Source: Natronomonas gomsonensis
Lineage (GTDB): Archaea; Halobacteriota; Halobacteria; Halobacteriales; Haloarculaceae
NCBI RefSeq assembly: GCF_013391635.1
Contig: NZ_JACAWU010000002.1
Location: 1,674,001-1,738,000 of the forward strand
Direction: 5' to 3'
DNA length: 64,000 bases
Below the pieces are notes generated by a model. That model was not told the origin of the DNA. It ran no database searches and saw only the letters and a list, made by a program, of their open reading frames with translations. Position 1 is the first letter of the stretch; the number at the start of each line of letters is the position of its first letter. The position numbers were made by a program, and so were the translations under genes. Below, in pieces: positions 1-64,000 of this stretch.

Positions 1-58
1 AGGCCGCCGACTCGCTTCGCTCGTCGCCGTGAACCGCTCGCGCCTCCGGGCGCTCGCG
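1..58 (-). repeat. Partial copy of a palindromic intergenic repeat
   Basis: Read on the minus strand this stretch has the layout hairpin, GCGGTTCACGGCGACGA, GAGCGAAGCGAG, then TCGGCGGCCT. The 17-base core (21-37) is an exact reverse complement of 19928-19944 in the idsA-prs intergenic block. The flanking palindromes differ between copies while the core is conserved. GCGAAGC inside the second palindrome is the known extra-stable DNA mini-hairpin sequence. The copy runs off the window edge and lies downstream of the small membrane gene at 101-235. Function unknown. Confidence 0.6.
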
Positions 59-100
59 GATACTGCTCTTCTCCTCCAGTTTGGACACGAACAGAGAGTT

Positions 101-235
101 TCAGACCAGCGGTGCGACCGTCGGCAGGATGCTGCCGCCGACGGCGAGGACGGCGGCTGCCCCGAGACCGAGCGCGAGCAGCAGGAAGATGGCGATCCAC
201 GACAGTCGAACCGAACTCTCCTCGCTCTGTGACAT
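101..235 (-). CDS. Small single-span membrane protein (44 aa)
   Basis: A 44-residue protein starting MSQSEESSVRLSW, with one hydrophobic helix (about residues 10-33) rich in Leu, Ala and Gly and a short tail. An upstream in-frame Met exists, but the segment before residue 18 is basic and out of character for a haloarchaeal protein, so the start at 235 is preferred. The gene is divergent from aRF1 with about 90 bases between them. Many haloarchaea carry tiny membrane proteins like this of unknown function. It could be an accessory subunit of a membrane complex, but nothing in the window says which. Confidence 0.55.
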   Translation of the reverse strand: MSQSEESSVRLSWIAIFLLLALGLGAAAVLAVGGSILPTVAPLV

Positions 236-293
236 AGCGGGATGTGTGCGGAGTGGCCTGATAGGCCTTACTCTCTGCTCCCACAAAGGACGG

Positions 294-302
294 AGTTTTA
301 TT
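294..302 (+). promoter_or_regulatory. TATA-like box for aRF1
   Basis: The run GTTTTATTT is centred about 28 bases before the ATG at 326, the spacing expected for a leaderless haloarchaeal transcript. It supports the ATG at 326 over the earlier in-frame codon at 242. Confidence 0.5.
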
Positions 303-325
303 TCCGGGGGCGCAAACCAACTGCA

Positions 326-1567
326 ATGAGCGAAAGCGAGGGGGACCCCTCGGACAAACAGAAATACGAGTTTCAGAAGGTAATCGAGGAACTCGACGAC
401 TACTCGGGTTCCGGAACCCAGCTCGTCTCCATCTACATCCCCGAAGACAGGCTAATTAGCGACGTGGTCGCCCACGTCACCCAGGAGCACAGCGAAGCGT
501 CCAACATCAAGTCCAAGCAGACCCGAACGGCAGTACAGGACGCCCTCACCAGCATCAAAGACCGTCTGAAGTACTACGATGTCCACCCACCGGAAAACGG
601 GATGGTCATCTTCTCGGGCGCCGTCGACGCCGGCGGCGGCCAGACCGACATGGTCACCGAGGTGCTGGAATCGCCGCCGGACCCCATCGAGTCGTTCCGG
701 TATCACTGTGATTCGCACTTCCTCACCGAGCCGCTGGCAGAGATGCTCGGCGACAAGGGGCTGTACGGCCTCATCGTGTTGGACCGACGGGAGGCCAACG
801 TCGGGTGGCTGAAAGGCAAACGCGTCGAACCCGTCAAATCGGCTTCTTCGCTGGTCCCCGGCAAGCAGCGAAAAGGTGGCCAGTCAGCCCAGCGATTCGC
901 CCGCCTGCGGCTGGAAGCCATCGACAACTTCTATCAGGAAGTCGCCGGCATGGCCGACGACCTCTTCGTCCCCAAGCGCCACGAGATGGACGGCATCCTC
1001 GTGGGTGGCCCCTCGCCGACGAAAGACGAGTTCCTCGATGGCGACTACCTCCACCACGAACTGCAGGACATGGTGTTGGGGAAGTTCGACGTCTCCTACA
1101 CGGACGAATCCGGATTGTACGACCTCGTCGACGCCGCCCAGGACGTGCTGGCCGAAACCGAGGTGATGAAGGACAAATCCGAGATGGAGGAGTTCTTCGA
1201 GCAACTCCACGACGGCCAGAAGGCCACCTACGGCTTCGAGGCCACCCGACAGAACCTCATGATGGGTGCCGTCGACCGCCTGCTCATCAGCGAGGACCTC
1301 CGAAAGGACGTGGTCGTCTACGAATGCGGCGGCCGCGAGGAATTCGAGGTCGTCAACCGAAAAGCGGGGACGCCGAGTCACACCTGCGAGGACGGAACGG
1401 AGGGCGAGGTCCAAGAGCGTGAAGACGTCATCGACCATCTCATGGACCTCGCCGAACAGCGCGGGTCGGATGCGAAGTTCATCTCCACCGACTTCGAGAA
1501 GGGCGAGCAACTGCTCACGGCGTTCGGTGGCATCGCCGGCATTCTCCGCTACTCGACGGGCGTCTAA
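326..1567 (+). CDS. prf1: Peptide chain release factor aRF1
   Basis: Archaeal class I release factor (413 aa, the usual length), which reads all three stop codons and triggers peptidyl-tRNA hydrolysis on the ribosome. The N-terminal domain carries the stop-codon recognition motif NIKS (residues 60-63) and a YxCxxxF-type element (YHCDSHF, about residues 130-136). The middle domain has the catalytic GGQ (184-186) in the context KGGQSAQRFARLR. The C-terminal domain is the aRF3/Pelota-partner type, with paired Cys (CGG and HTC) near residues 335-355. The start was chosen by the TATA box about 28 bases upstream and by the acidic MSESEGD N-terminus common in haloarchaea. The gene appears monocistronic. 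Confidence 0.97.
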   Translation: MSESEGDPSDKQKYEFQKVIEELDDYSGSGTQLVSIYIPEDRLISDVVAHVTQEHSEASNIKSKQTRTAVQDALTSIKDRLKYYDVHPPENGMVIFSGAVDAGGGQTDMVTEVLESPPDPIESFRYHCDSHFLTEPLAEMLGDKGLYGLIVLDRREANVGWLKGKRVEPVKSASSLVPGKQRKGGQSAQRFARLRLEAIDNFYQEVAGMADDLFVPKRHEMDGILVGGPSPTKDEFLDGDYLHHELQDMVLGKFDVSYTDESGLYDLVDAAQDVLAETEVMKDKSEMEEFFEQLHDGQKATYGFEATRQNLMMGAVDRLLISEDLRKDVVVYECGGREEFEVVNRKAGTPSHTCEDGTEGEVQEREDVIDHLMDLAEQRGSDAKFISTDFEKGEQLLTAFGGIAGILRYSTGV

Positions 1568-1742
1568 GGCCCGACAGCCGACGCGGACAGCCGTCCCCCA
1601 TGACTGCCCGCGCGTCGGCCGACTCCCCCCGCCCCGAAGAGAGGGTGCAACCCACCCCCTCGGAGGTTAGCCGTTCGGGTTTATTACGTCACTGCGTGAC
1701 GCATCCTTCCACAAAGTGAAAACTTATATTTAAGCGTTTCCC
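1568..1742. other. Convergent intergenic region with palindrome and AT-rich box
   Basis: This region separates the 3' ends of aRF1 and the zinc-ribbon gene. It holds a perfect CGTCAC-TGC-GTGACG palindrome (1687-1701) and an AT-rich stretch (about 1718-1737) containing CTTATATTTAAG. The AT-rich part may serve as a T-rich archaeal terminator for one or both genes. On the plus strand it also looks like a TATA element pointing into the 3' end of the opposing gene. I see no coding potential. Confidence 0.4.
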
Positions 1743-2132
1743 TCAATCCAACAGTTGCTGGAGTTGATGCCGGCGCCTGCTGATGTCGAACTCCGGTTGG
1801 ACGCCACCCTGTGCGTCAAGTCGGTCGAGAACGAGGAGCGGGTCGACGCCCGCGGCTTCGACCGCCGGGAGCAACTCCTGTAACGCCGTCCGGTGAAGCG
1901 CCAGCGAGTCGAGCAATCCGATCGCCAGCGCCAGTGGAACCGCCGCTTCGTTGTCGGGGAAGGCACTGGAAATGCGGTCGAACCGTGGGTCGTCACTGGC
2001 GCTGTTTGCCGCCACGAGCGTCAGACACTCGGGACACAGCGCCGCACAGTCCGAGGACTCCGGAACGTGTTCGCGATACTCCAGGGGGACGGCGAACGAC
2101 ACCATCCGCGCTCGGCATGCAGGACACTCCAT
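1743..2132 (-). CDS. Uncharacterised zinc-ribbon protein (DUF6276-like)
   Basis: A 129-aa protein with an N-terminal treble-clef or zinc-ribbon layout: CPAC at residues 3-6 and a second CPEC at about 33-36, giving four cysteines for one Zn. The remainder is an all-helical, Leu/Ala-rich domain ending in an Arg-rich RRRHQLQQLLD tail. It resembles a haloarchaeal family I know as DUF6276, whose function is not established. It sits just downstream of the WS/DGAT-like gene on the same strand (38-base gap), so the two may be cotranscribed. A regulatory or RNA-binding role is possible but unproven. Confidence 0.6.
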   Translation of the reverse strand: MECPACRARMVSFAVPLEYREHVPESSDCAALCPECLTLVAANSASDDPRFDRISSAFPDNEAAVPLALAIGLLDSLALHRTALQELLPAVEAAGVDPLLVLDRLDAQGGVQPEFDISRRRHQLQQLLD

Positions 2133-2170
2133 GTTCGACGTAGGAGGAAAGCACAGTAGTGTGTGCCGGT

Positions 2171-3559
2171 TTACTCGACGTCGGCGGCCAACGCCTCGAT
2201 TTCCCGCTCGAAAGCGTCTCCGAGTTTCGACGGCTCCGGGAGGAGGTTCTCGTCGGCCGCGATGCCGACTCGGACGCCCCCGTCGTAACTGAAGATGCTG
2301 ATACCGATGCCCTGGTCGTTGGCCTGTGGCACCCAGAACATCACGTCGGTCACCTCCTTGCCGGCGAACTCGACGGTTTCCGTCGGGCCCGGCACGTTCG
2401 TCACCACGCCAGTCGCACGGTTCTCGAACTGCTCCATCAGCCAGTCCAACACGGGGTCCGGCGAATGTCCGCCGATAGACAGCGTCAGGTACATCATGAG
2501 CGCCTCAATGCCCGCCTTCTGGGCGTCCATTCGCTCGTGGATGATGCGAATCCGCTCGTTCAGGTCGGCGGTGCCGACCGGAATCGGGACGAAGGCGAGT
2601 CCGAAGTAGTTCCCCAGCGAGGCGTCCCGCTCGTCCAACGGCTTGAGGTTGACCGGCACCGTCGTCCGGAGTTCGAGGCCCTCTACCCCCTCACCACGGT
2701 CCTGCAGGAGCCGACGGAACGCCCCGGCGAGGGCGGCCAACAGCACGTCGTTGATGGTCGCGTCGTTGGCTCGACCGATGGCACGGACCGTTTCGAGGTC
2801 GATTTCTTCGGTCCATCCCGCCCGCTTGGCCGTCCCGATGTCACCGCGAAGTGAGGTCTCGGCCTCGTCCTCTTGCGTCAGCAGGTTCCAGCCGGTCTTG
2901 ACGGCTTTCCCCGCGAGTCGGGCCGCCTCCAAGGGGCCGTCGGGACCGAGGGAGAGCCCCGACCCGTCCTCGTCGTCCGAGTCGGGGGAGCGACCCGACG
3001 ACTCGGGGCGCGTCCCGTCGGCCTCATCGGAAAAAGCGTCCGCACTCGGCGGGTCGGGCATGATACCCATCGGCATCTCGACCGAATCGGGGTCGTCGAC
3101 CAGCCCGAACAGCACGTACATCAGCGCGAAGCCGTCGCCGATGCTGTGATTGATTCGGAACGCGACGGCGTTGCCGTCGTCGCCGCCTGCTCCGTCGATG
3201 AGATACGCCTCCCACAGCGGCCGGGACTCCTCGAGGGGATGGCTCATCAGACAACTGACGAAGCGCTGAAACGCCGCCTTGTCCTGTGGTTCGGGAAGCG
3301 CGATGTGGGTGATGTGCGTCTCGATGTCGAAGTTCTCGACGGATTCCCAGTAGGGCCGCCGCATCGGACGGTCGGTGCCTGCGACGCGTTGGGTAAACCG
3401 GTCGAACCGGAGCAGTCGCTCCTCGAGGCGGTCGGCCAGTTCCTCGTAGGTGATGGCGTCGTCGAACCACAGGACCCCCGTTATCGTCGTCAGGTTGTTC
3501 ACCGACCCGATACGCCGCCACGCGTTGTCCGCACCCGAAATCGGTTCCCGTTCAGTCAT
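2171..3559 (-). CDS. Wax ester synthase / diacylglycerol acyltransferase-like protein (WS/DGAT)
   Basis: A 462-aa member of the WS/DGAT family, which transfers an acyl group from acyl-CoA to a long-chain alcohol or diacylglycerol. Seen: the N-terminal substrate-handling segment PISGADNAWRRI, the active-site motif in the form NHSIGDG (family consensus HHxxxDG; the second, catalytic His and the Asp-Gly are kept, the first His is Asn), the INDVLLAALAGAFR helix, PVNL, and the C-terminal NVPGP plus SYDGG motifs. Length fits the family. The start at 3559 (MTEREPISG) was chosen because family N-termini begin there; an upstream extension is atypical. Archaea use isoprenoid ether lipids, so the acceptor and acyl donor are open questions. 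Confidence 0.8.
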   Translation of the reverse strand: MTEREPISGADNAWRRIGSVNNLTTITGVLWFDDAITYEELADRLEERLLRFDRFTQRVAGTDRPMRRPYWESVENFDIETHITHIALPEPQDKAAFQRFVSCLMSHPLEESRPLWEAYLIDGAGGDDGNAVAFRINHSIGDGFALMYVLFGLVDDPDSVEMPMGIMPDPPSADAFSDEADGTRPESSGRSPDSDDEDGSGLSLGPDGPLEAARLAGKAVKTGWNLLTQEDEAETSLRGDIGTAKRAGWTEEIDLETVRAIGRANDATINDVLLAALAGAFRRLLQDRGEGVEGLELRTTVPVNLKPLDERDASLGNYFGLAFVPIPVGTADLNERIRIIHERMDAQKAGIEALMMYLTLSIGGHSPDPVLDWLMEQFENRATGVVTNVPGPTETVEFAGKEVTDVMFWVPQANDQGIGISIFSYDGGVRVGIAADENLLPEPSKLGDAFEREIEALAADVE

Positions 3560-3730
3560 CGCTGCTGCCGAACCCCAACGGTCGTTCCCGCTCGGTTCGT
3601 CACTCGTGGGCCGTCGATAGCGAGCCTCGAACGTGTCATCTGAAACGGGCTTCGGAGAGGGAGTCAATGAATCTGCCGCCGAACGTCGGCGTCGCTACCA
3701 CACTTGAAAATGGAGACGAAAGAGGTTGCG

Positions 3731-4420
3731 TCAGTCGTCTGCGGTGACCGGTTCGGCCTCGGCTTCGGCCGCTTCGGCGGCCTCCTCGGCCTCGCTTTCT
3801 TCCTTCTTCGCCTTGATTTTCTTCATTCGGAAGATTTCCTCACGCTCCTGCTCTTCGAGTTTCTGCTCGATGTACTCCTGGGCACCGTGCAGTTCCGGGA
3901 GGAGTTTGAACTCGAGGGCGTTGACACGGCGTTTGGTCTTCTCGATTTCGTCGAGCATCTTCTTCATCGCCGTCTCGACCTCGGCAGCGAGGATAATCGT
4001 CTCCAGCAGTTCCTCGTAGGCGTCGGCGGCCTCGTCGATGCGCGCCGACGTGCCGACGAGTCCGTAGCCACGCTGGTCGAGGGATTTCTTCACCTTCGTC
4101 GACTCGATTTGGGGGACGACGACGCCCATGATGTTCTTCGACTGAGAGGTGATTTCGGGGTGTTCTTTCAGCGCCGCGGCGGCGCCGCGAACCGCCACGT
4201 CGCCCTCCATCGCCCGCGCCATGTTGATGTTTCGCTGGGCACGCTCGTAGTTGTCGTCGAGGTCCGACCGGACGTCCTGTGCCTGATCGAGGATGTCCAT
4301 GAACTCCATGATGAGGCCGTCTCGCTTCTTCTCGAGGGTGTCGTGGCCCCGCTCGGAGAGTTCGATGCGGTCCTCGATAGCCATGAGGTTCTTCCGCGTC
4401 GGTTTGACGTCCTTGGCCAT
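3731..4420 (-). CDS. atpD: A-type ATP synthase subunit D
   Basis: Central-stalk subunit D (229 aa), a long antiparallel coiled coil that rotates inside the A3B3 head. The N-terminus [19 protein letters not shown] is the family signature (PTR...L followed by a long helix), and the C-terminal half is again coiled coil rich in Lys and Glu ([22 protein letters not shown]). The last 25 residues are a low-complexity Ala/Glu tail typical of halophiles. It is the last gene of the ATP synthase locus and is separated from atpB by the KaiC-like gene at 4450-4977, an insertion relative to a simple B-D order. Confidence 0.95.
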
Positions 4421-4449
4421 TCTTGTCGAGGGCTTGTGTCCCGACCGGG

Positions 4450-4977
4450 TTAATCTTTTTCAGTTAGTTCGGGCCGAACCGAGACCGTCCCCGCCTCGGT
4501 GTCGATGACCGCGTCAACGAGCGTCGACAGCGCCGACAGGGTCGTCTCGTCGGCCGCCTCGGGGTCGAGATGGTAATGTGCCGTCGCGCCCGCGGCCGCA
4601 CACCGCTCGCCGAGGGCGTGGAGGAACTGAAACGACCGCTCGCGGTCGGCGTACTGCAGCATCGCCGTCAGCGAGTCGAAACACACCGCCGTGTCCGGCC
4701 CCAAGGATTCGGCGATGGCGATTCCCAACCCCGTCAAATCACCCGGCTCGACATCGGTTCCGACGTCGAGTTCCCGAACCGGCGGCGGGTCGGCGTCGCC
4801 TTCGGCCAACCGCGTTCGAAGCGCCTCGACGTTCGAACCCGCATACCCGACGAGCAGAACGCGCTCGGACCACCCCGACAGTCCGGTACAGACCGGCGTG
4901 ACCCCCTCTATTGCAGGTGACTGAACGAGAACCGTCGAGGCGTCTTCGGGCACCCGCTGGAGGAGGCTATCCGACAT
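4450..4977 (-). CDS. Degenerate RecA/KaiC-like protein (DUF7504-like)
   Basis: A 175-aa protein with alternating hydrophobic strands of a RecA fold ([41 protein letters not shown]) but no GxxxxGKT P-loop, so it probably does not hydrolyse ATP. The segment [17 protein letters not shown] matches the Walker-B-like strand of KaiC-like haloarchaeal proteins (sometimes labelled HTR-like or DUF7504). ATG codons at 4986 and 4977 are both possible; 4977 gives the more typical MSDSLLQ start. It lies inside the ATP synthase gene order between atpB (46-base gap) and atpD (29-base gap), all on one strand, so cotranscription is likely. Role unknown. Confidence 0.65.
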
Positions 4978-5023
4978 ACCGATCATTCACCCCACCCTGT
5001 AAAGAAGTCGTTGACTGATGGAA

Positions 5024-6439
5024 TCAGTCGGCCGTCTGGGCCGCTTCAGTTTCGACGTAGTACTTCTCGATGAGTTCCTCGTCGATACGGTTGAGTTCCT
5101 CCTTCGGCAGTTCGCTGAGGAGCTCCCAGCCGAGGTCGAGCGTCTCGTCGATGTCGCGGTTCGTATCGTACCCCTGCTGGACGAACTCCGTCTCGAAGGC
5201 GTCCGCGAAGTCGAGGTACTTGTTGTCACGCTCGCTGAGTGCCTCGCGACCGACGATGTTCACGAGGTCACGGAGGTCCTCACCCTCCGCGTAGGCGGCA
5301 TACAGCTGGTCGGAGACGTCGGCGTGGTCCTCTCGGGTGAGGCCCTCGCCGATACCGTCGTCCATCAGACGCGAGAGGCTGGGCAGGACGTTCACCGGCG
5401 GCTCGATACCCTGACTGTTCAAGTCACGGTCGATGTAAATCTGGCCTTCGGTGATGTACCCGGTGAGGTCCGGAATCGGGTGGGTGTCGTCGTCACCCGG
5501 CATCGTGAGGATGGGAATCTGGGTGACAGAGCCCTCTCGTCCTTCGATTCGGCCAGCACGCTCGTAGAGTTGAGCCAGGTCCGTGTACATGTATCCGGGG
5601 TAGCCACGACGGCCCGGAACCTCCTCACGTGCGGCGCCGATTTCTCGAAGCGCCTCACAGTAGTTGGTCATGTCCGTTAGGATGACGAGCACGTGATACC
5701 CCTTGTCGAAGGCGAGATACTCGGCGGTCGTCAGCGCCATCCGTGGCGTGACCGTCCGCTCGACTGCGGGGTCGTCCGCGAGGTTCATGAAGACGACCGA
5801 CCGCTCGAGTGCGCCCGTGCGCTCGAAGTCGTCCATGAACTCGTTTGCCTCCTCGGCGGTGATGCCCATCGCGCCGAAGATGACTGCGAACTCCGAGCCC
5901 TCGTCGTCGTCGCCGCCCTCCTCCTCTTCGGGGACGGTTGCTTGTCGGGCAATCTGGAGTGCGAGGTCGTTGTGCGGCAGCCCGGACCCAGAGAAGATGG
6001 GAAGCTTCTGGCCACGGACCAAGGTGTTCATGCCGTCGACGGCGGAGACACCTGTCTGGATGAACTCCTCGGGGTACTCTCGAGCCGTCGGGTTGATTGC
6101 GGCGCCGACGATAGGTCGTTCCTCGTTGGGTTCGATTTCCGGACCGCCGTCGATGGGTTCGCCGGAGCCCGACAGCACGCGACCGAGTAGCTCCTCGGTC
6201 AGCGGCATCTGTAGGGTCTCGCCGAGGAACCGCACCGACGAGTTGCGGTCGATGCCCGAGGTACCCTCGAACACCTGAATCGCGACGTATTCGGAGGTGC
6301 TTTCGAGGACCTGACCGCGTCGCGTCTCACCGCTCGGCGTCTCGATTTCGACGATTTCGTCGTAGCCGACGGGCTCGTCGATTTCGGCGAACACCAGCGG
6401 GCCGCTAATCTCCGTGATAGTTTTGTATTCTTTCTGCAT
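5024..6439 (-). CDS. atpB: A-type ATP synthase subunit B
   Basis: Non-catalytic nucleotide-binding subunit of the A3B3 hexamer (471 aa). The N-terminal beta-barrel starts at [20 protein letters not shown]. The core contains the [22 protein letters not shown] segment that replaces a functional P-loop in B subunits, then [19 protein letters not shown] and [28 protein letters not shown]-type family motifs (here [14 protein letters not shown]). It starts two bases after the end of atpA, as expected for tight translational coupling. An acidic insertion ([13 protein letters not shown]) near residue 175 is a halophilic adaptation. Confidence 0.97.
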
Positions 6440-6441
6440 TG

Positions 6442-8199
6442 TCAGTACTTCTCCCGAAGCTGGTCGCTGAGATCGTCTTTCAGCTCGCTGATGTAGACTT
6501 CGAAGTCGTCTTGAGTGTTCATGCGGTTCAACTGCGGCACGGCGTCGACGTCGATGATCTCCTCGATGGGAACGCCGGCTTCCAGCGCGTCGAAGGCCTC
6601 CTCGCTGAAGTGCTGAATCGCGGTCAGCATGAGGTAGGTCTTCTCGGGCTCACAGTAGGTGTCCACGTCGTGGAAGGCGTTCTGCTGGAGCCACCCCTCG
6701 CGGATGTAACGGGCGATCTCGAGCGTGAGCTGCTGGTCTTCCGGCAGGGCGTCCTTCCCGACGAGCTGAACGATTTCCTGCAGTTCGGCCTCCTCGTCGA
6801 GGACGTCGACGGCCCACTGCCGCACTTCCGGGAACTCCTCGTGGACGTTCTCCCGCCACCAGGGGTCGAGTTGATCCTTGTACAGCGAGTAGGACTCACT
6901 CCAGTTGATAGACGGGAAGTGCCGACGTTCCGCGAGGTCGGCGTCCAGCGCCCAGAAGCACTTCACGATACGCAGCGTGTTCTGGGTGACCGGCTCCGAG
7001 AAGTCACCGCCCGGCGGCGAGACGGCGCCGATGACCGAAATCGAGCCCTCGCTACCGTTGATGTTCTGGAACTTGCCGGCCCGCTCGTAGAACTCCGAGA
7101 GGCGCGCGGCGAGATAGGCAGGGTAGCCCTCCTCGCCGGGCATCTCCTCGAGTCGCGAGGAGATTTCCCGCATGGCCTCGGCCCACCGCGAGGTGGAGTC
7201 GGCCATCAGCGCCACGTCGTAGCCCATGTCGCGGTAGTACTCGGCGATGGTGATGCCCGTGTACACACAGGACTCACGCGCCGCGACGGGCATGTTGGAC
7301 GTGTTCGCGATGAGACACGTCCGTGACATGAGCGGCTTGCCGGTCTTGGGGTCTTCCAGTTCCGGGAAGTCCTCGATGACTTCCGTCATCTCGTTGCCAC
7401 GCTCGCCACAGCCGACGTAGACGACGATGTCGGCGTCGGCCCACTTGGCGAGTTGGTGCTGGGTGACCGTCTTCCCGGAGCCGAACGGGCCCGGAATGGC
7501 GGCCGTCCCACCCTTCGCGATGGGGAACAGGCCGTCGAGGACGCGCTGACCCGAAACCAGCGGCGTCGTCGGCGTCTCCTTCTCGACGGTGGGGCGCGGT
7601 TCGCGGACCGGCCACTCCTGTCGCATCTGAACCTCCTCGCCGTTGTCGAGTTCGACGACCGTCTCGTCGACGGTGAAGTTACCCGACTCGACGGAGGTCA
7701 CTTCGCCACCCTCATAGCCCGGTGGGACGAGAACCTTGTGGTCGATGCTCTCGGTCTCGGGAACGATACCGACGACGTCGCCGGAGGATACCTCGTCACC
7801 CTCCTCGACTTCGGGGTTGAACTCCCAGGTCTTCTCGAGGTCGATACCGGGTGCGTCGACACCGCGGTCGAGGAACGCCCCCATCTGCTCTTCGAGGACG
7901 TCCAGCGGACGCTGGACACCGTCGTAGATGCTGTCCAGCATACCGGGTCCGAGGTCGACGGACAGCGGTTCGCCCGTGTTGGCGACCGGTTCGCCGGGGG
8001 CGACGTCGGAGGTCTCCTCGTACACCTGGATGGTGGTGATGTTCCCCTCGATTTCGATGACCTCGCCCATCAGGCCTTCTTCGCCGACGTAGACGACGTC
8101 GTTCATGCGGGCGTCGAGGTCGACGGCGGTCACGACCGGACCGCTGACGCTCTCGATGACGCCCTCACTCGTGGTTTCGGTTGCAGTAGCTTGGCTCAT
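6442..8199 (-). CDS. atpA: A-type ATP synthase catalytic subunit A
   Basis: Catalytic subunit (585 aa) that makes or hydrolyses ATP at the A/B interface. It has an N-terminal barrel, the bulge domain unique to A/V-type A subunits (about residues 110-200), and the Walker A sequence GPFGSGKT at residues 237-244. The downstream family motif [20 protein letters not shown] and Walker B strand [12 protein letters not shown] are present. No intein interrupts the P-loop region, unlike some archaeal VMA homologues. It is one base from the stop of atpF upstream and two bases from atpB downstream. Confidence 0.98.
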
Positions 8200-8200
8200 G

Positions 8201-8521
8201 TTATTCTTCCATCAGGTCGATGCCGATGGCGCGTTTGATCTGCTGACGCAGATTGCCCGAACCCGTCCCGCCACCCAAGGTGACGACGACCGGTTCGACA
8301 CTCGTTTCGACTCGCTGTCGAACTGTACGTGAGAGGTCCGCAACGTCTTCGTCGTGCATCACGACGATACCGACGCCTTCGTCGTCGAGTACCTCCTCGA
8401 CGGCGTCGTCGAGACGCTCGTCTTTCTCGTCGTCGGTGATGCTCTCGAAGCGACGAACGCCGGCCAGTCGGAACCCCGTCGTGAAGTCCGGACTGCCGAC
8501 GACGGCGATTTCCTGACTCAT
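8201..8521 (-). CDS. atpF: A-type ATP synthase subunit F
   Basis: Central-stalk subunit F (106 aa), which couples rotation to the head. The N-terminal Rossmann-like half reads [23 protein letters not shown], the standard opening of the family, followed by [11 protein letters not shown] and a C-terminal helix. The start at 8521 is fixed by its ATGA overlap with the atpC stop (stop at 8518-8520). Longer in-frame openings upstream lie inside atpC and are rejected. Confidence 0.95.
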
Positions 8522-9579
8522 TGTATCACCAGTTCCTCCTCGATTTCCTCGACGGAGAGACCGGCCTCCCGACCGCGGGCGACGGCACGGATGTTCTCGA
8601 CCTCGCGCTCCTTGGCGAGGATGTACGAGAGCACCGGACACACCGACAGCGGGTAGCGGTTCGAGAGTTTCCCGGAGTACTCCAGCAGCGCTGCATCGAG
8701 GGCGTGTTCGAACTGGATGAGACTGTCGGCGTCCTCCAGTTCCTCGAGGGCCACGTCGAGGTCGTCCCCGTAGGGACCCTCCCGGATGCGGGCGACGAGT
8801 TCCTCGTCGTTGCTCGCCAACTGTCGGAGTTCCTCGGGGTCGAACAGTCGACCGCCGTCGATGAAGTACGCGGCGGGGTCGATGTCGGCACCGCTGCGTG
8901 CGATACGCAGGCCGTTCCGGAGGTTCCGGAAGTCGATTTCGGCTTCGAGGAACTCACGGACCAACGCCGTCGGGGAATCCGGTTCGGCGTTCGGCAAGTC
9001 GTCGAGCAGGTGCCCGTAGAATGCGCGGTCGACCGCGTTCTCCAGCGGCACCAACACGCCGTCGCGCTCGAAGTCGCTGTAGGCGTCTTCGAGCGGCCCG
9101 CCGAAGATGGTGGTCTCCAGCAGTTCGATGGCCTCCTCGATGCTCGATGCGTCGACGAGACGGTCGAGCAGGCGCTCGGAGAACTCGCCGGTGCGAATGA
9201 GGTCGTCCTCGATGTCGCTCCGGTCGGAGTCCGTGTAGATGCCCCGGATGACCGTCTTGATGTTCCACGCGTCGAACTTCCGGAGATAGCGGGCGATGTA
9301 GCCGTACAGACTCCCTTCGGACCACCGCAGCAGGTCCTCGAAGTGCTTCGCGAGGTTCCGGTTCAGCGCGTACTCGACCAAGTCGACGCCCGAGTGCCGT
9401 GCACCGAGGGCGTTCATTTCGGTTTCGTACTCCGTCTCCTCCATGAAGCGGGCTATCTCGCCGGGGCCCATCCGGACCAGTTTCCGGTAGTCGTCGTCGC
9501 CGAACAGTTTCGCCCGGCGAGCGCGCACTCGTGCCGTGACGTATTCGTAGTTCGAGCTCCCTTCGGTTTTGACGCTCAT
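8518..9579 (-). CDS. atpC: A-type ATP synthase subunit C
   Basis: Funnel-shaped subunit C/d (353 aa), which seats the central stalk on the rotor ring. It contains three similar helical-bundle repeats; recognisable segments are SNYEYVTARVRARRAKLFGDDDY at the N-terminus (quoted in part), FMEETEYETEMNAL, RYLRKFDAWNIKTVIRG and the C-terminal YILAKEREVENIRAVARG signature. It overlaps atpE upstream by four bases and atpF downstream by four bases, a typical coupled arrangement. Confidence 0.96.
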   Translation of the reverse strand: MSVKTEGSSNYEYVTARVRARRAKLFGDDDYRKLVRMGPGEIARFMEETEYETEMNALGARHSGVDLVEYALNRNLAKHFEDLLRWSEGSLYGYIARYLRKFDAWNIKTVIRGIYTDSDRSDIEDDLIRTGEFSERLLDRLVDASSIEEAIELLETTIFGGPLEDAYSDFERDGVLVPLENAVDRAFYGHLLDDLPNAEPDSPTALVREFLEAEIDFRNLRNGLRIARSGADIDPAAYFIDGGRLFDPEELRQLASNDEELVARIREGPYGDDLDVALEELEDADSLIQFEHALDAALLEYSGKLSNRYPLSVCPVLSYILAKEREVENIRAVARGREAGLSVEEIEEELVIQ

Positions 9580-10157
9580 TCTTCGAAGAGCCGTGCGCTG
9601 ATATCACGCAGGTTGTCGTCCCAGACCTCTTCGAGGACGGAGTCGAACGTGTTGTTCACGCGAACGCGGGACTCCTCGGCATCGACGACGACGCCGCCGA
9701 GACAGTCTATCGGTTCGCCCACGCCGAAGCCATCGTAGTCTTCGACGACCGTCTCGAGCAGTTCCTCGTCGTCGGCACGGCCGTGGACAACGACGGTGTC
9801 GGCGTCCTCGAACTCCTCGGCCGCGGCGTCCAGCAACGCCCGCGTCAGTTCTTCGCGTTCGTCACCGTCGATGGCGGCGATCTGTGCTTCTACGTCGTCG
9901 CGGACCTCCTCGAGAACCTCGCGGCGAGCCTCGAGGCGCTTCTGTTTGGCCTCGAGTTTCGCACTAGAGAGCTTCTGCTCGCGCTCCTGTTCGATAGTGC
10001 GTTCGACGTCGCGTTCGGCCTCCTCTCGGATTTCCTCGGCGTCGCGCTCTGCCTCGGAGACGATCTCCTCGGCACGCTCTTCGCCCTCCGAACGGATGTC
10101 CTCCGCACGCGCGCGGGCTTCGTCTCGGATGTCCTCTACGACCGTATCAAGGCTCAT
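9576..10157 (-). CDS. atpE: A-type ATP synthase subunit E
   Basis: Peripheral-stalk subunit E (193 aa). The N-terminal 100 residues are an almost uninterrupted Glu/Arg/Ala coiled coil (IRDEARARAEDIRSEGEER and following) that pairs with subunit H. The C-terminal globular domain (VVHGRADDEELL, GVVVDAEESRVRVNNTFDSV) contacts the head. The stop overlaps the atpC start. It lies 22 bases downstream of atpK. Confidence 0.95.
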   Translation of the reverse strand: MSLDTVVEDIRDEARARAEDIRSEGEERAEEIVSEAERDAEEIREEAERDVERTIEQEREQKLSSAKLEAKQKRLEARREVLEEVRDDVEAQIAAIDGDEREELTRALLDAAAEEFEDADTVVVHGRADDEELLETVVEDYDGFGVGEPIDCLGGVVVDAEESRVRVNNTFDSVLEEVWDDNLRDISARLFEE

Positions 10158-10179
10158 TGGTTTAAAAATCGGGTGCGGT

Positions 10180-10452
10180 TTACAGCGTGAGGAACACGAC
10201 GACCAGCGCCAGAATGACGAGCGTCTCGGGCAGCACCGTCAGGATGAGCCCGCGACCGAACAGGTCCTCGTTCTCCGCGATGGCACCCATCGCCGCCGCG
10301 CCGATACCTCGCTCGGCGATACCCGCACCGAGCGCCGCAAGCCCTACTGCGAGGGCCGCTGCCCCTGTCGCGTCGAGCGCAGGACCGCCTGCTTCTGCTC
10401 CACTCTGAAGAACCGGTGCAACACTGCCCAGGACCGTAGCAAGTTCAAACAT
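10180..10452 (-). CDS. atpK: A-type ATP synthase subunit K (proteolipid, c-ring)
   Basis: Rotor-ring proteolipid (90 aa). Two transmembrane helices are visible: GAAALAVGLAALGAGIAERG, and GRGLILTVLPETLVILALVV. The second holds the ion-carrying Glu in the PET motif (LPETLVIL). The GxGxG packing pattern in helix 1 is standard. Several copies are needed per enzyme. The gene is set apart from atpI by 177 bases that hold its own promoter-like box and palindromes, which would allow extra expression relative to the rest of the operon. Confidence 0.95.
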   Translation of the reverse strand: MFELATVLGSVAPVLQSGAEAGGPALDATGAAALAVGLAALGAGIAERGIGAAAMGAIAENEDLFGRGLILTVLPETLVILALVVVFLTL

Positions 10453-10483
10453 GGTTTGATTTTCCGTCGGGTGGATTGACTGC

Positions 10484-10523
10484 TATCCGAACAGACGGAT
10501 ATGTTCGTAGTGAGTTCATAAAA
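10484..10523 (-). promoter_or_regulatory. Internal promoter and overlapping inverted repeats upstream of atpK
   Basis: On the minus strand TTTTATGA (10516-10523) is a TATA-like box placed to start transcription near 10494, about 40 bases before the atpK ATG. At the predicted start site two interleaved perfect inverted repeats overlap: TATCCG-6-CGGATA (10484-10489 and 10496-10501) and CGAACA-8-TGTTCG (10488-10493 and 10502-10507). They are mutually exclusive and could be an operator or a small RNA switch. Confidence 0.45.
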
Positions 10524-10618
10524 CTTCCCAAACGACACGGAGAGCGCCCCTCACTCTCGTGTGAGAACAGTACACAATCTGAACGCTATGCGATGTCTCA
10601 GCACGGCGACAGCGGCAG

Positions 10619-10643
10619 CGACCGAGGCCTCAGTCCTCGGTCG
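10619..10643 (-). terminator. Perfect hairpin across the atpI stop codon
   Basis: CGACCGAGG (10619-10627), a 7-base loop, then CCTCGGTCG (10635-10643), a perfect 9-bp stem. The loop contains the atpI stop codon (10630-10632). It may be a transcription pause, partial terminator or RNA processing site between atpI and atpK. Confidence 0.4.
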
Positions 10644-12879
10644 TGTAGGTCCGGTCGTAGCCGAACGGCGTGTACTTCTTGCCGCCGCCCTCGTAGAACT
10701 TCCCGAAGAACTCGACGTACTCGAGACGGACCGCCTGCAGGCCCGCGGACGTGATGCCCAGAATCAACACGAGCAGGTGTCCGAGGACGAGCACGACGAT
10801 ACCGAAGATGACGCCGAGGACGAGCATCGCGCCGCCTTCCGCGTTGAGGAGCCCACCGAAGATGACCTCCCCTGCGGCTTCCGCCTCCGCGACTTCGGCA
10901 GCCTCCGCGAAGAAGATGAGGTGGAACTCACCATCGTGGAGGTACGCACCGAAGACGAGCAGGTTCACCGCGAGCGCCATGCCGGCCTTCGCCAGCAGGA
11001 CCGCGGCGATACGCGTATAGGAGACGACGTGCCCGAACGCCTGGGTAATCGACTCCACGAGGCCGATACCGCCCTCGACTTTCAACACCATCGCCAGTCC
11101 GACGAGGATGGCGAGGACCTGCAGCGTCAGCGTCCCGACGACCGGCAGCGTCACGAGTTCGATCGGCGCGAAGCCGTTGAACCCGAGCGGTAAGGCGACG
11201 CCCTCGGTGATGACCTCGCCCGTCGCGGGGTTGGTCATTCCTTCGGCGGCGAAGACGCTGAACATGAAGTTCGGCTTCGGGCCGAGCGCGGACGTACTGA
11301 ACACCCACCACCAGACGCCGAGGGTGAGGATAATCCACGACCCGCTCTCCATGAACGCCTCACCGAAGCCGTGTTCGAGGTTGTTGACGAAGTCGAACAC
11401 GCGGCCCACCACGAGGTGGAACACGCCGGCGATGACGCTGGCCAGCAGCCATGCGTAAGCGTAGTAGATGTAGTGCGGCTGGAGCCCCTTGTGAATCGGT
11501 GGGTGGCCGTCCCAGAGGATGCCACCGAGCTGGTGGAGTCCGAAGAACTCCCCGTACAGGATACCGAAGATGGCCGTGAACACACCCGCGTAGATGCCGA
11601 CGCCACCGAGCGAGCGAATCGCGTCGGATTCGAACCGGCTCATCAGCAGGTAGCCCATCCCGGCGTACAGCAACCCGTAGCCGAGGTCACCGATCATGAA
11701 CCCGAAGAACAGCGGGAACGTCAGGAACAGGATGAACGTCGGGTCGAGTTCGGAGTACTTCGGTCGGTTGATGACCTCGATGAGCACCTCGAACGGTTTT
11801 ACCGCACCGGAGTTGTCCTGGACGACCGGCGGTTCGCCACCGCTCATCGCGGTGCCGCCGTCGGCCGCGACCGCCTCGCCGCTTTCGGAGCCGGCCGAAC
11901 CGGAGCCGCCGACGCTCTCGCGTTCGTGGGCGTGGCCGTCGTCGTCGTACTTCGCCTGTTCGAGTTCCTCGACGTCGACGTGGTCGCCGACGGCCGACTG
12001 CAGCGTCTCGGCGAGGTCGGCGTATCGGTCGCTCGGAATCCATCCCTCGGCGACGAAGGCGTTCTCCGTCGTCGCGAAGGTCAGCGGGGCCTCCCGCTTT
12101 TGGACCTCGATAGAGAGTTTCTCCTCGGCGGCCAGCAGGAAGCCAGCGACCTCGTGTTTGGTGTCTTCGAGTTCGTTCTCGACGGTTTCGAGCTTCGACT
12201 CGACCTTCTGCCGACGGTGTTCGAGGTCGTCGATGTACTTCTCGGGACTCGTCGCCTCGTCGCCGTCGCCCAACTCCGGCACCTCGTATCGGGTGAACGC
12301 TGCGCCGACCAGCACGTCCTCGAGGTCGACGTCGGGATAGACGAAGACGGCGACGTAGCCGCTCTCCTCGAACAGTTCGAAGCCGTCGACCTCGTCGGCG
12401 TCGATGAGCGTCCGACGGATGGTCTCGGTGTCGCCCTCGCCGACGGTGGCCGTCAGCGAGTCGTAGCCGGCGAGCAAGTCGAGGTCGATACCTAACTCGG
12501 CGAAGGGACGTGCTGCGTCGACTTTCTCGTCGATATCCCGCAGTTCGTCCTCCAACTCCGAGCGGCGGTCGTCGAGTTCGTTGACCCGATTCCGGGTCGC
12601 CTCGAGTTCCTCGTCGAGTTCGTCGTCCTCGATGATTCGCGTCCGACCGGCGTCCTCCTCGGTGATGTCGAGGATACTCTCCAGCGAGCGGACGGTGACG
12701 AGTTTCTCGGCGGCGTCTTCGGCGCCCTCGACTGGGTCACCGGGTTCGAACCCCTCCCAGCCGCCGTCGTACTCGGTGACGTGCAACAGGTTCAGGTCGT
12801 GGACGGCCTCGACGGCGTCGTCCATCACGCGCTTGGATCCCGTCACCGAGACCCGACTCATCTGCTTAGGTCTGAGCAT
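10630..12879 (-). CDS. atpI: A-type ATP synthase subunit I (a subunit)
   Basis: Membrane subunit I/a (749 aa) that forms the ion half-channels against the K ring. The N-terminal half (to about residue 360) is cytosolic and coiled-coil rich (LDDRRSELEDELRDIDEKV) with a halophile-type acidic, Gly/Ser/Glu-rich linker near residues 310-345. The C-terminal half has about seven transmembrane helices, including FILFLTFPLFFGFMIGDLGYG and the proton-path helix VVSYTRIAAVLLAKAGMALA with its essential Arg. The start at 12879 (MLRPKQMSRVS) overlaps atpH by 14 bases and matches family starts; the Met at 12861 is the alternative. Confidence 0.96.
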   Translation of the reverse strand: MLRPKQMSRVSVTGSKRVMDDAVEAVHDLNLLHVTEYDGGWEGFEPGDPVEGAEDAAEKLVTVRSLESILDITEEDAGRTRIIEDDELDEELEATRNRVNELDDRRSELEDELRDIDEKVDAARPFAELGIDLDLLAGYDSLTATVGEGDTETIRRTLIDADEVDGFELFEESGYVAVFVYPDVDLEDVLVGAAFTRYEVPELGDGDEATSPEKYIDDLEHRRQKVESKLETVENELEDTKHEVAGFLLAAEEKLSIEVQKREAPLTFATTENAFVAEGWIPSDRYADLAETLQSAVGDHVDVEELEQAKYDDDGHAHERESVGGSGSAGSESGEAVAADGGTAMSGGEPPVVQDNSGAVKPFEVLIEVINRPKYSELDPTFILFLTFPLFFGFMIGDLGYGLLYAGMGYLLMSRFESDAIRSLGGVGIYAGVFTAIFGILYGEFFGLHQLGGILWDGHPPIHKGLQPHYIYYAYAWLLASVIAGVFHLVVGRVFDFVNNLEHGFGEAFMESGSWIILTLGVWWWVFSTSALGPKPNFMFSVFAAEGMTNPATGEVITEGVALPLGFNGFAPIELVTLPVVGTLTLQVLAILVGLAMVLKVEGGIGLVESITQAFGHVVSYTRIAAVLLAKAGMALAVNLLVFGAYLHDGEFHLIFFAEAAEVAEAEAAGEVIFGGLLNAEGGAMLVLGVIFGIVVLVLGHLLVLILGITSAGLQAVRLEYVEFFGKFYEGGGKKYTPFGYDRTYTTED

Positions 12880-13198
12880 TCACCGCCTCCGTGAACAACT
12901 CCACGGTGTATTCGACCACCTCGTCGCGCTGTTCGTCGGCGCGCGCTTCGAGGGCCTCGCGGTCGGACTCGCCTTCGGCGAGGAGTTCCTCGCGTTCGGC
13001 CTCGATTTCCTCACGCGCCTCGGCGAGTTCCGCCTCCTTGTGGTCGGCGGCGTCCTCGCGGGCTTGCTCGCGAATGCGGTCGGCTTCCTCGCGCGCCTCG
13101 GCGATGCGCTCCTCTCGCGCATCCTTCGCGTCGGCGACGATTTCGTCAGCCTCCCGCTCGGCCTCCTTGATTCGGTCAAGAACCTCTGGCCTGGCCAT
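12866..13198 (-). CDS. atpH: A-type ATP synthase subunit H
   Basis: Peripheral-stalk subunit H (110 aa), an almost entirely helical Glu/Ala/Arg coiled coil (DRIKEAEREADEIVADAKD, then heptads to residue 95) that pairs with subunit E. It is the first gene of the ATP synthase operon, and its 3' end overlaps atpI. Upstream a CAAATAGG box lies about 35 bases before the ATG and a GCGAAA-5-TTTCGC palindrome lies just above it. Confidence 0.92.
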   Translation of the reverse strand: MARPEVLDRIKEAEREADEIVADAKDAREERIAEAREEADRIREQAREDAADHKEAELAEAREEIEAEREELLAEGESDREALEARADEQRDEVVEYTVELFTEAVNAQT

Positions 13199-13227
13199 GA
13201 TTATATCATCGGATGCTTCGGAAAGCG

Positions 13228-13258
13228 CCTATTTGGTAGTTGCGAAACGGCTTTTCGC
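13228..13258 (-). promoter_or_regulatory. Probable promoter and palindrome of the ATP synthase operon
   Basis: Upstream of atpH on the minus strand are an AT-rich CCAAATAGG element (about 13229-13238) and, directly above it, a perfect GCGAAA-CGGCT-TTTCGC inverted repeat (13242-13258). The order is compatible with a regulator site just upstream of the BRE/TATA. The TATA match is weak. Confidence 0.3.
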
Positions 13259-13351
13259 GCGGTTCGATGCCAAGTGCACCTTCGGGCGCTCGCGGGCGAC
13301 GACTACCCGGAAACAGGGGAATTATGACCGAACCGCCCCAACAGGCGGTCA

Positions 13352-14038
13352 ATGGGACTCCTCGAAGACAAAGCGCGTGCGCGGCTCTTCTACAAGTACC
13401 TCTCGCAGGTGTACGACACCATCAACCCGTTCATCTGGAACGAGGAGATGCGCGACGAGGCCTTGGAGTGGCTCGACCTCGATGCGGGGGACCGCGTCCT
13501 CGACGTTGGCTGTGGCACCGGCTTCGCGACCGAGGGGCTGCTGGGGTACACCGACGACGTGTGGGGACTCGACCAGTCGGCCCACCAACTGGAGAAGGCG
13601 TTCGCGAAGTTCGGTAAGCGTGGTGACGTGAAGTTCCACCGCGGCGACGCCGAACGACTCCCCTTCGACGACGACAGTTTCGACGCCTACTGGTCGTCCG
13701 GTTCCATCGAGTACTGGCCCGACCCCGTGGCGGCGTTGCGGGAGGCCCGCCGCGTCACCAAACCCGGCCAACCGGTGCTCGTCGTCGGCCCGGACTACCC
13801 AAACTCGACACTGTTCCAGAAGCTCGCGGACGTCATCATGCTGTTTTACGACGAAGCGGAGGCCGACAGGATGTTCGCCGAAGCGGGCTTCGAGGAGTTC
13901 GAACACCACATCCAACAGCGCGCACCGGGCACCCCGCGGGCGATTACGACCGTCGCCTACGTCCCCGAGGACGACGGGGACGCCCCCGAAACCGAAGAGG
14001 AGACGACCGTCGACAGCGACCCGGTGGAAGCAGCCTGA
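13352..14038 (+). CDS. SAM-dependent methyltransferase, VTE3/MPBQ-like (probable quinone methyltransferase)
   Basis: A 228-aa class I methyltransferase. The N-terminus, FYKYLSQVYDTINPFIWNEE, closely follows the FYRFLS.VYD..NP..W opening of the plastid VTE3 (MPBQ/MSBQ) methyltransferases, which are known to resemble archaeal proteins. The SAM-binding motif is VLDVGCGTGFATEG (about residues 49-62), followed by GDAERLPFDDDSFD and a membrane-associating helix LFQKLADVIMLFYDEAE. A C-terminal acidic tail (DDGDAPETEEET) is halophilic. In an archaeon that makes menaquinones the likely substrate is a menaquinone precursor. The 3' end overlaps the convergent pilin gene by 82 bases. A TATA-like GAATTATG lies about 28 bases upstream. 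Confidence 0.75.
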   Translation: MGLLEDKARARLFYKYLSQVYDTINPFIWNEEMRDEALEWLDLDAGDRVLDVGCGTGFATEGLLGYTDDVWGLDQSAHQLEKAFAKFGKRGDVKFHRGDAERLPFDDDSFDAYWSSGSIEYWPDPVAALREARRVTKPGQPVLVVGPDYPNSTLFQKLADVIMLFYDEAEADRMFAEAGFEEFEHHIQQRAPGTPRAITTVAYVPEDDGDAPETEEETTVDSDPVEAA

Positions 14039-14490
14039 ACGGTCGCTGCCTCGACGGCGATTCGCGTCCCGTCGACGTAGAGGCGCACCTCTACGGTCGC
14101 ACCGACTCCCAACGTCGGCGAATTCGTCCCTGCCACGCGGAGAGCCGCGGATTCGCCGGCACGCCACGTGCCGTGCGTGGCGCTGTTGAACGGGCCCGTC
14201 GGCCCGCTTTCGAACCCCCGCGCCGAGAAGAACGGGACCGGCGGCTGTTCGGAGAGCCGTTCGCCGTCGACGAGAATCCGGACCCGAAGCGCCGTGGGGT
14301 CGATGGCGTCGCCGCCGAGGTGGGTGACGGTCACTCGGCCGGTGTCGTCGGCCTCCACATCGAAAGCGGCCGTTCGGGCGGGCGTCGATAGTTCCGAGGG
14401 GAGTGCCGTCCCGACGGCCGTCGCCGCGAGGACGGTCACCGCGACCAAGAGGACGACTCCGACGACGGGAGCGACGGCGCGGTCAGACAT
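13957..14490 (-). CDS. Type IV pilin-like protein
   Basis: A 177-aa protein with the haloarchaeal pilin N-terminus MSDRAVAPVVGVVLLVAVTVLAA (quoted in part: RAVAPVVGVVLLVAVTVLA), a class III signal: short basic leader, then a long hydrophobic helix used for pilus assembly after prepilin peptidase cleavage. The rest is a beta-rich exported domain (VTVTHLGGDAIDPTALRVR is the common haloarchaeal pilin domain). The Ser-rich C-terminal 25 residues are encoded antisense to the methyltransferase 3' end and may be a recent extension. CTTATCGG about 28 bases upstream suggests its own leaderless promoter. Confidence 0.75.
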   Translation of the reverse strand: MSDRAVAPVVGVVLLVAVTVLAATAVGTALPSELSTPARTAAFDVEADDTGRVTVTHLGGDAIDPTALRVRILVDGERLSEQPPVPFFSARGFESGPTGPFNSATHGTWRAGESAALRVAGTNSPTLGVGATVEVRLYVDGTRIAVEAATVQAASTGSLSTVVSSSVSGASPSSSGT

Positions 14491-14526
14491 ACCGTCCGTG
14501 GTTCCGGCTTCCGATAAGAACGTTCG

Positions 14527-15729
14527 CTACTCGAGGGTCGTCGTGGTGGACAACGACCGGCCGTCGCGGGTTGCGTTGACCGTCACGGTTCCCCGCGGAC
14601 CGACGGTCCAGACCCGTCCGCCGTCGGTGTTGCCCACCTGTCTGCCGTTCATCTCGACCGTTGCGGCGACCGGTTCACCGCTGGTCTCGTTTAGCACCGT
14701 CACGCCGAGCGGGCCGCCGGCGCGGGTCGTGTTGACCCGAAGCAGGAGGTCACCGTCGACGGTTTCGACGGTGTCAGTCGGCACCGCTTCGGGGTCGTTG
14801 CGCTGGATTTCCGTGACGATGTTTTCCGAACCGCCGTCGAGGTAGGTCTGAAGGGTCCCGTGTGGGTGGTCGTACTCGAAGCGGTAGAGTCGGGCGCGGT
14901 CGGGCCCGAGGAAATCGACCGTCGGCGACCCGTTGTCGGTCACCCACGGGTACAGCGTCTCGACGCGGTCGAGTGCCGGCGAGAGGTCACCGTCGTAGGT
15001 GTCGGGGACGCCGATGGACCGCGCCGAGGGGTCGTGCGCCTCGCGGACGTACGTCTGGTCCCCGTTCGTGTCGGTCTCGACCGTCGCGAGCACCGTGGCG
15101 TTGTCGCTCACTTCGGTGTGAACGACGAGGGGCCCCTCGCCTTCGAACGCCGACTCGAGGGTGCCTCCGAGCGGGCCTTGGAGGGTGAGCAGCCGAACGC
15201 GGTCGGTGTTCAGTTGCGTCTGGACGCCGCTCATTCCGAGGTCGTCGGCGTTGTTTTCGAACCAGCCGACGTTCGATTCCATCGTGGCAGCGCCCCGGTC
15301 GACGGCGGCCAGCGTTCGGAACAGCTCCTGGGAGTCGATTGCACCGTTACCGTACTGCCGTATCGCGGTTCGCTGTCGTCGTTCGAGCCGGTCGGTCCGC
15401 TCCGAATACCACTCGGCAGCGTTCCGGATGACCATTCGACGTTCGGTGTCCGATTCGGCGTTCCGATACGCCCGCTGGAAATTGACACGCTGGTAGGTCG
15501 TCTGGAGTTCGATGGCGTTGTCGCCGACCGCACCTGCAACGTCCAGCGTCGCCGTCGAACTCTCGCTTCGATCGACGGCAGACGGCGACGGTGCCAGATA
15601 CTCCGCGGTGCCGTTGTCGCCGGTGACAGACATCGTCGACTCACCCACCGTTTGGGCGTGAACGGCGACGCCGGACGCCAAGGCGAGACAGCAGAGGAGG
15701 GCGAACACGACGGCACGGGAACCGTTCAT
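14527..15729 (-). CDS. Secreted haloarchaeal protein of unknown function (DUF7096/DUF7094-like)
   Basis: A 400-aa protein with a clear Sec signal peptide (residues 1-25, ending VAVHAQ). A helical, Arg-rich segment follows (about 70-150, RNAAEWYSERTDRLERRQR), then beta-rich domains. The terminal 80 residues look like an immunoglobulin-like or carboxypeptidase-regulatory-like fold (LGVTVLNETSGEPVAATVEMNG). There is no C-terminal membrane anchor. It is divergent from the membrane-bound regulator at 15883 with 153 bases between them, and both have leaderless-type TATA boxes, so the pair may act together in sensing the cell surface. I believe it belongs to uncharacterised haloarchaeal domain families, but I cannot confirm the numbers. 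Confidence 0.6.
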   Translation of the reverse strand: MNGSRAVVFALLCCLALASGVAVHAQTVGESTMSVTGDNGTAEYLAPSPSAVDRSESSTATLDVAGAVGDNAIELQTTYQRVNFQRAYRNAESDTERRMVIRNAAEWYSERTDRLERRQRTAIRQYGNGAIDSQELFRTLAAVDRGAATMESNVGWFENNADDLGMSGVQTQLNTDRVRLLTLQGPLGGTLESAFEGEGPLVVHTEVSDNATVLATVETDTNGDQTYVREAHDPSARSIGVPDTYDGDLSPALDRVETLYPWVTDNGSPTVDFLGPDRARLYRFEYDHPHGTLQTYLDGGSENIVTEIQRNDPEAVPTDTVETVDGDLLLRVNTTRAGGPLGVTVLNETSGEPVAATVEMNGRQVGNTDGGRVWTVGPRGTVTVNATRDGRSLSTTTTLE

Positions 15730-15882
15730 AGTCGACCCTCGTCGCCGGCGAGTAAAAATCCAGCCCACTCGACACGGTCGGCTGTACGGAGCGCAGAGCC
15801 CTCGAAACGCTTCATCCGCCGCGGAGACGTTTTATCTCGTGATGGAAAGCGTTTTCCCGCGTGGGCGTGCATCGAACCTAAT
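15730..15882. promoter_or_regulatory. Divergent promoter region
   Basis: On the minus strand ATTTTTACTCG lies about 27 bases before the ATG at 15729. On the plus strand GTTTTATCTCG (15828-15838) lies about 50 bases before the ATG at 15883. Both are TATA-like boxes, so the two divergent secreted/membrane genes probably have separate promoters. Confidence 0.4.
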
Positions 15883-17055
15883 ATGCGGTGCCGGGTTCCC
15901 GTCCTGCTGTGTGCCCTCCTCGTGACCGCGCTCGTGGTCGGTGCCACACCGGCAGCCGCACAGCCGGCCACGACCGAGGAGACCCGTCTTGAGGCACAAC
16001 TACAGGACGACGGCGACGCTCGCTGGACCGTCGTCGCGGTCGTTCCGCTGGAGGACGAAGAGGACAGAGAGGAGTTCCAATCCTTCGCCAACGCCTTCGA
16101 GAGCGGCGAACGCGACTTCGACCTCGGCGTCGAGACCTTCCGACGCGCCGCCGAAGAGACGTCGGCGGCGACCGGCCGGGAGATGCGGATTCCGCAGGAC
16201 TCCACCGACCGGAACGCAGTCATCGTCAACGAAACCGAAGACGGAGAAGTCGTCAGCCAGCGCGGTGAGTTCCGGCTATCGTTCACTTGGACATCGTTCG
16301 CTCGACAGGACGAGAGCGGAACGCTGTATCTACAGGATTCGTTCAACACCACAAACGGGACGTGGCTCCCGGGACTGAGCGACGGGCAGACGCTCGTGTT
16401 GAAATCCCCACCGGGGTACGGCGGCCCGAGCACCTCCCCGATTGCCCCGCGAGACGGTGAACTTCGGTGGGAAGGCCCGCAAACGTTCGAACCGGGGTAC
16501 TTCGATGTCGTCTACGAGCCCGGAAACGGTGGCCCCGGCAGCACGGACACCGAGACTCCAGTAGGACCGGGCGGAATCCAGCTCTCGACGCTGCTGCTCG
16601 TCGGCGCCGTGGTGTTGAGCGCCGCCGCGTTGCTGCTGGGACTGTACCTGCTGTGGCACCGTCGGGACGGTGAAACCGACGGCGGCGTCGAGGCGACACC
16701 GTCAGCGACCGACGGCCCCTCGGCGTCGACGGCCACCGAAAGCGACGAAACGGCAGGTGTCGGTGCCAGCACCGACGACGAATCCGCGACCGACGAAGGC
16801 GACGAACCCGAGGCCCCAACCGACCCGGAACTCCTCTCCGACGAGGAGCGGGTCGAACAACTGCTCGAACGGAACGGTGGGCGGATGAAGCAGGCCAACA
16901 TCGTCAAGGAGACCGGCTGGTCGAACGCGAAGGTGTCACAGCTGCTGTCGTCGATGGACGAGGCCGGCCGCATCGAGAAGCTCCGAATCGGCCGGGAAAA
17001 CCTCATCAGTTTTCCCGACGAACAGCTCGGCGAGTTCGACGACGACGAAGAGTGA
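15883..17055 (+). CDS. Membrane-anchored winged-helix regulator with extracellular sensor domain
   Basis: A 390-aa one-component sensor. Layout: signal peptide (residues 1-27, ending TPAAAQ), an extracellular beta-rich domain of about 190 residues (LEAQLQDDGDARWTVVAVV...PQTFEPGYFDVVYEP), one transmembrane helix (about 232-255, STLLLVGAVVLSAAALLLGL), a long acidic Ser/Thr/Glu linker, and a C-terminal winged helix (about 318-385: EERVEQLLERNGGRMKQANIVKETGWSNAKVSQLLSSM, quoted in part). The wHTH would face the cytoplasm. The start at 15883 is fixed by the signal peptide; a longer open frame upstream is antisense to the neighbour. It resembles haloarchaeal DUF7345/DUF7343-type proteins. Confidence 0.8.
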   Translation: MRCRVPVLLCALLVTALVVGATPAAAQPATTEETRLEAQLQDDGDARWTVVAVVPLEDEEDREEFQSFANAFESGERDFDLGVETFRRAAEETSAATGREMRIPQDSTDRNAVIVNETEDGEVVSQRGEFRLSFTWTSFARQDESGTLYLQDSFNTTNGTWLPGLSDGQTLVLKSPPGYGGPSTSPIAPRDGELRWEGPQTFEPGYFDVVYEPGNGGPGSTDTETPVGPGGIQLSTLLLVGAVVLSAAALLLGLYLLWHRRDGETDGGVEATPSATDGPSASTATESDETAGVGASTDDESATDEGDEPEAPTDPELLSDEERVEQLLERNGGRMKQANIVKETGWSNAKVSQLLSSMDEAGRIEKLRIGRENLISFPDEQLGEFDDDEE

Positions 17056-17072
17056 CCGCCACGTTGTCGGGC

Positions 17073-17140
17073 GGTTAAACACTGTTCAACGGATTCTTAA
17101 CCTGTGACAAACGCCGTACGATTCGGAAACGTTTAACCAC
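17073..17140 (+). promoter_or_regulatory. ETF promoter region with GGTTAA/TTAACC repeats
   Basis: GGTTAA (17073-17078) and TTAACC (17097-17102) form an inverted pair, and TTTAACCA recurs at 17132-17139 inside the likely TATA element GTTTAACC, about 37 bases before etfB. The repeats sit where an activator or repressor would act. Confidence 0.35.
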
Positions 17141-17171
17141 GGACAGTCGTCATATCCGGTGACTAGCCGCT

Positions 17172-17966
17172 ATGAAAATACTCGTCACCGTCAAAGAGGT
17201 GGCCGAGGTCGACGACGAGTTCCAGATTTCGGGACTCGACATCGACGAGGGCTCCCTCGAGTATGATCTCAACGAGTGGGACGACTACGCCGTTGAGGAA
17301 GCCGTACAGATTTCGGAGGAGAACGACGACGTGGAGGTCGTCACCGTCACCATCGGCCCCGAACGCGCCGAGGAAACCGTGCGGATGGCGCTGGCGAAAG
17401 GCGCAGACCGCGCGCTCCGCGTGTGGGACGACTCCCTCGAAAACGCCCAGTTCCTCGACGTCGAGTCGAAAGCCGACATCCTCGCCGCCGTCGTCGAAGA
17501 GGAAGACCCCGACTTCGTCCTCACCGGCGTGCAGGCCGGCGACGACGCCAACGGCGCGACCGGCGTCGCGCTCGCCGACCGCATCGGCTTCGAGTGGGCT
17601 GCCGTCGTCAACGCCCTCGACCTCGACATCGAGGGAGGCGTCGCCTCCGTCCACCGCGAACTCGAAGGCGGTATCGAGGAACTCACCGACGTCGAACTCC
17701 CGTCCGTGTTGACCATCCAGACCGGTATCAACGAACCACGCTACGCGAGCCTCCGCGGTATCCGGCAGGCTCAGCGCAAACCGCTGGACGTTCACACGCT
17801 CGATGACCTTGGCCTCGACGACAGCGTCGTCGAATCGCCGGTCGAGCGCACGTCGATGTACGAACCCGAATCCGAGGGCGACGCCACGCTCTGGGAGGGT
17901 AGTGCAGAGGAGACCGCAGGAGAACTGGCTACGTTCCTCCGCGACAAGGGGGTCGTCGAAGGATGA
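17172..17966 (+). CDS. etfB: Electron transfer flavoprotein subunit beta
   Basis: Beta subunit of ETF (264 aa), which with EtfA carries electrons from acyl-CoA dehydrogenases to the quinone pool. Family hallmarks: MKILVTVKEVAEVDDEF at the N-terminus, the acidic D/E-rich LNEWDDYAVEEA helix, the AMP-binding-type motif GVQAGDDANGATGVALAD, and the conserved TIQTGINEPRYASLRGI loop. Its stop overlaps the etfA start by four bases. ETF supplies the electron sink for the acyl-CoA chemistry proposed for the 27.8-39 kb region. Confidence 0.95.
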   Translation: MKILVTVKEVAEVDDEFQISGLDIDEGSLEYDLNEWDDYAVEEAVQISEENDDVEVVTVTIGPERAEETVRMALAKGADRALRVWDDSLENAQFLDVESKADILAAVVEEEDPDFVLTGVQAGDDANGATGVALADRIGFEWAAVVNALDLDIEGGVASVHRELEGGIEELTDVELPSVLTIQTGINEPRYASLRGIRQAQRKPLDVHTLDDLGLDDSVVESPVERTSMYEPESEGDATLWEGSAEETAGELATFLRDKGVVEG

Positions 17967-18931
17967 CCGTTCTCGCAATTACCGAACACCGCCGCGGCGA
18001 TGTTCGTGACGTGTCCTACGAACTCGTCACGGCCGGCCGCGAACTGGCAGACGACCTCGGCACCGACCTCGAACTCGCCGTCATCGGCGGCGACGTCGAG
18101 GGCTTCGCCGCGGACGTAAACCGCGACGGCGTCGACACTATCTACACCGTCGACGAGGGCGAGGAGTTCAACCACGGCGTCTACACCCAGGCCATCGAGC
18201 AGTTGGCCGCCGAGGTCGAGCCGACGGCGCTTCTGATGCCGAACTCGGTCAACGGCCTCGACTACGCGCCGGCGGTCGCCGAGCAACTCGACCTTCCGCT
18301 CGTCACCGACGTCGTCGACTTCGAGACGAACGGCAACGTCGAGGTCACCCGCGAACAGTACGGTGGCAAGGTCGAGACGACCTACGACATCGACGCCGAC
18401 GACTACGCGCTGACCATCCGGCCGGCGGAGTGGCCGAAGGCCGAAGAGGCCGGCGACGCCGCCATCGAGTCCTTCGACGTCGACATCGACGAGGACGCCC
18501 TCGGGACGACTGTCAACGGCTTCGAAGAGGTCGGCGGCGGCGACGTCGACATCACCGAGGCTGACGTACTCGTCTCCATCGGCCGCGGTATCGACGAGGA
18601 GGAGAACCTCCCGCTCGTCGAGGAACTCGCCGACACCCTCGGCGCGACGCTGTCCTCCTCGCGACCCATCGTCGACAACGGCTGGCTACCGAAGAACCGA
18701 CAGGTCGGCCAGTCCGGGAAGGTCGTCACCCCCGACGTGTACATCGCCATCGGCATCTCCGGGGCGGTCCAGCACGTCGCCGGCATGAAGGGCGCCGACA
18801 CCATCGTCGCCATCAACACCGATCCCAACGCACCCATCTACGACATCGCCGACTACGGTATCGTCGACGACCTCTTCGATGTCGTTCCCGAACTCATCGA
18901 GGAGTTCGGCGGCGAAGCGCCCGACCTGTAG
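17963..18931 (+). CDS. etfA: Electron transfer flavoprotein subunit alpha
   Basis: Alpha subunit of ETF (322 aa), binding the redox-active FAD. The C-terminal FAD domain is clear: SSRPIVDNGWLPKNRQVGQ, then GKVVTPDVYIAIGISGAVQH, then MKGADTIVAINTDPNAPIY and a terminal DVVPELIEEF helix. The N-terminal half is the variable domain I. Translationally coupled to etfB. A T5 tract about 30 bases after the stop probably terminates the transcript. Confidence 0.96.
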   Translation: MTVLAITEHRRGDVRDVSYELVTAGRELADDLGTDLELAVIGGDVEGFAADVNRDGVDTIYTVDEGEEFNHGVYTQAIEQLAAEVEPTALLMPNSVNGLDYAPAVAEQLDLPLVTDVVDFETNGNVEVTREQYGGKVETTYDIDADDYALTIRPAEWPKAEEAGDAAIESFDVDIDEDALGTTVNGFEEVGGGDVDITEADVLVSIGRGIDEEENLPLVEELADTLGATLSSSRPIVDNGWLPKNRQVGQSGKVVTPDVYIAIGISGAVQHVAGMKGADTIVAINTDPNAPIYDIADYGIVDDLFDVVPELIEEFGGEAPDL

Positions 18932-18966
18932 GCCGGTTTCCGACCCTCGATATCCACATTTTTCGT
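18932..18966 (+). terminator. Probable T-tract terminator after etfA
   Basis: GATATCCACATTTTTCG follows the etfA stop, with T5 at 18959-18963. This fits the T-rich termination of archaeal RNA polymerase. No strong hairpin is seen. Confidence 0.35.
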
Positions 18967-19009
18967 CCGTATCCGACACGTACTTCCGAGGAACGAACCT
19001 ACCACTTTT

Positions 19010-19885
19010 ATGGAGTATCTGGAGCGGCGTCGGTCGTTCGTCGAGGACCGGCTCGAGGCTGTCCTCGATTCGACCGAACCCGAGGCGATGACCGACCGCC
19101 TCGAACACGTCTCGCTGTCGGGGGGCAAACGGGTCCGCCCGACGGTGACGCTTCTGGCCTTCGAGGCCGCCGGCGGCGAACTGACCGGCGAGGACGGTCG
19201 CGGCTCGATGCCGTCCCGAAACGCCGTCGACTTCGCGGTCGGCATCGAGTTGGTCCACAACGCCTCCTTGGTCGTCGACGACATCATCGACGAGTCCGAA
19301 CTGCGACGGAGCGTCGACAGCGCGTGGGCGGCCTTCGGCCACGGGTCGGCCATCGTCGCCAGCGACGGCCTGCTCGGGGAGGCCTTTGCGCTGTTTTCGG
19401 CCGACGAACGCGCCATGCAGGTCGTCAGCGAGTCGATGGTCGAACTCGGCGAGGGCGAGGCGACCGAACTCGTCGCCCAACCGACGAACGAAACCGAGTA
19501 CATGGAACTCGCCCGCCGGAAGACGGGCGCGCTGTTCCGGGCCGCCGCCGAGTTGGGCGCGGTCGCCGCCGACGCCGACGCCTACACCGTCGAGGCCTTC
19601 GGCCAGTACGCCGAGCGGGTCGGCATCGCCTTCCAGATTCGCGACGACGTCCTCGACGCGACGGCCGACGCCGAGGAACTCGGCAAGCCGACCGGCCAAG
19701 ACGAGGAGATGGCCCGCCCCTCGCTGGTCCAGATTACGGAGATGACGCCCGAGGAGGCGAATCAGCGCGCCCGTGAGGAATCCGACGCGGCACTGGCGGC
19801 ACTCGAAGCCGCCGACTCCGTCGGCTCGGAGGCGGTCGGGTATCTGGAAGACCTCGCGGAGTTCGTCGTGGTTCGAGAGCGGTAA
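19010..19885 (+). CDS. Polyprenyl diphosphate synthase (geranyl(geranyl) diphosphate synthase type)
   Basis: A 291-aa trans-prenyltransferase that condenses IPP with allylic diphosphates to make the C20 or longer chains of archaeal lipids and quinones. The substrate-binding GGKRVRP motif is at about residues 38-44. The first Asp-rich motif is VVDDIIDES (DDxxD) with RR shortly after, and the second is FQIRDDVLD (DDxxD). The segment after the first motif (WAAFGHGSAIVASDGLLGEAF) deviates from the usual GDxL, and the loop following GEDGRGSMPSRNAV is longer than in typical GGPP synthases. This suggests a specialised paralogue rather than the main GGPP synthase; chain length cannot be assigned from sequence. 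Confidence 0.85.
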   Translation: MEYLERRRSFVEDRLEAVLDSTEPEAMTDRLEHVSLSGGKRVRPTVTLLAFEAAGGELTGEDGRGSMPSRNAVDFAVGIELVHNASLVVDDIIDESELRRSVDSAWAAFGHGSAIVASDGLLGEAFALFSADERAMQVVSESMVELGEGEATELVAQPTNETEYMELARRKTGALFRAAAELGAVAADADAYTVEAFGQYAERVGIAFQIRDDVLDATADAEELGKPTGQDEEMARPSLVQITEMTPEEANQRAREESDAALAALEAADSVGSEAVGYLEDLAEFVVVRER

Positions 19886-19910
19886 TCCTGTGTCGTAATT
19901 AGTCCAGCAT

Positions 19911-19977
19911 CCGCGCGCCGCAGGCGCGCGGTTCACGGCGACGAAACGGCCGAAGGCCGCTGAGTCGCCGCCTTTTT
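19911..19977 (+). repeat. Palindromic repeat module 1 (two hairpins around GTTCACGGCGACGAA)
   Basis: Hairpin A: CCGCGCGCC (19911-19919), loop GCA, GGCGCGCGG (19923-19931), a perfect 9-bp stem. Then TTCACGGCGACGAA. Hairpin B: CGGCC (19947-19951), loop GAA, GGCCG (19955-19959), nested in an outer stem GGCGAC (19938-19943)/GTCGCC (19964-19969). T5 follows at 19973-19977. The core at 19928-19944 matches the reverse complement of 21-37 exactly. Confidence 0.75.
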
Positions 19978-19992
19978 CATCGACGTTTTTCA
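19938..19992 (+). terminator. Probable terminator after the prenyl synthase gene
   Basis: The nested stem GGCGAC...GTCGCC with its inner CGGCC-GAA-GGCCG hairpin is followed directly by CCTTTTTC, and a second T5 tract lies at 19986-19990. Stem plus T-tracts just downstream of the stop at 19885 would work as a strong terminator. Confidence 0.45.
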
Positions 19993-19997
19993 AGTCG

Positions 19998-20079
19998 AGC
20001 GGGACCTTCGGTCCCGCTGACCGTGCGAACGGCGACTTCGTCGCCGTGAGCAGAGAGAGGTTCGCGCGAAGCGCGAACC
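19998..20079 (-). repeat. Palindromic repeat module 2 (three perfect mini-hairpins)
   Basis: Three perfect stems in 82 bases: AGCGGGACC-TTC-GGTCCCGCT (19998-20018), ACGGCGAC-TTC-GTCGCCGT (20029-20047) and GGTTCGCGC-GAA-GCGCGAACC (20059-20079). On the minus strand TCACGGCGACGA (20049-20038) repeats 12 bases of the module-1 core in inverted orientation. Read on one strand or the other, all three loops are closed as c(GAA)g. Confidence 0.75.
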
Positions 20080-20137
20080 CGACGCAGAAAAAGGTCGAAG
20101 GAAAACGCGTTTACCCCCGGAACGCGGAGCCTCGCGC

Positions 20138-20971
20138 ATGATAGTTCCGGGCTCCGCCTCACAGGACCTCGCGGCCACACTCTCGGCCGCGTTGGGAGAG
20201 CCGCTCGCGGCCGTCGAGTACGAACAGTTCGCCGACGGGGAACGGGTCGTCCGCGTTCCGGACACCGACGACCGTGCGGTCGTCGTCGCCTCGACGGTCT
20301 CCGACGGCGCCCACATCGAGTTGCTCCAGTTGCAGGACGCCGCCCGCCAGCAGGCCGAGGAAGTCGTCACCGTCCTGCCGTACATGGGGTATGCACGACA
20401 GGACGAGGCGTTCGCCGAGGGCGAACCCGTCTCCGCGCGTGCGATGGCTCGGGCCATCTCGACGGGAACCGACCGCGTACTGACGGTCAATCCCCACGAG
20501 AATGCGGTGTGTGACTTCTTCGACGTGCCGTGTCGAGCCGTCGACGCCTCGGGGTTGCTCGCCGACGCCCTGCCGGCGCTTTCTGACCCGCTTTTCCTCT
20601 CGCCGGACGAGGGCGCCATCGACCTCGCGAGGACCGTCCGGGACGCCGCGGGTGACGGCGAACTCGACTACTTCGAGAAACACCGCCTCTCGGATACGGA
20701 GGTCGAGATGCAGCCGAGCGACGCCGACACGGCCGGTCGTGACGTAGTGTTGGTCGACGACATCGTCGCGACGGGGTCAACGATGAGCACCGCCATCGCG
20801 CAGTTGGATGGTCCCGACCGCGTGTTCGTGACCTGCGTCCACCCGATGCTCGCCGCCAGCGCCCGGACGAAACTGGCCCGCGCCGGCGTCGACGGCGTGT
20901 TCGGAACGGACACCATCGAGCGTGCGGTGTCGACTGTCAGCGTCGCACCCGCGCTCGCAGAACACCTCTGA
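20138..20971 (+). CDS. prs: Ribose-phosphate diphosphokinase (PRPP synthetase)
   Basis: A 277-aa PRPP synthetase, making phosphoribosyl diphosphate from ribose 5-phosphate and ATP for nucleotide, His and Trp synthesis. Seen: an N-terminal IVPGSASQDLA loop, FADGERVVRVPD (the FxDGE motif), the flexible-loop/ATP motif PYMGYARQDEAF, and the PRPP loop DVVLVDDIVATGSTM (about residues 202-216) with CVHPM after it. At 277 aa it is the short archaeal form, lacking some allosteric elements of bacterial enzymes. It follows the hairpin-repeat block and stands alone on the plus strand. Confidence 0.94.
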   Translation: MIVPGSASQDLAATLSAALGEPLAAVEYEQFADGERVVRVPDTDDRAVVVASTVSDGAHIELLQLQDAARQQAEEVVTVLPYMGYARQDEAFAEGEPVSARAMARAISTGTDRVLTVNPHENAVCDFFDVPCRAVDASGLLADALPALSDPLFLSPDEGAIDLARTVRDAAGDGELDYFEKHRLSDTEVEMQPSDADTAGRDVVLVDDIVATGSTMSTAIAQLDGPDRVFVTCVHPMLAASARTKLARAGVDGVFGTDTIERAVSTVSVAPALAEHL

Positions 20972-20986
20972 GTAGCGGCACGGTGA

Positions 20987-22966
20987 CTATCGGCGGCCGA
21001 CCAGTACGGCCGCGGCGAGAGCCGCGAGGACCGCAGCACCGACGCCGAACCCGGAACCGGCGCCCTCCGTCGGCGTCGTGGGACGGTCGGTCACCTCACC
21101 CGGCCGCTCCGTCGACTGCGGCGCCGATGCCGTTCCGCCAGGGGTCGCCGTCTCAGACCTGACCGACACCGTCGTCGAACGGTCGCCAGCGGTGACGGTG
21201 TACTCGCCGGACTCCTCGAAGGTCGTCGTCGCCTCGACGGTCACCGACCCGTCGCTCAGTCGAACCCGCTCGGTGGCGACCGTCTCGCCGTCGACGGCGA
21301 AGGTGACGTTGCCGTCGGCAGGTCGGTCAGCCGAGGACTCGACGGTCGCTCGGAGCGTCACCGACTCGCCGAGTGCCGGGTCTGCCGGAGCGGCGGTGAG
21401 GTCGGTGACAGCCACGTCGGCCGGTTGCTCGACGACTGCCGTGGTGGTGGTCGTGCCAATCGAAAGTTCGTACTCGCTGGCGGCGTCGAAGCGTCGCTGG
21501 AACGTCACCGTCGTCTCCTCGTCGGCGTCGAGGCTACCGGTTCGCTCTCCAGCCGTCTCGCCGTCGACGCGAAGCTCGGCAGTGTACTCGCCGGCGTCGG
21601 TGCCGACGTTGCGGATTCGAACGGTCGGTTCGAGCGTCTCGCCGGTGACGACACGCGGGGAATCGATTGTGGCGTCGCGATACGGTCCCGACACCGCGAA
21701 CCCCTCGAACTCGTATCGGATGTCGGCGCCGCCGAAGGCGTCGAAGTGCTGTTGGCGGCTCCAGACCGGCGGCGTCTCGGTCGTCTCGGTGTATCGTTCG
21801 GCGTCGTTGCGGATGTCGGCGCTCCCAGTGGTTTCGATGGCGTCAAGGAACTGCTGTTGTGTCAACTCCGACCCGGGGTCGTTGAACTCGGCGATTGCGG
21901 CCGCGAGCGTCGTGTCGGCATCGGCTCGAAGCCGCCGGTCGAGGTGGCCGAAGACGAGCGCGCCCTTCTCGTAGTTGCCGCGACCGTTCTCCCACGTCGC
22001 GGGGTCGGACAACTGTACGTCGCTGTATCGGTCACTTGTTCCGTCTTCCATCTGAGATTGGAACGTCTCGAAGTCGATGCGTCCCTGCTCGTAGGTGAGC
22101 AACGCGGCGTAGTAGTCCGCCATTCCCTCGATGGTCCAGCGCGTCGCCTCGGTGCGGTCGTAGTCCTGTCTGGTGTGGACGTACTCGTGAATCCACGTGT
22201 TCCGAGCGGTGTCGAGGCGTTCGTCGTCGCGGACCCACATGTCGGAGTCGCCGCGCTGGACACCGGTGGCGGCCCAGTCGACCTTCGATGGGACGGCGAC
22301 GATGAGGACGCTATCGTCTCGAGCACCCGTCTCGAAGCCCTCGGCGGCGTGGGCCAGCGAGTCGAGTACGTCGTCGGGGTTTTCGCGCATGTCGCCGTGT
22401 TCGGACTCGATGAGTCGGAAGCGCTGTCCGGCCGCCTCGCGGGTGTGTTCCTCGTACGCACCGAGATAGGTGATGTGTCGTCCGGCGACGCCCTCGCCGT
22501 CGACGTGGTTCGAGCGATCGATGTTCAAGTCGATACCAGTCGCCCGAACGCTGATGCTCGGCGACCGGACGACTGCCCACTCGTCGGTGACGGCGTAGAG
22601 GAACTGCTCGCCACTGCCCCGGTCGATGGTTCGGTTGCCGGCCAGTTCGTACCGGACGAACGGCCGGTCGGTCCCGCCGGTCCACTCGTAGGTTCGGCCG
22701 TCGGTTCCCGACTGTCTGAACCCCTCCGTTTCGTACACGTCGGTGTCCTCGGGGATCGTTATCTCCACCGATGTCGCTCCGTCCGGAACGGTCACCTGCG
22801 TTTTCACGTCGACTTCGCCTTTCGTGTCGGTCTGGGCGAGCGTGTTGTCGACCTCGATGGTCGCCGCGGCCGCGGGCGTCACGAACGCGACGCTCCCTGC
22901 GAGCAACCAACACGTCAACAGCACCGAAACCGCGAGCGCTCGCGCTCGTGGCCGTGACCGTGACAT
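20987..22966 (-). CDS. Secreted gluzincin-like metalloprotease with CARDB domains and C-terminal sorting tail
   Basis: A 659-aa exported protein. Signal peptide at residues 1-34 (ending TPAAAA). Zinc-protease core HEYVH (260-264) with a downstream E280 in WTIEGMADYYA, the HExxH...E pattern of M1/M4-like gluzincins. Two beta-sandwich CARDB-like repeats follow (about 430-510 and 515-600, VRIRNVGTDAGEYTAELRV), then a Thr/Pro-rich stalk (TERPGEVTDRPTTPTEG) and a C-terminal GFG-hydrophobic-RR tail. That tail resembles PGF-CTERM, which archaeosortase ArtA removes for lipid anchoring, but here it reads GSGFGVGAAV rather than a clean PGF. Likely a cell-surface protease; substrate unknown. Confidence 0.75.
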   Translation of the reverse strand: MSRSRPRARALAVSVLLTCWLLAGSVAFVTPAAAATIEVDNTLAQTDTKGEVDVKTQVTVPDGATSVEITIPEDTDVYETEGFRQSGTDGRTYEWTGGTDRPFVRYELAGNRTIDRGSGEQFLYAVTDEWAVVRSPSISVRATGIDLNIDRSNHVDGEGVAGRHITYLGAYEEHTREAAGQRFRLIESEHGDMRENPDDVLDSLAHAAEGFETGARDDSVLIVAVPSKVDWAATGVQRGDSDMWVRDDERLDTARNTWIHEYVHTRQDYDRTEATRWTIEGMADYYAALLTYEQGRIDFETFQSQMEDGTSDRYSDVQLSDPATWENGRGNYEKGALVFGHLDRRLRADADTTLAAAIAEFNDPGSELTQQQFLDAIETTGSADIRNDAERYTETTETPPVWSRQQHFDAFGGADIRYEFEGFAVSGPYRDATIDSPRVVTGETLEPTVRIRNVGTDAGEYTAELRVDGETAGERTGSLDADEETTVTFQRRFDAASEYELSIGTTTTTAVVEQPADVAVTDLTAAPADPALGESVTLRATVESSADRPADGNVTFAVDGETVATERVRLSDGSVTVEATTTFEESGEYTVTAGDRSTTVSVRSETATPGGTASAPQSTERPGEVTDRPTTPTEGAGSGFGVGAAVLAALAAAVLVGRR

Positions 22967-22974
22967 CTACGCCG

Positions 22975-25900
22975 CTATACAGCCTCGATGGTTATCCGCA
23001 TGTCGGTGCCTTCGACGGTCCAGTCCTGTTCGTAACCGTCGTCGACGCCGCCGAAGCCACTCGCCCGGACCTCGCCGGCGATGAGGTCCTCGTGTTCGCG
23101 GACGAGTCCCGCGATGCGGTCGTCGGCGACATCGAGGTCAACCCGAATCTCGGCGTCGATTTCGAGGTCGAGGTCCTTGCGCATCTCCTGAATCCGGCGG
23201 ATGACCTCGCGGGCGTAGCCCTCCGACTCGATGTCCTCGGTGAGCGTCGTGTCGACGTAGACGACGCCCCGGTCGTCGCCGTCGACGTCGAAGGCCGTCC
23301 CCTCGACGCCCTCCGGCGTGTCGGTGTTGAACGACACCATCTCCTCGGTCAATTCGACCTCGCGACCGAGTTCCTCGGCGACGGCGCTCGACAGCGCGTC
23401 GAGGGACTGTTCGGTGACGGTGACAGCGTTGAGCGCGTTCATCACTTCGCCGGCCTCGTCGCCAAATGCAGGGCCGAGGACAGACATGTCGGCGCGGGCA
23501 CTGTACTGGAGTTCTTCCCAGTCAGCCCCGGGTTCGACGAGTTCGATTTCGCGTGCGTTCAGTCGGTCACGGAGCAAATCGCGGTGGCGGTCGACGGCCG
23601 TGGCGGCCTCCTCGTCGTCGGCGGCGACGACAACGCGCGTGACGGGCCAGCGCAGTTTCCGCTCGGCCTGCTGGCGGGCGTTGGAGCCTGCCTCCTCGAC
23701 AGCCGCGACGATTTCCACGTCGGTTTCGAGTTGCGTGTCGTGGAAGAACTCGTCCACTTCGGGCCACTCACACATGTGGACCGTCTCGAAACCGTCCTCG
23801 CCGGTGAGCGTCCCGTAGATGTCGTCGGCGACGAACGGCGCGTAGGGCGCCAGCAGTTTCGTCGTCTCGACGAGCACGTGATACAGCGTCGCGTAGGCGG
23901 CCTGCTTGCTTTCCGATTGCTCTTCCTCCCACATCCGCTCGCGGACGACCTGGATGTAGAACCGCGAAACGTCCTCGACGATGAACTCCAGCAGCGCGTC
24001 CAGCGCCTTGTCCTGCCGGTAGTCGTCCCACTGCTCGGTCATCTCGGCGGTGACCGACTGCAGTCGGGAGAGTACCCACTCGTCGACCGTCTCGAGGGCG
24101 GCGTCCTGCAGCGCCACCGAACCGGGTTCGAAGTCGTCCATCCGCATGTACGGCAGCGGGAAGCGGAACACGTTCCAGAGGATGTTGAGGTCCCGCTGGC
24201 GGTTGCCCATCTCGTCCCACGAGAAGCGCATGTCGTCGCCCTGTGGGTTCTGACTCAGCAGGAACAACCGCATCGGGTCGGCGCCGTGGCGGTCGATGGC
24301 CTCCTGTGGCGCGACGATGTTGCCGATGGATTTCGACATCTTCCGGCCGTCCTCGGCCAGCGCCCATCCGTGCATCAGCACGTCGTTGTACGGCACCTCG
24401 CCGAGGGCGGCGGTGCCCATCCCGAGTTGCGACCAGAACCAGCCGCGGGTCTGGTCGTGAGCCTCCATGATGAGGTCGGCGGGCCACAGCTCCTCGAAGT
24501 CGTCTTCGTTCGACGGGTAATCGAGCGTCCCCCACGAGGCGACGGAGGAGTCCAGCCACACGTCGAAGACGTCCGGCACGCGGGTGTAGGTGGTGTCGCC
24601 GTCCGTGATCGTGATGTCGTCGACGGTCGGCCGATGGAGGTCTATCTCCTCGGGGTCGATGTCCTGGTCTGCGAGGTCGGCGAGTTTCTCGCGGGTGCCG
24701 ACGACGATAGCGTCGCCCATGTGGCCGTCCCAGTCCTCGGGCGTCCAGATGGGGATGGGGATGCCCCAGTAGCGCTGTCGGGAGACGTTCCAGTCCGGCG
24801 AGTTCTCGACGAACTTCCGGAAGCGACCCTCACGGGCCTCCTGTGGGTGCCACTCGGAGTCCTCGATGTTCGAGAGAAGTTCGTCCTTGATGTCGGTGAC
24901 CGTGATGAACCACTGGTCGGTGACGATGCGGACGATGTCGGTGTCACAGCGCCAACACTGCCCCTCGTCGATGGCGTGGCCCGATTCCGAAAGCAGGAGG
25001 TGGCCGTTCGACCGCAGGTCGGCGATGATGTCGTCGTTGGCGTCGCGGACGAACTCGCCCTGGTAGTCGCCGGCTTCGGCGGTGTAGACGCCATCGGAGG
25101 CGACCGGACAGAAGATTTCGAGTTCCAGTTCCTGCCCGCGCTCGAAGTCCTCCTCACCGTGGCCGGGGGCGGAGTGAACCATCCCGGTGCGGTCGACCTC
25201 GACGTAGTCGGCGTGATACACCTGCTGGGAGCCCTCGGCCTGTGCGTGGTCGGGGACTTCCTCGGCAAGTGGGTGGTCGTACTCCCAGCCGATGAGGTCC
25301 GAGCCGGGAAGTTCCTCGAGAACGGTGTAATCCTCGGGTTCGGCGCCGACCCGCTCCATCACGTCGTCGACCACGTCGCTCGCGAGATACAGAATCTCGT
25401 CGTCGTACTCCACTTCCGCGTAGGTCACGTCCTCGTCGACGGCGACGAAGGTGTTCGCAGGGATGGTCCACGGCGTCGTCGTCCAGATGACGAGGTTCCC
25501 CTCGCGGTTTCGGAGCGGGAACTTCACGTAGATGGAGGGCGCCTCGGCAGTGTGGTACTCGACTTCGTTCTTCGCGATGGCCGTCTCACACCGGGGACAC
25601 TGCGTGATGGAGCGTTTCCCCTGCGTGACGAGGCCGCGCTCGTGGGCTTGTTCGAAGCCCCACCACGCCGCCTCCATGTACTCCGGCGAGACGGTTTTGT
25701 AGGGGTTCTCCCAGTCCATCCAGACGCCGAAGGACTTGAAGTCGTTCTGGAGCCCTTCGAGTTGGGAGTCGGCGAAGGTCTTACACTCCTCGATGAAGTT
25801 CTCCATGCCGAACTCCTCGATGTCCTTCTTGTTGTCGAAGCCGAGTTTCTCCTCGACTTTCGTCTCGATGGGGAGGCCGTGCATGTCGTAGCCGGGGCGG

Positions 25901-26148
25901 TCGGTGACGTTGTGGCCCCGCATCCGAAGGTGGCGGATGTAGGCGTCCTTCAGCGTCTTGTTCCACGTCGTCCCCATGTGGGCGGCACCGGAGGTGTACG
26001 GCGGCCCGTCGACGAAGAACAGCGGTTCTTCGTCCGCGAAGCGCTCCTTGGTCTGCTCGTAGGCGTCGACGTCGTCCCAGTGGTCGAACACCCGTGCTTC
26101 GACCGCGTCGGGGTCGTACTGGTCGTCGACCTCGGCGAACCTGCTCAT
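22975..26148 (-). CDS. ileS: Isoleucyl-tRNA synthetase
   Basis: Class I aminoacyl-tRNA synthetase (1057 aa) charging tRNA-Ile. The HIGH motif appears as HMGT in PPYTSGAAHMGTTWNK (about residues 49-64). The CP1 editing domain has the family TTTPWTIPANTF segment. The KMSKS loop is KMSKSIGN. The C-terminal anticodon-binding domain and zinc-associated tail follow, including CEWPEVDEFF. Very large, Asp/Glu-rich loops are halophilic. It begins at ATG 26148 and is monocistronic; the next gene downstream is the protease 8 bases away. Confidence 0.97.
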   Translation of the reverse strand: MSRFAEVDDQYDPDAVEARVFDHWDDVDAYEQTKERFADEEPLFFVDGPPYTSGAAHMGTTWNKTLKDAYIRHLRMRGHNVTDRPGYDMHGLPIETKVEEKLGFDNKKDIEEFGMENFIEECKTFADSQLEGLQNDFKSFGVWMDWENPYKTVSPEYMEAAWWGFEQAHERGLVTQGKRSITQCPRCETAIAKNEVEYHTAEAPSIYVKFPLRNREGNLVIWTTTPWTIPANTFVAVDEDVTYAEVEYDDEILYLASDVVDDVMERVGAEPEDYTVLEELPGSDLIGWEYDHPLAEEVPDHAQAEGSQQVYHADYVEVDRTGMVHSAPGHGEEDFERGQELELEIFCPVASDGVYTAEAGDYQGEFVRDANDDIIADLRSNGHLLLSESGHAIDEGQCWRCDTDIVRIVTDQWFITVTDIKDELLSNIEDSEWHPQEAREGRFRKFVENSPDWNVSRQRYWGIPIPIWTPEDWDGHMGDAIVVGTREKLADLADQDIDPEEIDLHRPTVDDITITDGDTTYTRVPDVFDVWLDSSVASWGTLDYPSNEDDFEELWPADLIMEAHDQTRGWFWSQLGMGTAALGEVPYNDVLMHGWALAEDGRKMSKSIGNIVAPQEAIDRHGADPMRLFLLSQNPQGDDMRFSWDEMGNRQRDLNILWNVFRFPLPYMRMDDFEPGSVALQDAALETVDEWVLSRLQSVTAEMTEQWDDYRQDKALDALLEFIVEDVSRFYIQVVRERMWEEEQSESKQAAYATLYHVLVETTKLLAPYAPFVADDIYGTLTGEDGFETVHMCEWPEVDEFFHDTQLETDVEIVAAVEEAGSNARQQAERKLRWPVTRVVVAADDEEAATAVDRHRDLLRDRLNAREIELVEPGADWEELQYSARADMSVLGPAFGDEAGEVMNALNAVTVTEQSLDALSSAVAEELGREVELTEEMVSFNTDTPEGVEGTAFDVDGDDRGVVYVDTTLTEDIESEGYAREVIRRIQEMRKDLDLEIDAEIRVDLDVADDRIAGLVREHEDLIAGEVRASGFGGVDDGYEQDWTVEGTDMRITIEAV

Positions 26149-26201
26149 ACCTGGTAATCCGGCCCCGCTGTTAAAGGAGAATCGGTACTGTGCGAAGGAT
26201 T

Positions 26202-26429
26202 CTACGCGCGTCGCTCGCGGAGTCGCGGCAGAAGGTGGTCGTTACCGAGCGAGAACGCACCGTACAGGGCGACGAACCCCATCACCGCGAGCCAGGCCGC
26301 GAACATGGTGTTTCCGGCATCGAGATACGACAGGCTGGTCAGTTCGGCAAAGACGCCGGCCGCCGCGAGGGCGGCGGTTCCCAGTAGGTAGGCGACGGAC
26401 TCGATTCCGGCGACGAGGAGTTCTCGCAT
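26202..26429 (-). CDS. Small membrane protein (75 aa), unknown
   Basis: A 75-aa protein starting MRELLVAGIESVAYLLG with two predicted membrane helices (about residues 8-27 and 38-60) and a basic C-terminus (PRLRERRA). The start at 26429 avoids an upstream basic stretch. It is divergent from the small membrane protein at 26518. No family recognised with confidence. Confidence 0.55.
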   Translation of the reverse strand: MRELLVAGIESVAYLLGTAALAAAGVFAELTSLSYLDAGNTMFAAWLAVMGFVALYGAFSLGNDHLLPRLRERRA

Positions 26430-26517
26430 TGGCCCTACTCGGCGAGTGCGGAAAATAGGCTTTTCGACTGAACCGATGAATCGAAACGCTTTCGCTGACG
26501 AGTCGAAAACGGCAACC

Positions 26518-26754
26518 ATGAGCCATCGAACAGGGGGGCGAAGCCTCGATTACGCGCGGTTGGCAAAACTGGGATTCCTGTTCGGCGTCGGCCTGTTCGC
26601 CGTCGGCGCCATCGGTGAAATCGGCGGCCACGCCTTCCTCTCGACGGTACCGTCGACGTTGGAAACCGTCTTTTTCGGCATGGAAACGCTCGGCGTGGTC
26701 GTCGGCCTCGTTACGCCGATCGTCTTCGGCGCAGTGCTCCCGCTAATCGAGTAA
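26518..26754 (+). CDS. Small membrane protein (78 aa), possibly DUF7860-like
   Basis: A 78-aa protein: SLDYARLAKLGFLFGVGLF begins the first helix, and the second (about residues 53-75, LGVVVGLVTPIVFGAVLPL) ends the protein. The layout (short polar N-terminus, LxKLxFxxGxxLF, GEIGGH) matches a haloarchaeal small membrane family that I recall as DUF7860, function unknown. Its stop abuts the stop of the convergent gene at 26755. Confidence 0.55.
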   Translation: MSHRTGGRSLDYARLAKLGFLFGVGLFAVGAIGEIGGHAFLSTVPSTLETVFFGMETLGVVVGLVTPIVFGAVLPLIE

Positions 26755-26940
26755 TCAGGCGCCGATTTCGACGGCGAAATCCGACTGGAGCCACGTTTCG
26801 GGGTCCTCCCGGTCGTAGATGACGACTTCCCCGTCGCCGAGTGAGAGGTGTGCGTACCGCTCGTCGTCGCGAGCGGAGTGTGGCGGTGCTTCGGTCATCG
26901 GTTCGGGCAACTCGTCCGAGTCGGAGGGTGTGTCACTCAT
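26755..26940 (-). CDS. Small acidic soluble protein (DUF7331-like)
   Basis: A 61-codon frame giving a very acidic protein starting MSDTPSDSDELPEP. The C-terminal half, DERYAHLSLGDGEVVIYDRE...WLQSDFAVEIG, is a compact beta-strand pattern strongly conserved in haloarchaeal proteins labelled DUF7331. The start at 26940 was chosen over an earlier Met because the upstream part is not acidic. Function unknown. Confidence 0.65.
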   Translation of the reverse strand: MSDTPSDSDELPEPMTEAPPHSARDDERYAHLSLGDGEVVIYDREDPETWLQSDFAVEIGA

Positions 26941-27070
26941 TCGCAAGTGAGCGAAAGCGGTAGACGGTGTTAAGCGTTCTGTCGATATCGAATTCATACT
27001 TATATGCTGTATTATGCCCCTAGAACACGCGAAGCGAACACTGACTTATCCGCCGACCCACGTCCCGTCG

Positions 27071-27721
27071 ATGGCGACGTTTCCCGACCCGGAGAACCGA
27101 AGCCCCCTCGCGGCAGACTGCCGGCGCTGTCCCCGACTCGTCGAGGGACGAAACTGCATCTCCTGGGGTGTCGGCTCGCTCGATGCGACGCTCGTCGTCG
27201 TCGGCGAGGCCCCCGGCGCCGGCGACCCCGACGCCGACCGCTGGCGGGGCGGCAACCACACCGGGATGGCCTACACGGCACGCCACAGCGGTCGCCGCAT
27301 CCGCGAACGCTTCGAATCGCTCGGCTACGACGAGGAGGAACTGTACTTCACGAACGCCGTGAAGTGTTTCCCCGCCGAAAACCCCGAGGCCCCCGACTCC
27401 TCGAACCGCGAACCGACGACCGAAGAGCGCGCCAACTGCCGGCCGTACCTGCTCTCGGAACTGACAGACATCGAACCGGCGTGTGTCGTTCCGACCGGCC
27501 GCCACGCCACGGAGTCCCTACTTGCTGCGGCCGACAGAGAACTCGACGGCTTCCTCGAAACCGTCCTGACGACCATCGAAACCGACACACTGCCGCCGCT
27601 GGTCCCGATACTGCACCCCTCCTACGAGGACATCTGGATTGCCCGGCTCGGCTACGAGCCCGGGGAGTACGAATCGGCTATCTCGGCGGCGCTAGAACGC
27701 GTCGGCGCCGAACCCCGGTGA
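27071..27721 (+). CDS. Uracil-DNA glycosylase, family 4 (Fe-S)
   Basis: A 216-aa family-4 uracil-DNA glycosylase, removing uracil from DNA after cytosine deamination. The 4Fe-4S cluster cysteines are seen in CRRCPRLVEGR at the N-terminus and in VKCFP and ANCRP later. The catalytic-pocket motif is GEAPG, followed by the GNHTG segment, FTNAVKCFP, and the C-terminal HPS motif (ILHPSYED). A TATA element at 26998-27005 is too close to an upstream in-frame ATG at 27014, which supports the start at 27071 with a short leader. There is no clear operon partner. Confidence 0.9.
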   Translation: MATFPDPENRSPLAADCRRCPRLVEGRNCISWGVGSLDATLVVVGEAPGAGDPDADRWRGGNHTGMAYTARHSGRRIRERFESLGYDEEELYFTNAVKCFPAENPEAPDSSNREPTTEERANCRPYLLSELTDIEPACVVPTGRHATESLLAAADRELDGFLETVLTTIETDTLPPLVPILHPSYEDIWIARLGYEPGEYESAISAALERVGAEPR

Positions 27722-27778
27722 CCGAACGGCGGTCAACCGGCCTACGGTTTTTTGTCGTTTCCGACGGACTCTCGAAGC

Positions 27779-28918
27779 ATGGACGACGAGGAGACCCTCG
27801 CGGCGGTCAACGAACAACTCGAACGCGTCGGCGACTACGAACTGTACGACGACCTCGGCCCAGTCGATTCCTGGGAGGCGTTCCGCGAGTTGCCGTTTCT
27901 CACGGGTAAGGACCTGAAGGCCGACTACGACGACCACGCACCCGAGGGGTCACTGTACGACGGCGCGGCGATGATGTGTTTCACGCCGCTCGGCGACGAC
28001 CTCGCGCCCGTCTTCGACACGACGGCGGACCTCGAGTGGCAGGCTGAAGCCAACGCCCGCGCCTTCGAGCGCGCCGGCATCGAACCGGGCGACCGCGTGC
28101 TCAACACCTTCGGGTACCACACCTTCGGGACAGGTATCATCGTCCAGCGCGGCCTCGAAGCCCTCGGCGCGGAGGTCATCCCCGCCGGACCGGGCGAGTC
28201 CGAACAGGCCGCCGCGACCGTCTCGGAGTTCGACGTCGACGCTCTCGTCGGCAACCCCTCCTTCGCGCTGAAGGTCGGCGACGCCGGCGCGAGCGTCGAC
28301 ACCTTCGTCGGCGCCGGCGAGCCGTTCACCTCGATTCCGGGCATGCGTGAACAGGTCAAGGATGCCCTCGACGCCGACACCGCCGTCGACTACTTCGGCA
28401 CCAGACAGATACTCCCGGTCGCCGCCGAAACGGCCGACGAGGACGGCCTCCACCTCCTCGACGACTACGCACTCATCGAGGTCGTCGACCCCGACACCGG
28501 CGAGTTGCTCCCGTTCGGCGAGCGCGGCGAACTCGTCGTCACCCACCTCAAGAAGGAGGGCTGTCCGCTCGTCCGCTATCGCACCGGCGACCTCGCCGAG
28601 TGGGAGCAACGCGACGGCGAAGTCGTCCTCCCCGACGGCGTCATCGGTCGCACCGACGGCCGGCTCAAGGTGAAAGGCGTCAAACTGTACCCCGAATCGC
28701 TCGGCACCGTGCTGGCCGGCTTCGAGGGACTGACCGGCGAGTTCCGACTGGAGGTCTCCCGGCCGGAATCGACCGACCAGATACGACTGGTCGTCGAGGG
28801 CGACGCAGACATCGAAGAACTCGCAGCGGCGGTCAAGGACCGCCTGCTCGTCGCACCCAACGAGGTCGAGTTGGTCGACGACATCGACGACACGGGCGTC
28901 GTCGACGAGCGGTACTGA
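27779..28918 (+). CDS. PaaK-like adenylate-forming protein with degraded catalytic motifs
   Basis: A 379-aa relative of phenylacetate-CoA ligases (usual length about 430). The fold markers are present: LPFLTGKDLKADY, a central GYHTFGTGIIVQRGLEALGAEVIP, RYRTGDLAEW (A8-like) and GRTDGRLKVKGVKLYPESL (A8/A9). The ATP-binding loop, normally S/T-SGTTG-x-P, is CFTPLGDDLAPVF at about residues 67-79. The YGxTE motif reads YFGTRQ. The C-terminal catalytic Lys region ends DDTGVVDERY with no Lys. It probably cannot form an acyl-adenylate and may bind CoA esters or regulate. A TTTTTTG box about 28 bases upstream fits a leaderless start at 27779. It is convergent to the BadH-like gene. Confidence 0.75.
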   Translation: MDDEETLAAVNEQLERVGDYELYDDLGPVDSWEAFRELPFLTGKDLKADYDDHAPEGSLYDGAAMMCFTPLGDDLAPVFDTTADLEWQAEANARAFERAGIEPGDRVLNTFGYHTFGTGIIVQRGLEALGAEVIPAGPGESEQAAATVSEFDVDALVGNPSFALKVGDAGASVDTFVGAGEPFTSIPGMREQVKDALDADTAVDYFGTRQILPVAAETADEDGLHLLDDYALIEVVDPDTGELLPFGERGELVVTHLKKEGCPLVRYRTGDLAEWEQRDGEVVLPDGVIGRTDGRLKVKGVKLYPESLGTVLAGFEGLTGEFRLEVSRPESTDQIRLVVEGDADIEELAAAVKDRLLVAPNEVELVDDIDDTGVVDERY

Positions 28919-28927
28919 ACTCGCGGT

Positions 28928-29695
28928 TTAGCCGACCATCGTCAGGCCGCCGGAGACGCTGAGTACCTGCCCCGTGACGAAATCGGCGTCGTCGCTGGCG
29001 AGATAGGCGACCGCACCGGCCACGTCGTCGGGTTCGGTCATCCGACCGAGCGGCGTCTGTGATTCGATGCTCCCGAGGATGTGTTCGGCCAGTTCCGACT
29101 CCTCGCGCATCGCCCGCGTGAGCGGCGTGTCCGCGGGACCGGGACAGACGACGTTGCAGGTGACGCCGTCGCGAGCCAACTCCCGGGCGAGCGTCTTCGT
29201 GAAGGCGATGACACCGCCTTTCGTCCCGGCGTACACCGCCTCCCCGGAGGAGCCGACCCGACCGGCGTCCGAAGCGATGGCGACGACGGTACCGCCGTCG
29301 TCCCGGTCGGCGAACACCTCGCCGGCCGCCCGCGCACAGTTGATTTGTCCGCGGAGGTTCACATCGATGATGCGGTCCCAGCGGTCGGGGTCCTGTTCGA
29401 GGAACCACTCGATTCGGTCCCAGCCGGCGTTGTTTACGAGCACATCGAGCCCGGCACGGTCGACGACCGTTTCGACCATTTCACGAACCGATTCGAGGTC
29501 GGTCACGTCGGCGACGACCGGAAACGCCTCACCGCCCGCTTCCTCGATTGCCTCGACGGTCGCTTCGGCCCGTTCCTCGTCGATGTCGTTGACCGCGACG
29601 GTCGCACCTTCCTCGGCCAACCGCCCCGCGATGGCGCTGCCGATACCGCCGCCCGCGCCCGTCACCAGTGCCGTCTTCGTTTCCAATCCACGCAT
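28928..29695 (-). CDS. BadH-like short-chain dehydrogenase (2-hydroxycyclohexanecarboxyl-CoA dehydrogenase type)
   Basis: A 255-aa SDR that oxidises a secondary alcohol with NAD(P). Cofactor loop TGAGGGIG (residues 12-19), NNAG (88-91), catalytic S142-Y155-K159. The stretches NNAGWD, ASDAGRVGSSGEAVYAGTKG, CNVVCPGPADTPL and GQVLSVSGGLTM are, as I remember it, nearly those of Rhodopseudomonas BadH, which acts on 2-hydroxycyclohexanecarboxyl-CoA. A beta-ketoacyl reductase or 3-hydroxyacyl-CoA dehydrogenase role is the alternative. It shares a 53-base divergent promoter with the crotonase gene, so the two are probably coregulated. Confidence 0.8.
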   Translation of the reverse strand: MRGLETKTALVTGAGGGIGSAIAGRLAEEGATVAVNDIDEERAEATVEAIEEAGGEAFPVVADVTDLESVREMVETVVDRAGLDVLVNNAGWDRIEWFLEQDPDRWDRIIDVNLRGQINCARAAGEVFADRDDGGTVVAIASDAGRVGSSGEAVYAGTKGGVIAFTKTLARELARDGVTCNVVCPGPADTPLTRAMREESELAEHILGSIESQTPLGRMTEPDDVAGAVAYLASDDADFVTGQVLSVSGGLTMVG

Positions 29696-29718
29696 GTCCG
29701 ACCCGTCGTCCCCCGGTG

Positions 29719-29724
29719 TTATAT
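29719..29724. promoter_or_regulatory. Symmetric bidirectional TATA box
   Basis: TTATAT lies midway between the divergent ATGs at 29695 and 29749, about 27 bases from each. The 53-base gap has no other TATA-like element, and both genes would be leaderless from it. Confidence 0.55.
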
Positions 29725-29748
29725 CCCTGTGGGATGACCACACGACAC

Positions 29749-30573
29749 ATGTCGTACGAAACCATCGCCGTCGACCGCCATCCCGAGGACGACCGCATCG
29801 CACGGATTCGGTTCGACCGAGCTGACCGCAACAACGTCCTCGATGCCCGCGTCCTGGACGAGCTGACGGTCGCGATTACCGACGCCGACCGCGACGACGA
29901 TGTCCGCGGCATTCTCCTTGGGTCGACCGAACCGCCCTTCTGTTCGGGGGCATCACTCGCGGAGTTGACCGAACTACAGTGGGAGGAGGGCGCCCGCTGG
30001 ATGACGGCGTACTTCGAGACGCTGGATTTGTTGCGCGATACCGGCAAGCCCGTCGTCGCCGCCGCCGAGGGAACCTGCGTCGCCGGCGGCAACGAACTCG
30101 CCTCGGCGTGTGACCTCATCGTCGCCGGCGAGTCGACCCGTTTCGGCCAACCGGAGGTCGGCGTCGGCTCGACGGCCGCCGGCGGCGGCGTGCAGTTGCT
30201 CCCGCTGATGATTGGCGAGAAGCGTGCTCGGGACTTGCTGTTGACGGGGCGACTGCTGGAGGCCGAAGAGGCGAAATCCATCGGCCTCATCAACCGCGTC
30301 GTCGACGACGGTGACGCCGAGGCGAAGGCCGCGGAGATTCTCACGACCATCGCCGACGAGAAGAGCCCACAGGCCTACCGCACCATCAAGGCCGTGATGA
30401 AACAGTGGACGAACCTCGGGTTGACCGGCCAGGAGATGGCCCGAGACCTCACCGCCCGCGTGTGGGACTCCCCGGAGTTCCAGGAGCGCGCCGAGGCGTT
30501 CCTCGCACGCGAAGAACAGAAACCACGGCAGTTCCACGGGACGCGGCCGCGTGACCCCGAGGACGTGGAGTAA
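29749..30573 (+). CDS. Enoyl-CoA hydratase/isomerase (crotonase) family protein
   Basis: A 274-aa crotonase. Both catalytic Glu positions of true enoyl-CoA hydratases are kept: GGNELA and GQPEVGVGS (E144/E164 equivalents). The oxyanion-hole segment PPFCSGASLAEL (the usual G-A-D is G-A-S) and the C-terminal SPEFQERAEAFLAREEQKP region are typical. In the proposed ring-degradation route it could hydrate cyclohexenecarboxyl-CoA (BadK step); MenB/BadI-type ring chemistry is less likely because the second Glu is present. The start at 29749 is fixed by the TATA box 27 bases upstream; the Met at 29734 is too close. It is convergent, stop to stop, with the amidohydrolase. Confidence 0.85.
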   Translation: MSYETIAVDRHPEDDRIARIRFDRADRNNVLDARVLDELTVAITDADRDDDVRGILLGSTEPPFCSGASLAELTELQWEEGARWMTAYFETLDLLRDTGKPVVAAAEGTCVAGGNELASACDLIVAGESTRFGQPEVGVGSTAAGGGVQLLPLMIGEKRARDLLLTGRLLEAEEAKSIGLINRVVDDGDAEAKAAEILTTIADEKSPQAYRTIKAVMKQWTNLGLTGQEMARDLTARVWDSPEFQERAEAFLAREEQKPRQFHGTRPRDPEDVE

Positions 30574-31416
30574 CTACCGTTCCCCGAGGAACCGCTCGGC
30601 AGCACCCGAAAATAGCGCCTCGAAGGCCGCATCCGAGAGGTCCCGCTGTAGCAGCCCCTCGTATTCGGCCCGGTAGGGATGTGGGATGTTCGGATAATCG
30701 GAGCCGTACATGACCCGCCCCGACAGCTCCTCGAACACCGAATCGTCGATTTCGCTGGGGTCGAAATCCATGTACTCCCCGACGGCCGTCGACATCGCGA
30801 AACAGGTGTCGAGGAAGGCGTTGTCGTGGTTGCGCGCCGTCTCGATGAACTCCGTCGTCTCGAAGGCACCCATGTGAGCCGCACAGGCCCGGACCTCCGG
30901 ATACGACTGGAGGAACGAGCGGAACGGTTCGACGCCGACGTGCGGCGAATCCCGGAACATCGGTGCGGTACCCGCGTGGAACAGAATCGGCCGGTCGTAC
31001 TCCGCGGCCAACTCGAAGGCCGGGTCGAGACGCGGGTCGTCGGGACCGACTCGCTGGACGGGACACTGGAACTTCAGCCCGCGTGCGCCAGCCTCGAAGG
31101 CCTCCCGGACGACGGGTCGAACGTCGTCGTCGCCGTGGACCGTCGCGAAGGGAACGCACATCTCGGATTCCGAAGCGCGGTCCAGCACCCACTCGTTGAG
31201 GTCAGCGGCGATGTCGGGCTTGTGGGCATAGGGGAGCGCACAGTAACGCTCGACGCCGTTTTCTCGAAGTTCCGCCTCGATACCCTCGCGGTCGGTCGGA
31301 TGGGGGAACTCCCAGCCGGCGTCCTCGTTGAGCGCGCCGCGGATCGCCGCCATCAGCCGGTCGGGCATGAGATGGACGTGCACGTCCGTCGCGCCCGAAA
31401 GCGTCTCGTCGGTCAT
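30574..31416 (-). CDS. Amidohydrolase family 2 (ACMSD-like TIM-barrel hydrolase/decarboxylase)
   Basis: A 280-aa metal-dependent TIM-barrel enzyme. The metal-binding HxH is at residues 13-15 (DVHVHLMPD). Further ligands are probably His in LFHAGTAP and HMGAFE and the Asp in MYGSDYPN. Family members hydrolyse or decarboxylate small carboxylic acids or lactones (ACMSD, 4-oxalomesaconate and similar). The start overlaps the thioesterase stop by four bases (ATGA), and it is the last gene of the leftward Liv operon, so a ring- or dicarboxylic-acid step is plausible. Confidence 0.78.
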   Translation of the reverse strand: MTDETLSGATDVHVHLMPDRLMAAIRGALNEDAGWEFPHPTDREGIEAELRENGVERYCALPYAHKPDIAADLNEWVLDRASESEMCVPFATVHGDDDVRPVVREAFEAGARGLKFQCPVQRVGPDDPRLDPAFELAAEYDRPILFHAGTAPMFRDSPHVGVEPFRSFLQSYPEVRACAAHMGAFETTEFIETARNHDNAFLDTCFAMSTAVGEYMDFDPSEIDDSVFEELSGRVMYGSDYPNIPHPYRAEYEGLLQRDLSDAAFEALFSGAAERFLGER

Positions 31417-31811
31417 CGTCCCAACTTGTACACCCCACGGGCTTCCGCACATCGGTCCCCGCCCGACTCGACGACCACGTCGGCGACACCGACAGTGTCA
31501 CCGTGTCGTCGCACCTCGGCGTGGCCTTCGAGGTCGGCCTCGCCGGCGTGGGTGAGGTAGTCGACTCTGAGGTCGACGGTCGGCGTGTACCGACCCAACT
31601 CGCCGACGAACGGCGCGGCGCCGGTGAGGTCCGCGAGCGCGGAGATGACGCCGCCGTGAATCGCCGGCACCTCGGGATTGCCGAGCAGCGACTCGTCGAA
31701 GGGCCACCGCGTGTGGGCCCCGTCGGCGGACGCCGAGACGATTTCGATGCCGTTTGCGCGGTGAAACGGGAGGTCGAGCAACTCCCGTGCGGTCTCGGTG
31801 GCGTCGCCCAT
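31413..31811 (-). CDS. PaaI-type hotdog thioesterase
   Basis: A 132-aa single hotdog domain. Signature elements: NGIEIVSASADGAHTRW, AIHGGVISALADLTG (the HGG/ALAD central helix), TVDLRVDYLTHAG and a terminal ARGVYKLG strand. Such enzymes release CoA from acyl-CoA intermediates that would otherwise trap the CoA pool, a common partner of phenylacetate or aromatic-acid pathways. It starts one base inside the livM stop (TGATG) and is coupled to the amidohydrolase. Confidence 0.85.
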   Translation of the reverse strand: MGDATETARELLDLPFHRANGIEIVSASADGAHTRWPFDESLLGNPEVPAIHGGVISALADLTGAAPFVGELGRYTPTVDLRVDYLTHAGEADLEGHAEVRRHGDTVGVADVVVESGGDRCAEARGVYKLGR

Positions 31812-32857
31812 CAGTAGGCGTAGGGCCACTTCCGCAGGTACTCCTTGAGCTGTCCGAGCGCCGCGAGGACGCCCTTCGGTTCGACGGCCAGCACGATGAT
31901 GATAACCATGCCGAAGAACACCGAGACCAGCGACGTCGCGTTCAGTCCGGTGGCCGCCGAAACCGACTGCAGGATGCTCTGTAGGATGTCCTGCAGTATC
32001 GTGACGACGCCGACGCCGAGCAGCGCACCCCACACCCGACCCAACCCGCCGAACAGCAGCATCACGTAGTGTTCGAGGGTGAGCGCGAGCGTGAAGTAAT
32101 CGGGGCTGATGAATCCGATGTAGAAGGCGTACAGTCCGCCGGAGAATCCGATCATGAACCCACCGATGGCGAACGCCAGCAGTTTGTTCTTGAAGACGTT
32201 GACCCCGAGCACCGCCGCCGCGAGGTCGTTCTCGTGGACCGCCCGGAACGTCCGGCCGATGCCAGTCCGCGAGAGGTTCAGCGACAGGATGGCGAAGAAC
32301 AGCATCGCCACGAGCGAGAGGTAGTAGATGCTGAGGTCGCCGCCCAGACTGCCGAGTGGGCCGATGAGGCCGATATCCGAGGGTATCTGCTGTTGGGCAC
32401 CGCCGTGAATCCACTCGGCGCGGCTGTTGTTGAAGAACCACTCGGCGATGAACTGCAGCGCCAGCGTCGAGATGGCGATGTAGAACCCCTTGACGCGGAA
32501 CGACGGGAGACCGAAGGCGACGGCGACGAGTGCTGCCATCAGGCCGCCGACGGCCATCGACGGCAGCAAACCGACGCCGGTCGTGAGCATCCGACTCGTC
32601 GTGTACGCACCGATAGCCATGAACGCCCCCTGTGCGAGGACGATTTCCCCGGCGTACCCCAGAATGACGTTCAATCCGAGGACCGCGATGGCGAAGATGA
32701 ACATCTGGGACAACAGCGAGACGTTCCCTCCGCCCAACCCGAGCAACGGCAGGATGAACGGGATGGGTAACGCGAGGACGAGTGCGACCCGCTGGATGCG
32801 CCAGCGGAACAGCCCCATCCGGGATTCGTAGCTCGTGAAGTACTCACCGCAGGGCAC
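31811..32857 (-). CDS. livM: Liv-type ABC transporter permease (LivM family)
   Basis: A 348-aa integral membrane permease with about nine helices; LNVILGYAGEIVLAQGAFMAIGAY is the LivM signature region, and GRTFRAVHENDLAAAVLGVNV is the cytoplasmic EAA-type coupling loop. The only possible start in frame after the upstream stop is GTG at 32855-32857, supported by a GGAGGTG ribosome-binding site 8 bases away, unusual among the mostly leaderless genes here. It lies 96 bases below livH in the same operon. Confidence 0.88.
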   Translation of the reverse strand: MPCGEYFTSYESRMGLFRWRIQRVALVLALPIPFILPLLGLGGGNVSLLSQMFIFAIAVLGLNVILGYAGEIVLAQGAFMAIGAYTTSRMLTTGVGLLPSMAVGGLMAALVAVAFGLPSFRVKGFYIAISTLALQFIAEWFFNNSRAEWIHGGAQQQIPSDIGLIGPLGSLGGDLSIYYLSLVAMLFFAILSLNLSRTGIGRTFRAVHENDLAAAVLGVNVFKNKLLAFAIGGFMIGFSGGLYAFYIGFISPDYFTLALTLEHYVMLLFGGLGRVWGALLGVGVVTILQDILQSILQSVSAATGLNATSLVSVFFGMVIIIVLAVEPKGVLAALGQLKEYLRKWPYAY

Positions 32858-32865
32858 GGCTACGG

Positions 32866-32872
32866 CACCTCC
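32866..32872 (-). promoter_or_regulatory. Shine-Dalgarno sequence that fixes the GTG start of livM
   Basis: GGAGGTG on the minus strand, 8 bases before the GTG at 32857. It is a strong match to the 16S 3' end and fits an internal operon gene. Confidence 0.6.
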
Positions 32873-32953
32873 GTAGTCGGTCGGTCACTCGCGGCCACCG
32901 TGGCCGACTGCACGCGGTCGGGTCGCCTCTCGCAGGTGTGTATCTCGAACATG

Positions 32954-33913
32954 TTAGAGCCTCTCGATGCGTTCGGTGCCGAACAGGCCGTACGGCTTCA
33001 CGACGATGACGACGAGCAGGAATATCAGCGGCAGTATCTCGCCGAAGCCGGCGCCGAAGTTCAGTTTCACGTCGATGATGGGTGCGGTAATCGCCGACCC
33101 ACCTTCCAGGTAGAACGACCCCAACTCCTGTAGCAGGCCGACGATGATGGCCCCGATGAACGCCCCGGGGATGGAGTCGAGACCGCCGAAGACGACGGCG
33201 GCGAAGATGATGATGCCGGTCGCCACGATGGAGAAGCCGGCACCCCCGGATGACATCGCCAACAGCACCCCGCCGATGGCGGTGATGCCGATGGAGAGCG
33301 CCCACGCGAGTGCAATGGTGCGCTCGATGCTCACGCCGAGTACCATCGCCGCCTGTTCGTCGCTGGCGGCCGCCCGCAGGATGCTTCCGGTGACGGTGTA
33401 CCGGAAGAACAGCATCAGCGCGACGACGACGACGAGCGCCAGCGCCACCGCCAGCGCGTACGCCGCCGAGATGGACGTTCCCAGCGGGAGGTCGATGCTG
33501 AATCCGAACGTCAGCGCCTCGGGATACGACCGGTAGTTCGGCCCGAGCAGGAATCGGATGAACCCGCTGAAGATGCCACCGAGCGCCAGCGTGACGATGA
33601 TGACCGACAGCACCGGTTCACCGATGAACTGCCGGAAGATGACCCGTTCGAGGAAGATACCGAGAAGGATGCCGAACAGAATCGTCGCTCCGACGGCCGC
33701 GACCGCCGGTAACGGCGTCGAAATCAGTGACGACGTGCCGAGGATGACGACGCCGTAGGCGCCGACCAAGGCGAGTTCGCCCTGGGCGAAGTTCAACACG
33801 CCCGTGACCTTGTAGATGAGCGCAAAGCCCATCGCGACCAGGGCATACAGCGCCCCGAGGCCGATTCCCGAGATGGTGATGTCGAGGAAGTTGATGACGC
33901 CGGCGCTAACCAT
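32954..33913 (-). CDS. livH: Liv-type ABC transporter permease (LivH family)
   Basis: A 319-aa permease with about eight membrane helices. GALYALVAMGFALIYKVTGVLNFAQGELALVGAY (quoted in part: GFALIYKVTGVLNFAQGE) is the LivH hallmark. GSILRAAASDEQAAMVLGVS is the coupling loop to the ATPases, and FGGLDSIPGAFIGAIIVG is the conserved C-terminal helix. It overlaps the acyl-CoA ligase by 8 bases. Together with LivM it forms the membrane channel. Confidence 0.93.
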   Translation of the reverse strand: MVSAGVINFLDITISGIGLGALYALVAMGFALIYKVTGVLNFAQGELALVGAYGVVILGTSSLISTPLPAVAAVGATILFGILLGIFLERVIFRQFIGEPVLSVIIVTLALGGIFSGFIRFLLGPNYRSYPEALTFGFSIDLPLGTSISAAYALAVALALVVVVALMLFFRYTVTGSILRAAASDEQAAMVLGVSIERTIALAWALSIGITAIGGVLLAMSSGGAGFSIVATGIIIFAAVVFGGLDSIPGAFIGAIIVGLLQELGSFYLEGGSAITAPIIDVKLNFGAGFGEILPLIFLLVVIVVKPYGLFGTERIERL

Positions 33914-35972
33914 CGAGCATCACCTCCTCGCCGTCGTCGGCCTCGACCGGTTCCTCGACATCGACGATCGCCATCGTGCCGTGTTCTTCCGATTCGCGTC
34001 CGTCCTGATACGTTATCGTTATGTCCATCTCGACTTCCTCCTGGTCACTGTACAGTCCCTCGACGAGTTTCCCGTAGCGGTCGACGACGACCTCCCGGCG
34101 TATCTTCCCCGTCCGGGTGAGTTCGCCGTCGTCGGCGTCGAACTCCTTGAACAGGATGAGGAACCGCTCGATGGGATGTTCGAGGTCCTCGTTGGTCTCC
34201 GCGACGACCTGTCGCATCAACTCCAACACGGGCGGCTTCTGGGTCAGGTCCTTGTAGCCGGCGTACTGGATGTCGCGTTGATCGGCCCACTCGGCGACGT
34301 TGTCGAACCGGAGGTTCAACACCGCAGCGAGCGAGTCTCGGCCGTCGCCGACGACCAGCGCCTCCTTCACGTAGGGGTTGAACTTCAGTTTCGTCTCGAC
34401 GCTGATGGGCGCGACCGCGGTGCCGTCGTTCAACTCTAGCACGTCGTCCATCCGGTCGAAGATTTTGACGTGGTCGTCGTCGGTGAGCGCCCCGAAGTCG
34501 TCGGTGTGGAGCCAACCGTCCTCCATCGCGGATTCGGTCTTCTCGGGCATGCCGTAGTACCCCGAGGTGACGACCGGGCCGCGGACGAGCAACTCCCCGC
34601 CGGGGGTGATGCCGACCTCGACGTTCGGGAACACCTCGCCGACGGTGTCGACCTGGATGTCGTCGTCGCGGTGCATCGTCACGAACCCACACACCTCGGA
34701 CTGTCCCCAAATCTGTTTCAGGGGCACACCGAGGGCGTGATAGTACGAGAAGTGGTCCTCGCCGAGGGGGCCACCGCCCGTGTAGACGTTCTTCGCGCGT
34801 TTCAGCCCGATTTTGTCGAGGATGGGCCGGTAGGCGACCCAATACGAGAGCCAGTGGGCGGCTCGCAGGGTCGCCGGCGGTTCCTCGTCGCTTTTGTCGC
34901 CGCTGACGTAGTCGGCGTACTTCCGACCGATGGACATCGCCTTCTCGTAGACGAACCGCTTCAGTCGCGTGGTGTTCTCGATTTTCGCCTTGATATCGGC
35001 GACCCACGCCTCGTAGCGGTTCGGCGACGAGAAGATGATTTCCGGGCCGATTTCACGGAGGTCCTCGGCCTCGGTTTCGGGCTGTTCGGGGAAGTTGGCG
35101 GTCCAACCGCCGACGAACGCCGCCGCAATGAGTATCATCTGCTCGCCGACCCACGCCATCGGGAGATACGAGAAGTAATCGGATTCCTTCGGCAACGGGT
35201 CGATTTCGATGGCCGCGTTCGCGAGGTTCAGGAAGTTGAAGTGGCTCAACTTCACCCGCTTCGGCATTCCAGTCGTCCCCGAAGTCGGCGGCAACATCGC
35301 CGGGGTGTCGGGGTCGATGGCTTTCACACGTTCGTGGAGGTAATCGTCGGCCACCTCACCGGTTTCGAGCCGCTCTTCGCCGACCTCCTCGACGTGTTCG
35401 TAGGAGACGATTTCGGGGTCGCCGGGCTCCGTCTTCTCGCCGTTCTCGTAGCGGAACATCCCCTTCTCGTCGCGGTAGATGATGGTCTCCAGCGACGGCA
35501 CGTCGTCGGCGACCAGGAGTAGTTTGTCGACCATCTCCTGGTCTTCGGCGTAGACGACCGATGGCTCCAGCAGTTGGAGCTGTTTGCGGATGTCGTCGGG
35601 GAGCATGTCCTCGTAGTTCGGCGCGGCCATCCCGCCCAGCGACTGGGCGGCCATCCAGGCCCACAGCTGGTGGGGCCGGTTGTAGCCGATGGTGAAGAGG
35701 ACGTCTTCCTCCTCGAAGCCGTACGTTTCGAGGCCGAGCGCGAAGTGTTCGACGCGCTCGTAGTACTCCTCCCAAGTGAATTCTTGCCAGATGCCGTATC
35801 GCTTCCACCGCAAGGCGATGTCGTCGCCGTGTTCCTCGACGTGGTCGAAGAGGATTTCCGGCAGTGCGCGGTCGGAGACGATGGGAACGTCCTCGCCGTC
35901 GGGTGCGGACAACACCCGGTCGACGGCGAGGCTGCTGTCGGTATCGCCAGTCGCTCCGTCCTCGGTCGCCAT
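33906..35972 (-). CDS. Long-chain/aryl acyl-CoA synthetase (FAA1-like), embedded in the transporter operon
   Basis: A 688-aa AMP-forming ligase with intact catalytic motifs: P-loop PPTSGTTGMPK (A3), WGQSEVCG (A5), the TDDFGALTDDDHVKIFDRMDDVLEL region (A7/A8, quoted in part) and the C-terminal TRTGKIRREVV with the catalytic Lys (A10). The long N-terminal acidic lead and FAA1-style length point to long-chain or aryl/alicyclic acids. It sits between livG (1-base gap) and livH (8-base overlap), so uptake and CoA activation are co-expressed. Similar ligase-Liv clusters are known in bacteria that degrade aromatic and alicyclic acids. Confidence 0.9.
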   Translation of the reverse strand: MATEDGATGDTDSSLAVDRVLSAPDGEDVPIVSDRALPEILFDHVEEHGDDIALRWKRYGIWQEFTWEEYYERVEHFALGLETYGFEEEDVLFTIGYNRPHQLWAWMAAQSLGGMAAPNYEDMLPDDIRKQLQLLEPSVVYAEDQEMVDKLLLVADDVPSLETIIYRDEKGMFRYENGEKTEPGDPEIVSYEHVEEVGEERLETGEVADDYLHERVKAIDPDTPAMLPPTSGTTGMPKRVKLSHFNFLNLANAAIEIDPLPKESDYFSYLPMAWVGEQMILIAAAFVGGWTANFPEQPETEAEDLREIGPEIIFSSPNRYEAWVADIKAKIENTTRLKRFVYEKAMSIGRKYADYVSGDKSDEEPPATLRAAHWLSYWVAYRPILDKIGLKRAKNVYTGGGPLGEDHFSYYHALGVPLKQIWGQSEVCGFVTMHRDDDIQVDTVGEVFPNVEVGITPGGELLVRGPVVTSGYYGMPEKTESAMEDGWLHTDDFGALTDDDHVKIFDRMDDVLELNDGTAVAPISVETKLKFNPYVKEALVVGDGRDSLAAVLNLRFDNVAEWADQRDIQYAGYKDLTQKPPVLELMRQVVAETNEDLEHPIERFLILFKEFDADDGELTRTGKIRREVVVDRYGKLVEGLYSDQEEVEMDITITYQDGRESEEHGTMAIVDVEEPVEADDGEEVMLDG

Positions 35973-35973
35973 C

Positions 35974-36831
35974 TCAGTCCACCCCCGTGTACACGCGAGC
36001 GACCTCGGGGTCCTCGGTGACCGCTTCGGGTGGCCCCCGTGCGATGACGCCGCCCTTCTGCATCACGATCATCCGGTCGGAGACGGCCGTGACGACCTCG
36101 AGGTCGTGTTCGATCATCACGAGTGCGAGGTCCTCCTGTTCGTGGAGGTCGGTCAGGAACCGAATCATGTCGTACTTCTCGTCGAAGGTGAGACCGCTCA
36201 TCGCCTCGTCCAGAAGGAGGACGTCCGGTTCCAGTGCCAGCGACCGTGCGAGGTCGACGCGGCGGCGGACGCCGAGCGGCAGCGTCGCGATTTTCGAGTG
36301 GCGGTGTTCCCACAACTCGAGGTAGTCGAGTATCTCCTCGACACGGCGCATGTTCTCGGCTTCGGTCTTCCGGCCGGCGCCGTAGAACAGCATCGCCGAC
36401 AGCAGGTTGGGTCGGTTCTTGACCGCCCGCACCGTCATCACGTTCTCGATGACGTCCTCGTCTTCGAACAGTTCCAGCCCCTGAAACGTCCGCCCCAGTC
36501 CGTTTCGGGCGCGGTAGTGTTCGGGCGTGCCGGTCACGTCCTCACCGGAGAGGTACACCGTTCCGCCCGGGTCGGGCGTGTAGAAGCCGTTGAGGATGTT
36601 CAGAAGCGTCGTCTTGCCGGCGCCGTTCGGCCCGACGATGGACACCCACTCGCCGGGTTCGATGCCGATACTCACGTCGTCGACAGCGGTGACGGTGCCG
36701 AACGTCTTGGTCACGTCGCGACAGCCGATGACCGCGTCTTCGGGGGGAATCGCCGGGCCCGCTCGGAGCGATGCTGCGGCGGCATCGGCATCGGACCCCA
36801 CGTTGGCGTCGTCGACGCTCACCGTGGCCAC
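35974..36831 (-). CDS. livG: Liv-type ABC transporter ATP-binding protein (LivG)
   Basis: A 285-aa ABC ATPase. Walker A GPNGAGKTT, Q-loop GRTFQGLELF, signature region LPLGVRRRVDLARSLA (the LivG subfamily has a divergent LSGGQ), Walker B DVLLLDEAMSGL and the switch His in MIEHDLEVV. The N-terminal 30 residues are an acidic, Ala-rich halophilic extension. It is 16 bases from livF and 1 base from the ligase. Confidence 0.95.
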   Translation of the reverse strand: MATVSVDDANVGSDADAAAASLRAGPAIPPEDAVIGCRDVTKTFGTVTAVDDVSIGIEPGEWVSIVGPNGAGKTTLLNILNGFYTPDPGGTVYLSGEDVTGTPEHYRARNGLGRTFQGLELFEDEDVIENVMTVRAVKNRPNLLSAMLFYGAGRKTEAENMRRVEEILDYLELWEHRHSKIATLPLGVRRRVDLARSLALEPDVLLLDEAMSGLTFDEKYDMIRFLTDLHEQEDLALVMIEHDLEVVTAVSDRMIVMQKGGVIARGPPEAVTEDPEVARVYTGVD

Positions 36832-36847
36832 CTCCCAATCCGAGACA

Positions 36848-37699
36848 TCAGGTCCACCTCTTGCGGATTTTGTAGTGACGGATGTCGGTGTATCGAGAGC
36901 CGTCGCCGGAGGTGCCGAGGTAGAACTCCTTGATTTCCTCGCGGTTCAACAACACGTCGGCCGGGTCGTTCAACTCGATTTGGCCGTTCTCCATCACGTA
37001 GCCGTAGTCGGCGATGTCGAGCGTTCGCTGGGCGTTCTGGTCGGCGATAATCATCGTGATGTCCTCCTGTCGGTTGATTTCGACGAGCGTCTCGAAGATG
37101 TCCTCGACGAGTTTCGGCGCCAGGCCGAGCGAGGGTTCGTCCAGCAACAACAGTCGCGGCCGGTGGATGAGTGCCCGCGCGATGACGAGCATCTGTTGTT
37201 GACCGCCGCTGGCGTAGCCGGCTTTCAAGTCGAGGATTTCCTCCAGTTGCGGGAAGTACTCGAAGGCGATTTCGTAGTCGTCTTCCTCGAAGCGGAAACG
37301 TCGGCCACCGCGGTACAGCCCACAGCGGAGGTTCTCCTCGACGGTGAGGTCCTCGAACACGCGCCGACCCTCGAGGATGTGGGTGACGCCGCGGTCGACC
37401 ATCTCGTTGGCCCCGTTGTTGGTCACGTCCTCGCCGTCGTAGAACACGCGACCGCGGGAGACCTCGCCGCGCTCGCTGCGGCCGATGCCGCTTATCATCT
37501 TGAGGATGGTCGACTTGCCGGCGCCGTTGGGACCCAACAGCGCGACGATGTCACCCTCATCGACGGACATCGAGACACCCTGTACCGCCAGGAAGTGGCG
37601 GTCGTAGACGATTTCGACGTTGTCGAGTTCGACGACGGGTGTCTCCTCGTCCTCGGCGCTGGCGTCCGCCGAAACCGCCTCGCGTTCGCTCGCGGTCAT
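36848..37699 (-). CDS. livF: Liv-type ABC transporter ATP-binding protein (LivF)
   Basis: A 283-aa ABC ATPase. Walker A GPNGAGKST, Q-loop ILEGRRVFEDLTVEENLR, signature ASGGQQQMLVIARALI, Walker B LLLLDEPSLGLAP. The usual switch His is replaced: IIADQNAQRTLDIAD has Gln (common in LivF). It starts one base inside the stop of the binding-protein gene (TGATG). Confidence 0.95.
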   Translation of the reverse strand: MTASEREAVSADASAEDEETPVVELDNVEIVYDRHFLAVQGVSMSVDEGDIVALLGPNGAGKSTILKMISGIGRSERGEVSRGRVFYDGEDVTNNGANEMVDRGVTHILEGRRVFEDLTVEENLRCGLYRGGRRFRFEEDDYEIAFEYFPQLEEILDLKAGYASGGQQQMLVIARALIHRPRLLLLDEPSLGLAPKLVEDIFETLVEINRQEDITMIIADQNAQRTLDIADYGYVMENGQIELNDPADVLLNREEIKEFYLGTSGDGSRYTDIRHYKIRKRWT

Positions 37700-38961
37700 C
37701 AGAGTCCAATCCAGTCGTCACGCCGGGGCAGTTCGACCGTCGTGTCGAATTCGAAGGAACCGTCGGAAACCTCGAACAGACGGCCAGTCATCGTCGGCCG
37801 GCGGTCCTCCTCCGTGTAGGTGAACGGCTCGGCGAGGTCCCACATGGTGTCGTCCTCGATGTCGAACATCGACTGACGGACGTCCGACCCGCTCGTGGGG
37901 TCGCGGTCGGCGTCGATGGCGTTCTGTAGGCCCTTCAACACGAGCAGCCCGTGGATGCAGCCGCGGACGTAGTTGAGGTTCGCGACCGACGGGTCGTCCA
38001 TGTCCCGCCCCTCGCGTTCGAAGTTCTCCTCGATCATGGACGTGCCGTCGCCGCCCGAATCGAGTGCCCCCTGGAAGGTCCGGAAGGCACTGACGTAGCG
38101 GACGCCCTCGAAGTTCTCCGGGGACTCCTGGATGCGTGGTTCGTCGACGGTGTAGGTCAGCCCACAGACGGTCACGTCGGGGTAGATGTCCTCCCTGTCG
38201 GAGAGCAACACCTGCATCGGCGCGGCCGTGTTCTGGTGAATGAGGTAGTCCACGTCGGCGTCCCGCGCCTGCCGCAGTTGCGTCGTCGCGGAGTTGGCGT
38301 CCAGCGGGAGGTTGATGTCCTCGGCGACGTTCAGCCCCAGTTCTTCGGCGTACTGCTTGCCACCCTCGACGGGCGCCTGCCCGAAGGGGTTGTTCGAGAA
38401 GATGAAGGCGATGGTCGCCTCCGCGTCGTTGTCGGCAATCCACTTGAGGTGGGCCCGCGCCTGACTCGTGTAGTCGAGGTTGCCGAAGAAGTTGTAGGGG
38501 GCTTCCTCGGTCAGGAGGTTCGCCGAGTACGATGCCGAGACGTAGACGATTTCGTCTTCGGCGACCGTTCCCGACAGCGCCTCGGTGTCGGCAGTCCCCC
38601 AGCCGATAATCATCGGTGGCTCCGACCCCGAGGTGTACTCGTCGTAGTACTGCTGGGCCTGCGGCACCTCGTAGGCGTAGTCGTTGTTCGGGTGGTTGAT
38701 TTCCTGTGGCAGGAGGTCGTTCTCGTTGAAATACGCGATGGCGTCCCGCGACCCGACCGCGGTCGGCCGTCCAACGTCGGAGGTTCCGCCGCTTTCGTCG
38801 TACAGACCTGGAACAGTAATGCTGTCCCCACCGTTCCCGTTCCCGTTACCGTTACCGTTACCGTTACCGCCGAGACAACCGGCCAGGGCGCCGACCGCCA
38901 TCGTTCCAGCCGTCGCCTTCATGAACGTCCGCCGGTTGTGTGCGTTGTAATCGTGTCCCAT
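37699..38961 (-). CDS. livK: Tat-exported lipoprotein, Liv-type ABC substrate-binding protein
   Basis: A 420-aa periplasmic-binding-type protein anchored outside the membrane. It has a Tat motif NRRTFMKA, a hydrophobic helix, then lipobox ALAGC (Cys about residue 28), followed by a low-complexity (Gly-Asn)n linker coded by six CCGTT[C/A] hexamers. The mature domain is the Leu/Ile/Val-binding fold (SITVPGLYDESGG..., AYFNENDLLPQEINHP). A wide ligand range is known, including aromatic acids. The start at 38961 precedes the Tat signal; upstream in-frame residues are not signal-like. First gene of the eight-gene leftward operon. Confidence 0.9.
   Translation of the reverse strand: MGHDYNAHNRRTFMKATAGTMAVGALAGCLGGNGNGNGNGNGNGGDSITVPGLYDESGGTSDVGRPTAVGSRDAIAYFNENDLLPQEINHPNNDYAYEVPQAQQYYDEYTSGSEPPMIIGWGTADTEALSGTVAEDEIVYVSASYSANLLTEEAPYNFFGNLDYTSQARAHLKWIADNDAEATIAFIFSNNPFGQAPVEGGKQYAEELGLNVAEDINLPLDANSATTQLRQARDADVDYLIHQNTAAPMQVLLSDREDIYPDVTVCGLTYTVDEPRIQESPENFEGVRYVSAFRTFQGALDSGGDGTSMIEENFEREGRDMDDPSVANLNYVRGCIHGLLVLKGLQNAIDADRDPTSGSDVRQSMFDIEDDTMWDLAEPFTYTEEDRRPTMTGRLFEVSDGSFEFDTTVELPRRDDWIGL
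38831..38866 (-). repeat. Hexanucleotide tandem repeat in livK
   Basis: Six consecutive CCGTT[C/A] units on the plus strand (two CCGTTC, four CCGTTA) encode the Gly-Asn linker behind the lipid-anchored Cys. Units are multiples of three, so copy-number change would alter linker length without a frameshift. Confidence 0.6.
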
Positions 38962-38993
38962 GGCGTTACGAAACAACCGTTCGTAGGAATGCG

Positions 38994-39016
38994 GTTTATT
39001 CTTTACCCCTATAAAC
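38994..39016 (-). promoter_or_regulatory. Promoter and inverted repeat of the Liv operon
   Basis: GTTTAT (38994-38999), 11 bases, ATAAAC (39011-39016), a perfect inverted repeat whose minus-strand arm GTTTATAGG is also the likely TATA box, about 50 bases before the livK ATG. A bound regulator would block the promoter. Confidence 0.4.
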
Positions 39017-39092
39017 AACCTAATATGCCCGTATAAAAGTACAAAAGTGACTGGAGCCAAGATTGATGGCGCTCCTCGAAGAAACCGGGAAC

Positions 39093-39521
39093 ATGACTGA
39101 CGACTGTGTCTTCTGTCGCATCATCGACGGCGAGATCCCGGCGCGAACCGTCTACGAGGACGACGACGTGCTGGCGTTTCTCGACGCCAACCCGCTCGCC
39201 CGTGGTCACACGCTCGTCATCCCCAAGAACCACCACGAACGCGTCTCCGATTTGCCGTCGGCCGACAGGGACGCCGTCTTCGAGACGCTCGGCCGACTCA
39301 CATCGGCCGTCGAGGCGGCCGTCGACGCCGACGGCGTCACCGTAGGGATGAACGACGGCGACGCCGCCGGCCAGGAGGTCCCCCACGTCCACGGCCATCT
39401 CGTCCCGCGTTTCGACGGCGACGGCGGCGGCGCCGTCCACTCCATCGTCCGGACGCTACCGGAACTCTCCGACGGGGAGTTAGACGCCATCGCCGCCGAC
39501 ATCGGCGACGCCGCGGAGTGA
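39093..39521 (+). CDS. HIT-family nucleotide hydrolase/transferase
   Basis: A 142-aa HIT protein (histidine triad), hydrolysing nucleoside phosphoramidates or AMP-linked substrates. The triad is HVHGH in VPHVHGHLVPRFDGD (the usual HxHxHxx form). CVFC near the N-terminus and GHTLVIPKNHH are typical of the Hint branch. TATAAAA (39032-39038) would start transcription near 39062, which also fits a start at ATG 39066; 39093 (MTDDCVFC) matches family starts better. The gene is divergent from livK and convergent with the small gene at 39526. Confidence 0.9.
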   Translation: MTDDCVFCRIIDGEIPARTVYEDDDVLAFLDANPLARGHTLVIPKNHHERVSDLPSADRDAVFETLGRLTSAVEAAVDADGVTVGMNDGDAAGQEVPHVHGHLVPRFDGDGGGAVHSIVRTLPELSDGELDAIAADIGDAAE

Positions 39522-39525
39522 CCGG

Positions 39526-39831
39526 TCAAAGCGGGGCGGAAGTCCCTGTCACCGCCGCAAAGCGCTCTGGGTCGAATCGGATGCCACCGACCGTTTCGAC
39601 CCACGGATACGCTTTCAGCCGCTGGGCTCGGCCATAGGATAACACGACGACCGCAAACCCCGAACGGTGGTGCATCACGAGTCGGTCGGGGGAACCGATG
39701 GCACCGAGCAATCCGACCATGAACTGGTCGTGGTCGACGCTCTCGGGGCGTTTCACGAGGAACGTTCCGACGACGTCCGGCGCCGGCCCCTCGACGGTGA
39801 TGTCGGCGCCGAACCGCTCTGCCATATCCAT
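39526..39831 (-). CDS. Uncharacterised small protein (101 aa) at the 3' end of the paralogue operon
   Basis: A 101-aa soluble protein starting MDMAERFGADITVEGP. The pattern FVVxxL-then-SGFAVVVLSYGRAQRLKAYPWVETVGGIRFDPERF resembles, loosely, the alpha-beta sandwich of subtilisin propeptides (I9: a Gly-Phe-Ala strand, a helix with a Leu, then Pro-x-Val-x-x-Val). I cannot confirm this. Met codons at 39831 and 39825 are both possible; 39831 leaves 2 bases after the upstream stop, so it is probably translated from the same transcript. Confidence 0.5.
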   Translation of the reverse strand: MDMAERFGADITVEGPAPDVVGTFLVKRPESVDHDQFMVGLLGAIGSPDRLVMHHRSGFAVVVLSYGRAQRLKAYPWVETVGGIRFDPERFAAVTGTSAPL

Positions 39832-39833
39832 CG

Positions 39834-40811
39834 TCACGTCAGCATCGACCGCGCCTGCTCGACCCACGACTCGGCCCGGCTACTCGATGTGTTGGCGATT
39901 TCGGCGACCGTTTTGGGGTCCATCTCCGCCAGCGCCGCGAGGCCGGCGACGCCCGCCTCGCGCAGGCGCTCTGCGTACGTCGGCCCGATGCCGTCGATGG
40001 CCTCGAGGGACTCCGACGGCTGTTCCTCGGTCGGCTCCATCGGTTCGAAGTCGGCATCCGAGTCGGCGTCCTCGGCTTGGCGTTCGTCGGCGACCGTCAA
40101 ATCGACCGGAGCCTCCGGTGGTGCGAGAGCGTACGGTTCGGGGAACTGGTCGACGACGGCGTCCGGCGACGACGTGGCGTCTTCCACCGTCGTGACCTCC
40201 CCGACGGTGAGTCCGGCCCGGTTCAGTCGCCCCCTCGCCGTCTCCAAGTCGGTTCCCAGGAGGTCCGGCACCTCGCTGTAGTCGGCTTCCGGGCTGTCCG
40301 GCTCGGAGTCACCCGCACGGACCCGGAAGGAGATTTCGCTCAGGTTCTCGCTTGCGAACCGCTCGTCGAGCGACGGCAAGTGCAGCCGAATCCCGTCGTT
40401 GTCCTGTACCACGTTGGCTTTGAGCGAAAACGCCACGTCGTCTATTGTGTAGTTGGCCGCATCGAGTTCCGTCCGCACGTCTCCGACGGCCGACCCGAGG
40501 TTCGAAAACACCGTCTTCGGTTCGAGTTTCGGACGCTCGACTTCGAGTTGCCGGATGCGGTCTCGGAGTTCCTCGCGCTCCGATTCCAGACGCGAGAGTT
40601 GACTTTCGAGGGCGTTTCGCTCGCCACGAATCTCCAGAACGTCCGTCTGGAGGTTCTGGATGATGGTCTCGCGTTCGCTGACGGCGCGTTCGATGGCCGC
40701 ACGCTCGACCGTCTCGAGTTTCTTCGTTTCGACCTGCGGAATCTCTTCGAGTTGAAACGACCGGGCACTCACGTATCGGCGGTCGTCGGTCGGAAACTTC
40801 TCGCCGCTCAT
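39834..40811 (-). CDS. Coiled-coil protein with PASTA-like and helix-hairpin-helix domains
   Basis: A 325-aa protein. Domains in order: coiled coil (about residues 28-95, ERETIIQNLQTDVLEIRGER and following heptads), a beta-rich region (about 108-170, with LHLPSLDE...LSEISFRVRA, the same pattern as the end of the paralogues upstream), a PASTA-like repeat (about 183-245: VPDLLGTDLETARGRLNRAGL then VDQFPEPYALAPPEAPVDLTVA), an acidic linker, and a C-terminal helix-hairpin-helix (LEAIDGIGPTYAERLREAGV, then AEIANTSSSRAESWVEQA). PASTA with HhH is an unusual pair. No signal peptide. Overlaps the next gene by 4 bases. Confidence 0.65.
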   Translation of the reverse strand: MSGEKFPTDDRRYVSARSFQLEEIPQVETKKLETVERAAIERAVSERETIIQNLQTDVLEIRGERNALESQLSRLESEREELRDRIRQLEVERPKLEPKTVFSNLGSAVGDVRTELDAANYTIDDVAFSLKANVVQDNDGIRLHLPSLDERFASENLSEISFRVRAGDSEPDSPEADYSEVPDLLGTDLETARGRLNRAGLTVGEVTTVEDATSSPDAVVDQFPEPYALAPPEAPVDLTVADERQAEDADSDADFEPMEPTEEQPSESLEAIDGIGPTYAERLREAGVAGLAALAEMDPKTVAEIANTSSSRAESWVEQARSMLT

Positions 40812-41200
40812 GACTGTCGACGCTCCGGGGGTACTGGGACCATACGCACGGTCACCTCACTTGTCATTTCGGCGTCGATGTCGAACTGACTCCGGGAGCG
40901 GGGGTTGACTGGCGTCGCCCCGAGTTTCGGGCGGTAGCCACGGACCGTCCCGTTTTCGTCGCGAATCTCCTCGCCCTCGATTGAGACGGCGATTTGGAGG
41001 TCGGCTTCGACCTCCGAAAAGCGGAGCCACGAGGCGTCCATCTGGACGTCGAGGTCGCCGCTCTCGGCGGCACGTTCGAGTTCCCGCTGGACCCGCATCG
41101 TCCGACGGTCCAACTCCTCTTGACCCTCCGCGACGGAGACGGCCAGCGACCGGATGAACTCCTTCAGCGGTCTGGAGGCCCACTGTTCGGTCGACATCAC
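40808..41200 (-). CDS. Uncharacterised paralogue C of a DUF2589-like family
   Basis: A 130-aa (129 from the second Met) soluble protein. N-terminal helix PLKEFIRSLAVSVAEGQEELD parallels the opening helix of the two larger paralogues upstream, and WLRFSEVEADLQIAVSIEG parallels their YQFSEAT.EV.VDI strand. The central acidic/proline part is shorter, and it lacks the EVDVVP element, so it is the most diverged copy. It overlaps the next upstream gene by 4 bases (41197-41200) and the PASTA-HhH gene by 4, so all are coupled. Confidence 0.6.
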   Translation of the reverse strand: MMSTEQWASRPLKEFIRSLAVSVAEGQEELDRRTMRVQRELERAAESGDLDVQMDASWLRFSEVEADLQIAVSIEGEEIRDENGTVRGYRPKLGATPVNPRSRSQFDIDAEMTSEVTVRMVPVPPERRQS

Positions 41201-41736
41201 TCACCCTCCGGAGTGTCACGCGTCTCGGTGGGCGACAACTCGAGGGGGAGTGGGACCGGCTGGAGTCGCGCGTTGATTCGTGCGTTCGCCTCGACCTCGT
41301 GGTCGTATTTGCGCTGTTCGGTCACTTCGTAGGTTCCGGCCCGAAGCCCGAGACGTCGCCCTTCGGATTCGCTTTCGCGTTCGCCTTCCTCGCTGAATCG
41401 GATGTCGACGCCGACCTCGAGGGTGGCCTCCGAGAACTGATAGCGGGTCGGCGTAAAGCCGAGTTCGAGCAGCGACCGCGATTCGGTGGCGGCCGATTCG
41501 GTCTCGACGCCGCCGTGTTCGTCGATTCGGCGGGTGAGTTGCGGGACGACGTCGACTTCGGTCTCCGCGAGGGTTTCGAGGAGTTCGGCCGTCGAGAGGT
41601 CGAGTTTCGTCTGTGCGCTGGCGATTCCCTCCGCGAGTAGGTATATCAGGTCGTCGAACGGAACGTCAAGCTCTTCGCGAACCGGCTGTGTGTGGGCGGT
41701 ACCTCGATGTCGTAGGTCCGACGGTCGAATTGGCAT
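41197..41736 (-). CDS. Uncharacterised paralogue B of a DUF2589-like family
   Basis: A 179-aa soluble protein. Recognisable order: LDVPFDDLIYLLAEGIASAQ helix, LDLSTAELLETLAETEVDVVP, SLLELGFTPTRYQFSEATLEVGVDI, an Arg/Glu-rich middle, then VEANARINARLQPVPLPLEL. The same order runs through paralogue A. The N-terminal helix/AQ, then S-LL, then YQFSEA strand arrangement is reminiscent of bacterial DUF2589 proteins, which occur as tandem paralogues of unknown function. No signal peptide or membrane segment. Confidence 0.6.
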   Translation of the reverse strand: MPIRPSDLRHRGTAHTQPVREELDVPFDDLIYLLAEGIASAQTKLDLSTAELLETLAETEVDVVPQLTRRIDEHGGVETESAATESRSLLELGFTPTRYQFSEATLEVGVDIRFSEEGERESESEGRRLGLRAGTYEVTEQRKYDHEVEANARINARLQPVPLPLELSPTETRDTPEGE

Positions 41737-41784
41737 GGTGGCAGTTTCGGGTGGTAAGCGTGGGAAATGCGGGATTCGGGTGGT

Positions 41785-42315
41785 TCAGGCTTCGGTCTCG
41801 CCGTCGCCCGACGGTCGGTTGTCGACCGTTTTGACCTCCGGGAATAGGTACGGCGGTTCCGGAACCGGCTGCATCTTCGTCACCAGCCTGCTCGTGCCGT
41901 GGACCTCCTTGCCGAACTTCCGGTTGTGACTCACGTCGGTGTCGATGCGGGCGCTCCAGAGGCCGAACCCGACCTTGCCGCTGGCGCTTACGTCTACCTG
42001 CGTCTCCGTCGACGTGGTCGTCTTGATGTCCATCTCGACCTCGATAGTCGCCTCTGAAAACTGATAGAACGTCGGGAACATCCCGGCCTGTAGCAGGGAA
42101 ACGTCGATAGCGTCCGCGGAGTCGTAATCGACGCTCCCGTCGGCGTTGATAGTGCGAGTTATCGCGGGCACGACCTCGATTTCCGTTTCGGCGAGGGTCT
42201 TTGCGACCTCCACCGAGTTCATGTCGAGTTGGTGCTGTGCGTCGGCGATACCCTGGCCGAGGCTAGCAACCATCTCGGGAAGCGGCACGTCTAGTAGTTC
42301 TTGTCCAACTGACAT
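41785..42315 (-). CDS. Uncharacterised paralogue A of a DUF2589-like family, first gene of the operon
   Basis: A 176-aa soluble protein starting MSVGQELLDVPLPEMV. It shares with paralogue B: LDVP, QGIADAQHQLD, LAETEIEVVPAITR, VSLLQAGMFPTFYQFSEAT, EVEMDI, and a Pro-rich end (MQPVPEPPYLFPEV). The Gly/Ser-rich ends and lack of hydrophobic segments suggest a cytoplasmic or secreted soluble assembly protein; there is no signal peptide. The start is fixed by a GGAGGT site 7 bases upstream. A 48-base gap separates it from paralogue B. Confidence 0.6.
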   Translation of the reverse strand: MSVGQELLDVPLPEMVASLGQGIADAQHQLDMNSVEVAKTLAETEIEVVPAITRTINADGSVDYDSADAIDVSLLQAGMFPTFYQFSEATIEVEMDIKTTTSTETQVDVSASGKVGFGLWSARIDTDVSHNRKFGKEVHGTSRLVTKMQPVPEPPYLFPEVKTVDNRPSGDGETEA

Positions 42316-42400
42316 TGTTTGTACCTCCAAATTTTACGTACTCATAACTATAATAAATAGTTAACTAGCCCAAATTAACACATAATTGATTATTGATTGA
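42316..42400 (-). promoter_or_regulatory. AT-rich palindromic promoter of the paralogue operon
   Basis: In an otherwise GC-rich window this leader is strikingly AT-rich. TAACTAT-AATAA-ATAGTTA (42345-42363) is a perfect inverted repeat whose centre TTATTATAG can act as the TATA box; transcription would start near 42328, 13 bases before the ATG, next to the GGAGGT ribosome-binding site (42323-42328). A symmetric operator over the TATA box suggests repression. The rest of the 42316-42474 gap has ATTGATT repeats and nothing coding. Confidence 0.55.
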
Positions 42401-42474
42401 TGTATTTTCAAACAGGCGTTTGAGAGTAATGAGACATCAACTGGCCGGCGGACGACACTCGGGGCGTCCGCCGA

Positions 42475-43953
42475 CTACAGTTTCTCGATGACCATCTCCT
42501 CGGGGCGGCGAATCCGGAAGACGTCCGCACGGGCCTCCAGCGCCGCCGCGTCGTCGCGTTTCGCCGCCGACTCGGCGTGAATCGTCAACAGCGGGTCCCC
42601 CAGGTCGACCGCCTCGCCGGTAGTGACGTGCAACACCACGCCCGCACCCTTGTCTTTCGGCGCTCCGGCTCGCCGGCCGAGTTCGGCCAACACGCCGTTG
42701 TCGGCGTTCGTCACCACGCCGTCCCGTTCGGCGACGATCGTCTCGGTCAGCGAGCCGATTTCGATGCCCTCGCGAGTCACGTCCCGGTCGCCGCCCTGCG
42801 CCTCGATGATGTCGCGGAACGTCTCGAGGGCGCGACCCGATTCGAGTAACATCTCGGCGTCGGTGTCGACGCCACAGCGCTCCAGCAGTATCGACGCCAA
42901 CTCGACGCTCTTCGAGCGAAGGTCGGAGGGGCCGTCACCTTCGAGAACCGCGAGTACCTCGCGGGCCTCCAGCGCCGGTCCGATGCCTCGACCGATGGGC
43001 CCGTCGCCCCGCGTGATGGCACACTCGATGCGAACGTCGAGGTGCTCGCCGACCCGTTTGAACCCACGGGAGAGTCGACGGGCCTCCGCGAGACTCACCA
43101 CCTTCGCGCTCTCGCCGTAGGGGATGTCGACGACGACGTGGGTCGAGCCGGCGCTGCGTTTCTTCGAGAGCACCGACGCGATGACCTGCCCCTCCGGGTC
43201 CAGCGACAGCGGCGTCTCGACTTCGATGATGCGGTCGTCGACCGGCGAGAGGTCGACCGCACCGCCCCACGCGACACAGCCGTTGACTTTCCGAACGACG
43301 GCCTCGATTTCCGACTGGCTCAACTCGACGTTACAGAACACCTCCATCGTGTCGGCCGTCCCCGCTGGCGAGGTGATCGCCCGCGAGGACGTCTTCGGAA
43401 TCTTCACGCCGGCGGCCGCGACGATGGCGACGATGATGGGCGTCGTCCGATTCCCGGGGACGCCGCCGATACAGTGTTTGTCCGCGATGACCGCGTCGTC
43501 CCACCTGATTCGACTGCCCACGTCCGCCATGCACTCGGTCAGTGAGGTCGTCTCCTCGAGTGAGAGGCCGTTGGCCTGGAGGCCACAGACGTAGGCCGTC
43601 AACTCGATGTCGGTCAGGCGGTCGTGGTAGATGTCCTGAACGATGCTCCGGATTTCGGTGTGGTCGAGTTCGATGTCTTCGAGTTTTCGCCTGACGTACC
43701 GCGTCGACTGCGGGGTCGGTGACAGGCGAACGTCGACCGACCCCTCCAGATGCATCAGCGGTCGCGTCACGCCGATGGTTCCGGGCTCTATCAGGTCGGT
43801 GGTCACCTTCACGACGCCGACCGTGGTTCCCGTGTCATCGGATAACTCGACACGCTCCATCGCGTGGACGCCCAGCGCCTCGGCGTCCTCGCGGTGGATG
43901 ACGACCGTCGGCGTCGCCGTATCGAGGTCGAACGGCTCCGTCTTCAGTTCCAT
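42475..43953 (-). CDS. deoA: AMP phosphorylase
   Basis: A 492-aa member of the thymidine phosphorylase/AMP phosphorylase family, cleaving AMP with phosphate to ribose-1,5-bisphosphate and adenine in the archaeal pentose-bisphosphate route. Hallmarks: KHCIGGVPGNRTTPIIV (substrate/phosphate loop), ITSPAGTADTMEVF, GGAVDLSPVDDR and the GAGVVLHVTTGEAVDLGD tail. The N-terminal extension (ELKTEPFDLDTATPTVVIHRED) distinguishes AMP phosphorylase from pyrimidine enzymes. It shares the AT-rich region upstream of the paralogue operon only as a neighbour (same strand, 159-base gap). Confidence 0.93.
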   Translation of the reverse strand: MELKTEPFDLDTATPTVVIHREDAEALGVHAMERVELSDDTGTTVGVVKVTTDLIEPGTIGVTRPLMHLEGSVDVRLSPTPQSTRYVRRKLEDIELDHTEIRSIVQDIYHDRLTDIELTAYVCGLQANGLSLEETTSLTECMADVGSRIRWDDAVIADKHCIGGVPGNRTTPIIVAIVAAAGVKIPKTSSRAITSPAGTADTMEVFCNVELSQSEIEAVVRKVNGCVAWGGAVDLSPVDDRIIEVETPLSLDPEGQVIASVLSKKRSAGSTHVVVDIPYGESAKVVSLAEARRLSRGFKRVGEHLDVRIECAITRGDGPIGRGIGPALEAREVLAVLEGDGPSDLRSKSVELASILLERCGVDTDAEMLLESGRALETFRDIIEAQGGDRDVTREGIEIGSLTETIVAERDGVVTNADNGVLAELGRRAGAPKDKGAGVVLHVTTGEAVDLGDPLLTIHAESAAKRDDAAALEARADVFRIRRPEEMVIEKL

Positions 43954-44014
43954 GTCTCGGTATCGGCACCGGGGGCAAAGAAGGTCAGCCTCGACGGAGC
44001 GCTGTCGCCGACGC

Positions 44015-44902
44015 TCAGTCGCTGTCTTCGGATTCCGGCGGTCGAACCGTCAACACGGGCACCGGCGACGTTCGGACCAGCGCCTCGGCGACGCTTCCGA
44101 GGAGATATCGGTCGAAACCGGTCCGGCCGTGGGTGCCGACTACGACGAGGTCGACCTCCCGTTCCTCGAGAAACGAGAGGACTGCCTCGTGGACCGACGA
44201 CCCGTACTCGACGGCGCCGTGTACCTGCTCGACGCCCGCCTCTTCGGCGAATGCTGTCGCCTCCTCGACGATGTCCTCGGCGCTTTCCTCCAACATCGCG
44301 GTCTGGATGTCGCTTCGGACGTCGATACCGAGGGACTGGTAGGTGATAGCCGACAGGACGTACAGGGCGGCCTCGGCCTCGGTCGCCACGTCGGCCGCAA
44401 CCGAGAGGGCCTCGGTTGCCCCCTTGCTTCCATCGGTGGGTACCAACACGTCCCGATACGGGTAGTGGGGTTCGGCCGCGGCGTCGGGGCGAATCGTGAG
44501 CACGGGAACCTCGGCCCGCCTGACGACGCGCTCGGTGGTGCTTCCGAGCAGCAACCGCTGGAGCCCCCTGCGACCGTGCGTCGGCATGACGATCAGGTCC
44601 ATATCGTACTCGTCGGCGTATTCGACGATGGTTCGGTACGGTTCGCCCTGAATGACGGTCGACACCGTCTCGACATCGCGATCGCGGGCGCGTTCGGCCA
44701 CCTCCTCGAGGAGGCCCTCCCCTTCTCGTTCGAGCACGTCGACGACATCTCCCTGAATCCGCGTGAGGCTATCCCGCGTCGTGTCCGCTACGTTGAGAAG
44801 ATAGACGGTCGACCCGTGTGTCGACGCGATGTCGAGAACGTGGTCGAGGGCGCGGCCCTCCCCGTCGCTTCCATCGGTCGGAAAGAGGATTCGGTCGTAC
44901 AT
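44015..44902 (-). CDS. Universal stress protein with two USP domains
   Basis: A 295-aa protein with two tandem USP domains, residues about 1-140 and 150-290. Each starts with DRILFPTDGSDGEG / RDVLVPTDGSKGATEAL and has the ATP-binding G-2x-G-9x-G-[ST] pattern: MPTHGRRGLQRLLLGSTTER, and GTHGRTGFDRYLLGSVAEAL. Both are ATP-binding type. The start at 44902 (MYDRIL) is preferred to an earlier Met in a Pro/Arg-rich stretch. Likely a stress or starvation response protein. Confidence 0.93.
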   Translation of the reverse strand: MYDRILFPTDGSDGEGRALDHVLDIASTHGSTVYLLNVADTTRDSLTRIQGDVVDVLEREGEGLLEEVAERARDRDVETVSTVIQGEPYRTIVEYADEYDMDLIVMPTHGRRGLQRLLLGSTTERVVRRAEVPVLTIRPDAAAEPHYPYRDVLVPTDGSKGATEALSVAADVATEAEAALYVLSAITYQSLGIDVRSDIQTAMLEESAEDIVEEATAFAEEAGVEQVHGAVEYGSSVHEAVLSFLEEREVDLVVVGTHGRTGFDRYLLGSVAEALVRTSPVPVLTVRPPESEDSD

Positions 44903-45264
44903 ACGTCGGCTATCGTGGCCGGGAACCAAAACGAAGGGGGGTCGTCCAGGCAACCCTCAATGGACGGCCTGTCCAGAATACTTGCTCCGTTGAGACCATC
45001 TGTAGTCGATAAAATAGCGTGCTGAGTATAGAGGATGTACTTACCGGCCGCCAACCACTCGGTTCCACACTACCCAGATGAAAGAACCGGTCGTACGAAC
45101 TTCGGATGGACAGGTCCGGTTTGTTTTCATAGTTGTTCTACTGGGTAGGTCGCCATCCCCCGTGCGAGCCAGCGACTCGGAAGGCCTGCGCCTTCCATTG
45201 TTCGCCCGGACGCGGATTCGTTTTCCGCAAAAAGACTGAAAGGGAATCGCTCGAGAGTTCACCC
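44903..45264. other. Intergenic region with a perfect hairpin
   Basis: 362 bases between the divergent USP gene (leftward) and the orphan gene (rightward). It holds a perfect GGAAGGC-CTGC-GCCTTCC hairpin (45179-45196) plus CGAG...CTCG just before it, loosely like the mini-hairpins at 19.9-20.1 kb, and a CAAAAAGA box about 30 bases before the GTG start at 45265. I see no further gene; the region is moderately GC-rich. Confidence 0.45.
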
Positions 45265-46485
45265 GTGGGCGAAACGCACAACGTGTGGACGCCGGTGTAC
45301 ATCGGCGAGCGGCCGGACGAGTTGATTCGGCGCACCATCCGCATCCTCATCGACAACGGGTTTGAGACGACTAGCGACGGCGACACCGACCTCGTGGAGT
45401 GGTACAAGTTCGAGGGGGACGACCGGTACGACATCCGCAAGGACGCCTCCCTCGAGGAGGTAATCGAGGAGTCCCGCACCGTCGAGGACGTCGACAAGGT
45501 CGTGATTCGGGTCTGGATGCCCGACAGCGCATCGTGCCTGCGCGTCGAATTCAACGACGAGCAGTCCGTCGCCTATCCCGCGTTGTCCATGTTCGGCCCG
45601 GACGAGTGGGAACTGGGTGACAAAGGGGATGTTGAGTACGATATCGCCCGCGAGCGTTCCGACCGACTCGCCGACGCGCTCGTCGCACTCGCCGAAGAAT
45701 TCGACCCGTGGTTCGCCTTCTCCCGCGTGCGTCACCCTTACGACGGGGACGACGTGTTCCCCAGTGACGAACCGCCGAACAGCGGAGTCGAAACGGTTCC
45801 GTGGATGGCGGTGTTCGGTGAGGAGTGGTTCGATCGCTTCGGTGGTCGGAAGCGAGTACTCGACGCGCCATCGTGGCGGGTCGACGCCCTCGACTCCGGC
45901 GGCGTGTTCCTGCGGTCGCACGACGTACCTGCACGGATTCGTTCCGACGCCACCGGCGGCGGCGAAATCTCTACCTACGACTACCTGTTCGACCGCGAAT
46001 CCATCGACAGCCTGCAGGCGGAAATCAAGCGTCAGAAGAGCACGTTCGTCGATCCGTTCCGCGATCTCGACGACGGCGAGTTGGCCAGCGACGTGGTGAT
46101 GTGTGAGTCCCACGCCCCCTTCGAGTTCGAGGAGATGGACTACGCCTCGTTCTTCGACGAGTACACCATTGAGGATATGTGCCACGTCTTCTGCGTGCGC
46201 CGCGGCGGCGACAAGTTGTGGGAGGCGAACAATGACGAGTTCATCCGTCGGCTCGTCGACGAGAACGGCCACCCTATCGGGGAACTCCCCGAGGGCGTAC
46301 CGCCCCATCGGGAGATGATCTCGCACAAGGTCGTGACCGAACACCACGGTGCTGCGCCACTCGATATGCTTCGGATGGACGCTCCCGACGAGCCCAGCTT
46401 GACCGCACGATTGCACGGGCTCAGTTGCGCGCGCGAGGGCGAGAGCATCTGGCAGGACGACGACAAACCGGTCACGAGAACGTGA
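45265..46485 (+). CDS. Orphan hypothetical protein (406 aa)
   Basis: An acidic soluble protein with no signal peptide or membrane helix and no family I recognise. It starts at GTG (VGETHNVWTPVYIGERPDEL), which fits a CAAAAAG box about 30 bases upstream. Residues 1-60 look like a small alpha-beta module (WTPVYIGE...IRILIDNGFE). The rest has Trp-rich, strand-rich stretches (EWFDRFGG, DAPSWRVDALDSGG) and a His/Cys-rich segment (VVTEHHGA, LHGLSCARE). It stands alone between two stress-protein genes on opposite strands. Confidence 0.5.
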   Translation: MGETHNVWTPVYIGERPDELIRRTIRILIDNGFETTSDGDTDLVEWYKFEGDDRYDIRKDASLEEVIEESRTVEDVDKVVIRVWMPDSASCLRVEFNDEQSVAYPALSMFGPDEWELGDKGDVEYDIARERSDRLADALVALAEEFDPWFAFSRVRHPYDGDDVFPSDEPPNSGVETVPWMAVFGEEWFDRFGGRKRVLDAPSWRVDALDSGGVFLRSHDVPARIRSDATGGGEISTYDYLFDRESIDSLQAEIKRQKSTFVDPFRDLDDGELASDVVMCESHAPFEFEEMDYASFFDEYTIEDMCHVFCVRRGGDKLWEANNDEFIRRLVDENGHPIGELPEGVPPHREMISHKVVTEHHGAAPLDMLRMDAPDEPSLTARLHGLSCAREGESIWQDDDKPVTRT

Positions 46486-46654
46486 CGACGGGGTGACGTG
46501 GCGGGGACCGTCAAACCGGGAAGCGGGTCAGATTTTTCACCCACGTCACTCGTTCGTCGAAAGAAAGGCTAGCGTCGCTCGACGAGCCGCAGGTTTTCGA
46601 TATTCAGCACACCCGCTGAAACCCATCCGAGACCGACGATTTTAACGAACCCAG

Positions 46655-46683
46655 AATATTGGGAATATGGGACAATATTATAT
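46655..46683 (+). promoter_or_regulatory. Palindromic operator over the USP promoter
   Basis: AATATTG (46655-46661), 11 bases, CAATATT (46673-46679), a perfect inverted repeat. The right arm runs into ATTATAT, the TATA-like box about 28 bases before the USP gene at 46707. A regulator bound here would cover the BRE/TATA element. Confidence 0.5.
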
Positions 46684-46706
46684 CGTTGCCGTCCTAACTA
46701 CCTACT

Positions 46707-47555
46707 ATGCGAGCCGTATACGCAACCGACCTCTCCGATTCCATCGAGGCGGCGATGAGTTCCCGAATCTGCCTCGAGTGTTTGGGCCGCTACGGGATAA
46801 CCGAAATCCACCTCCTCAACGTCACCAGCCCGAACGTGACGACGGGCATGCCGGGAAGCGACATCGGCGAGCGGACGAAAGCGGGGCTCGAACGGCAGCG
46901 GCGGCTGCTCGAAGAGGAAGGGTTCGACGTCGAAACCCACGTCGTCAGAGGGACGCCGCACCGACGCATCAACGGGCTAGCCGACCAAATCAAGGCCGAC
47001 CTGATCATCGTCGGCTCCCGCGGGAAGAGCCCCCTCCGGGAGCGCTTCATCGGCGGGACGACGCGCAACGTCGCCCGGACTGCGGGCCGGCCGCTTTTGA
47101 TTCAGCGCATCGCCGAAGACGACGACCACCACGAAGTCGTCAACGAACACCTCTTCCAGCGCGTGCTCTACGCGACGGACTTCTCGGAGAACGCCGAACA
47201 CGCCTTCGAACAGTTCCGGTATCTCGACGAGGCGACGCAGGAAGCGACGCTCCTGCACGTCCGACCGCCCGAACGGCGCAGCGGCTCTCCGGGCGTCGAG
47301 GACGCCGAAGAGAAACTCGAAGCCCTCGCCGAACGACTCCGGGAGAAGGGCATCGAAACGACGACGATGATTCGCGAGGGCGAAGCCGTCGAGGAGATTC
47401 TCGCCGCCGAAGCGGAAGTCCAGCCGACGACCGTCCTCATGGGTTCTCGGGGCCGAAGCCGCATCCGACGGCTACTGTTGGGTAGCACCTCCGAGTCCGT
47501 GACCGCCCGAGCGAACAGTAACGTCCTGCTCGTCCCGCCGGTCGGCGGGCGGTGA
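46707..47555 (+). CDS. Universal stress protein with two USP domains
   Basis: A 282-aa protein with two USP domains. Domain 1 (about 1-135): AVYATDLSDSIEAA, VGSRGKSPLRERFIGGTTRN. Domain 2 (about 145-280): RVLYATDFSENAEHAF, MGSRGRSRIRRLLLGSTSES. Both carry the G-2x-G-9x-G-[ST] ATP site. CLECLG gives a Cys pair near residue 25. The ATG at 46707 is leaderless with respect to the TATA box. Its palindromic operator separates it from the nearby USP at 44015, which has none. Confidence 0.93.
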   Translation: MRAVYATDLSDSIEAAMSSRICLECLGRYGITEIHLLNVTSPNVTTGMPGSDIGERTKAGLERQRRLLEEEGFDVETHVVRGTPHRRINGLADQIKADLIIVGSRGKSPLRERFIGGTTRNVARTAGRPLLIQRIAEDDDHHEVVNEHLFQRVLYATDFSENAEHAFEQFRYLDEATQEATLLHVRPPERRSGSPGVEDAEEKLEALAERLREKGIETTTMIREGEAVEEILAAEAEVQPTTVLMGSRGRSRIRRLLLGSTSESVTARANSNVLLVPPVGGR

Positions 47556-47618
47556 GTGAACCGCCAGTTTTCACGCACAACGACAATATTTTTCACAGAA
47601 AGCGAGAGCAACTATCCT

Positions 47619-48326
47619 GTGACCACCGACACGCTCGCGTTCGTCGGCGCCGCCGGTGGCGTCGGAACCACGCGACTCACGCTCGAATGTGGAACGCTGT
47701 TGGCCGGCGAGGGCCACGACGTGGCGATACTCGATGCGGCCTACGCCACCCAGGGGTTGGCCGACCGGACGCCCGGCCGCATCGACCCCGACATGACGGC
47801 GCTCTGTCTCGAAGAGCCGCCGCTGGAAACGGCGCTCGTCGACCGCGACATCGAGGGTGCCGGCCGCCTCGCGGCCTGTCCGGCACGCGCCCCGTTCGAA
47901 CGCCTCGCACGGGCGAAGACGCCCGAGGCCGCCGAAGCCTTCGAGCGGAAAGTCGACGAAGCGACGCGTTCCTTCGACCACGTGCTCCTCGATACGCCGC
48001 CGGTCGGCGCCAATCAGGCCATCGCGGCAGCCACCACAGCCGACGCCGTCGCGGTCGTCTGTGACGCCGCCAGAACAGAAGACGCCGTTCCGAGGATGTG
48101 GGACCGACTCGCCGATATCGGCGTCGACGACTCGACGACGGTCGTGACACGGACGAAGGACCACCCAGACGCGGCGGCGACGGTGCCGACGTTCGACGCT
48201 GAGTATCCCGCGGTCACGGTCGATGTCGAGGCCCGGAGCGCAATCGCGGCGGTACTCGAAGAGACAGTCGGCGTAGATATCGAAATCGACGACGGGGACG
48301 GCCTTCGAGAACGGTTGCCGATTTAG
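47619..48326 (+). CDS. MinD/ParA-like protein lacking both signature lysines
   Basis: A 235-aa P-loop-fold protein. The deviant Walker A of MinD/ParA (KGGxGKTT) appears as GAAGGVGTTRLT (residues 9-20): both signature Lys are replaced (Ala and Thr). Other MinD elements remain: VAILDAAYATQGLA, DHVLLDTPPVG and VAVVCDAART. Loss of the P-loop Lys predicts no normal ATP hydrolysis, so a partner- or membrane-bound scaffolding role is possible. The GTG start at 47619 lies about 30 bases after CAATATTTTTC, a TATA box. Its end overlaps the convergent gene by 4 bases. Confidence 0.8.
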   Translation: MTTDTLAFVGAAGGVGTTRLTLECGTLLAGEGHDVAILDAAYATQGLADRTPGRIDPDMTALCLEEPPLETALVDRDIEGAGRLAACPARAPFERLARAKTPEAAEAFERKVDEATRSFDHVLLDTPPVGANQAIAAATTADAVAVVCDAARTEDAVPRMWDRLADIGVDDSTTVVTRTKDHPDAAATVPTFDAEYPAVTVDVEARSAIAAVLEETVGVDIEIDDGDGLRERLPI

Positions 48327-48820
48327 AGCCAGTCATCGACGCCGCTGCGGGCGTCGGAAAGCGGGTCGGGGGCGTCCTCGAGTGCCAGCGCGTCGGCGAC
48401 CGCCGTTTCGGCGGCCGGTATCGGGTCGTGGGTGACGACGTAGGCACCGAGTGCGAACTCCGCCTCGCCGACGTTGGCCAACGTCTTCGCCTCCGTCCGT
48501 GATATCGCCCCGGCCAGCCAGTCTTTCATCACCCGTCGAGCGGTCGGCGTCAGCGGGTCGATGGGTTCGCCGAGGAGATACAGCGTCTTCGCCGCCGTCG
48601 TCTTCGGAAGCTCCGCGACGGCGGCCGAACGGCCGAGGCTCGCTCCTTCGGCGTAGGCTTCGACGACGAGGGCTGCTTCATCCGCCGAACAGGGCAGTTC
48701 CTCGGCGAACGGTGTCAGGCGCTCGGACAGCGACGCGTCGGTTCGGTCGCTCCTCGCGACGCCGGGGTCGCGTTGCTCCATCGTCACCTCGATTCCCTCG
48801 GCGATGTCCGAAAGCCCCAT
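48323..48820 (-). CDS. Uncharacterised haloarchaeal protein (DUF7858-like)
   Basis: A 165-aa acidic, mostly helical protein beginning MGLSDIAEGIEVTMEQRD. The central LYLLGEPIDPLTPTARRVMKDWLAG looks like a helical regulatory domain, and the C-terminus (LSDARSGVDDWL) is a short conserved patch. I recall a haloarchaeal family of this type but cannot confirm a number. It is convergent with the MinD-like gene and next to TFB, whose promoter lies in the gap behind its start. Confidence 0.5.
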   Translation of the reverse strand: MGLSDIAEGIEVTMEQRDPGVARSDRTDASLSERLTPFAEELPCSADEAALVVEAYAEGASLGRSAAVAELPKTTAAKTLYLLGEPIDPLTPTARRVMKDWLAGAISRTEAKTLANVGEAEFALGAYVVTHDPIPAAETAVADALALEDAPDPLSDARSGVDDWL

Positions 48821-48992
48821 GCTCGTGGCTGGCTCCCCGATGTTTGTTAAACTGTTGGAGAACGGAAAGGTACTGGCTGTTCACGCTGCGAGGAAGGTAC
48901 CGATAACCGGTGCCCTCTAGCGGGCGAGCGAGGTTGATTTCTCCCACCTGCGGTAGTTTTTAAAGTATCATCCCGACCCACCTTCGCATGTG

Positions 48993-49856
48993 ATGAGCGC
49001 CACGACGCGACAGACGTGTCCCGAATGTGAGGGGCGCCTCCGGAGCACCGACACCGAAACAGTGTGCGACGAGTGCGGACTCGTCGTCGACGAAACCGCC
49101 ATCGACCACGGGCCGGAGTGGCGGTCCTTCGAGGACGACCGAACGAACCCCGAGCGGACCGGCGCGCCCCTGACGCGTTCGCGACACGACAGAGGGCTCT
49201 CGACGGAGATCGGTCACTCGACCCGGCTGAAGGGAAGAAAGCGGCGCCGGGTCGCACGCATGCGGCGACAGCACAAACGCGCCCAAATCGCCAGCAAGCA
49301 GGAGCGAAATCAGGTGTACGGCTTCACCGAGATACGGCGTATCGTTGGCCGACTCGAACTCCCCGACAGCCTCCAGGAGCGGGCGTGTGTCCTCTTCGAG
49401 TCAGCACAGGACGACGGACTGTTACAGGGTCGGTCGATAGAGGGCTTCGCCGCCGCTGCGGTGTATGCAGTGTGTCGAACCGCCTCCATCTCTCGGACAC
49501 TCGCCGAAATCGTCGCGGTCGCTGCGTCCGACGAATCCGAACTGAAAGCCGCCTACGACGCCCTGAACCGGGAACTCGGGCTGCCGGCCGGGCCGATACA
49601 TCCGGCGGAGTATCTCGCACGGTTCGCCTCCAAACTCGACGTGTCGACCGCAATCGAACGGGAGGCCCGCGACCTCGCCGAACGTGCCCGAGACTCCGGC
49701 CTGGCGACGGGACGCAATCCGAGCGGCGTCGCGGCGGCCTGTCTGTACACGGCCGCACGGGACGGCAACGCCGACCTCACACAGGCCGACGTCGCGTCGG
49801 TCGCCGATGTCTCCGCGGTGACCGTTCGGAGCACCTACCAGGACCTACGCGACTAA
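48993..49856 (+). CDS. tfb: Transcription initiation factor IIB
   Basis: A 287-aa TFB, bridging TBP and RNA polymerase at promoters. Zinc ribbon CPEC (9-12) ... CDEC (27-30), then the B-reader/linker, where the usual acidic-aromatic stretch is a basic run (TRLKGRKRRRVARMRRQHKR). Two cyclin repeats follow (about 110-190 and 205-285), ending SVADVSAVTVRSTYQDL. Haloarchaea have several TFBs; this one is somewhat short and unusually basic in the linker. ATG at 48993; GTTTTTAAAG lies about 34 bases upstream. Confidence 0.93.
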   Translation: MSATTRQTCPECEGRLRSTDTETVCDECGLVVDETAIDHGPEWRSFEDDRTNPERTGAPLTRSRHDRGLSTEIGHSTRLKGRKRRRVARMRRQHKRAQIASKQERNQVYGFTEIRRIVGRLELPDSLQERACVLFESAQDDGLLQGRSIEGFAAAAVYAVCRTASISRTLAEIVAVAASDESELKAAYDALNRELGLPAGPIHPAEYLARFASKLDVSTAIEREARDLAERARDSGLATGRNPSGVAAACLYTAARDGNADLTQADVASVADVSAVTVRSTYQDLRD

Positions 49857-49881
49857 CTGCGACCGGAAGGACCGAATCGTA

Positions 49882-50430
49882 TCACCGCTCGCGTGCCAAC
49901 CCTGCGAACGTCTCCGTGGGGAGGTCGACCGATTCGACCCGTCGCTGGAGGTCTTCTGGAGCGACCGACAACCGAGCGAGTGCCCGTTCGTCGGCGACGA
50001 GCGCCGCGGCCAGTTCCTCGACGGCGTCCAATCCACCGACTGACGCGATGGCTATCGTCGCCGACTGGAGGTCCTCGACCGCAGCGAGTCGTTCGGCACG
50101 TTCGACACGCCGCTCGATCCGCTCGAACCACGCCGCAAAAGCCTCGGGAGGCCCACCAGCCGCCAGTGGTTCCGACTTCACCAACTCGACGACCGGTCGC
50201 TCGGGACGCGCAGGCGTCGCGAATCCGAGCGGCGTGGTTCCTGTATCGACAGTCCGAGTTACACCTCGTTCGTTCCACCCGTCGGCCGGCGTTCCCTCGG
50301 AACGAGGTGGAAACACGGGGCCGTCGAGGCGGCTCTCAATACGAATCCGGTGGGGGCGGTCAGCAGTGACGAGAACCTCGACGAACGTCACACCATCGAC
50401 GCGCGTCGACTCGACCCTTAGCGTCGGCAT
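49882..50430 (-). CDS. Unknown protein, fourth gene downstream of MCM
   Basis: A 182-aa protein starting MPTLRVESTRVDGVTF, with a beta-rich N-terminal half and a helical C-terminal half (AWFERIERRVERAERLAAVED). It resembles a haloarchaeal family I associate with DUF7857. Same strand as MCM and separated from the coiled-coil gene by 30 bases, so probably in the MCM transcript. Confidence 0.5.
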   Translation of the reverse strand: MPTLRVESTRVDGVTFVEVLVTADRPHRIRIESRLDGPVFPPRSEGTPADGWNERGVTRTVDTGTTPLGFATPARPERPVVELVKSEPLAAGGPPEAFAAWFERIERRVERAERLAAVEDLQSATIAIASVGGLDAVEELAAALVADERALARLSVAPEDLQRRVESVDLPTETFAGLARER

Positions 50431-50460
50431 ACGTCCGTTGGCCGCCACCTCGTTGATAAA

Positions 50461-51126
50461 TTACAGCCAGTAGACAGGAGCATCCAGCCACGCCATCGCT
50501 TCGGCCGCGTCCGAGAAGCGCCGACAGGCGAGTGCGACCGGCGCGTGAACGGTTCCGACGCGAGCGACGGCGAGCGCCGCGGTGACCGAATCGGCGTCCG
50601 CGAAGGTGCGTCCGTCCCCGCCCGGAGCCGAGACGACGGCCTCGTCGGCGGCCGGGCGGACCGATTCGACGAGTTCCACCCGCGCCTCCCGCCGGCGGTT
50701 TTCGAGTCGGTCCTGCAGTCGAAGACGACGGTCACGTTCGTCCCGGGCGGACCGTGCACGCGAGCGTGCGTCTTCGAGGGCTTCCGTCGCAGCGAGATGC
50801 TCCGTTTCGGCCTCCGAGAGTTCACGAATCGCCGTCCGGTACTCCCCGGTCACTGCGTCGTCGTCGGACGCCTGTACCCGCCCGCGAAGCGTCGCCACAC
50901 GCTCGCGACGCTCCTCAAGTGCGGCCTCGGTTTCCGCGACCCGCCGACGGGCGTCCGACAGCGTGGGAACCGACGCCTCGTGGTCCGAAAGCCGACACCG
51001 AATCGACTCGATTTGCTCGTCGACGCTCGTCTCAACCCCGCGGGAGCGTGCCGCCGCCACGAGTGCCCCACGCCGGTCCAAGGTCATTCCCGGGGCGATG
51101 ACACGGACGTACTCGTACAGCCCCAC
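50461..51126 (-). CDS. Coiled-coil protein, third gene downstream of MCM
   Basis: A 221-aa protein. After a short globular start (MGLYEYVRVIAPGM) a long Arg/Glu/Ala coiled coil runs from about residue 40 to 150 (RRRVAETEAALEERRERVAT and on), then a small C-terminal domain ending DAPVYWL. The pattern looks SMC-hinge-like but has no ATPase head. It resembles a family I recall as DUF7856. A 6-base gap follows the 112-aa gene. Confidence 0.5.
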   Translation of the reverse strand: MGLYEYVRVIAPGMTLDRRGALVAAARSRGVETSVDEQIESIRCRLSDHEASVPTLSDARRRVAETEAALEERRERVATLRGRVQASDDDAVTGEYRTAIRELSEAETEHLAATEALEDARSRARSARDERDRRLRLQDRLENRRREARVELVESVRPAADEAVVSAPGGDGRTFADADSVTAALAVARVGTVHAPVALACRRFSDAAEAMAWLDAPVYWL

Positions 51127-51132
51127 GGTTGG

Positions 51133-51471
51133 TTACAGCTCTCGCCGTTTCAGTGTCGCCGGCGAGGGATGCGGCGCGTCGACGGCGAACTTCGCGTACG
51201 CCGTGTTCGGATTCTCCCGACACTCGTAGGCCGTCGCGGCCTCCCGAACCGACTCGGGTACGTCTCGAAACTCGTTGAACGGTTCGGTGCGCTCTACTTG
51301 TACGTCGTCGGGGTGTTTCTCCCGGAGTCGCAACGCGAGAAACGCCCCAAACTCCGTGGCTCGGAACAGTGCCGCCCGACCGAACCGACGAACGACGCAG
51401 TCCTCGTGTGTTCGACAAACGTTCCGAAGCGACGTTCTCGCTGCCTGAGAGTACGTCACGACCAACAGCAC
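51133..51471 (-). CDS. Unknown protein, second gene downstream of MCM
   Basis: A 112-aa protein starting MLLVVTYSQAARTSLRN, basic and compact, with Cys at about 19, 25 and 83. FGRAALFRATEFGAFLALRLRE and PHPSPATLKRREL are probable helical segments. It could be nucleic-acid binding (Arg-rich, small) and is placed 39 bases after the 84-aa gene. I recall a haloarchaeal family of this type (DUF7855-like), function unknown. Confidence 0.5.
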   Translation of the reverse strand: MLLVVTYSQAARTSLRNVCRTHEDCVVRRFGRAALFRATEFGAFLALRLREKHPDDVQVERTEPFNEFRDVPESVREAATAYECRENPNTAYAKFAVDAPHPSPATLKRREL

Positions 51472-51510
51472 GGCCAGTCGTATTCCTCAGTTTGACCTAA
51501 AATTAACGGA

Positions 51511-51765
51511 TTAGTCGATGCGTTCAACCGTCGGCGCCGTCGCGTCGGTCAACTCCTCGATTCGGTTTCGGGCTTGACGTTCGGACTCGGCGACGACGAC
51601 AGTGCCCGTATCAGCCCGATACGCCGACAGCTCGCCGTCGAACTCCGTGGCGAACGTTCGAACGGCACTCCGGACCCGGCGCTCGCAGGTCTCCAGTTCG
51701 GTCTCGCCGGCCTCGTAGTCGGCCAACGCCTCCTCGATTCGGCGGATGGCAGCGATACGGTCCAT
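51511..51765 (-). CDS. Unknown small protein directly downstream of MCM
   Basis: An 84-aa helical, acidic protein starting MDRIAAIRRIEEALADYEAGE. It starts immediately after the MCM stop (no gap), so translation is probably coupled. The pattern is a helical bundle with a C-terminal helix (ESERQARNRIEELTDA). I recall this as DUF7854-like; function unknown, but tight linkage to MCM suggests a role in replication. Confidence 0.5.
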   Translation of the reverse strand: MDRIAAIRRIEEALADYEAGETELETCERRVRSAVRTFATEFDGELSAYRADTGTVVVAESERQARNRIEELTDATAPTVERID

Positions 51766-53862
51766 CTACACCGACCGCAGGTGGCCGCCCTGCGGTTCGT
51801 ACACCTCGCCCTTCTGTCTGAGTTTCTCGATTTCGTGTTCGGCCGTCGACCGCTCGGTGCCCATCTCCTCGGCACGGTCGAGCACCTCCTCGATGGGGGC
51901 GCCTTCCTCGTACTCATCCTGAATTTCGCTGATGAGCGCCTTGATGTTCTTGATGCGGTCGCGTTGACTCTTGGAGGTGCCCGTCTCGACGATGTCGGCG
52001 TCGAACTCGCCGGTCTCGGGGTCGACGCCGACGTCTTTCAGCGAGGACATGACGATGTCGACGGCCTTCTCGGCGTCCCGCTTTTCGACGTGGTCGCCCA
52101 ACCGCATCCGGGCGCTGGCCTCCGAGAGCCGAACCAGCGCCTCCAGTTTCCGTGCCGTCACCGGAACTGCGGAGCCCTCGTCGAGCCCCTTCGACCGGAG
52201 GTCGACGTAGAAGTCCTCGATGACCGTTTTGGCCTCCTCGGTCATCGTCGGGAACACGTTCCGCTTGGCGAAGGCGATGTACTTCCGCATCAACTCGGGG
52301 TCGATGGCCGACTGAACGTCCTCGGTGGCCTTCGCGACTTCGTCCTCCGAGAAGTTCGAGGTCGGGTTCTGCTGTTGGTGCGTGTACACCTCACCGGCGT
52401 AGTTGGTCTGGACGATGTGTTCGGCCAGTTCCTTGTCCTTCTCCTGGTCCGGTACGTCGGTGATGATGAACATGATGTCGAACCGCGAGAGCAGCGCCGG
52501 TTCGAGGTCGATTTGTTGGCTGTACTTTTCGTGTTGGTCGAAGCGGCCGTACTTCGGGTTCGCCGCCGCCAGAAGCGAACATCGGCTCTTCAGCGTCGCG
52601 TTGATGCCGGCTTTGTTGACGCTGATTTGCTGTTGTTCGAGCCCCTCGTGAAGCGCCGAGCGGTCCGAGGAGTCCATCTTGTCGAGTTCGTCGACGGCAG
52701 CGACGCCGCGGTCGGCCAACACGAGCGCGCCGGCCTCCAGAGTCCACTGTTGGCCGTCGGCGAAGTCGTCTCTAACAGCTGCAGCGGTGAGCCCGGCCGC
52801 GGAACTGCTCTTCCCGGAGGTCGAAACAGCTCGCGGGGCGATGTTCTTGACGTACTGAATCAACTGGGATTTCCCCGTCCCGGGGTCGCCCATCAGCAGG
52901 ATGTGGATGTCCCCACGTACACGGGAATCGTTGGGGAGGCTCTTCGTGACGCCGGCGAACAACTGCAGGATGATGGCGAGTTTCTCCTGTTCGTAGCCGT
53001 GGATGGAGGGCGCCATCGAGTCGATGAACTGCTGTTCGATGTCCTGTTGTTCGGAGAGGGCGTAGATTTCCTTCTTGTCCTCGTCGGTGATGTCCATCTC
53101 CTCGAACTCCTCGTCCTCGATTTCGACGGAGATGCCGCTCATGTACACGTCGAAGATGGGCGTCTTGCTCTGGTTCTGCTCCTGTTGGTCGAGGTGGATG
53201 ATACCGATGACCCGAACGTGGTCGCCGGGAGTGACCTTCCCGGTGATGTCGTCTTCGATGTTCACGTCGATGCTCTGGGGCGTCTCCCCGCCGCGCAGGC
53301 CCTCAGGGGACTCCTGAACGCGGAGTTTCTGGGCGTCGACGAACTCCGATTGGTCGAAGTTGATTTCGAACGGTCCCTGCCGTTCACAGCCCTGACACTC
53401 GTGGGGTTCGTAGAACTCACCGGAGGTCTGGGGGATGCGGGTGAGCGTGCCACAGCGTTGGCACTCGAAGGCGGCTTCGGTCACTTTCGGGCGTACGTCG
53501 GTCGCCTTCCGGATGATGCCGGAGACAGCGACCAACTGGCCGCGATGGCGCGCGCGGATGTCGCGGATGCCCGTCGTCTCCTGGAGGTTCAAGATGCGAA
53601 CGTGGGCCTGTCCCAGTTTCACGTCGACCGGGAGATCGTACAGGCGGAGGGCCTCCTCGGCGTAGTCGCGCATCTGGTCGGGTTGGGCGATGAAGTCGTC
53701 GGCGAGGTCGGGGTCGAAGCGATAGAGGTCGTCCCAGTCGACGTACAGCGAGCGCTGTTCGTTCGGGTACTTCTGGGCGAGTTCACCGATTTCGTTGCGA
53801 TAGTAGTCGCGGTAGAACTGCTCGAACTTGTCGATGACTTCGGTGTTCTCCGCGCGCGCCAT
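51766..53862 (-). CDS. mcm: Replicative DNA helicase MCM (intein-free)
   Basis: A 698-aa MCM, the hexameric replicative helicase. N-terminal domain with a zinc finger (CQRCG then CQGCE), OB-fold, then the AAA+ core: Walker A GDPGTGKSQ, Walker B VLADRGVAAVDELDKM (sensor region), Arg finger LLSRFDIMF and a C-terminal winged-helix-like domain (EKLRQKGEVYEPQGGHL). No intein interrupts Walker A or the RFD region, where many haloarchaeal MCMs carry one. The start at 53862 (MARAENTEV) is the family start; a longer in-frame opening upstream is low-complexity. Two-base context ACACGTCTTGG lies before the start. Confidence 0.97.
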   Translation of the reverse strand: MARAENTEVIDKFEQFYRDYYRNEIGELAQKYPNEQRSLYVDWDDLYRFDPDLADDFIAQPDQMRDYAEEALRLYDLPVDVKLGQAHVRILNLQETTGIRDIRARHRGQLVAVSGIIRKATDVRPKVTEAAFECQRCGTLTRIPQTSGEFYEPHECQGCERQGPFEINFDQSEFVDAQKLRVQESPEGLRGGETPQSIDVNIEDDITGKVTPGDHVRVIGIIHLDQQEQNQSKTPIFDVYMSGISVEIEDEEFEEMDITDEDKKEIYALSEQQDIEQQFIDSMAPSIHGYEQEKLAIILQLFAGVTKSLPNDSRVRGDIHILLMGDPGTGKSQLIQYVKNIAPRAVSTSGKSSSAAGLTAAAVRDDFADGQQWTLEAGALVLADRGVAAVDELDKMDSSDRSALHEGLEQQQISVNKAGINATLKSRCSLLAAANPKYGRFDQHEKYSQQIDLEPALLSRFDIMFIITDVPDQEKDKELAEHIVQTNYAGEVYTHQQQNPTSNFSEDEVAKATEDVQSAIDPELMRKYIAFAKRNVFPTMTEEAKTVIEDFYVDLRSKGLDEGSAVPVTARKLEALVRLSEASARMRLGDHVEKRDAEKAVDIVMSSLKDVGVDPETGEFDADIVETGTSKSQRDRIKNIKALISEIQDEYEEGAPIEEVLDRAEEMGTERSTAEHEIEKLRQKGEVYEPQGGHLRSV

Positions 53863-54001
53863 GAGAGTATCACGTCTTGGCGCGCCACCGAATAAGAACT
53901 TTGCCAACCGGGGTAAAAGTGGATGAGCGATTTCCGGCACGATATAAAAAACAGGCACCTGCCGGCAGAATTGTAAATTAATTTGCTGTTGTATGCGTGG
54001 T

Positions 54002-54466
54002 ATGGACACCCGTACTGTAATCGTGGCTCTCCTGACGCTGCTGGTCGGGGTCGGAATCGCGACGATGCCCGCGGCGGCACAGTCCACCGAAGACCCCCTC
54101 GGCGACACCGACATCGAACTCGGCGGCGACGGCGTTCCCGGCGAGATAACCTTCGAAACCGACGACGGCAGCACGCTCGTCGTCGACGGCGTCGTCACCG
54201 GCGGCCACGCGAGCGTCGACTGCATCGGGAGCGAATCGCAGGCCAGTTACTGCGACAAAGACGGTGAGTTGTACCTCGGCCCGGGTTCGCTGACCTACGA
54301 GGGGTACAACGAGTTCGAAAACCGAAACAGCGGTGGGTTCGGTGACTCAATCGCCGTCATGCAGGACGGCGAGGAAGTCGCCACCATCGACATCGAGACC
54401 CAAGACAACCCCGTCGCGGTCATCGTCGGCTTCCTCGGCGGCCTCGGCTTCGGGGTCTTCGGTTGA
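54002..54466 (+). CDS. Small secreted protein, unknown
   Basis: A 154-aa protein with a signal peptide (MDTRTVIVALLTLLVGVGIA then PAAAQ, residues 1-26). The mature part is a small beta-rich domain with acidic loops (DIELGGDGVPGEITFETDDGS), one Cys (VDCIGS) and a C-terminal hydrophobic stretch (VAVIVGFLGGLGFGVF) that may be a membrane anchor. TAAATTA is centred about 25 bases before the ATG at 54002, making 54002 (not the Met at 53993) the leaderless start. It stands between MCM and thioredoxin reductase. Function unknown. Confidence 0.55.
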   Translation: MDTRTVIVALLTLLVGVGIATMPAAAQSTEDPLGDTDIELGGDGVPGEITFETDDGSTLVVDGVVTGGHASVDCIGSESQASYCDKDGELYLGPGSLTYEGYNEFENRNSGGFGDSIAVMQDGEEVATIDIETQDNPVAVIVGFLGGLGFGVFG

Positions 54467-54563
54467 GTCCATCTTTAGCAGCGCTGGCAACGTATCGTCT
54501 CGGTCGCTCGTGAACACGGCAGCGACGCCGAACGATAGCGCTGAGGCGTCTTCGAGAGCGTCG

Positions 54564-55583
54564 TTACGCTTCGATGCGCTGGCGCTTCCGTTCCGAGAGC
54601 GTCTCCAGATATTCCTCGGCGTCGAGCGCGGCCATGCTCCCGGTCCCCGCCGAGGTAATCGCCTGCCGGTAGTTCGGGTCCGCAACGTCGCCGGCGGCGA
54701 AGACGCCGTCGACGGTCGTCCGAGCAGTCGGGCGACCGTCCGCGTCGGTCTGCGGGACGATGTAGCCGCTGTCGTCGCGTTCGACCCCCGTCCCCTCCAA
54801 GAAGTCCGTGTTCGGCGTGTGGCCGACGCCGTAGAACACGCCGCCGACATCGACCGTTTCGGTGTCGACCTCGATACCCGCTTCGGCTTTCTCCCGTGGA
54901 TACCCGTCGGGGTGAGAGACGAGCGTCGCACCGGTCACGCCCTCTTCCTGTGAGCCGTGGAGGGCCTGTAGCTCCGTGTTCCATCGGAACTCGATGTCCT
55001 CGTGCTCGCGGGCGCGTTCGGCCATGATTTCGGAGGCGCGGAGCTCCTCGCGTCGGTGGACGATGGTAACGGAGTCGGCGAACTTCGTGAGGAACAGCGC
55101 CTCTTCCATCGCGCTGTCGCCGCCACCGATAACGAGAACGTCGTCCCCGCGGTGGAACGCGCCGTCACAGGTCGCACACGTCGACAGCCCGTACCCCATC
55201 AGGTCGGCTTCGTTCTCGGCGCCGACCCAGCGGGCGCTGGCGCCGGTGGCGACGACGAACGCACGCGTTCGAATCGTCTCACCCGTCGAGAGGGTGAGCT
55301 CTTTCGGCTGCCCGGCGAGGGTCGCGGACTCGACGCTCCCGTGTTGGAACGTCGCGCCGAACCGCTCGGCTTGCTCTTTGCCCTGCTGGACCAGTTCCAT
55401 GCCGCCGACACCCTCGGGGAACCCGAGGAAGTTCTCGACGTCGGTAGTCAGCGTCAGCTGGCCGCCGGGCTCGTCGCCCTCGAGAACGAGGGGGTCGAGG
55501 TCGGCACGCGCCGCGTAGACGGCCGCCGAGAGGCCGGCGATGCCCGAGCCCGCGACGACCACGTCGTGGATGTCCTCGCTCAT
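54564..55583 (-). CDS. trxB: Thioredoxin reductase
   Basis: A 339-aa flavoprotein. FAD domain with GxGxxG-type loop (VVAGSGIAGLSAAVYA) and GGQLTLTTDVENFLGF, NADPH domain with VIGGGDSAMEEALFL, and the redox-active CATC pair (STCATCDGAFHRG). GVFAAGDVADPNYRQAITS near the C-terminus is the FAD-contact motif. It is directly downstream of thioredoxin (stop at 55584, start at 55583, no gap), so the two are translationally coupled. Confidence 0.95.
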   Translation of the reverse strand: MSEDIHDVVVAGSGIAGLSAAVYAARADLDPLVLEGDEPGGQLTLTTDVENFLGFPEGVGGMELVQQGKEQAERFGATFQHGSVESATLAGQPKELTLSTGETIRTRAFVVATGASARWVGAENEADLMGYGLSTCATCDGAFHRGDDVLVIGGGDSAMEEALFLTKFADSVTIVHRREELRASEIMAERAREHEDIEFRWNTELQALHGSQEEGVTGATLVSHPDGYPREKAEAGIEVDTETVDVGGVFYGVGHTPNTDFLEGTGVERDDSGYIVPQTDADGRPTARTTVDGVFAAGDVADPNYRQAITSAGTGSMAALDAEEYLETLSERKRQRIEA

Positions 55584-55943
55584 TTACTCGGTGTACCCCT
55601 GTATCAGCGAGCGGAGTTGGTCTTCGCCCTGGACGCCGACGATTTCCTCGACCTGCTCGCCGTCGGCGAAGAGGACGAGCGTGGGGACCCCGCGGACGCC
55701 GTAGGCGGCCGCCAACTGCTGGTTCGCGTCCACGTCGACTTTCGCGACCGCGGCGTCGGTCTCGGCGGCCAGTCGGTCGACGATGGGCGCAATCATCTGA
55801 CAGGGCCCACACCAATCGGCGTAGAAGTCCGCGAGGACCACGTCGTTGTCCGCGACGAACTCGTCCAGTTCGCTCTGCCCGGCGATGGGACGTGGTTCAT
55901 CGGGTGTGGTTGCTCCTGCGTCGGAAGCGGTTTCGACTGTCAT
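55584..55943 (-). CDS. trxA: Thioredoxin
   Basis: A 119-aa thioredoxin. The active site is WCGPC (DFYADWCGPCQMIAPIVDRLA) and the cis-Pro loop is VRGVPTLVLF. A short acidic N-terminal extension (TVETASDAGATTPDE) is halophile-type. The ATG at 55943 is preferred to a GTG at 55946. TAATTAAG about 28 bases upstream is the TATA box, and a GCAATAC direct repeat lies just above it. Confidence 0.96.
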   Translation of the reverse strand: MTVETASDAGATTPDEPRPIAGQSELDEFVADNDVVLADFYADWCGPCQMIAPIVDRLAAETDAAVAKVDVDANQQLAAAYGVRGVPTLVLFADGEQVEEIVGVQGEDQLRSLIQGYTE

Positions 55944-55966
55944 CACCTCTCGATAGGGACCAGTAG

Positions 55967-56012
55967 TAATTAAGGGTTATGGGAATTTTCTGCAATACTG
56001 TTATAGCAATAC
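55967..56012 (-). promoter_or_regulatory. Thioredoxin promoter with GCAATAC direct repeat
   Basis: TAATTAAG (55967-55974) is the TATA-like box about 28 bases before the trx ATG. Above it GCAATAC occurs twice (55992-55998 and 56006-56012), separated by TGTTATA, a 14-base period, in the position expected for an activator or repressor upstream of the BRE. Confidence 0.45.
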
Positions 56013-56094
56013 CCCATCGACCTGAGAGTAACCGACGGCAGAAGAGAGACCCGACTCGACGCTGTACAGCCCGTGTTCGAAACCCCGGAGATGA

Positions 56095-56490
56095 CTAACC
56101 TTCGAGTGAGTTGGCAGCGTCATTTCGTTCGTATTTGTTCTCGAACTCCTCGATGAGTTGGCCCATCTTCGCGTACCAGTCGTTGAGGAACCGCTGCATG
56201 TCGTCGGTGACGTTCGAGGCCGGCTTGTACACGTGGTAGTAGCCGCCCTGGTCGTAGTTGACCTGCTCTTTCTGGATGAATCCGGCCTGAAGCAGCCGCT
56301 GGACGGCGCGGTACGCCGTCGAGCGCTCGCGGTCGACCGACTCCGCAATCGCGTCGACGGTTAGCGGTTCGTCCGTGTGAACGAGCGTTTGGAAGACCTC
56401 TCTGTCGAGCCGTTTGAGCCCGTGAAAGCACTCCAAGAGCCCCTCACACGCCATATCCTGCTGGAGTTGTTCAGCCATCGAGTCGACCAT
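56095..56490 (-). CDS. TrmB-family regulator with two N-terminal cysteines
   Basis: A 131-aa winged-helix protein. The wHTH is about residues 28-95 (LDREVFQTLVHTDEPLTVDAIAES...YRAVQRLLQAGF). Two Cys at positions 15 and 21 (MACEGLLECF) lie just before the DNA-binding domain, as in thiol-sensing TrmB-family regulators such as Haloferax OxsR. The C-terminal helix (QRFLNDWYAKMGQLIEEFEN) would mediate dimerisation. It lies in a block of thiol-redox genes and behind a dense palindromic operator, suggesting autoregulation by redox state. Start at 56490 (MVDSMAEQ). Confidence 0.78.
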   Translation of the reverse strand: MVDSMAEQLQQDMACEGLLECFHGLKRLDREVFQTLVHTDEPLTVDAIAESVDRERSTAYRAVQRLLQAGFIQKEQVNYDQGGYYHVYKPASNVTDDMQRFLNDWYAKMGQLIEEFENKYERNDAANSLEG

Positions 56491-56523
56491 TGGTATCACG
56501 TTCGACTACGTGCTCCGGGACCA

Positions 56524-56567
56524 AAATACTTGTGTATAGAATTTGCAATTCTGTACAAGTATAGAAT
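56524..56567 (-). promoter_or_regulatory. Nested palindromes and direct repeats upstream of the TrmB-like gene
   Basis: Two nested inverted repeats: outer ACTTGT (56528-56533)/ACAAGT (56555-56560) and inner AGAATT (56538-56543)/AATTCT (56547-56552) with loop TGC. GTATAGAAT occurs twice as a direct repeat (56534-56542 and 56559-56567). The stretch is AT-rich in a GC-rich locus and sits about 38-77 bases before the start at 56490, overlapping the expected promoter. Confidence 0.55.
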
Positions 56568-56583
56568 CGGTGAGGGCGTCAAC

Positions 56584-57120
56584 TCACGCAATCGAACACG
56601 TCTGTGGATTACCCGTTCGGCCGAGGAAAAACAGCAACAGCAGGATGCCGCCGAGTCGGAGGAGGTTCCCCTCGAAGGGCAGTGCGGCCATCGCACCGAC
56701 GAAGCCGAGGGCGCCGAGAACGCCGGCACCGCAACTCGCACACCCGGCCGCGAGGAACCCGGGAACGACGCCGAGCATCGTCGACGCGCTCGTTCGGCGG
56801 GCCCGCCGGAAGAGGGTAATCGCATGCGTCGCCGCGATGCCCGTCAACAGCGCGTAGGTCACGACCAAGAGGAGTCCGAGCCACCCGACGCTCAGATACG
56901 TTTCCCGGGTGAGGGCGGTAATCCCGTAGAGGAGGTCGGCCGGATTCCTCGTCAGGAGCTGAATGGAGAACTGGGGGAACGTACTCAGCACCAGAATCGA
57001 ATACGCGAGGACGGTCACGACGCCGGCAGTCACGAGTCGGCCATCGGACGTGAGCGGATAGCCGAGTGCGTCGGGGAGTCCTCGGAGCCACGCCGGAGCC
57101 GCATCCCGCGTGGTACTCAC
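56584..57120 (-). CDS. Multi-span membrane protein with a CASC motif, partner of the DsbA-like protein
   Basis: A 178-aa protein with four to five hydrophobic helices. A motif GCASCGAGVLGALG lies between helices (about residues 125-138), with a further Cys near the C-terminus (GNPQTCSI). Paired Cys next to a membrane helix is typical of membrane thiol carriers (CcdA-, VKOR- or MerT-like transfer proteins). It overlaps the DsbA-like gene by 4 bases (57117-57120), so the two are translationally coupled, which supports a disulfide relay across the membrane. The exact family is not recognised. Confidence 0.6.
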   Translation of the reverse strand: MSTTRDAAPAWLRGLPDALGYPLTSDGRLVTAGVVTVLAYSILVLSTFPQFSIQLLTRNPADLLYGITALTRETYLSVGWLGLLLVVTYALLTGIAATHAITLFRRARRTSASTMLGVVPGFLAAGCASCGAGVLGALGFVGAMAALPFEGNLLRLGGILLLLFFLGRTGNPQTCSIA

Positions 57121-57854
57121 GCGTCCAACACCCGGTCGAGCGCATTCGAGAAGGTGTCGTAGGGGTGTGCACCGACGAGTTTACCCGCCGCGTCGGCGTC
57201 GCGATTGTAGAGGACGAACCCGGGTGTCCCCCTGATTTCGACCGATTGGGCGACGCCGACGTTCGTCTCGATGGCGTCACGGATGGCGTCGCCGCGGGAC
57301 TCCCGACAGCTGTCGACGGCCGAGACGGAAACGCCGTCGGTCCGTTCGGTGATGCTCCTGAACGTCGCCTCGTCGGCCCAGTCGTGTCCCGATTCCGATT
57401 GGGCGTCGAACGCTGCCTCGTGCCACCGCCAGAAGGCTTCGGGGTCGGTTCGTTCGACCGCCCGCCACACGCAGCGACTCCAGACGACCGCCGGCATCGA
57501 GTACTCCCCGATGTTCGGATACGGCAAGACGACGAGTCGCACGTCCCCGGTGTCGATGTACTCCGAGCCGACCTTGGGGAGGGTTTCGGTTTCGAACTTC
57601 TTGCAGAACGGACACAGGTAGTCCGTCCAGTAGTACACGTCGACCGTCGCTTCAGGGTCACCCACGAGCGGTCGGCCGGCGAGTTCGACACCGAATCCGG
57701 TCGTCTCCTCGCTGGTGTGGAACGTCTCCGGAACGTATTCGGGTTCGTCGGATTCAGAGCCGGATGCGAGGTACGCGACTCCACCGCCGAACAGGACCGT
57801 CGCACCGCCGGCGGCAATCGCCCGCCTGCGCGTAATCTTGCTCTTGCTATCCAT
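57117..57854 (-). CDS. Tat-exported DsbA/DsbG-like thiol:disulfide oxidoreductase
   Basis: A 245-aa exported protein. Tat signal TRRRAIAAGG then a hydrophobic stretch (residues 10-30), giving folded export. The thioredoxin-fold core has YLCPFCKKFETETLPK (CPFC active site, DsbA-type CxxC) and the cis-Pro loop EIRGTPGFVLYN. Additional Cys (WSRCVWR, VDSCRES) occur in the helical insertion. Probably oxidises or isomerises disulfides in secreted proteins. The membrane protein overlapping its 3' end is the likely redox partner. Confidence 0.85.
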   Translation of the reverse strand: MDSKSKITRRRAIAAGGATVLFGGGVAYLASGSESDEPEYVPETFHTSEETTGFGVELAGRPLVGDPEATVDVYYWTDYLCPFCKKFETETLPKVGSEYIDTGDVRLVVLPYPNIGEYSMPAVVWSRCVWRAVERTDPEAFWRWHEAAFDAQSESGHDWADEATFRSITERTDGVSVSAVDSCRESRGDAIRDAIETNVGVAQSVEIRGTPGFVLYNRDADAAGKLVGAHPYDTFSNALDRVLDA

Positions 57855-57999
57855 TCACGTGCAATTGTCACTATCAAGCGTCATCGGTGTTTCGATTGTC
57901 CGACTTCGGTAGCGACTCACAAGGGCGAGTTCGTTCCCGCCGCCATCCATCCGAAGAACCCGAAAGGGGTTTGTCCCGAGAGCCCAATACTCCACAGGA

Positions 58000-58440
58000 A
58001 TGACGCTCCCAATCGATCCGTCACAGATCAGCCCCGACGACATCGGTGAAGCCGAAGCGACCCTGGAGATGGACCACGAGGAAGCCATCGAACACGTCCG
58101 CGAGGTGTTCACCAACGCCGGGTTCGGCATCCCAGTCGAGTTCTCGCCCTCGGAGATGCTCAACGAGAAGGTCGACGCCGGCCGAGACCCCTACTACGTG
58201 CTCGGCGCCTGCAATCCGGCGGTTGCCGAGAAGGCGCTCGACGCGACCGACAACAAACTCGGCGCGCTGATGCCCTGCAACGTCGTCATCTGGGAGGAAA
58301 GTCCCGGCACCCAGCACGTCTATCACGTCTCGATTATGCGCATCGGCCGGCTCGTCGGCATGGCGCCCGACGACGAGGAGATGGCGGACATCGTGGCCGA
58401 GACCGGTGAACTCGTCGACGACGCCTTCGAGAACCTATAA
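58000..58440 (+). CDS. DUF302 family protein
   Basis: A 146-aa alpha-beta protein of the DUF302 family: MDHEEAIEHVREVFTNAGFG opening helix, YYVLGACNPAVAEKAL (the conserved GACNP.A patch) and NVVIWEE strand. The family has no settled function; members occur with sulfur or metal genes. Its stop overlaps the start of the methyltransferase (TAATG), a coupled pair. Confidence 0.85.
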   Translation: MTLPIDPSQISPDDIGEAEATLEMDHEEAIEHVREVFTNAGFGIPVEFSPSEMLNEKVDAGRDPYYVLGACNPAVAEKALDATDNKLGALMPCNVVIWEESPGTQHVYHVSIMRIGRLVGMAPDDEEMADIVAETGELVDDAFENL

Positions 58441-59006
58441 TGGGGTTCCACACCTTCGACGCCGACCGCGCCGACAAACTCGAAGAGGCGGGCAAGCGGT
58501 ATCGGTTCCTCTCCGCCGAGGAGTTGCTCTGGGCGCTCTCACCGAGCGACGACGACCACGTCGCCGACTTCGGGAGCGGCACGGGGTTCTTCACCGACGA
58601 CGTCGCCCCGCACGTGGACACCGTGCACGCAGTCGACGTTCAGGAGGCGATGCACGACTACTACCGGGAGAAAGGCGTCCCGGACAACGTCGAACTCGTG
58701 ACGAGCGGCGTGGGCGACCTCCCGCTCGCCACCGGGAGCCTCGACGGGGCGTTCTCGACGATGACGTACCACGAATTCGCCAGCGACGAGGCGCTCGCCG
58801 AAATCGCTCGCGTGCTGAAAAGCGAGGGAACTCTCGCCATCGTCGACTGGGCCGCCTCGGGCGACGGGAGCTATGGACCGCCGGTCGACGAGCGGTTCAC
58901 CGCCGAGGAAGCGGTCGATGCCCTCCGGGAGACGGGGTTCACCGTCACGCACGAGGCCGTTCGACCGGAAACGTTCCTGCTCACGGCGACGGCGCCGTCG
59001 GAGTAG
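58440..59006 (+). CDS. SAM-dependent methyltransferase, small
   Basis: A 188-aa class I methyltransferase. Motif I VADFGSGTGFFTDDVAP (about residues 40-56), motif for the ribose (VHAVDVQ), and MTYHEFASDEALAEIARVLK (motif IV/post). The small size and absence of a substrate domain suggest a small-molecule substrate; assignment is open. Coupled to the DUF302 gene by a 1-base overlap. Confidence 0.8.
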   Translation: MGFHTFDADRADKLEEAGKRYRFLSAEELLWALSPSDDDHVADFGSGTGFFTDDVAPHVDTVHAVDVQEAMHDYYREKGVPDNVELVTSGVGDLPLATGSLDGAFSTMTYHEFASDEALAEIARVLKSEGTLAIVDWAASGDGSYGPPVDERFTAEEAVDALRETGFTVTHEAVRPETFLLTATAPSE

Positions 59007-59035
59007 CTACTGGGCCGAAACGCCTCGACAGAAAG

Positions 59036-59108
59036 TGGGACCGCCCGAATTTGAATCGGGGTTACAGCGTCCCAAACGCTGAAGGATACCAAGCTACCCC
59101 ACGGTCCC
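59036..59108 (-). tRNA. tRNA-Pro (anticodon TGG)
   Basis: Seen on the minus strand: a 7-bp acceptor stem GGGACCG/CGGTCCC with A73, a D arm with GGTA, an anticodon stem AGCGT/ACGCT and a 7-base loop TTTGGGA holding anticodon TGG, and a T arm GGG..TTCAAAT.. as usual. CCA is not encoded. 73 bases long; no intron is seen. Confidence 0.9.
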
Positions 59109-59193
59109 GCATTCCTACCGAGGCCCCCCGAGCGTGAAAACGTTTCGTTCCGGGCCCCAAGGGCTATATCTTCGCACGGAGAATCGCGTCGAT

Positions 59194-59469
59194 ATGGTGA
59201 CACCAGTCGAGATCGGCCTGTTCGTGCTCGTGTTGGCGCTGCTGTTCGGCGCCTATCGAGTCATCAAGGCCGTCAAACCGTTCATCGTCAACGCCGTCGT
59301 CGGCGTGATAATCCTGTTCGTAGCCAGTTTCCTCGGGGTGCCGATAGAGATAACGGCGGTGGCAGTACTCATCTGTGCCGTCGGCGGCGTCCCCGGCGCG
59401 ATACTCGTCATCGCGTTGGCGTATCTCGACATCGCCTTCGTCGGGACGATGGCACCGCTCGTGGTGTAG
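59194..59469 (+). CDS. BofA-like small membrane protein
   Basis: A 91-aa protein with three hydrophobic helices: VEIGLFVLVLALLFGAYRV, VNAVVGVIILFVASFLGVPI and PGAILVIALAYLDIAFVG. The order and the motif PFIVNAVVGV...LGVPIEITAVAVLICAVGGVPGA match the pro-sigma-K-inhibitor BofA family, which is widespread in archaea with an unknown role. The start at 59194 follows a CTATATC box. Confidence 0.8.
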   Translation: MVTPVEIGLFVLVLALLFGAYRVIKAVKPFIVNAVVGVIILFVASFLGVPIEITAVAVLICAVGGVPGAILVIALAYLDIAFVGTMAPLVV

Positions 59470-59560
59470 GTCAGCAACCCGCAGTGGACGTGATGGAGTA
59501 GCACAAACGGCTGTTTGAGCTTAGGGTACCCCTTTGATATCCCCGTCCGTTCGCTCTCGT

Positions 59561-59797
59561 ATGCGACACGCCACGGTGCCTCGCCGACTGTTCGAACCCC
59601 TCCGGGCGGCCACCGGAACGCTCCTCACTATCGTCGAGGGGATGGCGTTCTGGGCCGCCGCCGTCTTCCCGCTGGTGTACGTGGTCGCGGTCCTGCTGTA
59701 CGACGCCGGTGTCGTCTCCGAAACCGAACTGGTCGCGTTGGTCGCGCTCAACGCCGTCTCGATAGTCGTCGGCCACCAGCACCGCTCACAGCCATGA
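59561..59797 (+). CDS. Small membrane protein (78 aa)
   Basis: A 78-aa protein with two hydrophobic helices (about 24-45 and 55-74, TLLTIVEGMAFWAAAVFPLVY) and a basic N-terminus (MRHATVPRRLFE). Its stop overlaps the next gene's start (ATGA at 59794-59797). No family recognised. Confidence 0.5.
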   Translation: MRHATVPRRLFEPLRAATGTLLTIVEGMAFWAAAVFPLVYVVAVLLYDAGVVSETELVALVALNAVSIVVGHQHRSQP

Positions 59798-60027
59798 CGA
59801 TGCGCCAACAGACCCACCCCTCCAGTCGCCTCCTCGAGTACCTCGAACGCCGCGCGGCCGACGGCGAGATATACGTCAAGAGTAAGTTCCTCGCCGAGGA
59901 CCTCGACCTCTCGGCGTCCCAAATCGGCGTGTTGCTCGGCCGACTGCAGGACTCGACGGAGACCCTCGACATCGAGCAGTGGTCCTACACCAACGCGACG
60001 ACGTGGCGCATCGCGCCCGCCGAGTAA
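59794..60027 (+). CDS. Winged-helix protein of the DUF7123 type
   Basis: A 77-aa protein starting MTMRQQTHPSSRLLEYLERR. The helix-turn-helix pattern VKSKFLAEDLDLSASQIGVLLGRLQD and a C-terminal beta-strand pair (IEQWSYTNATTWRI) match the haloarchaeal DUF7123 family, probably a small DNA-binding protein. It overlaps the small membrane gene by 4 bases and its stop abuts the helicase stop. Confidence 0.7.
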   Translation: MTMRQQTHPSSRLLEYLERRAADGEIYVKSKFLAEDLDLSASQIGVLLGRLQDSTETLDIEQWSYTNATTWRIAPAE

Positions 60028-62055
60028 TCAGTGCTCGTCGCGGAGTTCGATTTCCGCGACGAGTTCGTAGGGGTCTGCGCCCTTCCGAATCGAATCGAGC
60101 ATGGCGAAGGCCTCGTCGGGCGCGAGGAAGTGTTCGGTGACCGCCCGACCCAGCGGCGTCGGCCGGAAGCCGTCGATGAACTCGTATTCGATGAGTTTGC
60201 CGACGGCGTGTTTCGTCGGCACCTCCCCGACCATGCGGTCGTTGAGCGCCTTCGCTCGCTTGCCGGCGACGGTGATGTTGGCGAGCGTCTCCTCGATTGC
60301 GGCGGCCTCGTCGTAGCGGGTGACGACCGGCTCCATCTCCCCTTTCAGCAGTTTGAACGCCACCTCGTCTTCGGTCATCTCCATGGAACTGTGATACGAG
60401 CAGTCGGGTTCGACGAGCGTGTAGACGGTCCCTTTGTCGTGGTAGTCCGGGCGGCCCGCACGCCCCAGCATCTGCTCGAATTCCTGGACGGAGAGCCACT
60501 CGATGCCCATCGCCAGCGAGTCGAAGATGACCTGTGAGGCCGGGAAGTCGACACCGGCGGCGAGGGCCGCCGTGGTGACGACCGCCGCGAGGTCCTGCTC
60601 GCCGAACTGCCGTTCGACCTGCTTGCGGCGGCCGTAATCGAGGCCGGCGTGATACGGCGCCGAATCGTACTCGAGTTGCCGGGATATCTCGTGACAGCGC
60701 CGCCGGGAGTTCGTGAAGATAATCGTCTGTCCGCGATACCCCTTCGAGGATTTCGAGTCGAAGGCCCGCCGGACGAGTTTGTTCTCGATGTCCAACTTCT
60801 CGCCGCCGTCGGCGAAGGTGACGTGGCGCTCGATGGGAACCGGTCGTTCCTCGAACTCGATGAGTTGGGCGTCGAGTTTCCCGGCGAGGTCGCCGGGATT
60901 GCCGACCGTCGCGGAGAGGTAGACGTACTGGGTGTTGCAGTCGTTGCTCTCCGAGTAGTGCTTGAGTCGGGAGATGAGGCCGTCGAGGCGGTGGCCGCGT
61001 TCCTCCTCGCCCAGCGTGTGGACCTCGTCGATGACGACGGTGCCGATGTCGCCGAGGTCCTTGCCGGTCCGCAACGCGTGGTCGATGCCCTCGTAGGTGC
61101 CGACGATGACGTCCGCCCCGGGGTCGAAGCGGTTGCCCGAATCCCGGATGCGGGAGGCGCCGACCCGCAACGTCACGTCGAGTAAATCGCCGTAGTCGTC
61201 CTCGAAGTCCTCGTGTTTCTGGTTCGCCAGCGCCACGAGGGGAACGAGAAACAGCATCTTCCCCTTCCCTTTCAGCGCGCGGTCGATGCCGGCGAGTTCG
61301 CCGACTAGCGTCTTGCCGGTCGCCGTCGCGCTCACGACGAGCTGGTCGCGTCCCTCCAGGAGGTCGTTGTCGACGGCGAGACTCTGGACGGGCAGCAGGG
61401 TGTCGAACTCCTCGAGCCGAGATTTCAACTCCGGGTGTACGTCGATGTCGCTGGTCGGAACGAGGTCGATGTCGTCGGTCGTCGCCGAGATTTCGTCGAA
61501 CTTCGTCAGTTCGGGGTCGAGTTGTCCCGAAAGCAGGTTCGCGACGCGTTCGAGGTCGCCGACCTCCAACAGGAGGTCCTCGAGGCGGTCCCGGGCGCCC
61601 GAGCGGAGGCCACGGTAGTTCGCCTCCCGTTCGAGTTCGCGTTTCGCACAGTCGAGACAGATGTGTTCGTTATCGTATTTGATAGCCGTCTCGGAGGTCA
61701 ACGGCGAGTACCGGCCCTTGCCCGCACAGATACGGCAGGTCCGGACCTGCTTCGCGTCGAGTTGATACCCCTCCAGCATGGACTCGATGTCCCGGCGGCC
61801 CTCCCGAGAGGTCTGCTGGGAGATGCGGATGCGGCCGGCGCGGCGGGCCATCTCGACGAACTGCTCGGGGCGGCGCGGTATCTCGTCGTCGCCGTCCTTC
61901 ACGCGGAAGCGGCCGGGACGGGGGCCGGCGCTCGTCTCCTTGAGGTCGAGACGGCCCTGTAGCAGTCGCTCGCCATCGCGGCGGATTACGACGGTGAAAT
62001 CGTCACGCGCCTCGTGGAGGAACAGCGTGTCGACCTCGGCGACCTGCTGTGACAC
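60028..62055 (-). CDS. DEAD/DEAH-box helicase with N-terminal zinc finger
   Basis: A 675-aa superfamily-2 helicase found in haloarchaea. A zinc-binding segment CRICAGKG...CLDCAKRE lies near residues 105-140, then motif I VVSATATGKT (variant P-loop), motif II VVIDEVHTLG, motif III YLSATVGNP, motif V FDSLAMGIEW and motif VI QMLGRAGRP. The start was set at GTG 62055 (VSQQVAEVDTLFLHEA) because family members begin with SQQVA; the TTG at 62115 would add an atypical segment. Likely works in DNA or RNA remodelling. Confidence 0.88.
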   Translation of the reverse strand: MSQQVAEVDTLFLHEARDDFTVVIRRDGERLLQGRLDLKETSAGPRPGRFRVKDGDDEIPRRPEQFVEMARRAGRIRISQQTSREGRRDIESMLEGYQLDAKQVRTCRICAGKGRYSPLTSETAIKYDNEHICLDCAKRELEREANYRGLRSGARDRLEDLLLEVGDLERVANLLSGQLDPELTKFDEISATTDDIDLVPTSDIDVHPELKSRLEEFDTLLPVQSLAVDNDLLEGRDQLVVSATATGKTLVGELAGIDRALKGKGKMLFLVPLVALANQKHEDFEDDYGDLLDVTLRVGASRIRDSGNRFDPGADVIVGTYEGIDHALRTGKDLGDIGTVVIDEVHTLGEEERGHRLDGLISRLKHYSESNDCNTQYVYLSATVGNPGDLAGKLDAQLIEFEERPVPIERHVTFADGGEKLDIENKLVRRAFDSKSSKGYRGQTIIFTNSRRRCHEISRQLEYDSAPYHAGLDYGRRKQVERQFGEQDLAAVVTTAALAAGVDFPASQVIFDSLAMGIEWLSVQEFEQMLGRAGRPDYHDKGTVYTLVEPDCSYHSSMEMTEDEVAFKLLKGEMEPVVTRYDEAAAIEETLANITVAGKRAKALNDRMVGEVPTKHAVGKLIEYEFIDGFRPTPLGRAVTEHFLAPDEAFAMLDSIRKGADPYELVAEIELRDEH

Positions 62056-62214
62056 GAGAGAGTGTAGTGTATCGGGGTATTTCAGTCGTCCGGGACGGAT
62101 GCAAACGGATGCCAATCGGCGAATCGGCGACCAATGTTATAATAACAATCGTGCGATATCCTAGCATACTGTGCTCCCGGTCGGTCGGGAGGGCGGGCAA
62201 GGAGGGAAAAACAG

Positions 62215-62511
62215 ATGCCAACCTACGTCCACCTGATGGAACTCGGCAAAGAGAACCTCGAAACGATGGAGCGGAGTCCGGACAGACGGCAGGCCGCCCG
62301 CGAGCTGGTCGCCGACCACGGCGGGGAGCTACTGGCGTTCTACTACACGTTCGGCCGGTACGACGTGGTCGCAATCGCCGAGTACCCGGACGACGGTGCG
62401 GCCGCACGCGCCGCCATCACCTTCCGCGGCGAGGGCAACACGAGCGTCGAGACGCTGCCGGCGTTCACCGAAGCCGAGTGGGACGAGGAGGTCGTCGAGA
62501 AACTGGCGTGA
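62215..62511 (+). CDS. GYD-domain protein
   Basis: A 98-aa protein of the GYD family: PTYVHLMELGKENLETMER, YYTFGRYDVVAIAEYPDDG and a final helix. The family name comes from its GRYD motif, here FGRYDVV. Function unknown, often near oxidative-stress genes. Start at ATG 62215. Confidence 0.85.
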   Translation: MPTYVHLMELGKENLETMERSPDRRQAARELVADHGGELLAFYYTFGRYDVVAIAEYPDDGAAARAAITFRGEGNTSVETLPAFTEAEWDEEVVEKLA

Positions 62512-62544
62512 GGAGAGCCTCACCGTCTCGGTGCGTCGACGCGC

Positions 62545-62931
62545 TTACTCCAAGAGTTCGATTGCGTCGTCGCCGTTCGGCACCGCACAGATGAACGCTC
62601 CCGGGTCGTCGCTTTCGTTGCGGTACCAGTGGACCGTCCCGGCGGGGATGTGTAGCGAGTCGCCGGCGGAGACGGTATACTCCACGTCTCCGAGCCCCAC
62701 GACGTACTCGCCTTCGAGGACGTACTGTTCGTGTTCGATGTCGTTGGTATGTTTCGGCACCTCGGCGCCCGCTTCGAGGACGAACCGTCGCAACGCGAGG
62801 TTCGGCGCGCCGTGTTCGGGGCCGACGAGGACGCCCTTCGAGAGGCCCTCGGCGGCCGAGACGGGTTCGTACTCGATGTCGTCCGCACGGCGGACGAGCG
62901 GTCGGTCTGCTGTTGACTCCGGTTCGGACAT
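62545..62931 (-). CDS. Small cupin-fold protein (cupin 2)
   Basis: A 128-aa single-domain cupin. The metal-binding pattern begins VPKHTNDIEHEQYVLEGEY, and the second motif is LHIPAGTVHWYRN. FICAVPNGDDA follows. Such proteins are sugar isomerases, dioxygenases or small-molecule sensors; the substrate is not clear. Start at ATG 62931 (MSEPESTADRP). Divergent from the M50 gene. Confidence 0.85.
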   Translation of the reverse strand: MSEPESTADRPLVRRADDIEYEPVSAAEGLSKGVLVGPEHGAPNLALRRFVLEAGAEVPKHTNDIEHEQYVLEGEYVVGLGDVEYTVSAGDSLHIPAGTVHWYRNESDDPGAFICAVPNGDDAIELLE

Positions 62932-63006
62932 GTTCGGGGCTACGAACCAGGGGAGTACGAACCCATCGGTCAGTCTTTTAATAGGGTCGCGGACCCACAA
63001 ACACCC

Positions 63007-64000
63007 ATGAAGAACTTTCGCGTCGGCAGCGCCTTCGGGATACCCATCAAATTGGACCTGACGTTCCTGCTGATTCTGCCGGTGTTCGCCTACCTCATCG
63101 GCATCCAGTTGGAGAGTCTCATCGAACTCCTCAACGCGCAGTTCACCGTCGCCTTCGACGCCAGCGTGCTCGCGGCATCGACCGGGACCCGCTTCGGTAT
63201 CGGGCTGGCCGCGGCGCTGGGGCTGTTCTTCTGTGTCGTCCTCCACGAGTTCGGCCACTCGCTGGTGGCGCGTCGCTACGGCGTCCACATCGACTCGATT
63301 ACGCTGTGGCTGCTCGGCGGCATCGCACAGATGCAGGAGATTCCCGAGGACTGGAAACAGGAGTTCAACATCGCCATCGCCGGCCCCATCGTTTCGGTGC
63401 TGGCCGGCGTCGCCGCCTACTTCGCCTTCCGGACGGTCCCCGACGGCGGCTTCCTGCTGGAAGCCACCCAGTTCACGCTCGCGTATCTCGCCATCATGAA
63501 CATCGTGCTGGCGGTGTTCAACATGCTCCCGGGCTTTCCGATGGACGGCGGCCGCATCCTCCGGGCACTGTTGGCCCGGAACCGACCACACGCACAGGCG
63601 ACCCAGCAGGCCGCCCGCGTCGGCCAACTGTTCGCCATCCTCCTGGGACTGTTCGGCCTGCTCATCAACTTCAATCCGTTTCTCATCGTGCTGGCGTTCT
63701 TCATCTACATCGCCGCCGCCTCGGAATCGACGCGGACGGTGATGAACGCCGCCTTCGATGGCGTCACCGTCAGCGACGTGATGACCCCCCGGGACCGACT
63801 CGACGTGGTCACCCCGAAGACGACCGTCGCCGAGTTGGTCGAACGGATGTTCCGAGACCGCCACACCGGCTACCCGGTCATGGAGGGTGACCGCGTCGCC
63901 GGCGTCGTCACCCTCGACGACGCCCGCGAAGTCGACGCAGTCGAACGCGACGCCTACCGCGTCGAAGACATCATGAGCCACGACATCCACGCCGTCGAAC
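63007..64000 (+). CDS. Site-2 protease (M50 family) with CBS domains, cut by the window edge
   Basis: A membrane zinc protease of the S2P/M50 family. Active-site HEFGH is at residues 80-84 on a membrane helix (FCVVLHEFGHSLVARRYG), and the second motif NMLPGFPMDGGR (172-183) carries the third ligand Asp. About six membrane helices span residues 13-235. A CBS domain begins near residue 250 (VSDVMTPRDRLDVVTPKTTVAELV) and a second is starting at the window end. The gene is incomplete. TTTTAAT lies about 27 bases upstream (leaderless). Probably cleaves membrane-bound regulators. Confidence 0.9.
   Translation, partial: MKNFRVGSAFGIPIKLDLTFLLILPVFAYLIGIQLESLIELLNAQFTVAFDASVLAASTGTRFGIGLAAALGLFFCVVLHEFGHSLVARRYGVHIDSITLWLLGGIAQMQEIPEDWKQEFNIAIAGPIVSVLAGVAAYFAFRTVPDGGFLLEATQFTLAYLAIMNIVLAVFNMLPGFPMDGGRILRALLARNRPHAQATQQAARVGQLFAILLGLFGLLINFNPFLIVLAFFIYIAAASESTRTVMNAAFDGVTVSDVMTPRDRLDVVTPKTTVAELVERMFRDRHTGYPVMEGDRVAGVVTLDDAREVDAVERDAYRVEDIMSHDIHAVE

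Follow-up and report, generated by a model that had tools for sequence, protein, structure and literature searches.

DUF2589 (PF11655) is known as a sequence family without function. Its members occur as tandem paralogs, with tandem pairs in three of the four genomes that gave matches in one search (G085, G136 and G215), some loci also carry a small alpha/beta protein, and the DUF2589 genes AF0414-AF0417 are up-regulated on lactate according to PMC3949148. Trypco2 (PF19631) is named for its co-occurrence with trypsins (PMC7159879). The cassette described here, from a 64,000-nucleotide window (the whole stretch of DNA that was analysed) of Natronomonas gomsonensis, remains without a name in the libraries searched despite its conservation, and knowing what it does would offer a first approach to DUF2589-type proteins too. 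We propose, at slightly below even odds (a probability of about 0.45), that it specifies one intracellular hetero-oligomeric assembly of helix/beta-hairpin subunits.

Layout of the cassette

The cassette is a unit of five genes, A-E, not four. Genes A (41785..42315, 176 aa), B (41197..41736, 179 aa), C (40808..41200, 130 aa from GTG, or 129 aa if translation starts at the following ATG, 41197) and D (39834..40811, 325 aa) are open frames in that order, all on the minus strand, which confirms the operon of the original prediction. Its 4-base gene overlaps are found between C and D, and between B and C with the GTG start of C (1 base with the next ATG), but A and B are separated by 48 bp. Genes A-D are co-directional, close-packed and travel together, but the four-gene unit as first read had missed E (39526..39831, minus strand, 101 aa), which starts 2 bp past D and is conserved with A-D. 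An AT-rich leader 5' of A (42316..42440, minus strand) contains a GGAGG ribosome-site-like motif and is presumed, from reading by eye, to be the promoter region of the operon. The bounds of the whole cassette (39520..42484) are set by the empty site in G058, a genome of the same genus with flanks ~94% identical, in which the counterpart of these 2,965 bp measures 54 bp. The cassette was therefore gained or lost whole.

The helix and hairpin module

A and B are 42-43% identical (43% over residues 5-165 of A). A is predicted to form a long helix (residues 12-43) and a long hairpin of two 22-23-residue strands (83-105 and 130-151), in a model of moderate quality (mean pLDDT 71.7, pTM 0.51, residues 101-134 below 50). 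With Foldseek, no solved fold in the PDB matches this model at E 0.001 or better; the matches listed include many beta-hairpin pore proteins, the best at E 0.17. Hydropathy of the A/B hairpin over 57 rows alternates as in a beta strand for strand 1 (mean z 2.33) and the tip (2.47), and no such alternation was seen for strand 2 (mean z 0.23). The paired strands, their alternation and the pore proteins would suit a membrane-acting system, in which the hairpins of A and B insert as a beta-barrel and C, D and E exert control. We hold this to be very improbable: the PDB matches are not significant, long hairpins are generic, the poorly modelled tip and strand 2 do not fit, and, judged by hydropathy only, the A, B, C and D proteins tested contain no membrane-like hydrophobic stretch and the window proteins no hydrophobic leader at the N-terminus.

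No similarity of C to A or B is detectable by BLAST. The profile of A+B matches that of archaeal C with a probability of 99.4 and a score of 133 (17 in the best of 60 column-shuffled controls, a lenient control). By these comparisons A, B and C are paralogs, as proposed before; the block order read in all three is reduced in C, a short version without ETEVDVVP and YQFSEAT. Further profile comparisons, all without shuffle control, connect A+B with bacterial C (prob 90.5), archaeal with bacterial C (97.0), bacterial C with the bacterial D core (87.1, E 4e-6) and archaeal with bacterial D (97.1, coiled coil included). Archaeal C matches archaeal D weakly, at prob 4.9 and with a score of 25 compared with 16 for the best of 60 shuffles, and A+B gives nothing against the archaeal D profile (prob 0.2; 4 of 60 shuffles equally high), so that direct homology of A to archaeal D is not supported. 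The strand pattern reported to be similar in D is borne out mainly by bacterial C against D, and the D core appears, with weaker support, to join the A/B/C family via C.

Relation to DUF2589 and Trypco2

Window proteins A, B and C do not match DUF2589 at E up to 10 (Pfam cut-off 23 bits), their own genome possesses no DUF2589 match, and among 57 relatives five match weakly, the strongest at 2.7e-4. In hhalign, the A+B profile (57 rows) aligns with seven DUF2589 proteins over 153 columns (prob 95.7, E 8.5e-9) at a score of 61.5, compared with 15.0 in the best of 60 column shuffles, sharing the helix, the 'LL..P' strand and the second strand in the same order; C alone reaches prob 19.9 over 26 columns. 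A and B are thus remote DUF2589 relatives below the family cut-off, and the likeness to tandem DUF2589 proteins seen in the layout of A-C is upheld at that distance. The DUF2589 loci examined are without C, D and E, unlike the cassette. A DUF2589 pair in Parerythrobacter, 11 kb from the cassette, was taken as coincidence.

Trypco2 matches A residues 92-131 with 17.9 bits, below its 24.2-bit cut-off, and two of the 57 relatives at E 0.1 or better. Its helix plus strands presumably resemble C. The cassette differs in having no trypsin or VMAP gene beside it among the genes checked.

The arm of D

D consists of a coiled coil, a short C-related core, a PASTA domain (40089..40274, minus strand, residues 180-241) and an HHH_5 helix-hairpin-helix (39849..40013, minus strand, residues 267-321). 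Both domains, predicted earlier, exceed their Pfam cut-offs (36.9 against 23.2 bits and 43 against 27 bits, respectively). D thus resembles PASTA-domain proteins, but the cassette possesses neither kinase nor membrane anchor, and the PASTA domain of D follows the coiled coil and shared core. PASTA is above cut-off in all 12 archaeal D-type proteins tested, with 1-4 copies each, and HHH_5 in three of them (window, L012 and L104); the 23 D proteins of bacterial type yield neither of the two at E 0.001 or better. InlB-type repeats occur in one D and OmpA in two A-like proteins; in L052 and L058 the module proteins are multiplied, with OmpA and PASTA domains added. A second D paralog, in L113, contains 12 PASTA copies.

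PASTA, OmpA and InlB-type repeats are mostly extracytoplasmic. They are the sole argument for the surface half of the surface or nucleic-acid-linked system that had been suggested, in which the D arm would act outside the cell or on DNA, and they are set against the lack of leader and membrane segment by hydropathy. The nucleic-acid half depends on the HhH of D, which by its distribution seems optional. Such a system is weakly supported, and we regard it as the least probable of the readings discussed here.

Fold and relatives of E

E is, by sequence, unrelated to A-D; as a paralog of A it was rejected (score 10, 18 of 60 shuffles equally high). Its model (pLDDT 86.5) predicts a ferredoxin-like beta-alpha-beta-beta-alpha-beta fold, which may resemble that of subtilisin propeptides (I9-type). 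Subtilisin-type prodomains, as read from the descriptions, account for 13 of the 50 nearest solved folds listed (best E 0.028), none of which matches at E 0.001, and subtilisin propeptides make up nine of 18 weak matches of the E profile in the PDB (E 0.4-1.1). E could on these grounds be a propeptide-like inhibitor or chaperone of a subtilisin-type peptidase, with A-D as the adaptors or substrates of a peptidase whose gene lies elsewhere; related DUF2589 genes have an Astacin-type neighbour in L069 and a DUF922 neighbour in L121, and A has its sub-threshold match to Trypco2 with the trypsin co-occurrence of that name (PMC7159879). Such a peptidase link is unlikely in our view: MORF proteins (nine of the 50 listed) and ACT domains match the E model equally well, 39 E sequences gave no peptidase inhibitor family in Pfam at E up to 1, and E lacks a leader and a recurrent subtilase neighbour. 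Furthermore, no peptidase family is among the 25 commonest of 136 families in 103 flanking proteins, with the exception of one M81 annotation.

Distribution, gene order and flanking genes

Related loci number 52, and all five genes are present in 32 of them (11 archaeal, 21 bacterial), in the orders EABCD (19), ABCDE (8), CDEAB (3) and AEBCD (2). The bacterial five-gene loci span nine phyla by record title, with isolates underlying two; the other seven are unsure because 16 of the 21 loci are metagenome bins. Methanogens possess A-C-D-E without B, and in bacteria B or C has often diverged strongly, so that B is not essential. Gene order was counted from the best segment per gene letter, on the plus strand, and stop-to-stop segments whose ends were left untrimmed served to build the family models, some overlapping-frame matches being ignored by eye. 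L049, in which A and C are both divided between two frames, entered the count as CDEAB and was left out of the distance test below; in L030, B runs off the contig. The 20 loci outside the five-gene count include L014, L027 and L043, which stop at contig ends, and L042, L044 and L045, with short C- or D-like frames seen by eye.

The cassette is present in three of 20 genomes of the genus, two of 57 of the family and 27 of 344 of the phylum (own genome included), and in one of 398 in the Pseudomonadota sample, that one being its centre genome. It is thus found in part of the archaea and, here and there, in bacteria that are unrelated. G009 carries it at a different site, Sphaerotilus on a plasmid, and several methanogen loci share L3 and nucleotidyltransferase-like genes as neighbours (by eye). 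In the window, genes for AMP phosphorylase, HIT and Usp proteins lie next to the cassette. The genes around 22 loci were predicted with a crude rule based on base composition. Size or redundancy removed 12 of these 115, and among the remaining 103 flanking proteins no Pfam family is found in more than four and none is recurrent; neither a peptidase gene nor a mobile-element gene was seen to be a constant neighbour. On this sequence evidence the cassette is gained or lost whole and lacks recurrent neighbours.

Patchy presence, the clean empty site, the different site in G009 and the plasmid copy could also indicate a conflict or defence cassette (phage defence, growth arrest) that moves between genomes as a unit. 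This is quite unlikely: PADLOC 2023 gave no match for window A, C and E and nothing beyond weak ones for B (13.6 bits) and for D in its coiled coil or PASTA, there is no catalytic or nuclease domain and no recurrent neighbouring defence family, and the shared neighbours of the methanogen loci look like stable inheritance.

A is the most conserved protein, with a median identity over 31 loci of 0.65, followed by B (0.41), E (0.28), C (0.24) and D (0.19). The ~65% of A across archaea and bacteria, together with gain or loss in one piece, indicates that the unit has a specific job and is strongly selected for it. Across 31 five-gene loci, the pairwise distances of proteins A-E are correlated (Spearman 0.56-0.81), and in each of the ten pairs none of 999 permutations is as high, a correlation that in part reflects shared ancestry and does not prove contact.

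A putative assembly

The four related proteins and their small partner are probably components of one protein structure. Four of the five proteins would carry one module, a helix and then an amphipathic beta-hairpin, in non-equivalent places, with A as main subunit and B and C as sister subunits. Through its core D would join the same lattice; bridging to a partner would fall to its coiled coil and to a C-terminal arm of varying content (PASTA, in some cases HhH, in rare cases InlB-type repeats). E, the small ferredoxin-like protein, may serve as assembly chaperone, cap or regulator, and the assembly would stay, at least initially, inside the cell. The folds of A and E are model predictions, and we infer the assembly itself, the order of its subunits and the roles of D and E.

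The module, shared as far as sequences tell by A, B and C and weaker in D, argues for the assembly, as do the constant five-gene unit, the distance correlations, the self-contained cassette, the multiplied modules in L052 and L058 and, from hydropathy, the apparent beta alternation of strand 1 and tip. The conservation gradient, highest in A and lowest in D, is what one would expect if A forms the lattice and D is a divergent linker. Against it stand the moderate A model without significant fold match, strand 2 without alternation, the nil similarity of A to D, the weak archaeal C-D similarity, the divergence of B and C in bacteria and the lack of B in methanogens, and the usually extracytoplasmic PASTA, OmpA and InlB-type domains. 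A wider reading is possible but doubtful: a portable cross-domain system forming a new supramolecular structure of up to four paralogous helix/beta-hairpin subunits (more in some Bacteroidota-like clusters), with the coiled-coil subunit D as interchangeable arm and E as assembly factor. If so, DUF2589 pairs would be small relatives of the same machine.

Library searches and viral relatives

Pfam, NCBIfam, PADLOC, PHROGs and the literature searched gave no role for the cassette, and A-C are still, as first stated, without an assigned one. Viral or phage origin was rejected, since the virus collections (viral contigs, phages) contain no sequence relative of A. At the level of structure, the A model is matched by A0A516MP19, a predicted viral protein (E 9.9e-5, TM 0.47). 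DUF2589 queries match, at 31%, one 'Bacteriophage sp.' record of 4,044 bases that carries no annotation.

Organisation and gain or loss of the cassette

The cassette is located on the minus strand of the window. Genes A (42315-41785), B (41736-41197), C (41200-40808) and D (40811-39834) are open frames; a fifth, E (39831-39526), follows D after a gap of 2 bp. The DNA directly 5' of A is AT-rich and contains a GGAGG motif; an AMP phosphorylase gene (TIGR03327) is found upstream of the cassette and a convergent HIT gene downstream.

Window A is 99% identical to A of Natronomonas sp. CBA1123 (L009), where the cassette occupies the same site. A genome of the same genus, G058, lacks A; its DNA matches the window at 94.0% over 30001-39519 and at 93.1% over 42485-44940, and between these flanks possesses 54 bp versus 2,965 bp in the window. 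Another genome, G009, also has the cassette. When its 16 kb were compared with window 30001-54000, alignment was confined to the segment corresponding to 39544-42316; since the flanks remained unaligned, the cassette lies at another site there. At the level of aligned DNA, the cassette shows itself to be gained or lost whole. Flanking genes are unrelated between loci, the commonest families (ABC_tran, AAA_21) occurring in 4 (103 proteins, 22 loci). For each of the ten pairs among A-E, protein distances across 31 loci are correlated (Spearman 0.56-0.81) and none of 999 permutations gave so high a value, a pattern fitting genes that share a history.

Window 44947-46644 has no aligned counterpart in L009 or G058 and therefore may be a variable stretch too. 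The sole Pfam match of a 450-aa frame at 45133-46485 (plus strand) is TsiV-like and sub-threshold (E 0.058).

Distribution and gene order

A scan of genome_contigs yielded 52 loci, 32 of which contain all five genes according to our script, in the orders EABCD (19), ABCDE (8), CDEAB (3) and AEBCD (2); the first three are circular permutations of each other. Eleven of these 32 are haloarchaeal and 21 bacterial, the latter from nine phyla as assigned by record title. Five bacterial loci are from isolates of two phyla (Pelovirga, Sandarakinorhabdus, Parerythrobacter, Rhodoferax and Sphaerotilus) and the other 16 from metagenome bins. The operon E-A-B-C-D of a Sphaerotilus sulfidivorans plasmid encodes an A-type protein 65% identical to window A. 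Among 18 further archaeal regions, ten carry A-C-D-E without B, four A-C-D, one E-A-C-D, one C-D-E with a fragmentary A, and two all five genes. In Halobaculum litoreum (L049:5939-8544), A and C each appear to be split across two reading frames, by decay or sequence error.

A conflict cassette is one rival reading of these genes. Their presence is patchy (genus 3/20, family 2/57 and phylum 27/344 genomes, own genome included), and in a Pseudomonadota sample 1/398 genomes was positive, namely the centre genome itself; PADLOC and PHROGs gave no convincing match for the cassette proteins. A tree of 45 A proteins separates haloarchaeal rows plus L101 from bacterial rows with weak support (81/55). 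Pseudomonadota need six changes in this tree, at least three of them forced by well-supported branches; several long branches make placements unsure.

Kinship and relation to DUF2589

A and B share 42-43% identity, and C is tied to both by profile only: a 57-row profile of A/B relatives matches archaeal C with a probability of 99.4 (score 133; top of 60 column shuffles 17) and bacterial C with 90.5, while bacterial and archaeal C profiles match with 97.0. The D proteins of archaea and bacteria are homologous as judged by profile (97.1, the coiled coil contributing). The core of bacterial D resembles bacterial C (87.1, E 4e-6); no help to kinship came from comparing archaeal D (4.9) or bacterial D (2.0) with the archaeal C profile, or archaeal D with the A+B profile (0.2). 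Profile comparison with a shuffle control ruled out E as a relative of A.

The original prediction likened A-C to DUF2589. In a Pfam scan none of the three window proteins matches DUF2589, weak matches occur in 5/57 A/B relatives (best 2.7e-4), and in a Pseudanabaena bin gene B reaches 21.5 bits, slightly below the cut-off of 23. Seven DUF2589 proteins match the A+B profile with a probability of 95.7 over 153 columns (score 61; top shuffle 15). The likeness thus holds at superfamily level, without formal membership. Trypco2 matches two of the 57 relatives, and window A below threshold (17.9 vs 24.2 bits). NCBIfam gave domain-level matches below cut-off for D only. The paper found for DUF2589 describes AF0414-AF0417 as up-regulated on lactate (PMC3949148), and another bears on the Trypco name (PMC7159879); open-access full texts yielded no further paper on DUF2589 (PF11655, IPR024510) or Trypco2 (PF19631).

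DUF2589 genes occur as pairs, together with a protein of ~90-109 aa that looks similar in sequence by eye, in L069 (G085:C1:1569044-1572147), L119 and L120. DUF2589 genes adjoin an Astacin-type gene in L069 and a DUF922 gene in L121. In Parerythrobacter lutipelagi (G085:C1:1570686-1583178), the five-gene cassette is followed ~11 kb further downstream by a DUF2589 pair, and groES-groEL lies between the two.

Predicted folds

The model of A (57-row alignment; mean pLDDT 71.7, pTM 0.51) has a predicted helix at 12-43 and predicted strands at 83-105 and 130-151, with pLDDT <50 at residues 101-134. Strand 1 and the tip show a two-residue periodicity of hydropathy that strand 2 lacks. A Foldseek search against PDB gave 163 matches at E <=10, none at 0.001 (best 0.17); among those listed are many beta-hairpin pore proteins, with the long hairpin in common and little else. 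These matches bear on a rival, a membrane-acting assembly; hydropathy of 33-38 proteins per family detected no membrane-like stretch in A, B, C or D; among E proteins, 5/33 have values above the 1.6 threshold. Among predicted viral proteins, one matched A at 9.9e-5 (A0A516MP19, 178 aa, TM 0.47, 19% identity).

For E (52 rows; mean pLDDT 86.5, pTM 0.72), the predicted fold is beta-alpha-beta-beta-alpha-beta, then a last helix. The matches of E bear on another rival, a peptidase-linked system: the best 50 of 1148 PDB matches include 13 from subtilisin-type peptidases (mostly prodomain chains), besides nine MORF chains and also ACT domains, and subtilisin propeptides make up 9/18 matches in a profile search (E 0.4-1.1). 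None of the 1148 reached 0.001, and the matches are suggestive of fold class rather than of function.

Domain gain and a possible assembly

Window D contains PASTA and HHH_5, both above Pfam cut-offs. PASTA exceeds its cut-off in 12/12 archaeal D-type proteins scanned (window, L055, L057, L012, L113 twice, L114, L105, L104, L116, L101, L040), HHH_5 in three. PASTA copies number 1-4, with 12 in the second L113 paralog (1324 aa). Among 23 bacterial-type D proteins, PASTA was listed for none at E <=0.001 and InlB-type repeats for one (L036). A surface or nucleic-acid system, as originally suggested, is the rival touched by these domains; open-access full texts yielded no paper on PASTA in Halorubrum or haloarchaea, and listed two that match PASTA and Methanosarcina.

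The subunits are paralogous and encoded in one operon, A is highly conserved, D combines a coiled coil with an arm that can be swapped, and the genes are inherited inseparably; together these features lead us to infer one multi-subunit assembly, to which we assign a probability of about 0.45, somewhat short of even odds. A would be its main element with B and C placed beside it, D a coiled-coil linker with a swappable arm, and E a chaperone or regulator.

In two methanogens, a second, very long D-like protein is found beside A-C-D-E (L113:8550-12524, minus strand; L112:2081-6661, plus strand). L048, L052, L056, L058 and L060 possess bigger clusters, in which several A-like paralogs are accompanied by PASTA proteins and by a protein that is basic and disordered. 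Their OmpA-bearing member was tested in L052 and L058, and in both the OmpA domain is located on an A-like protein; L058 has PASTA on two further proteins.
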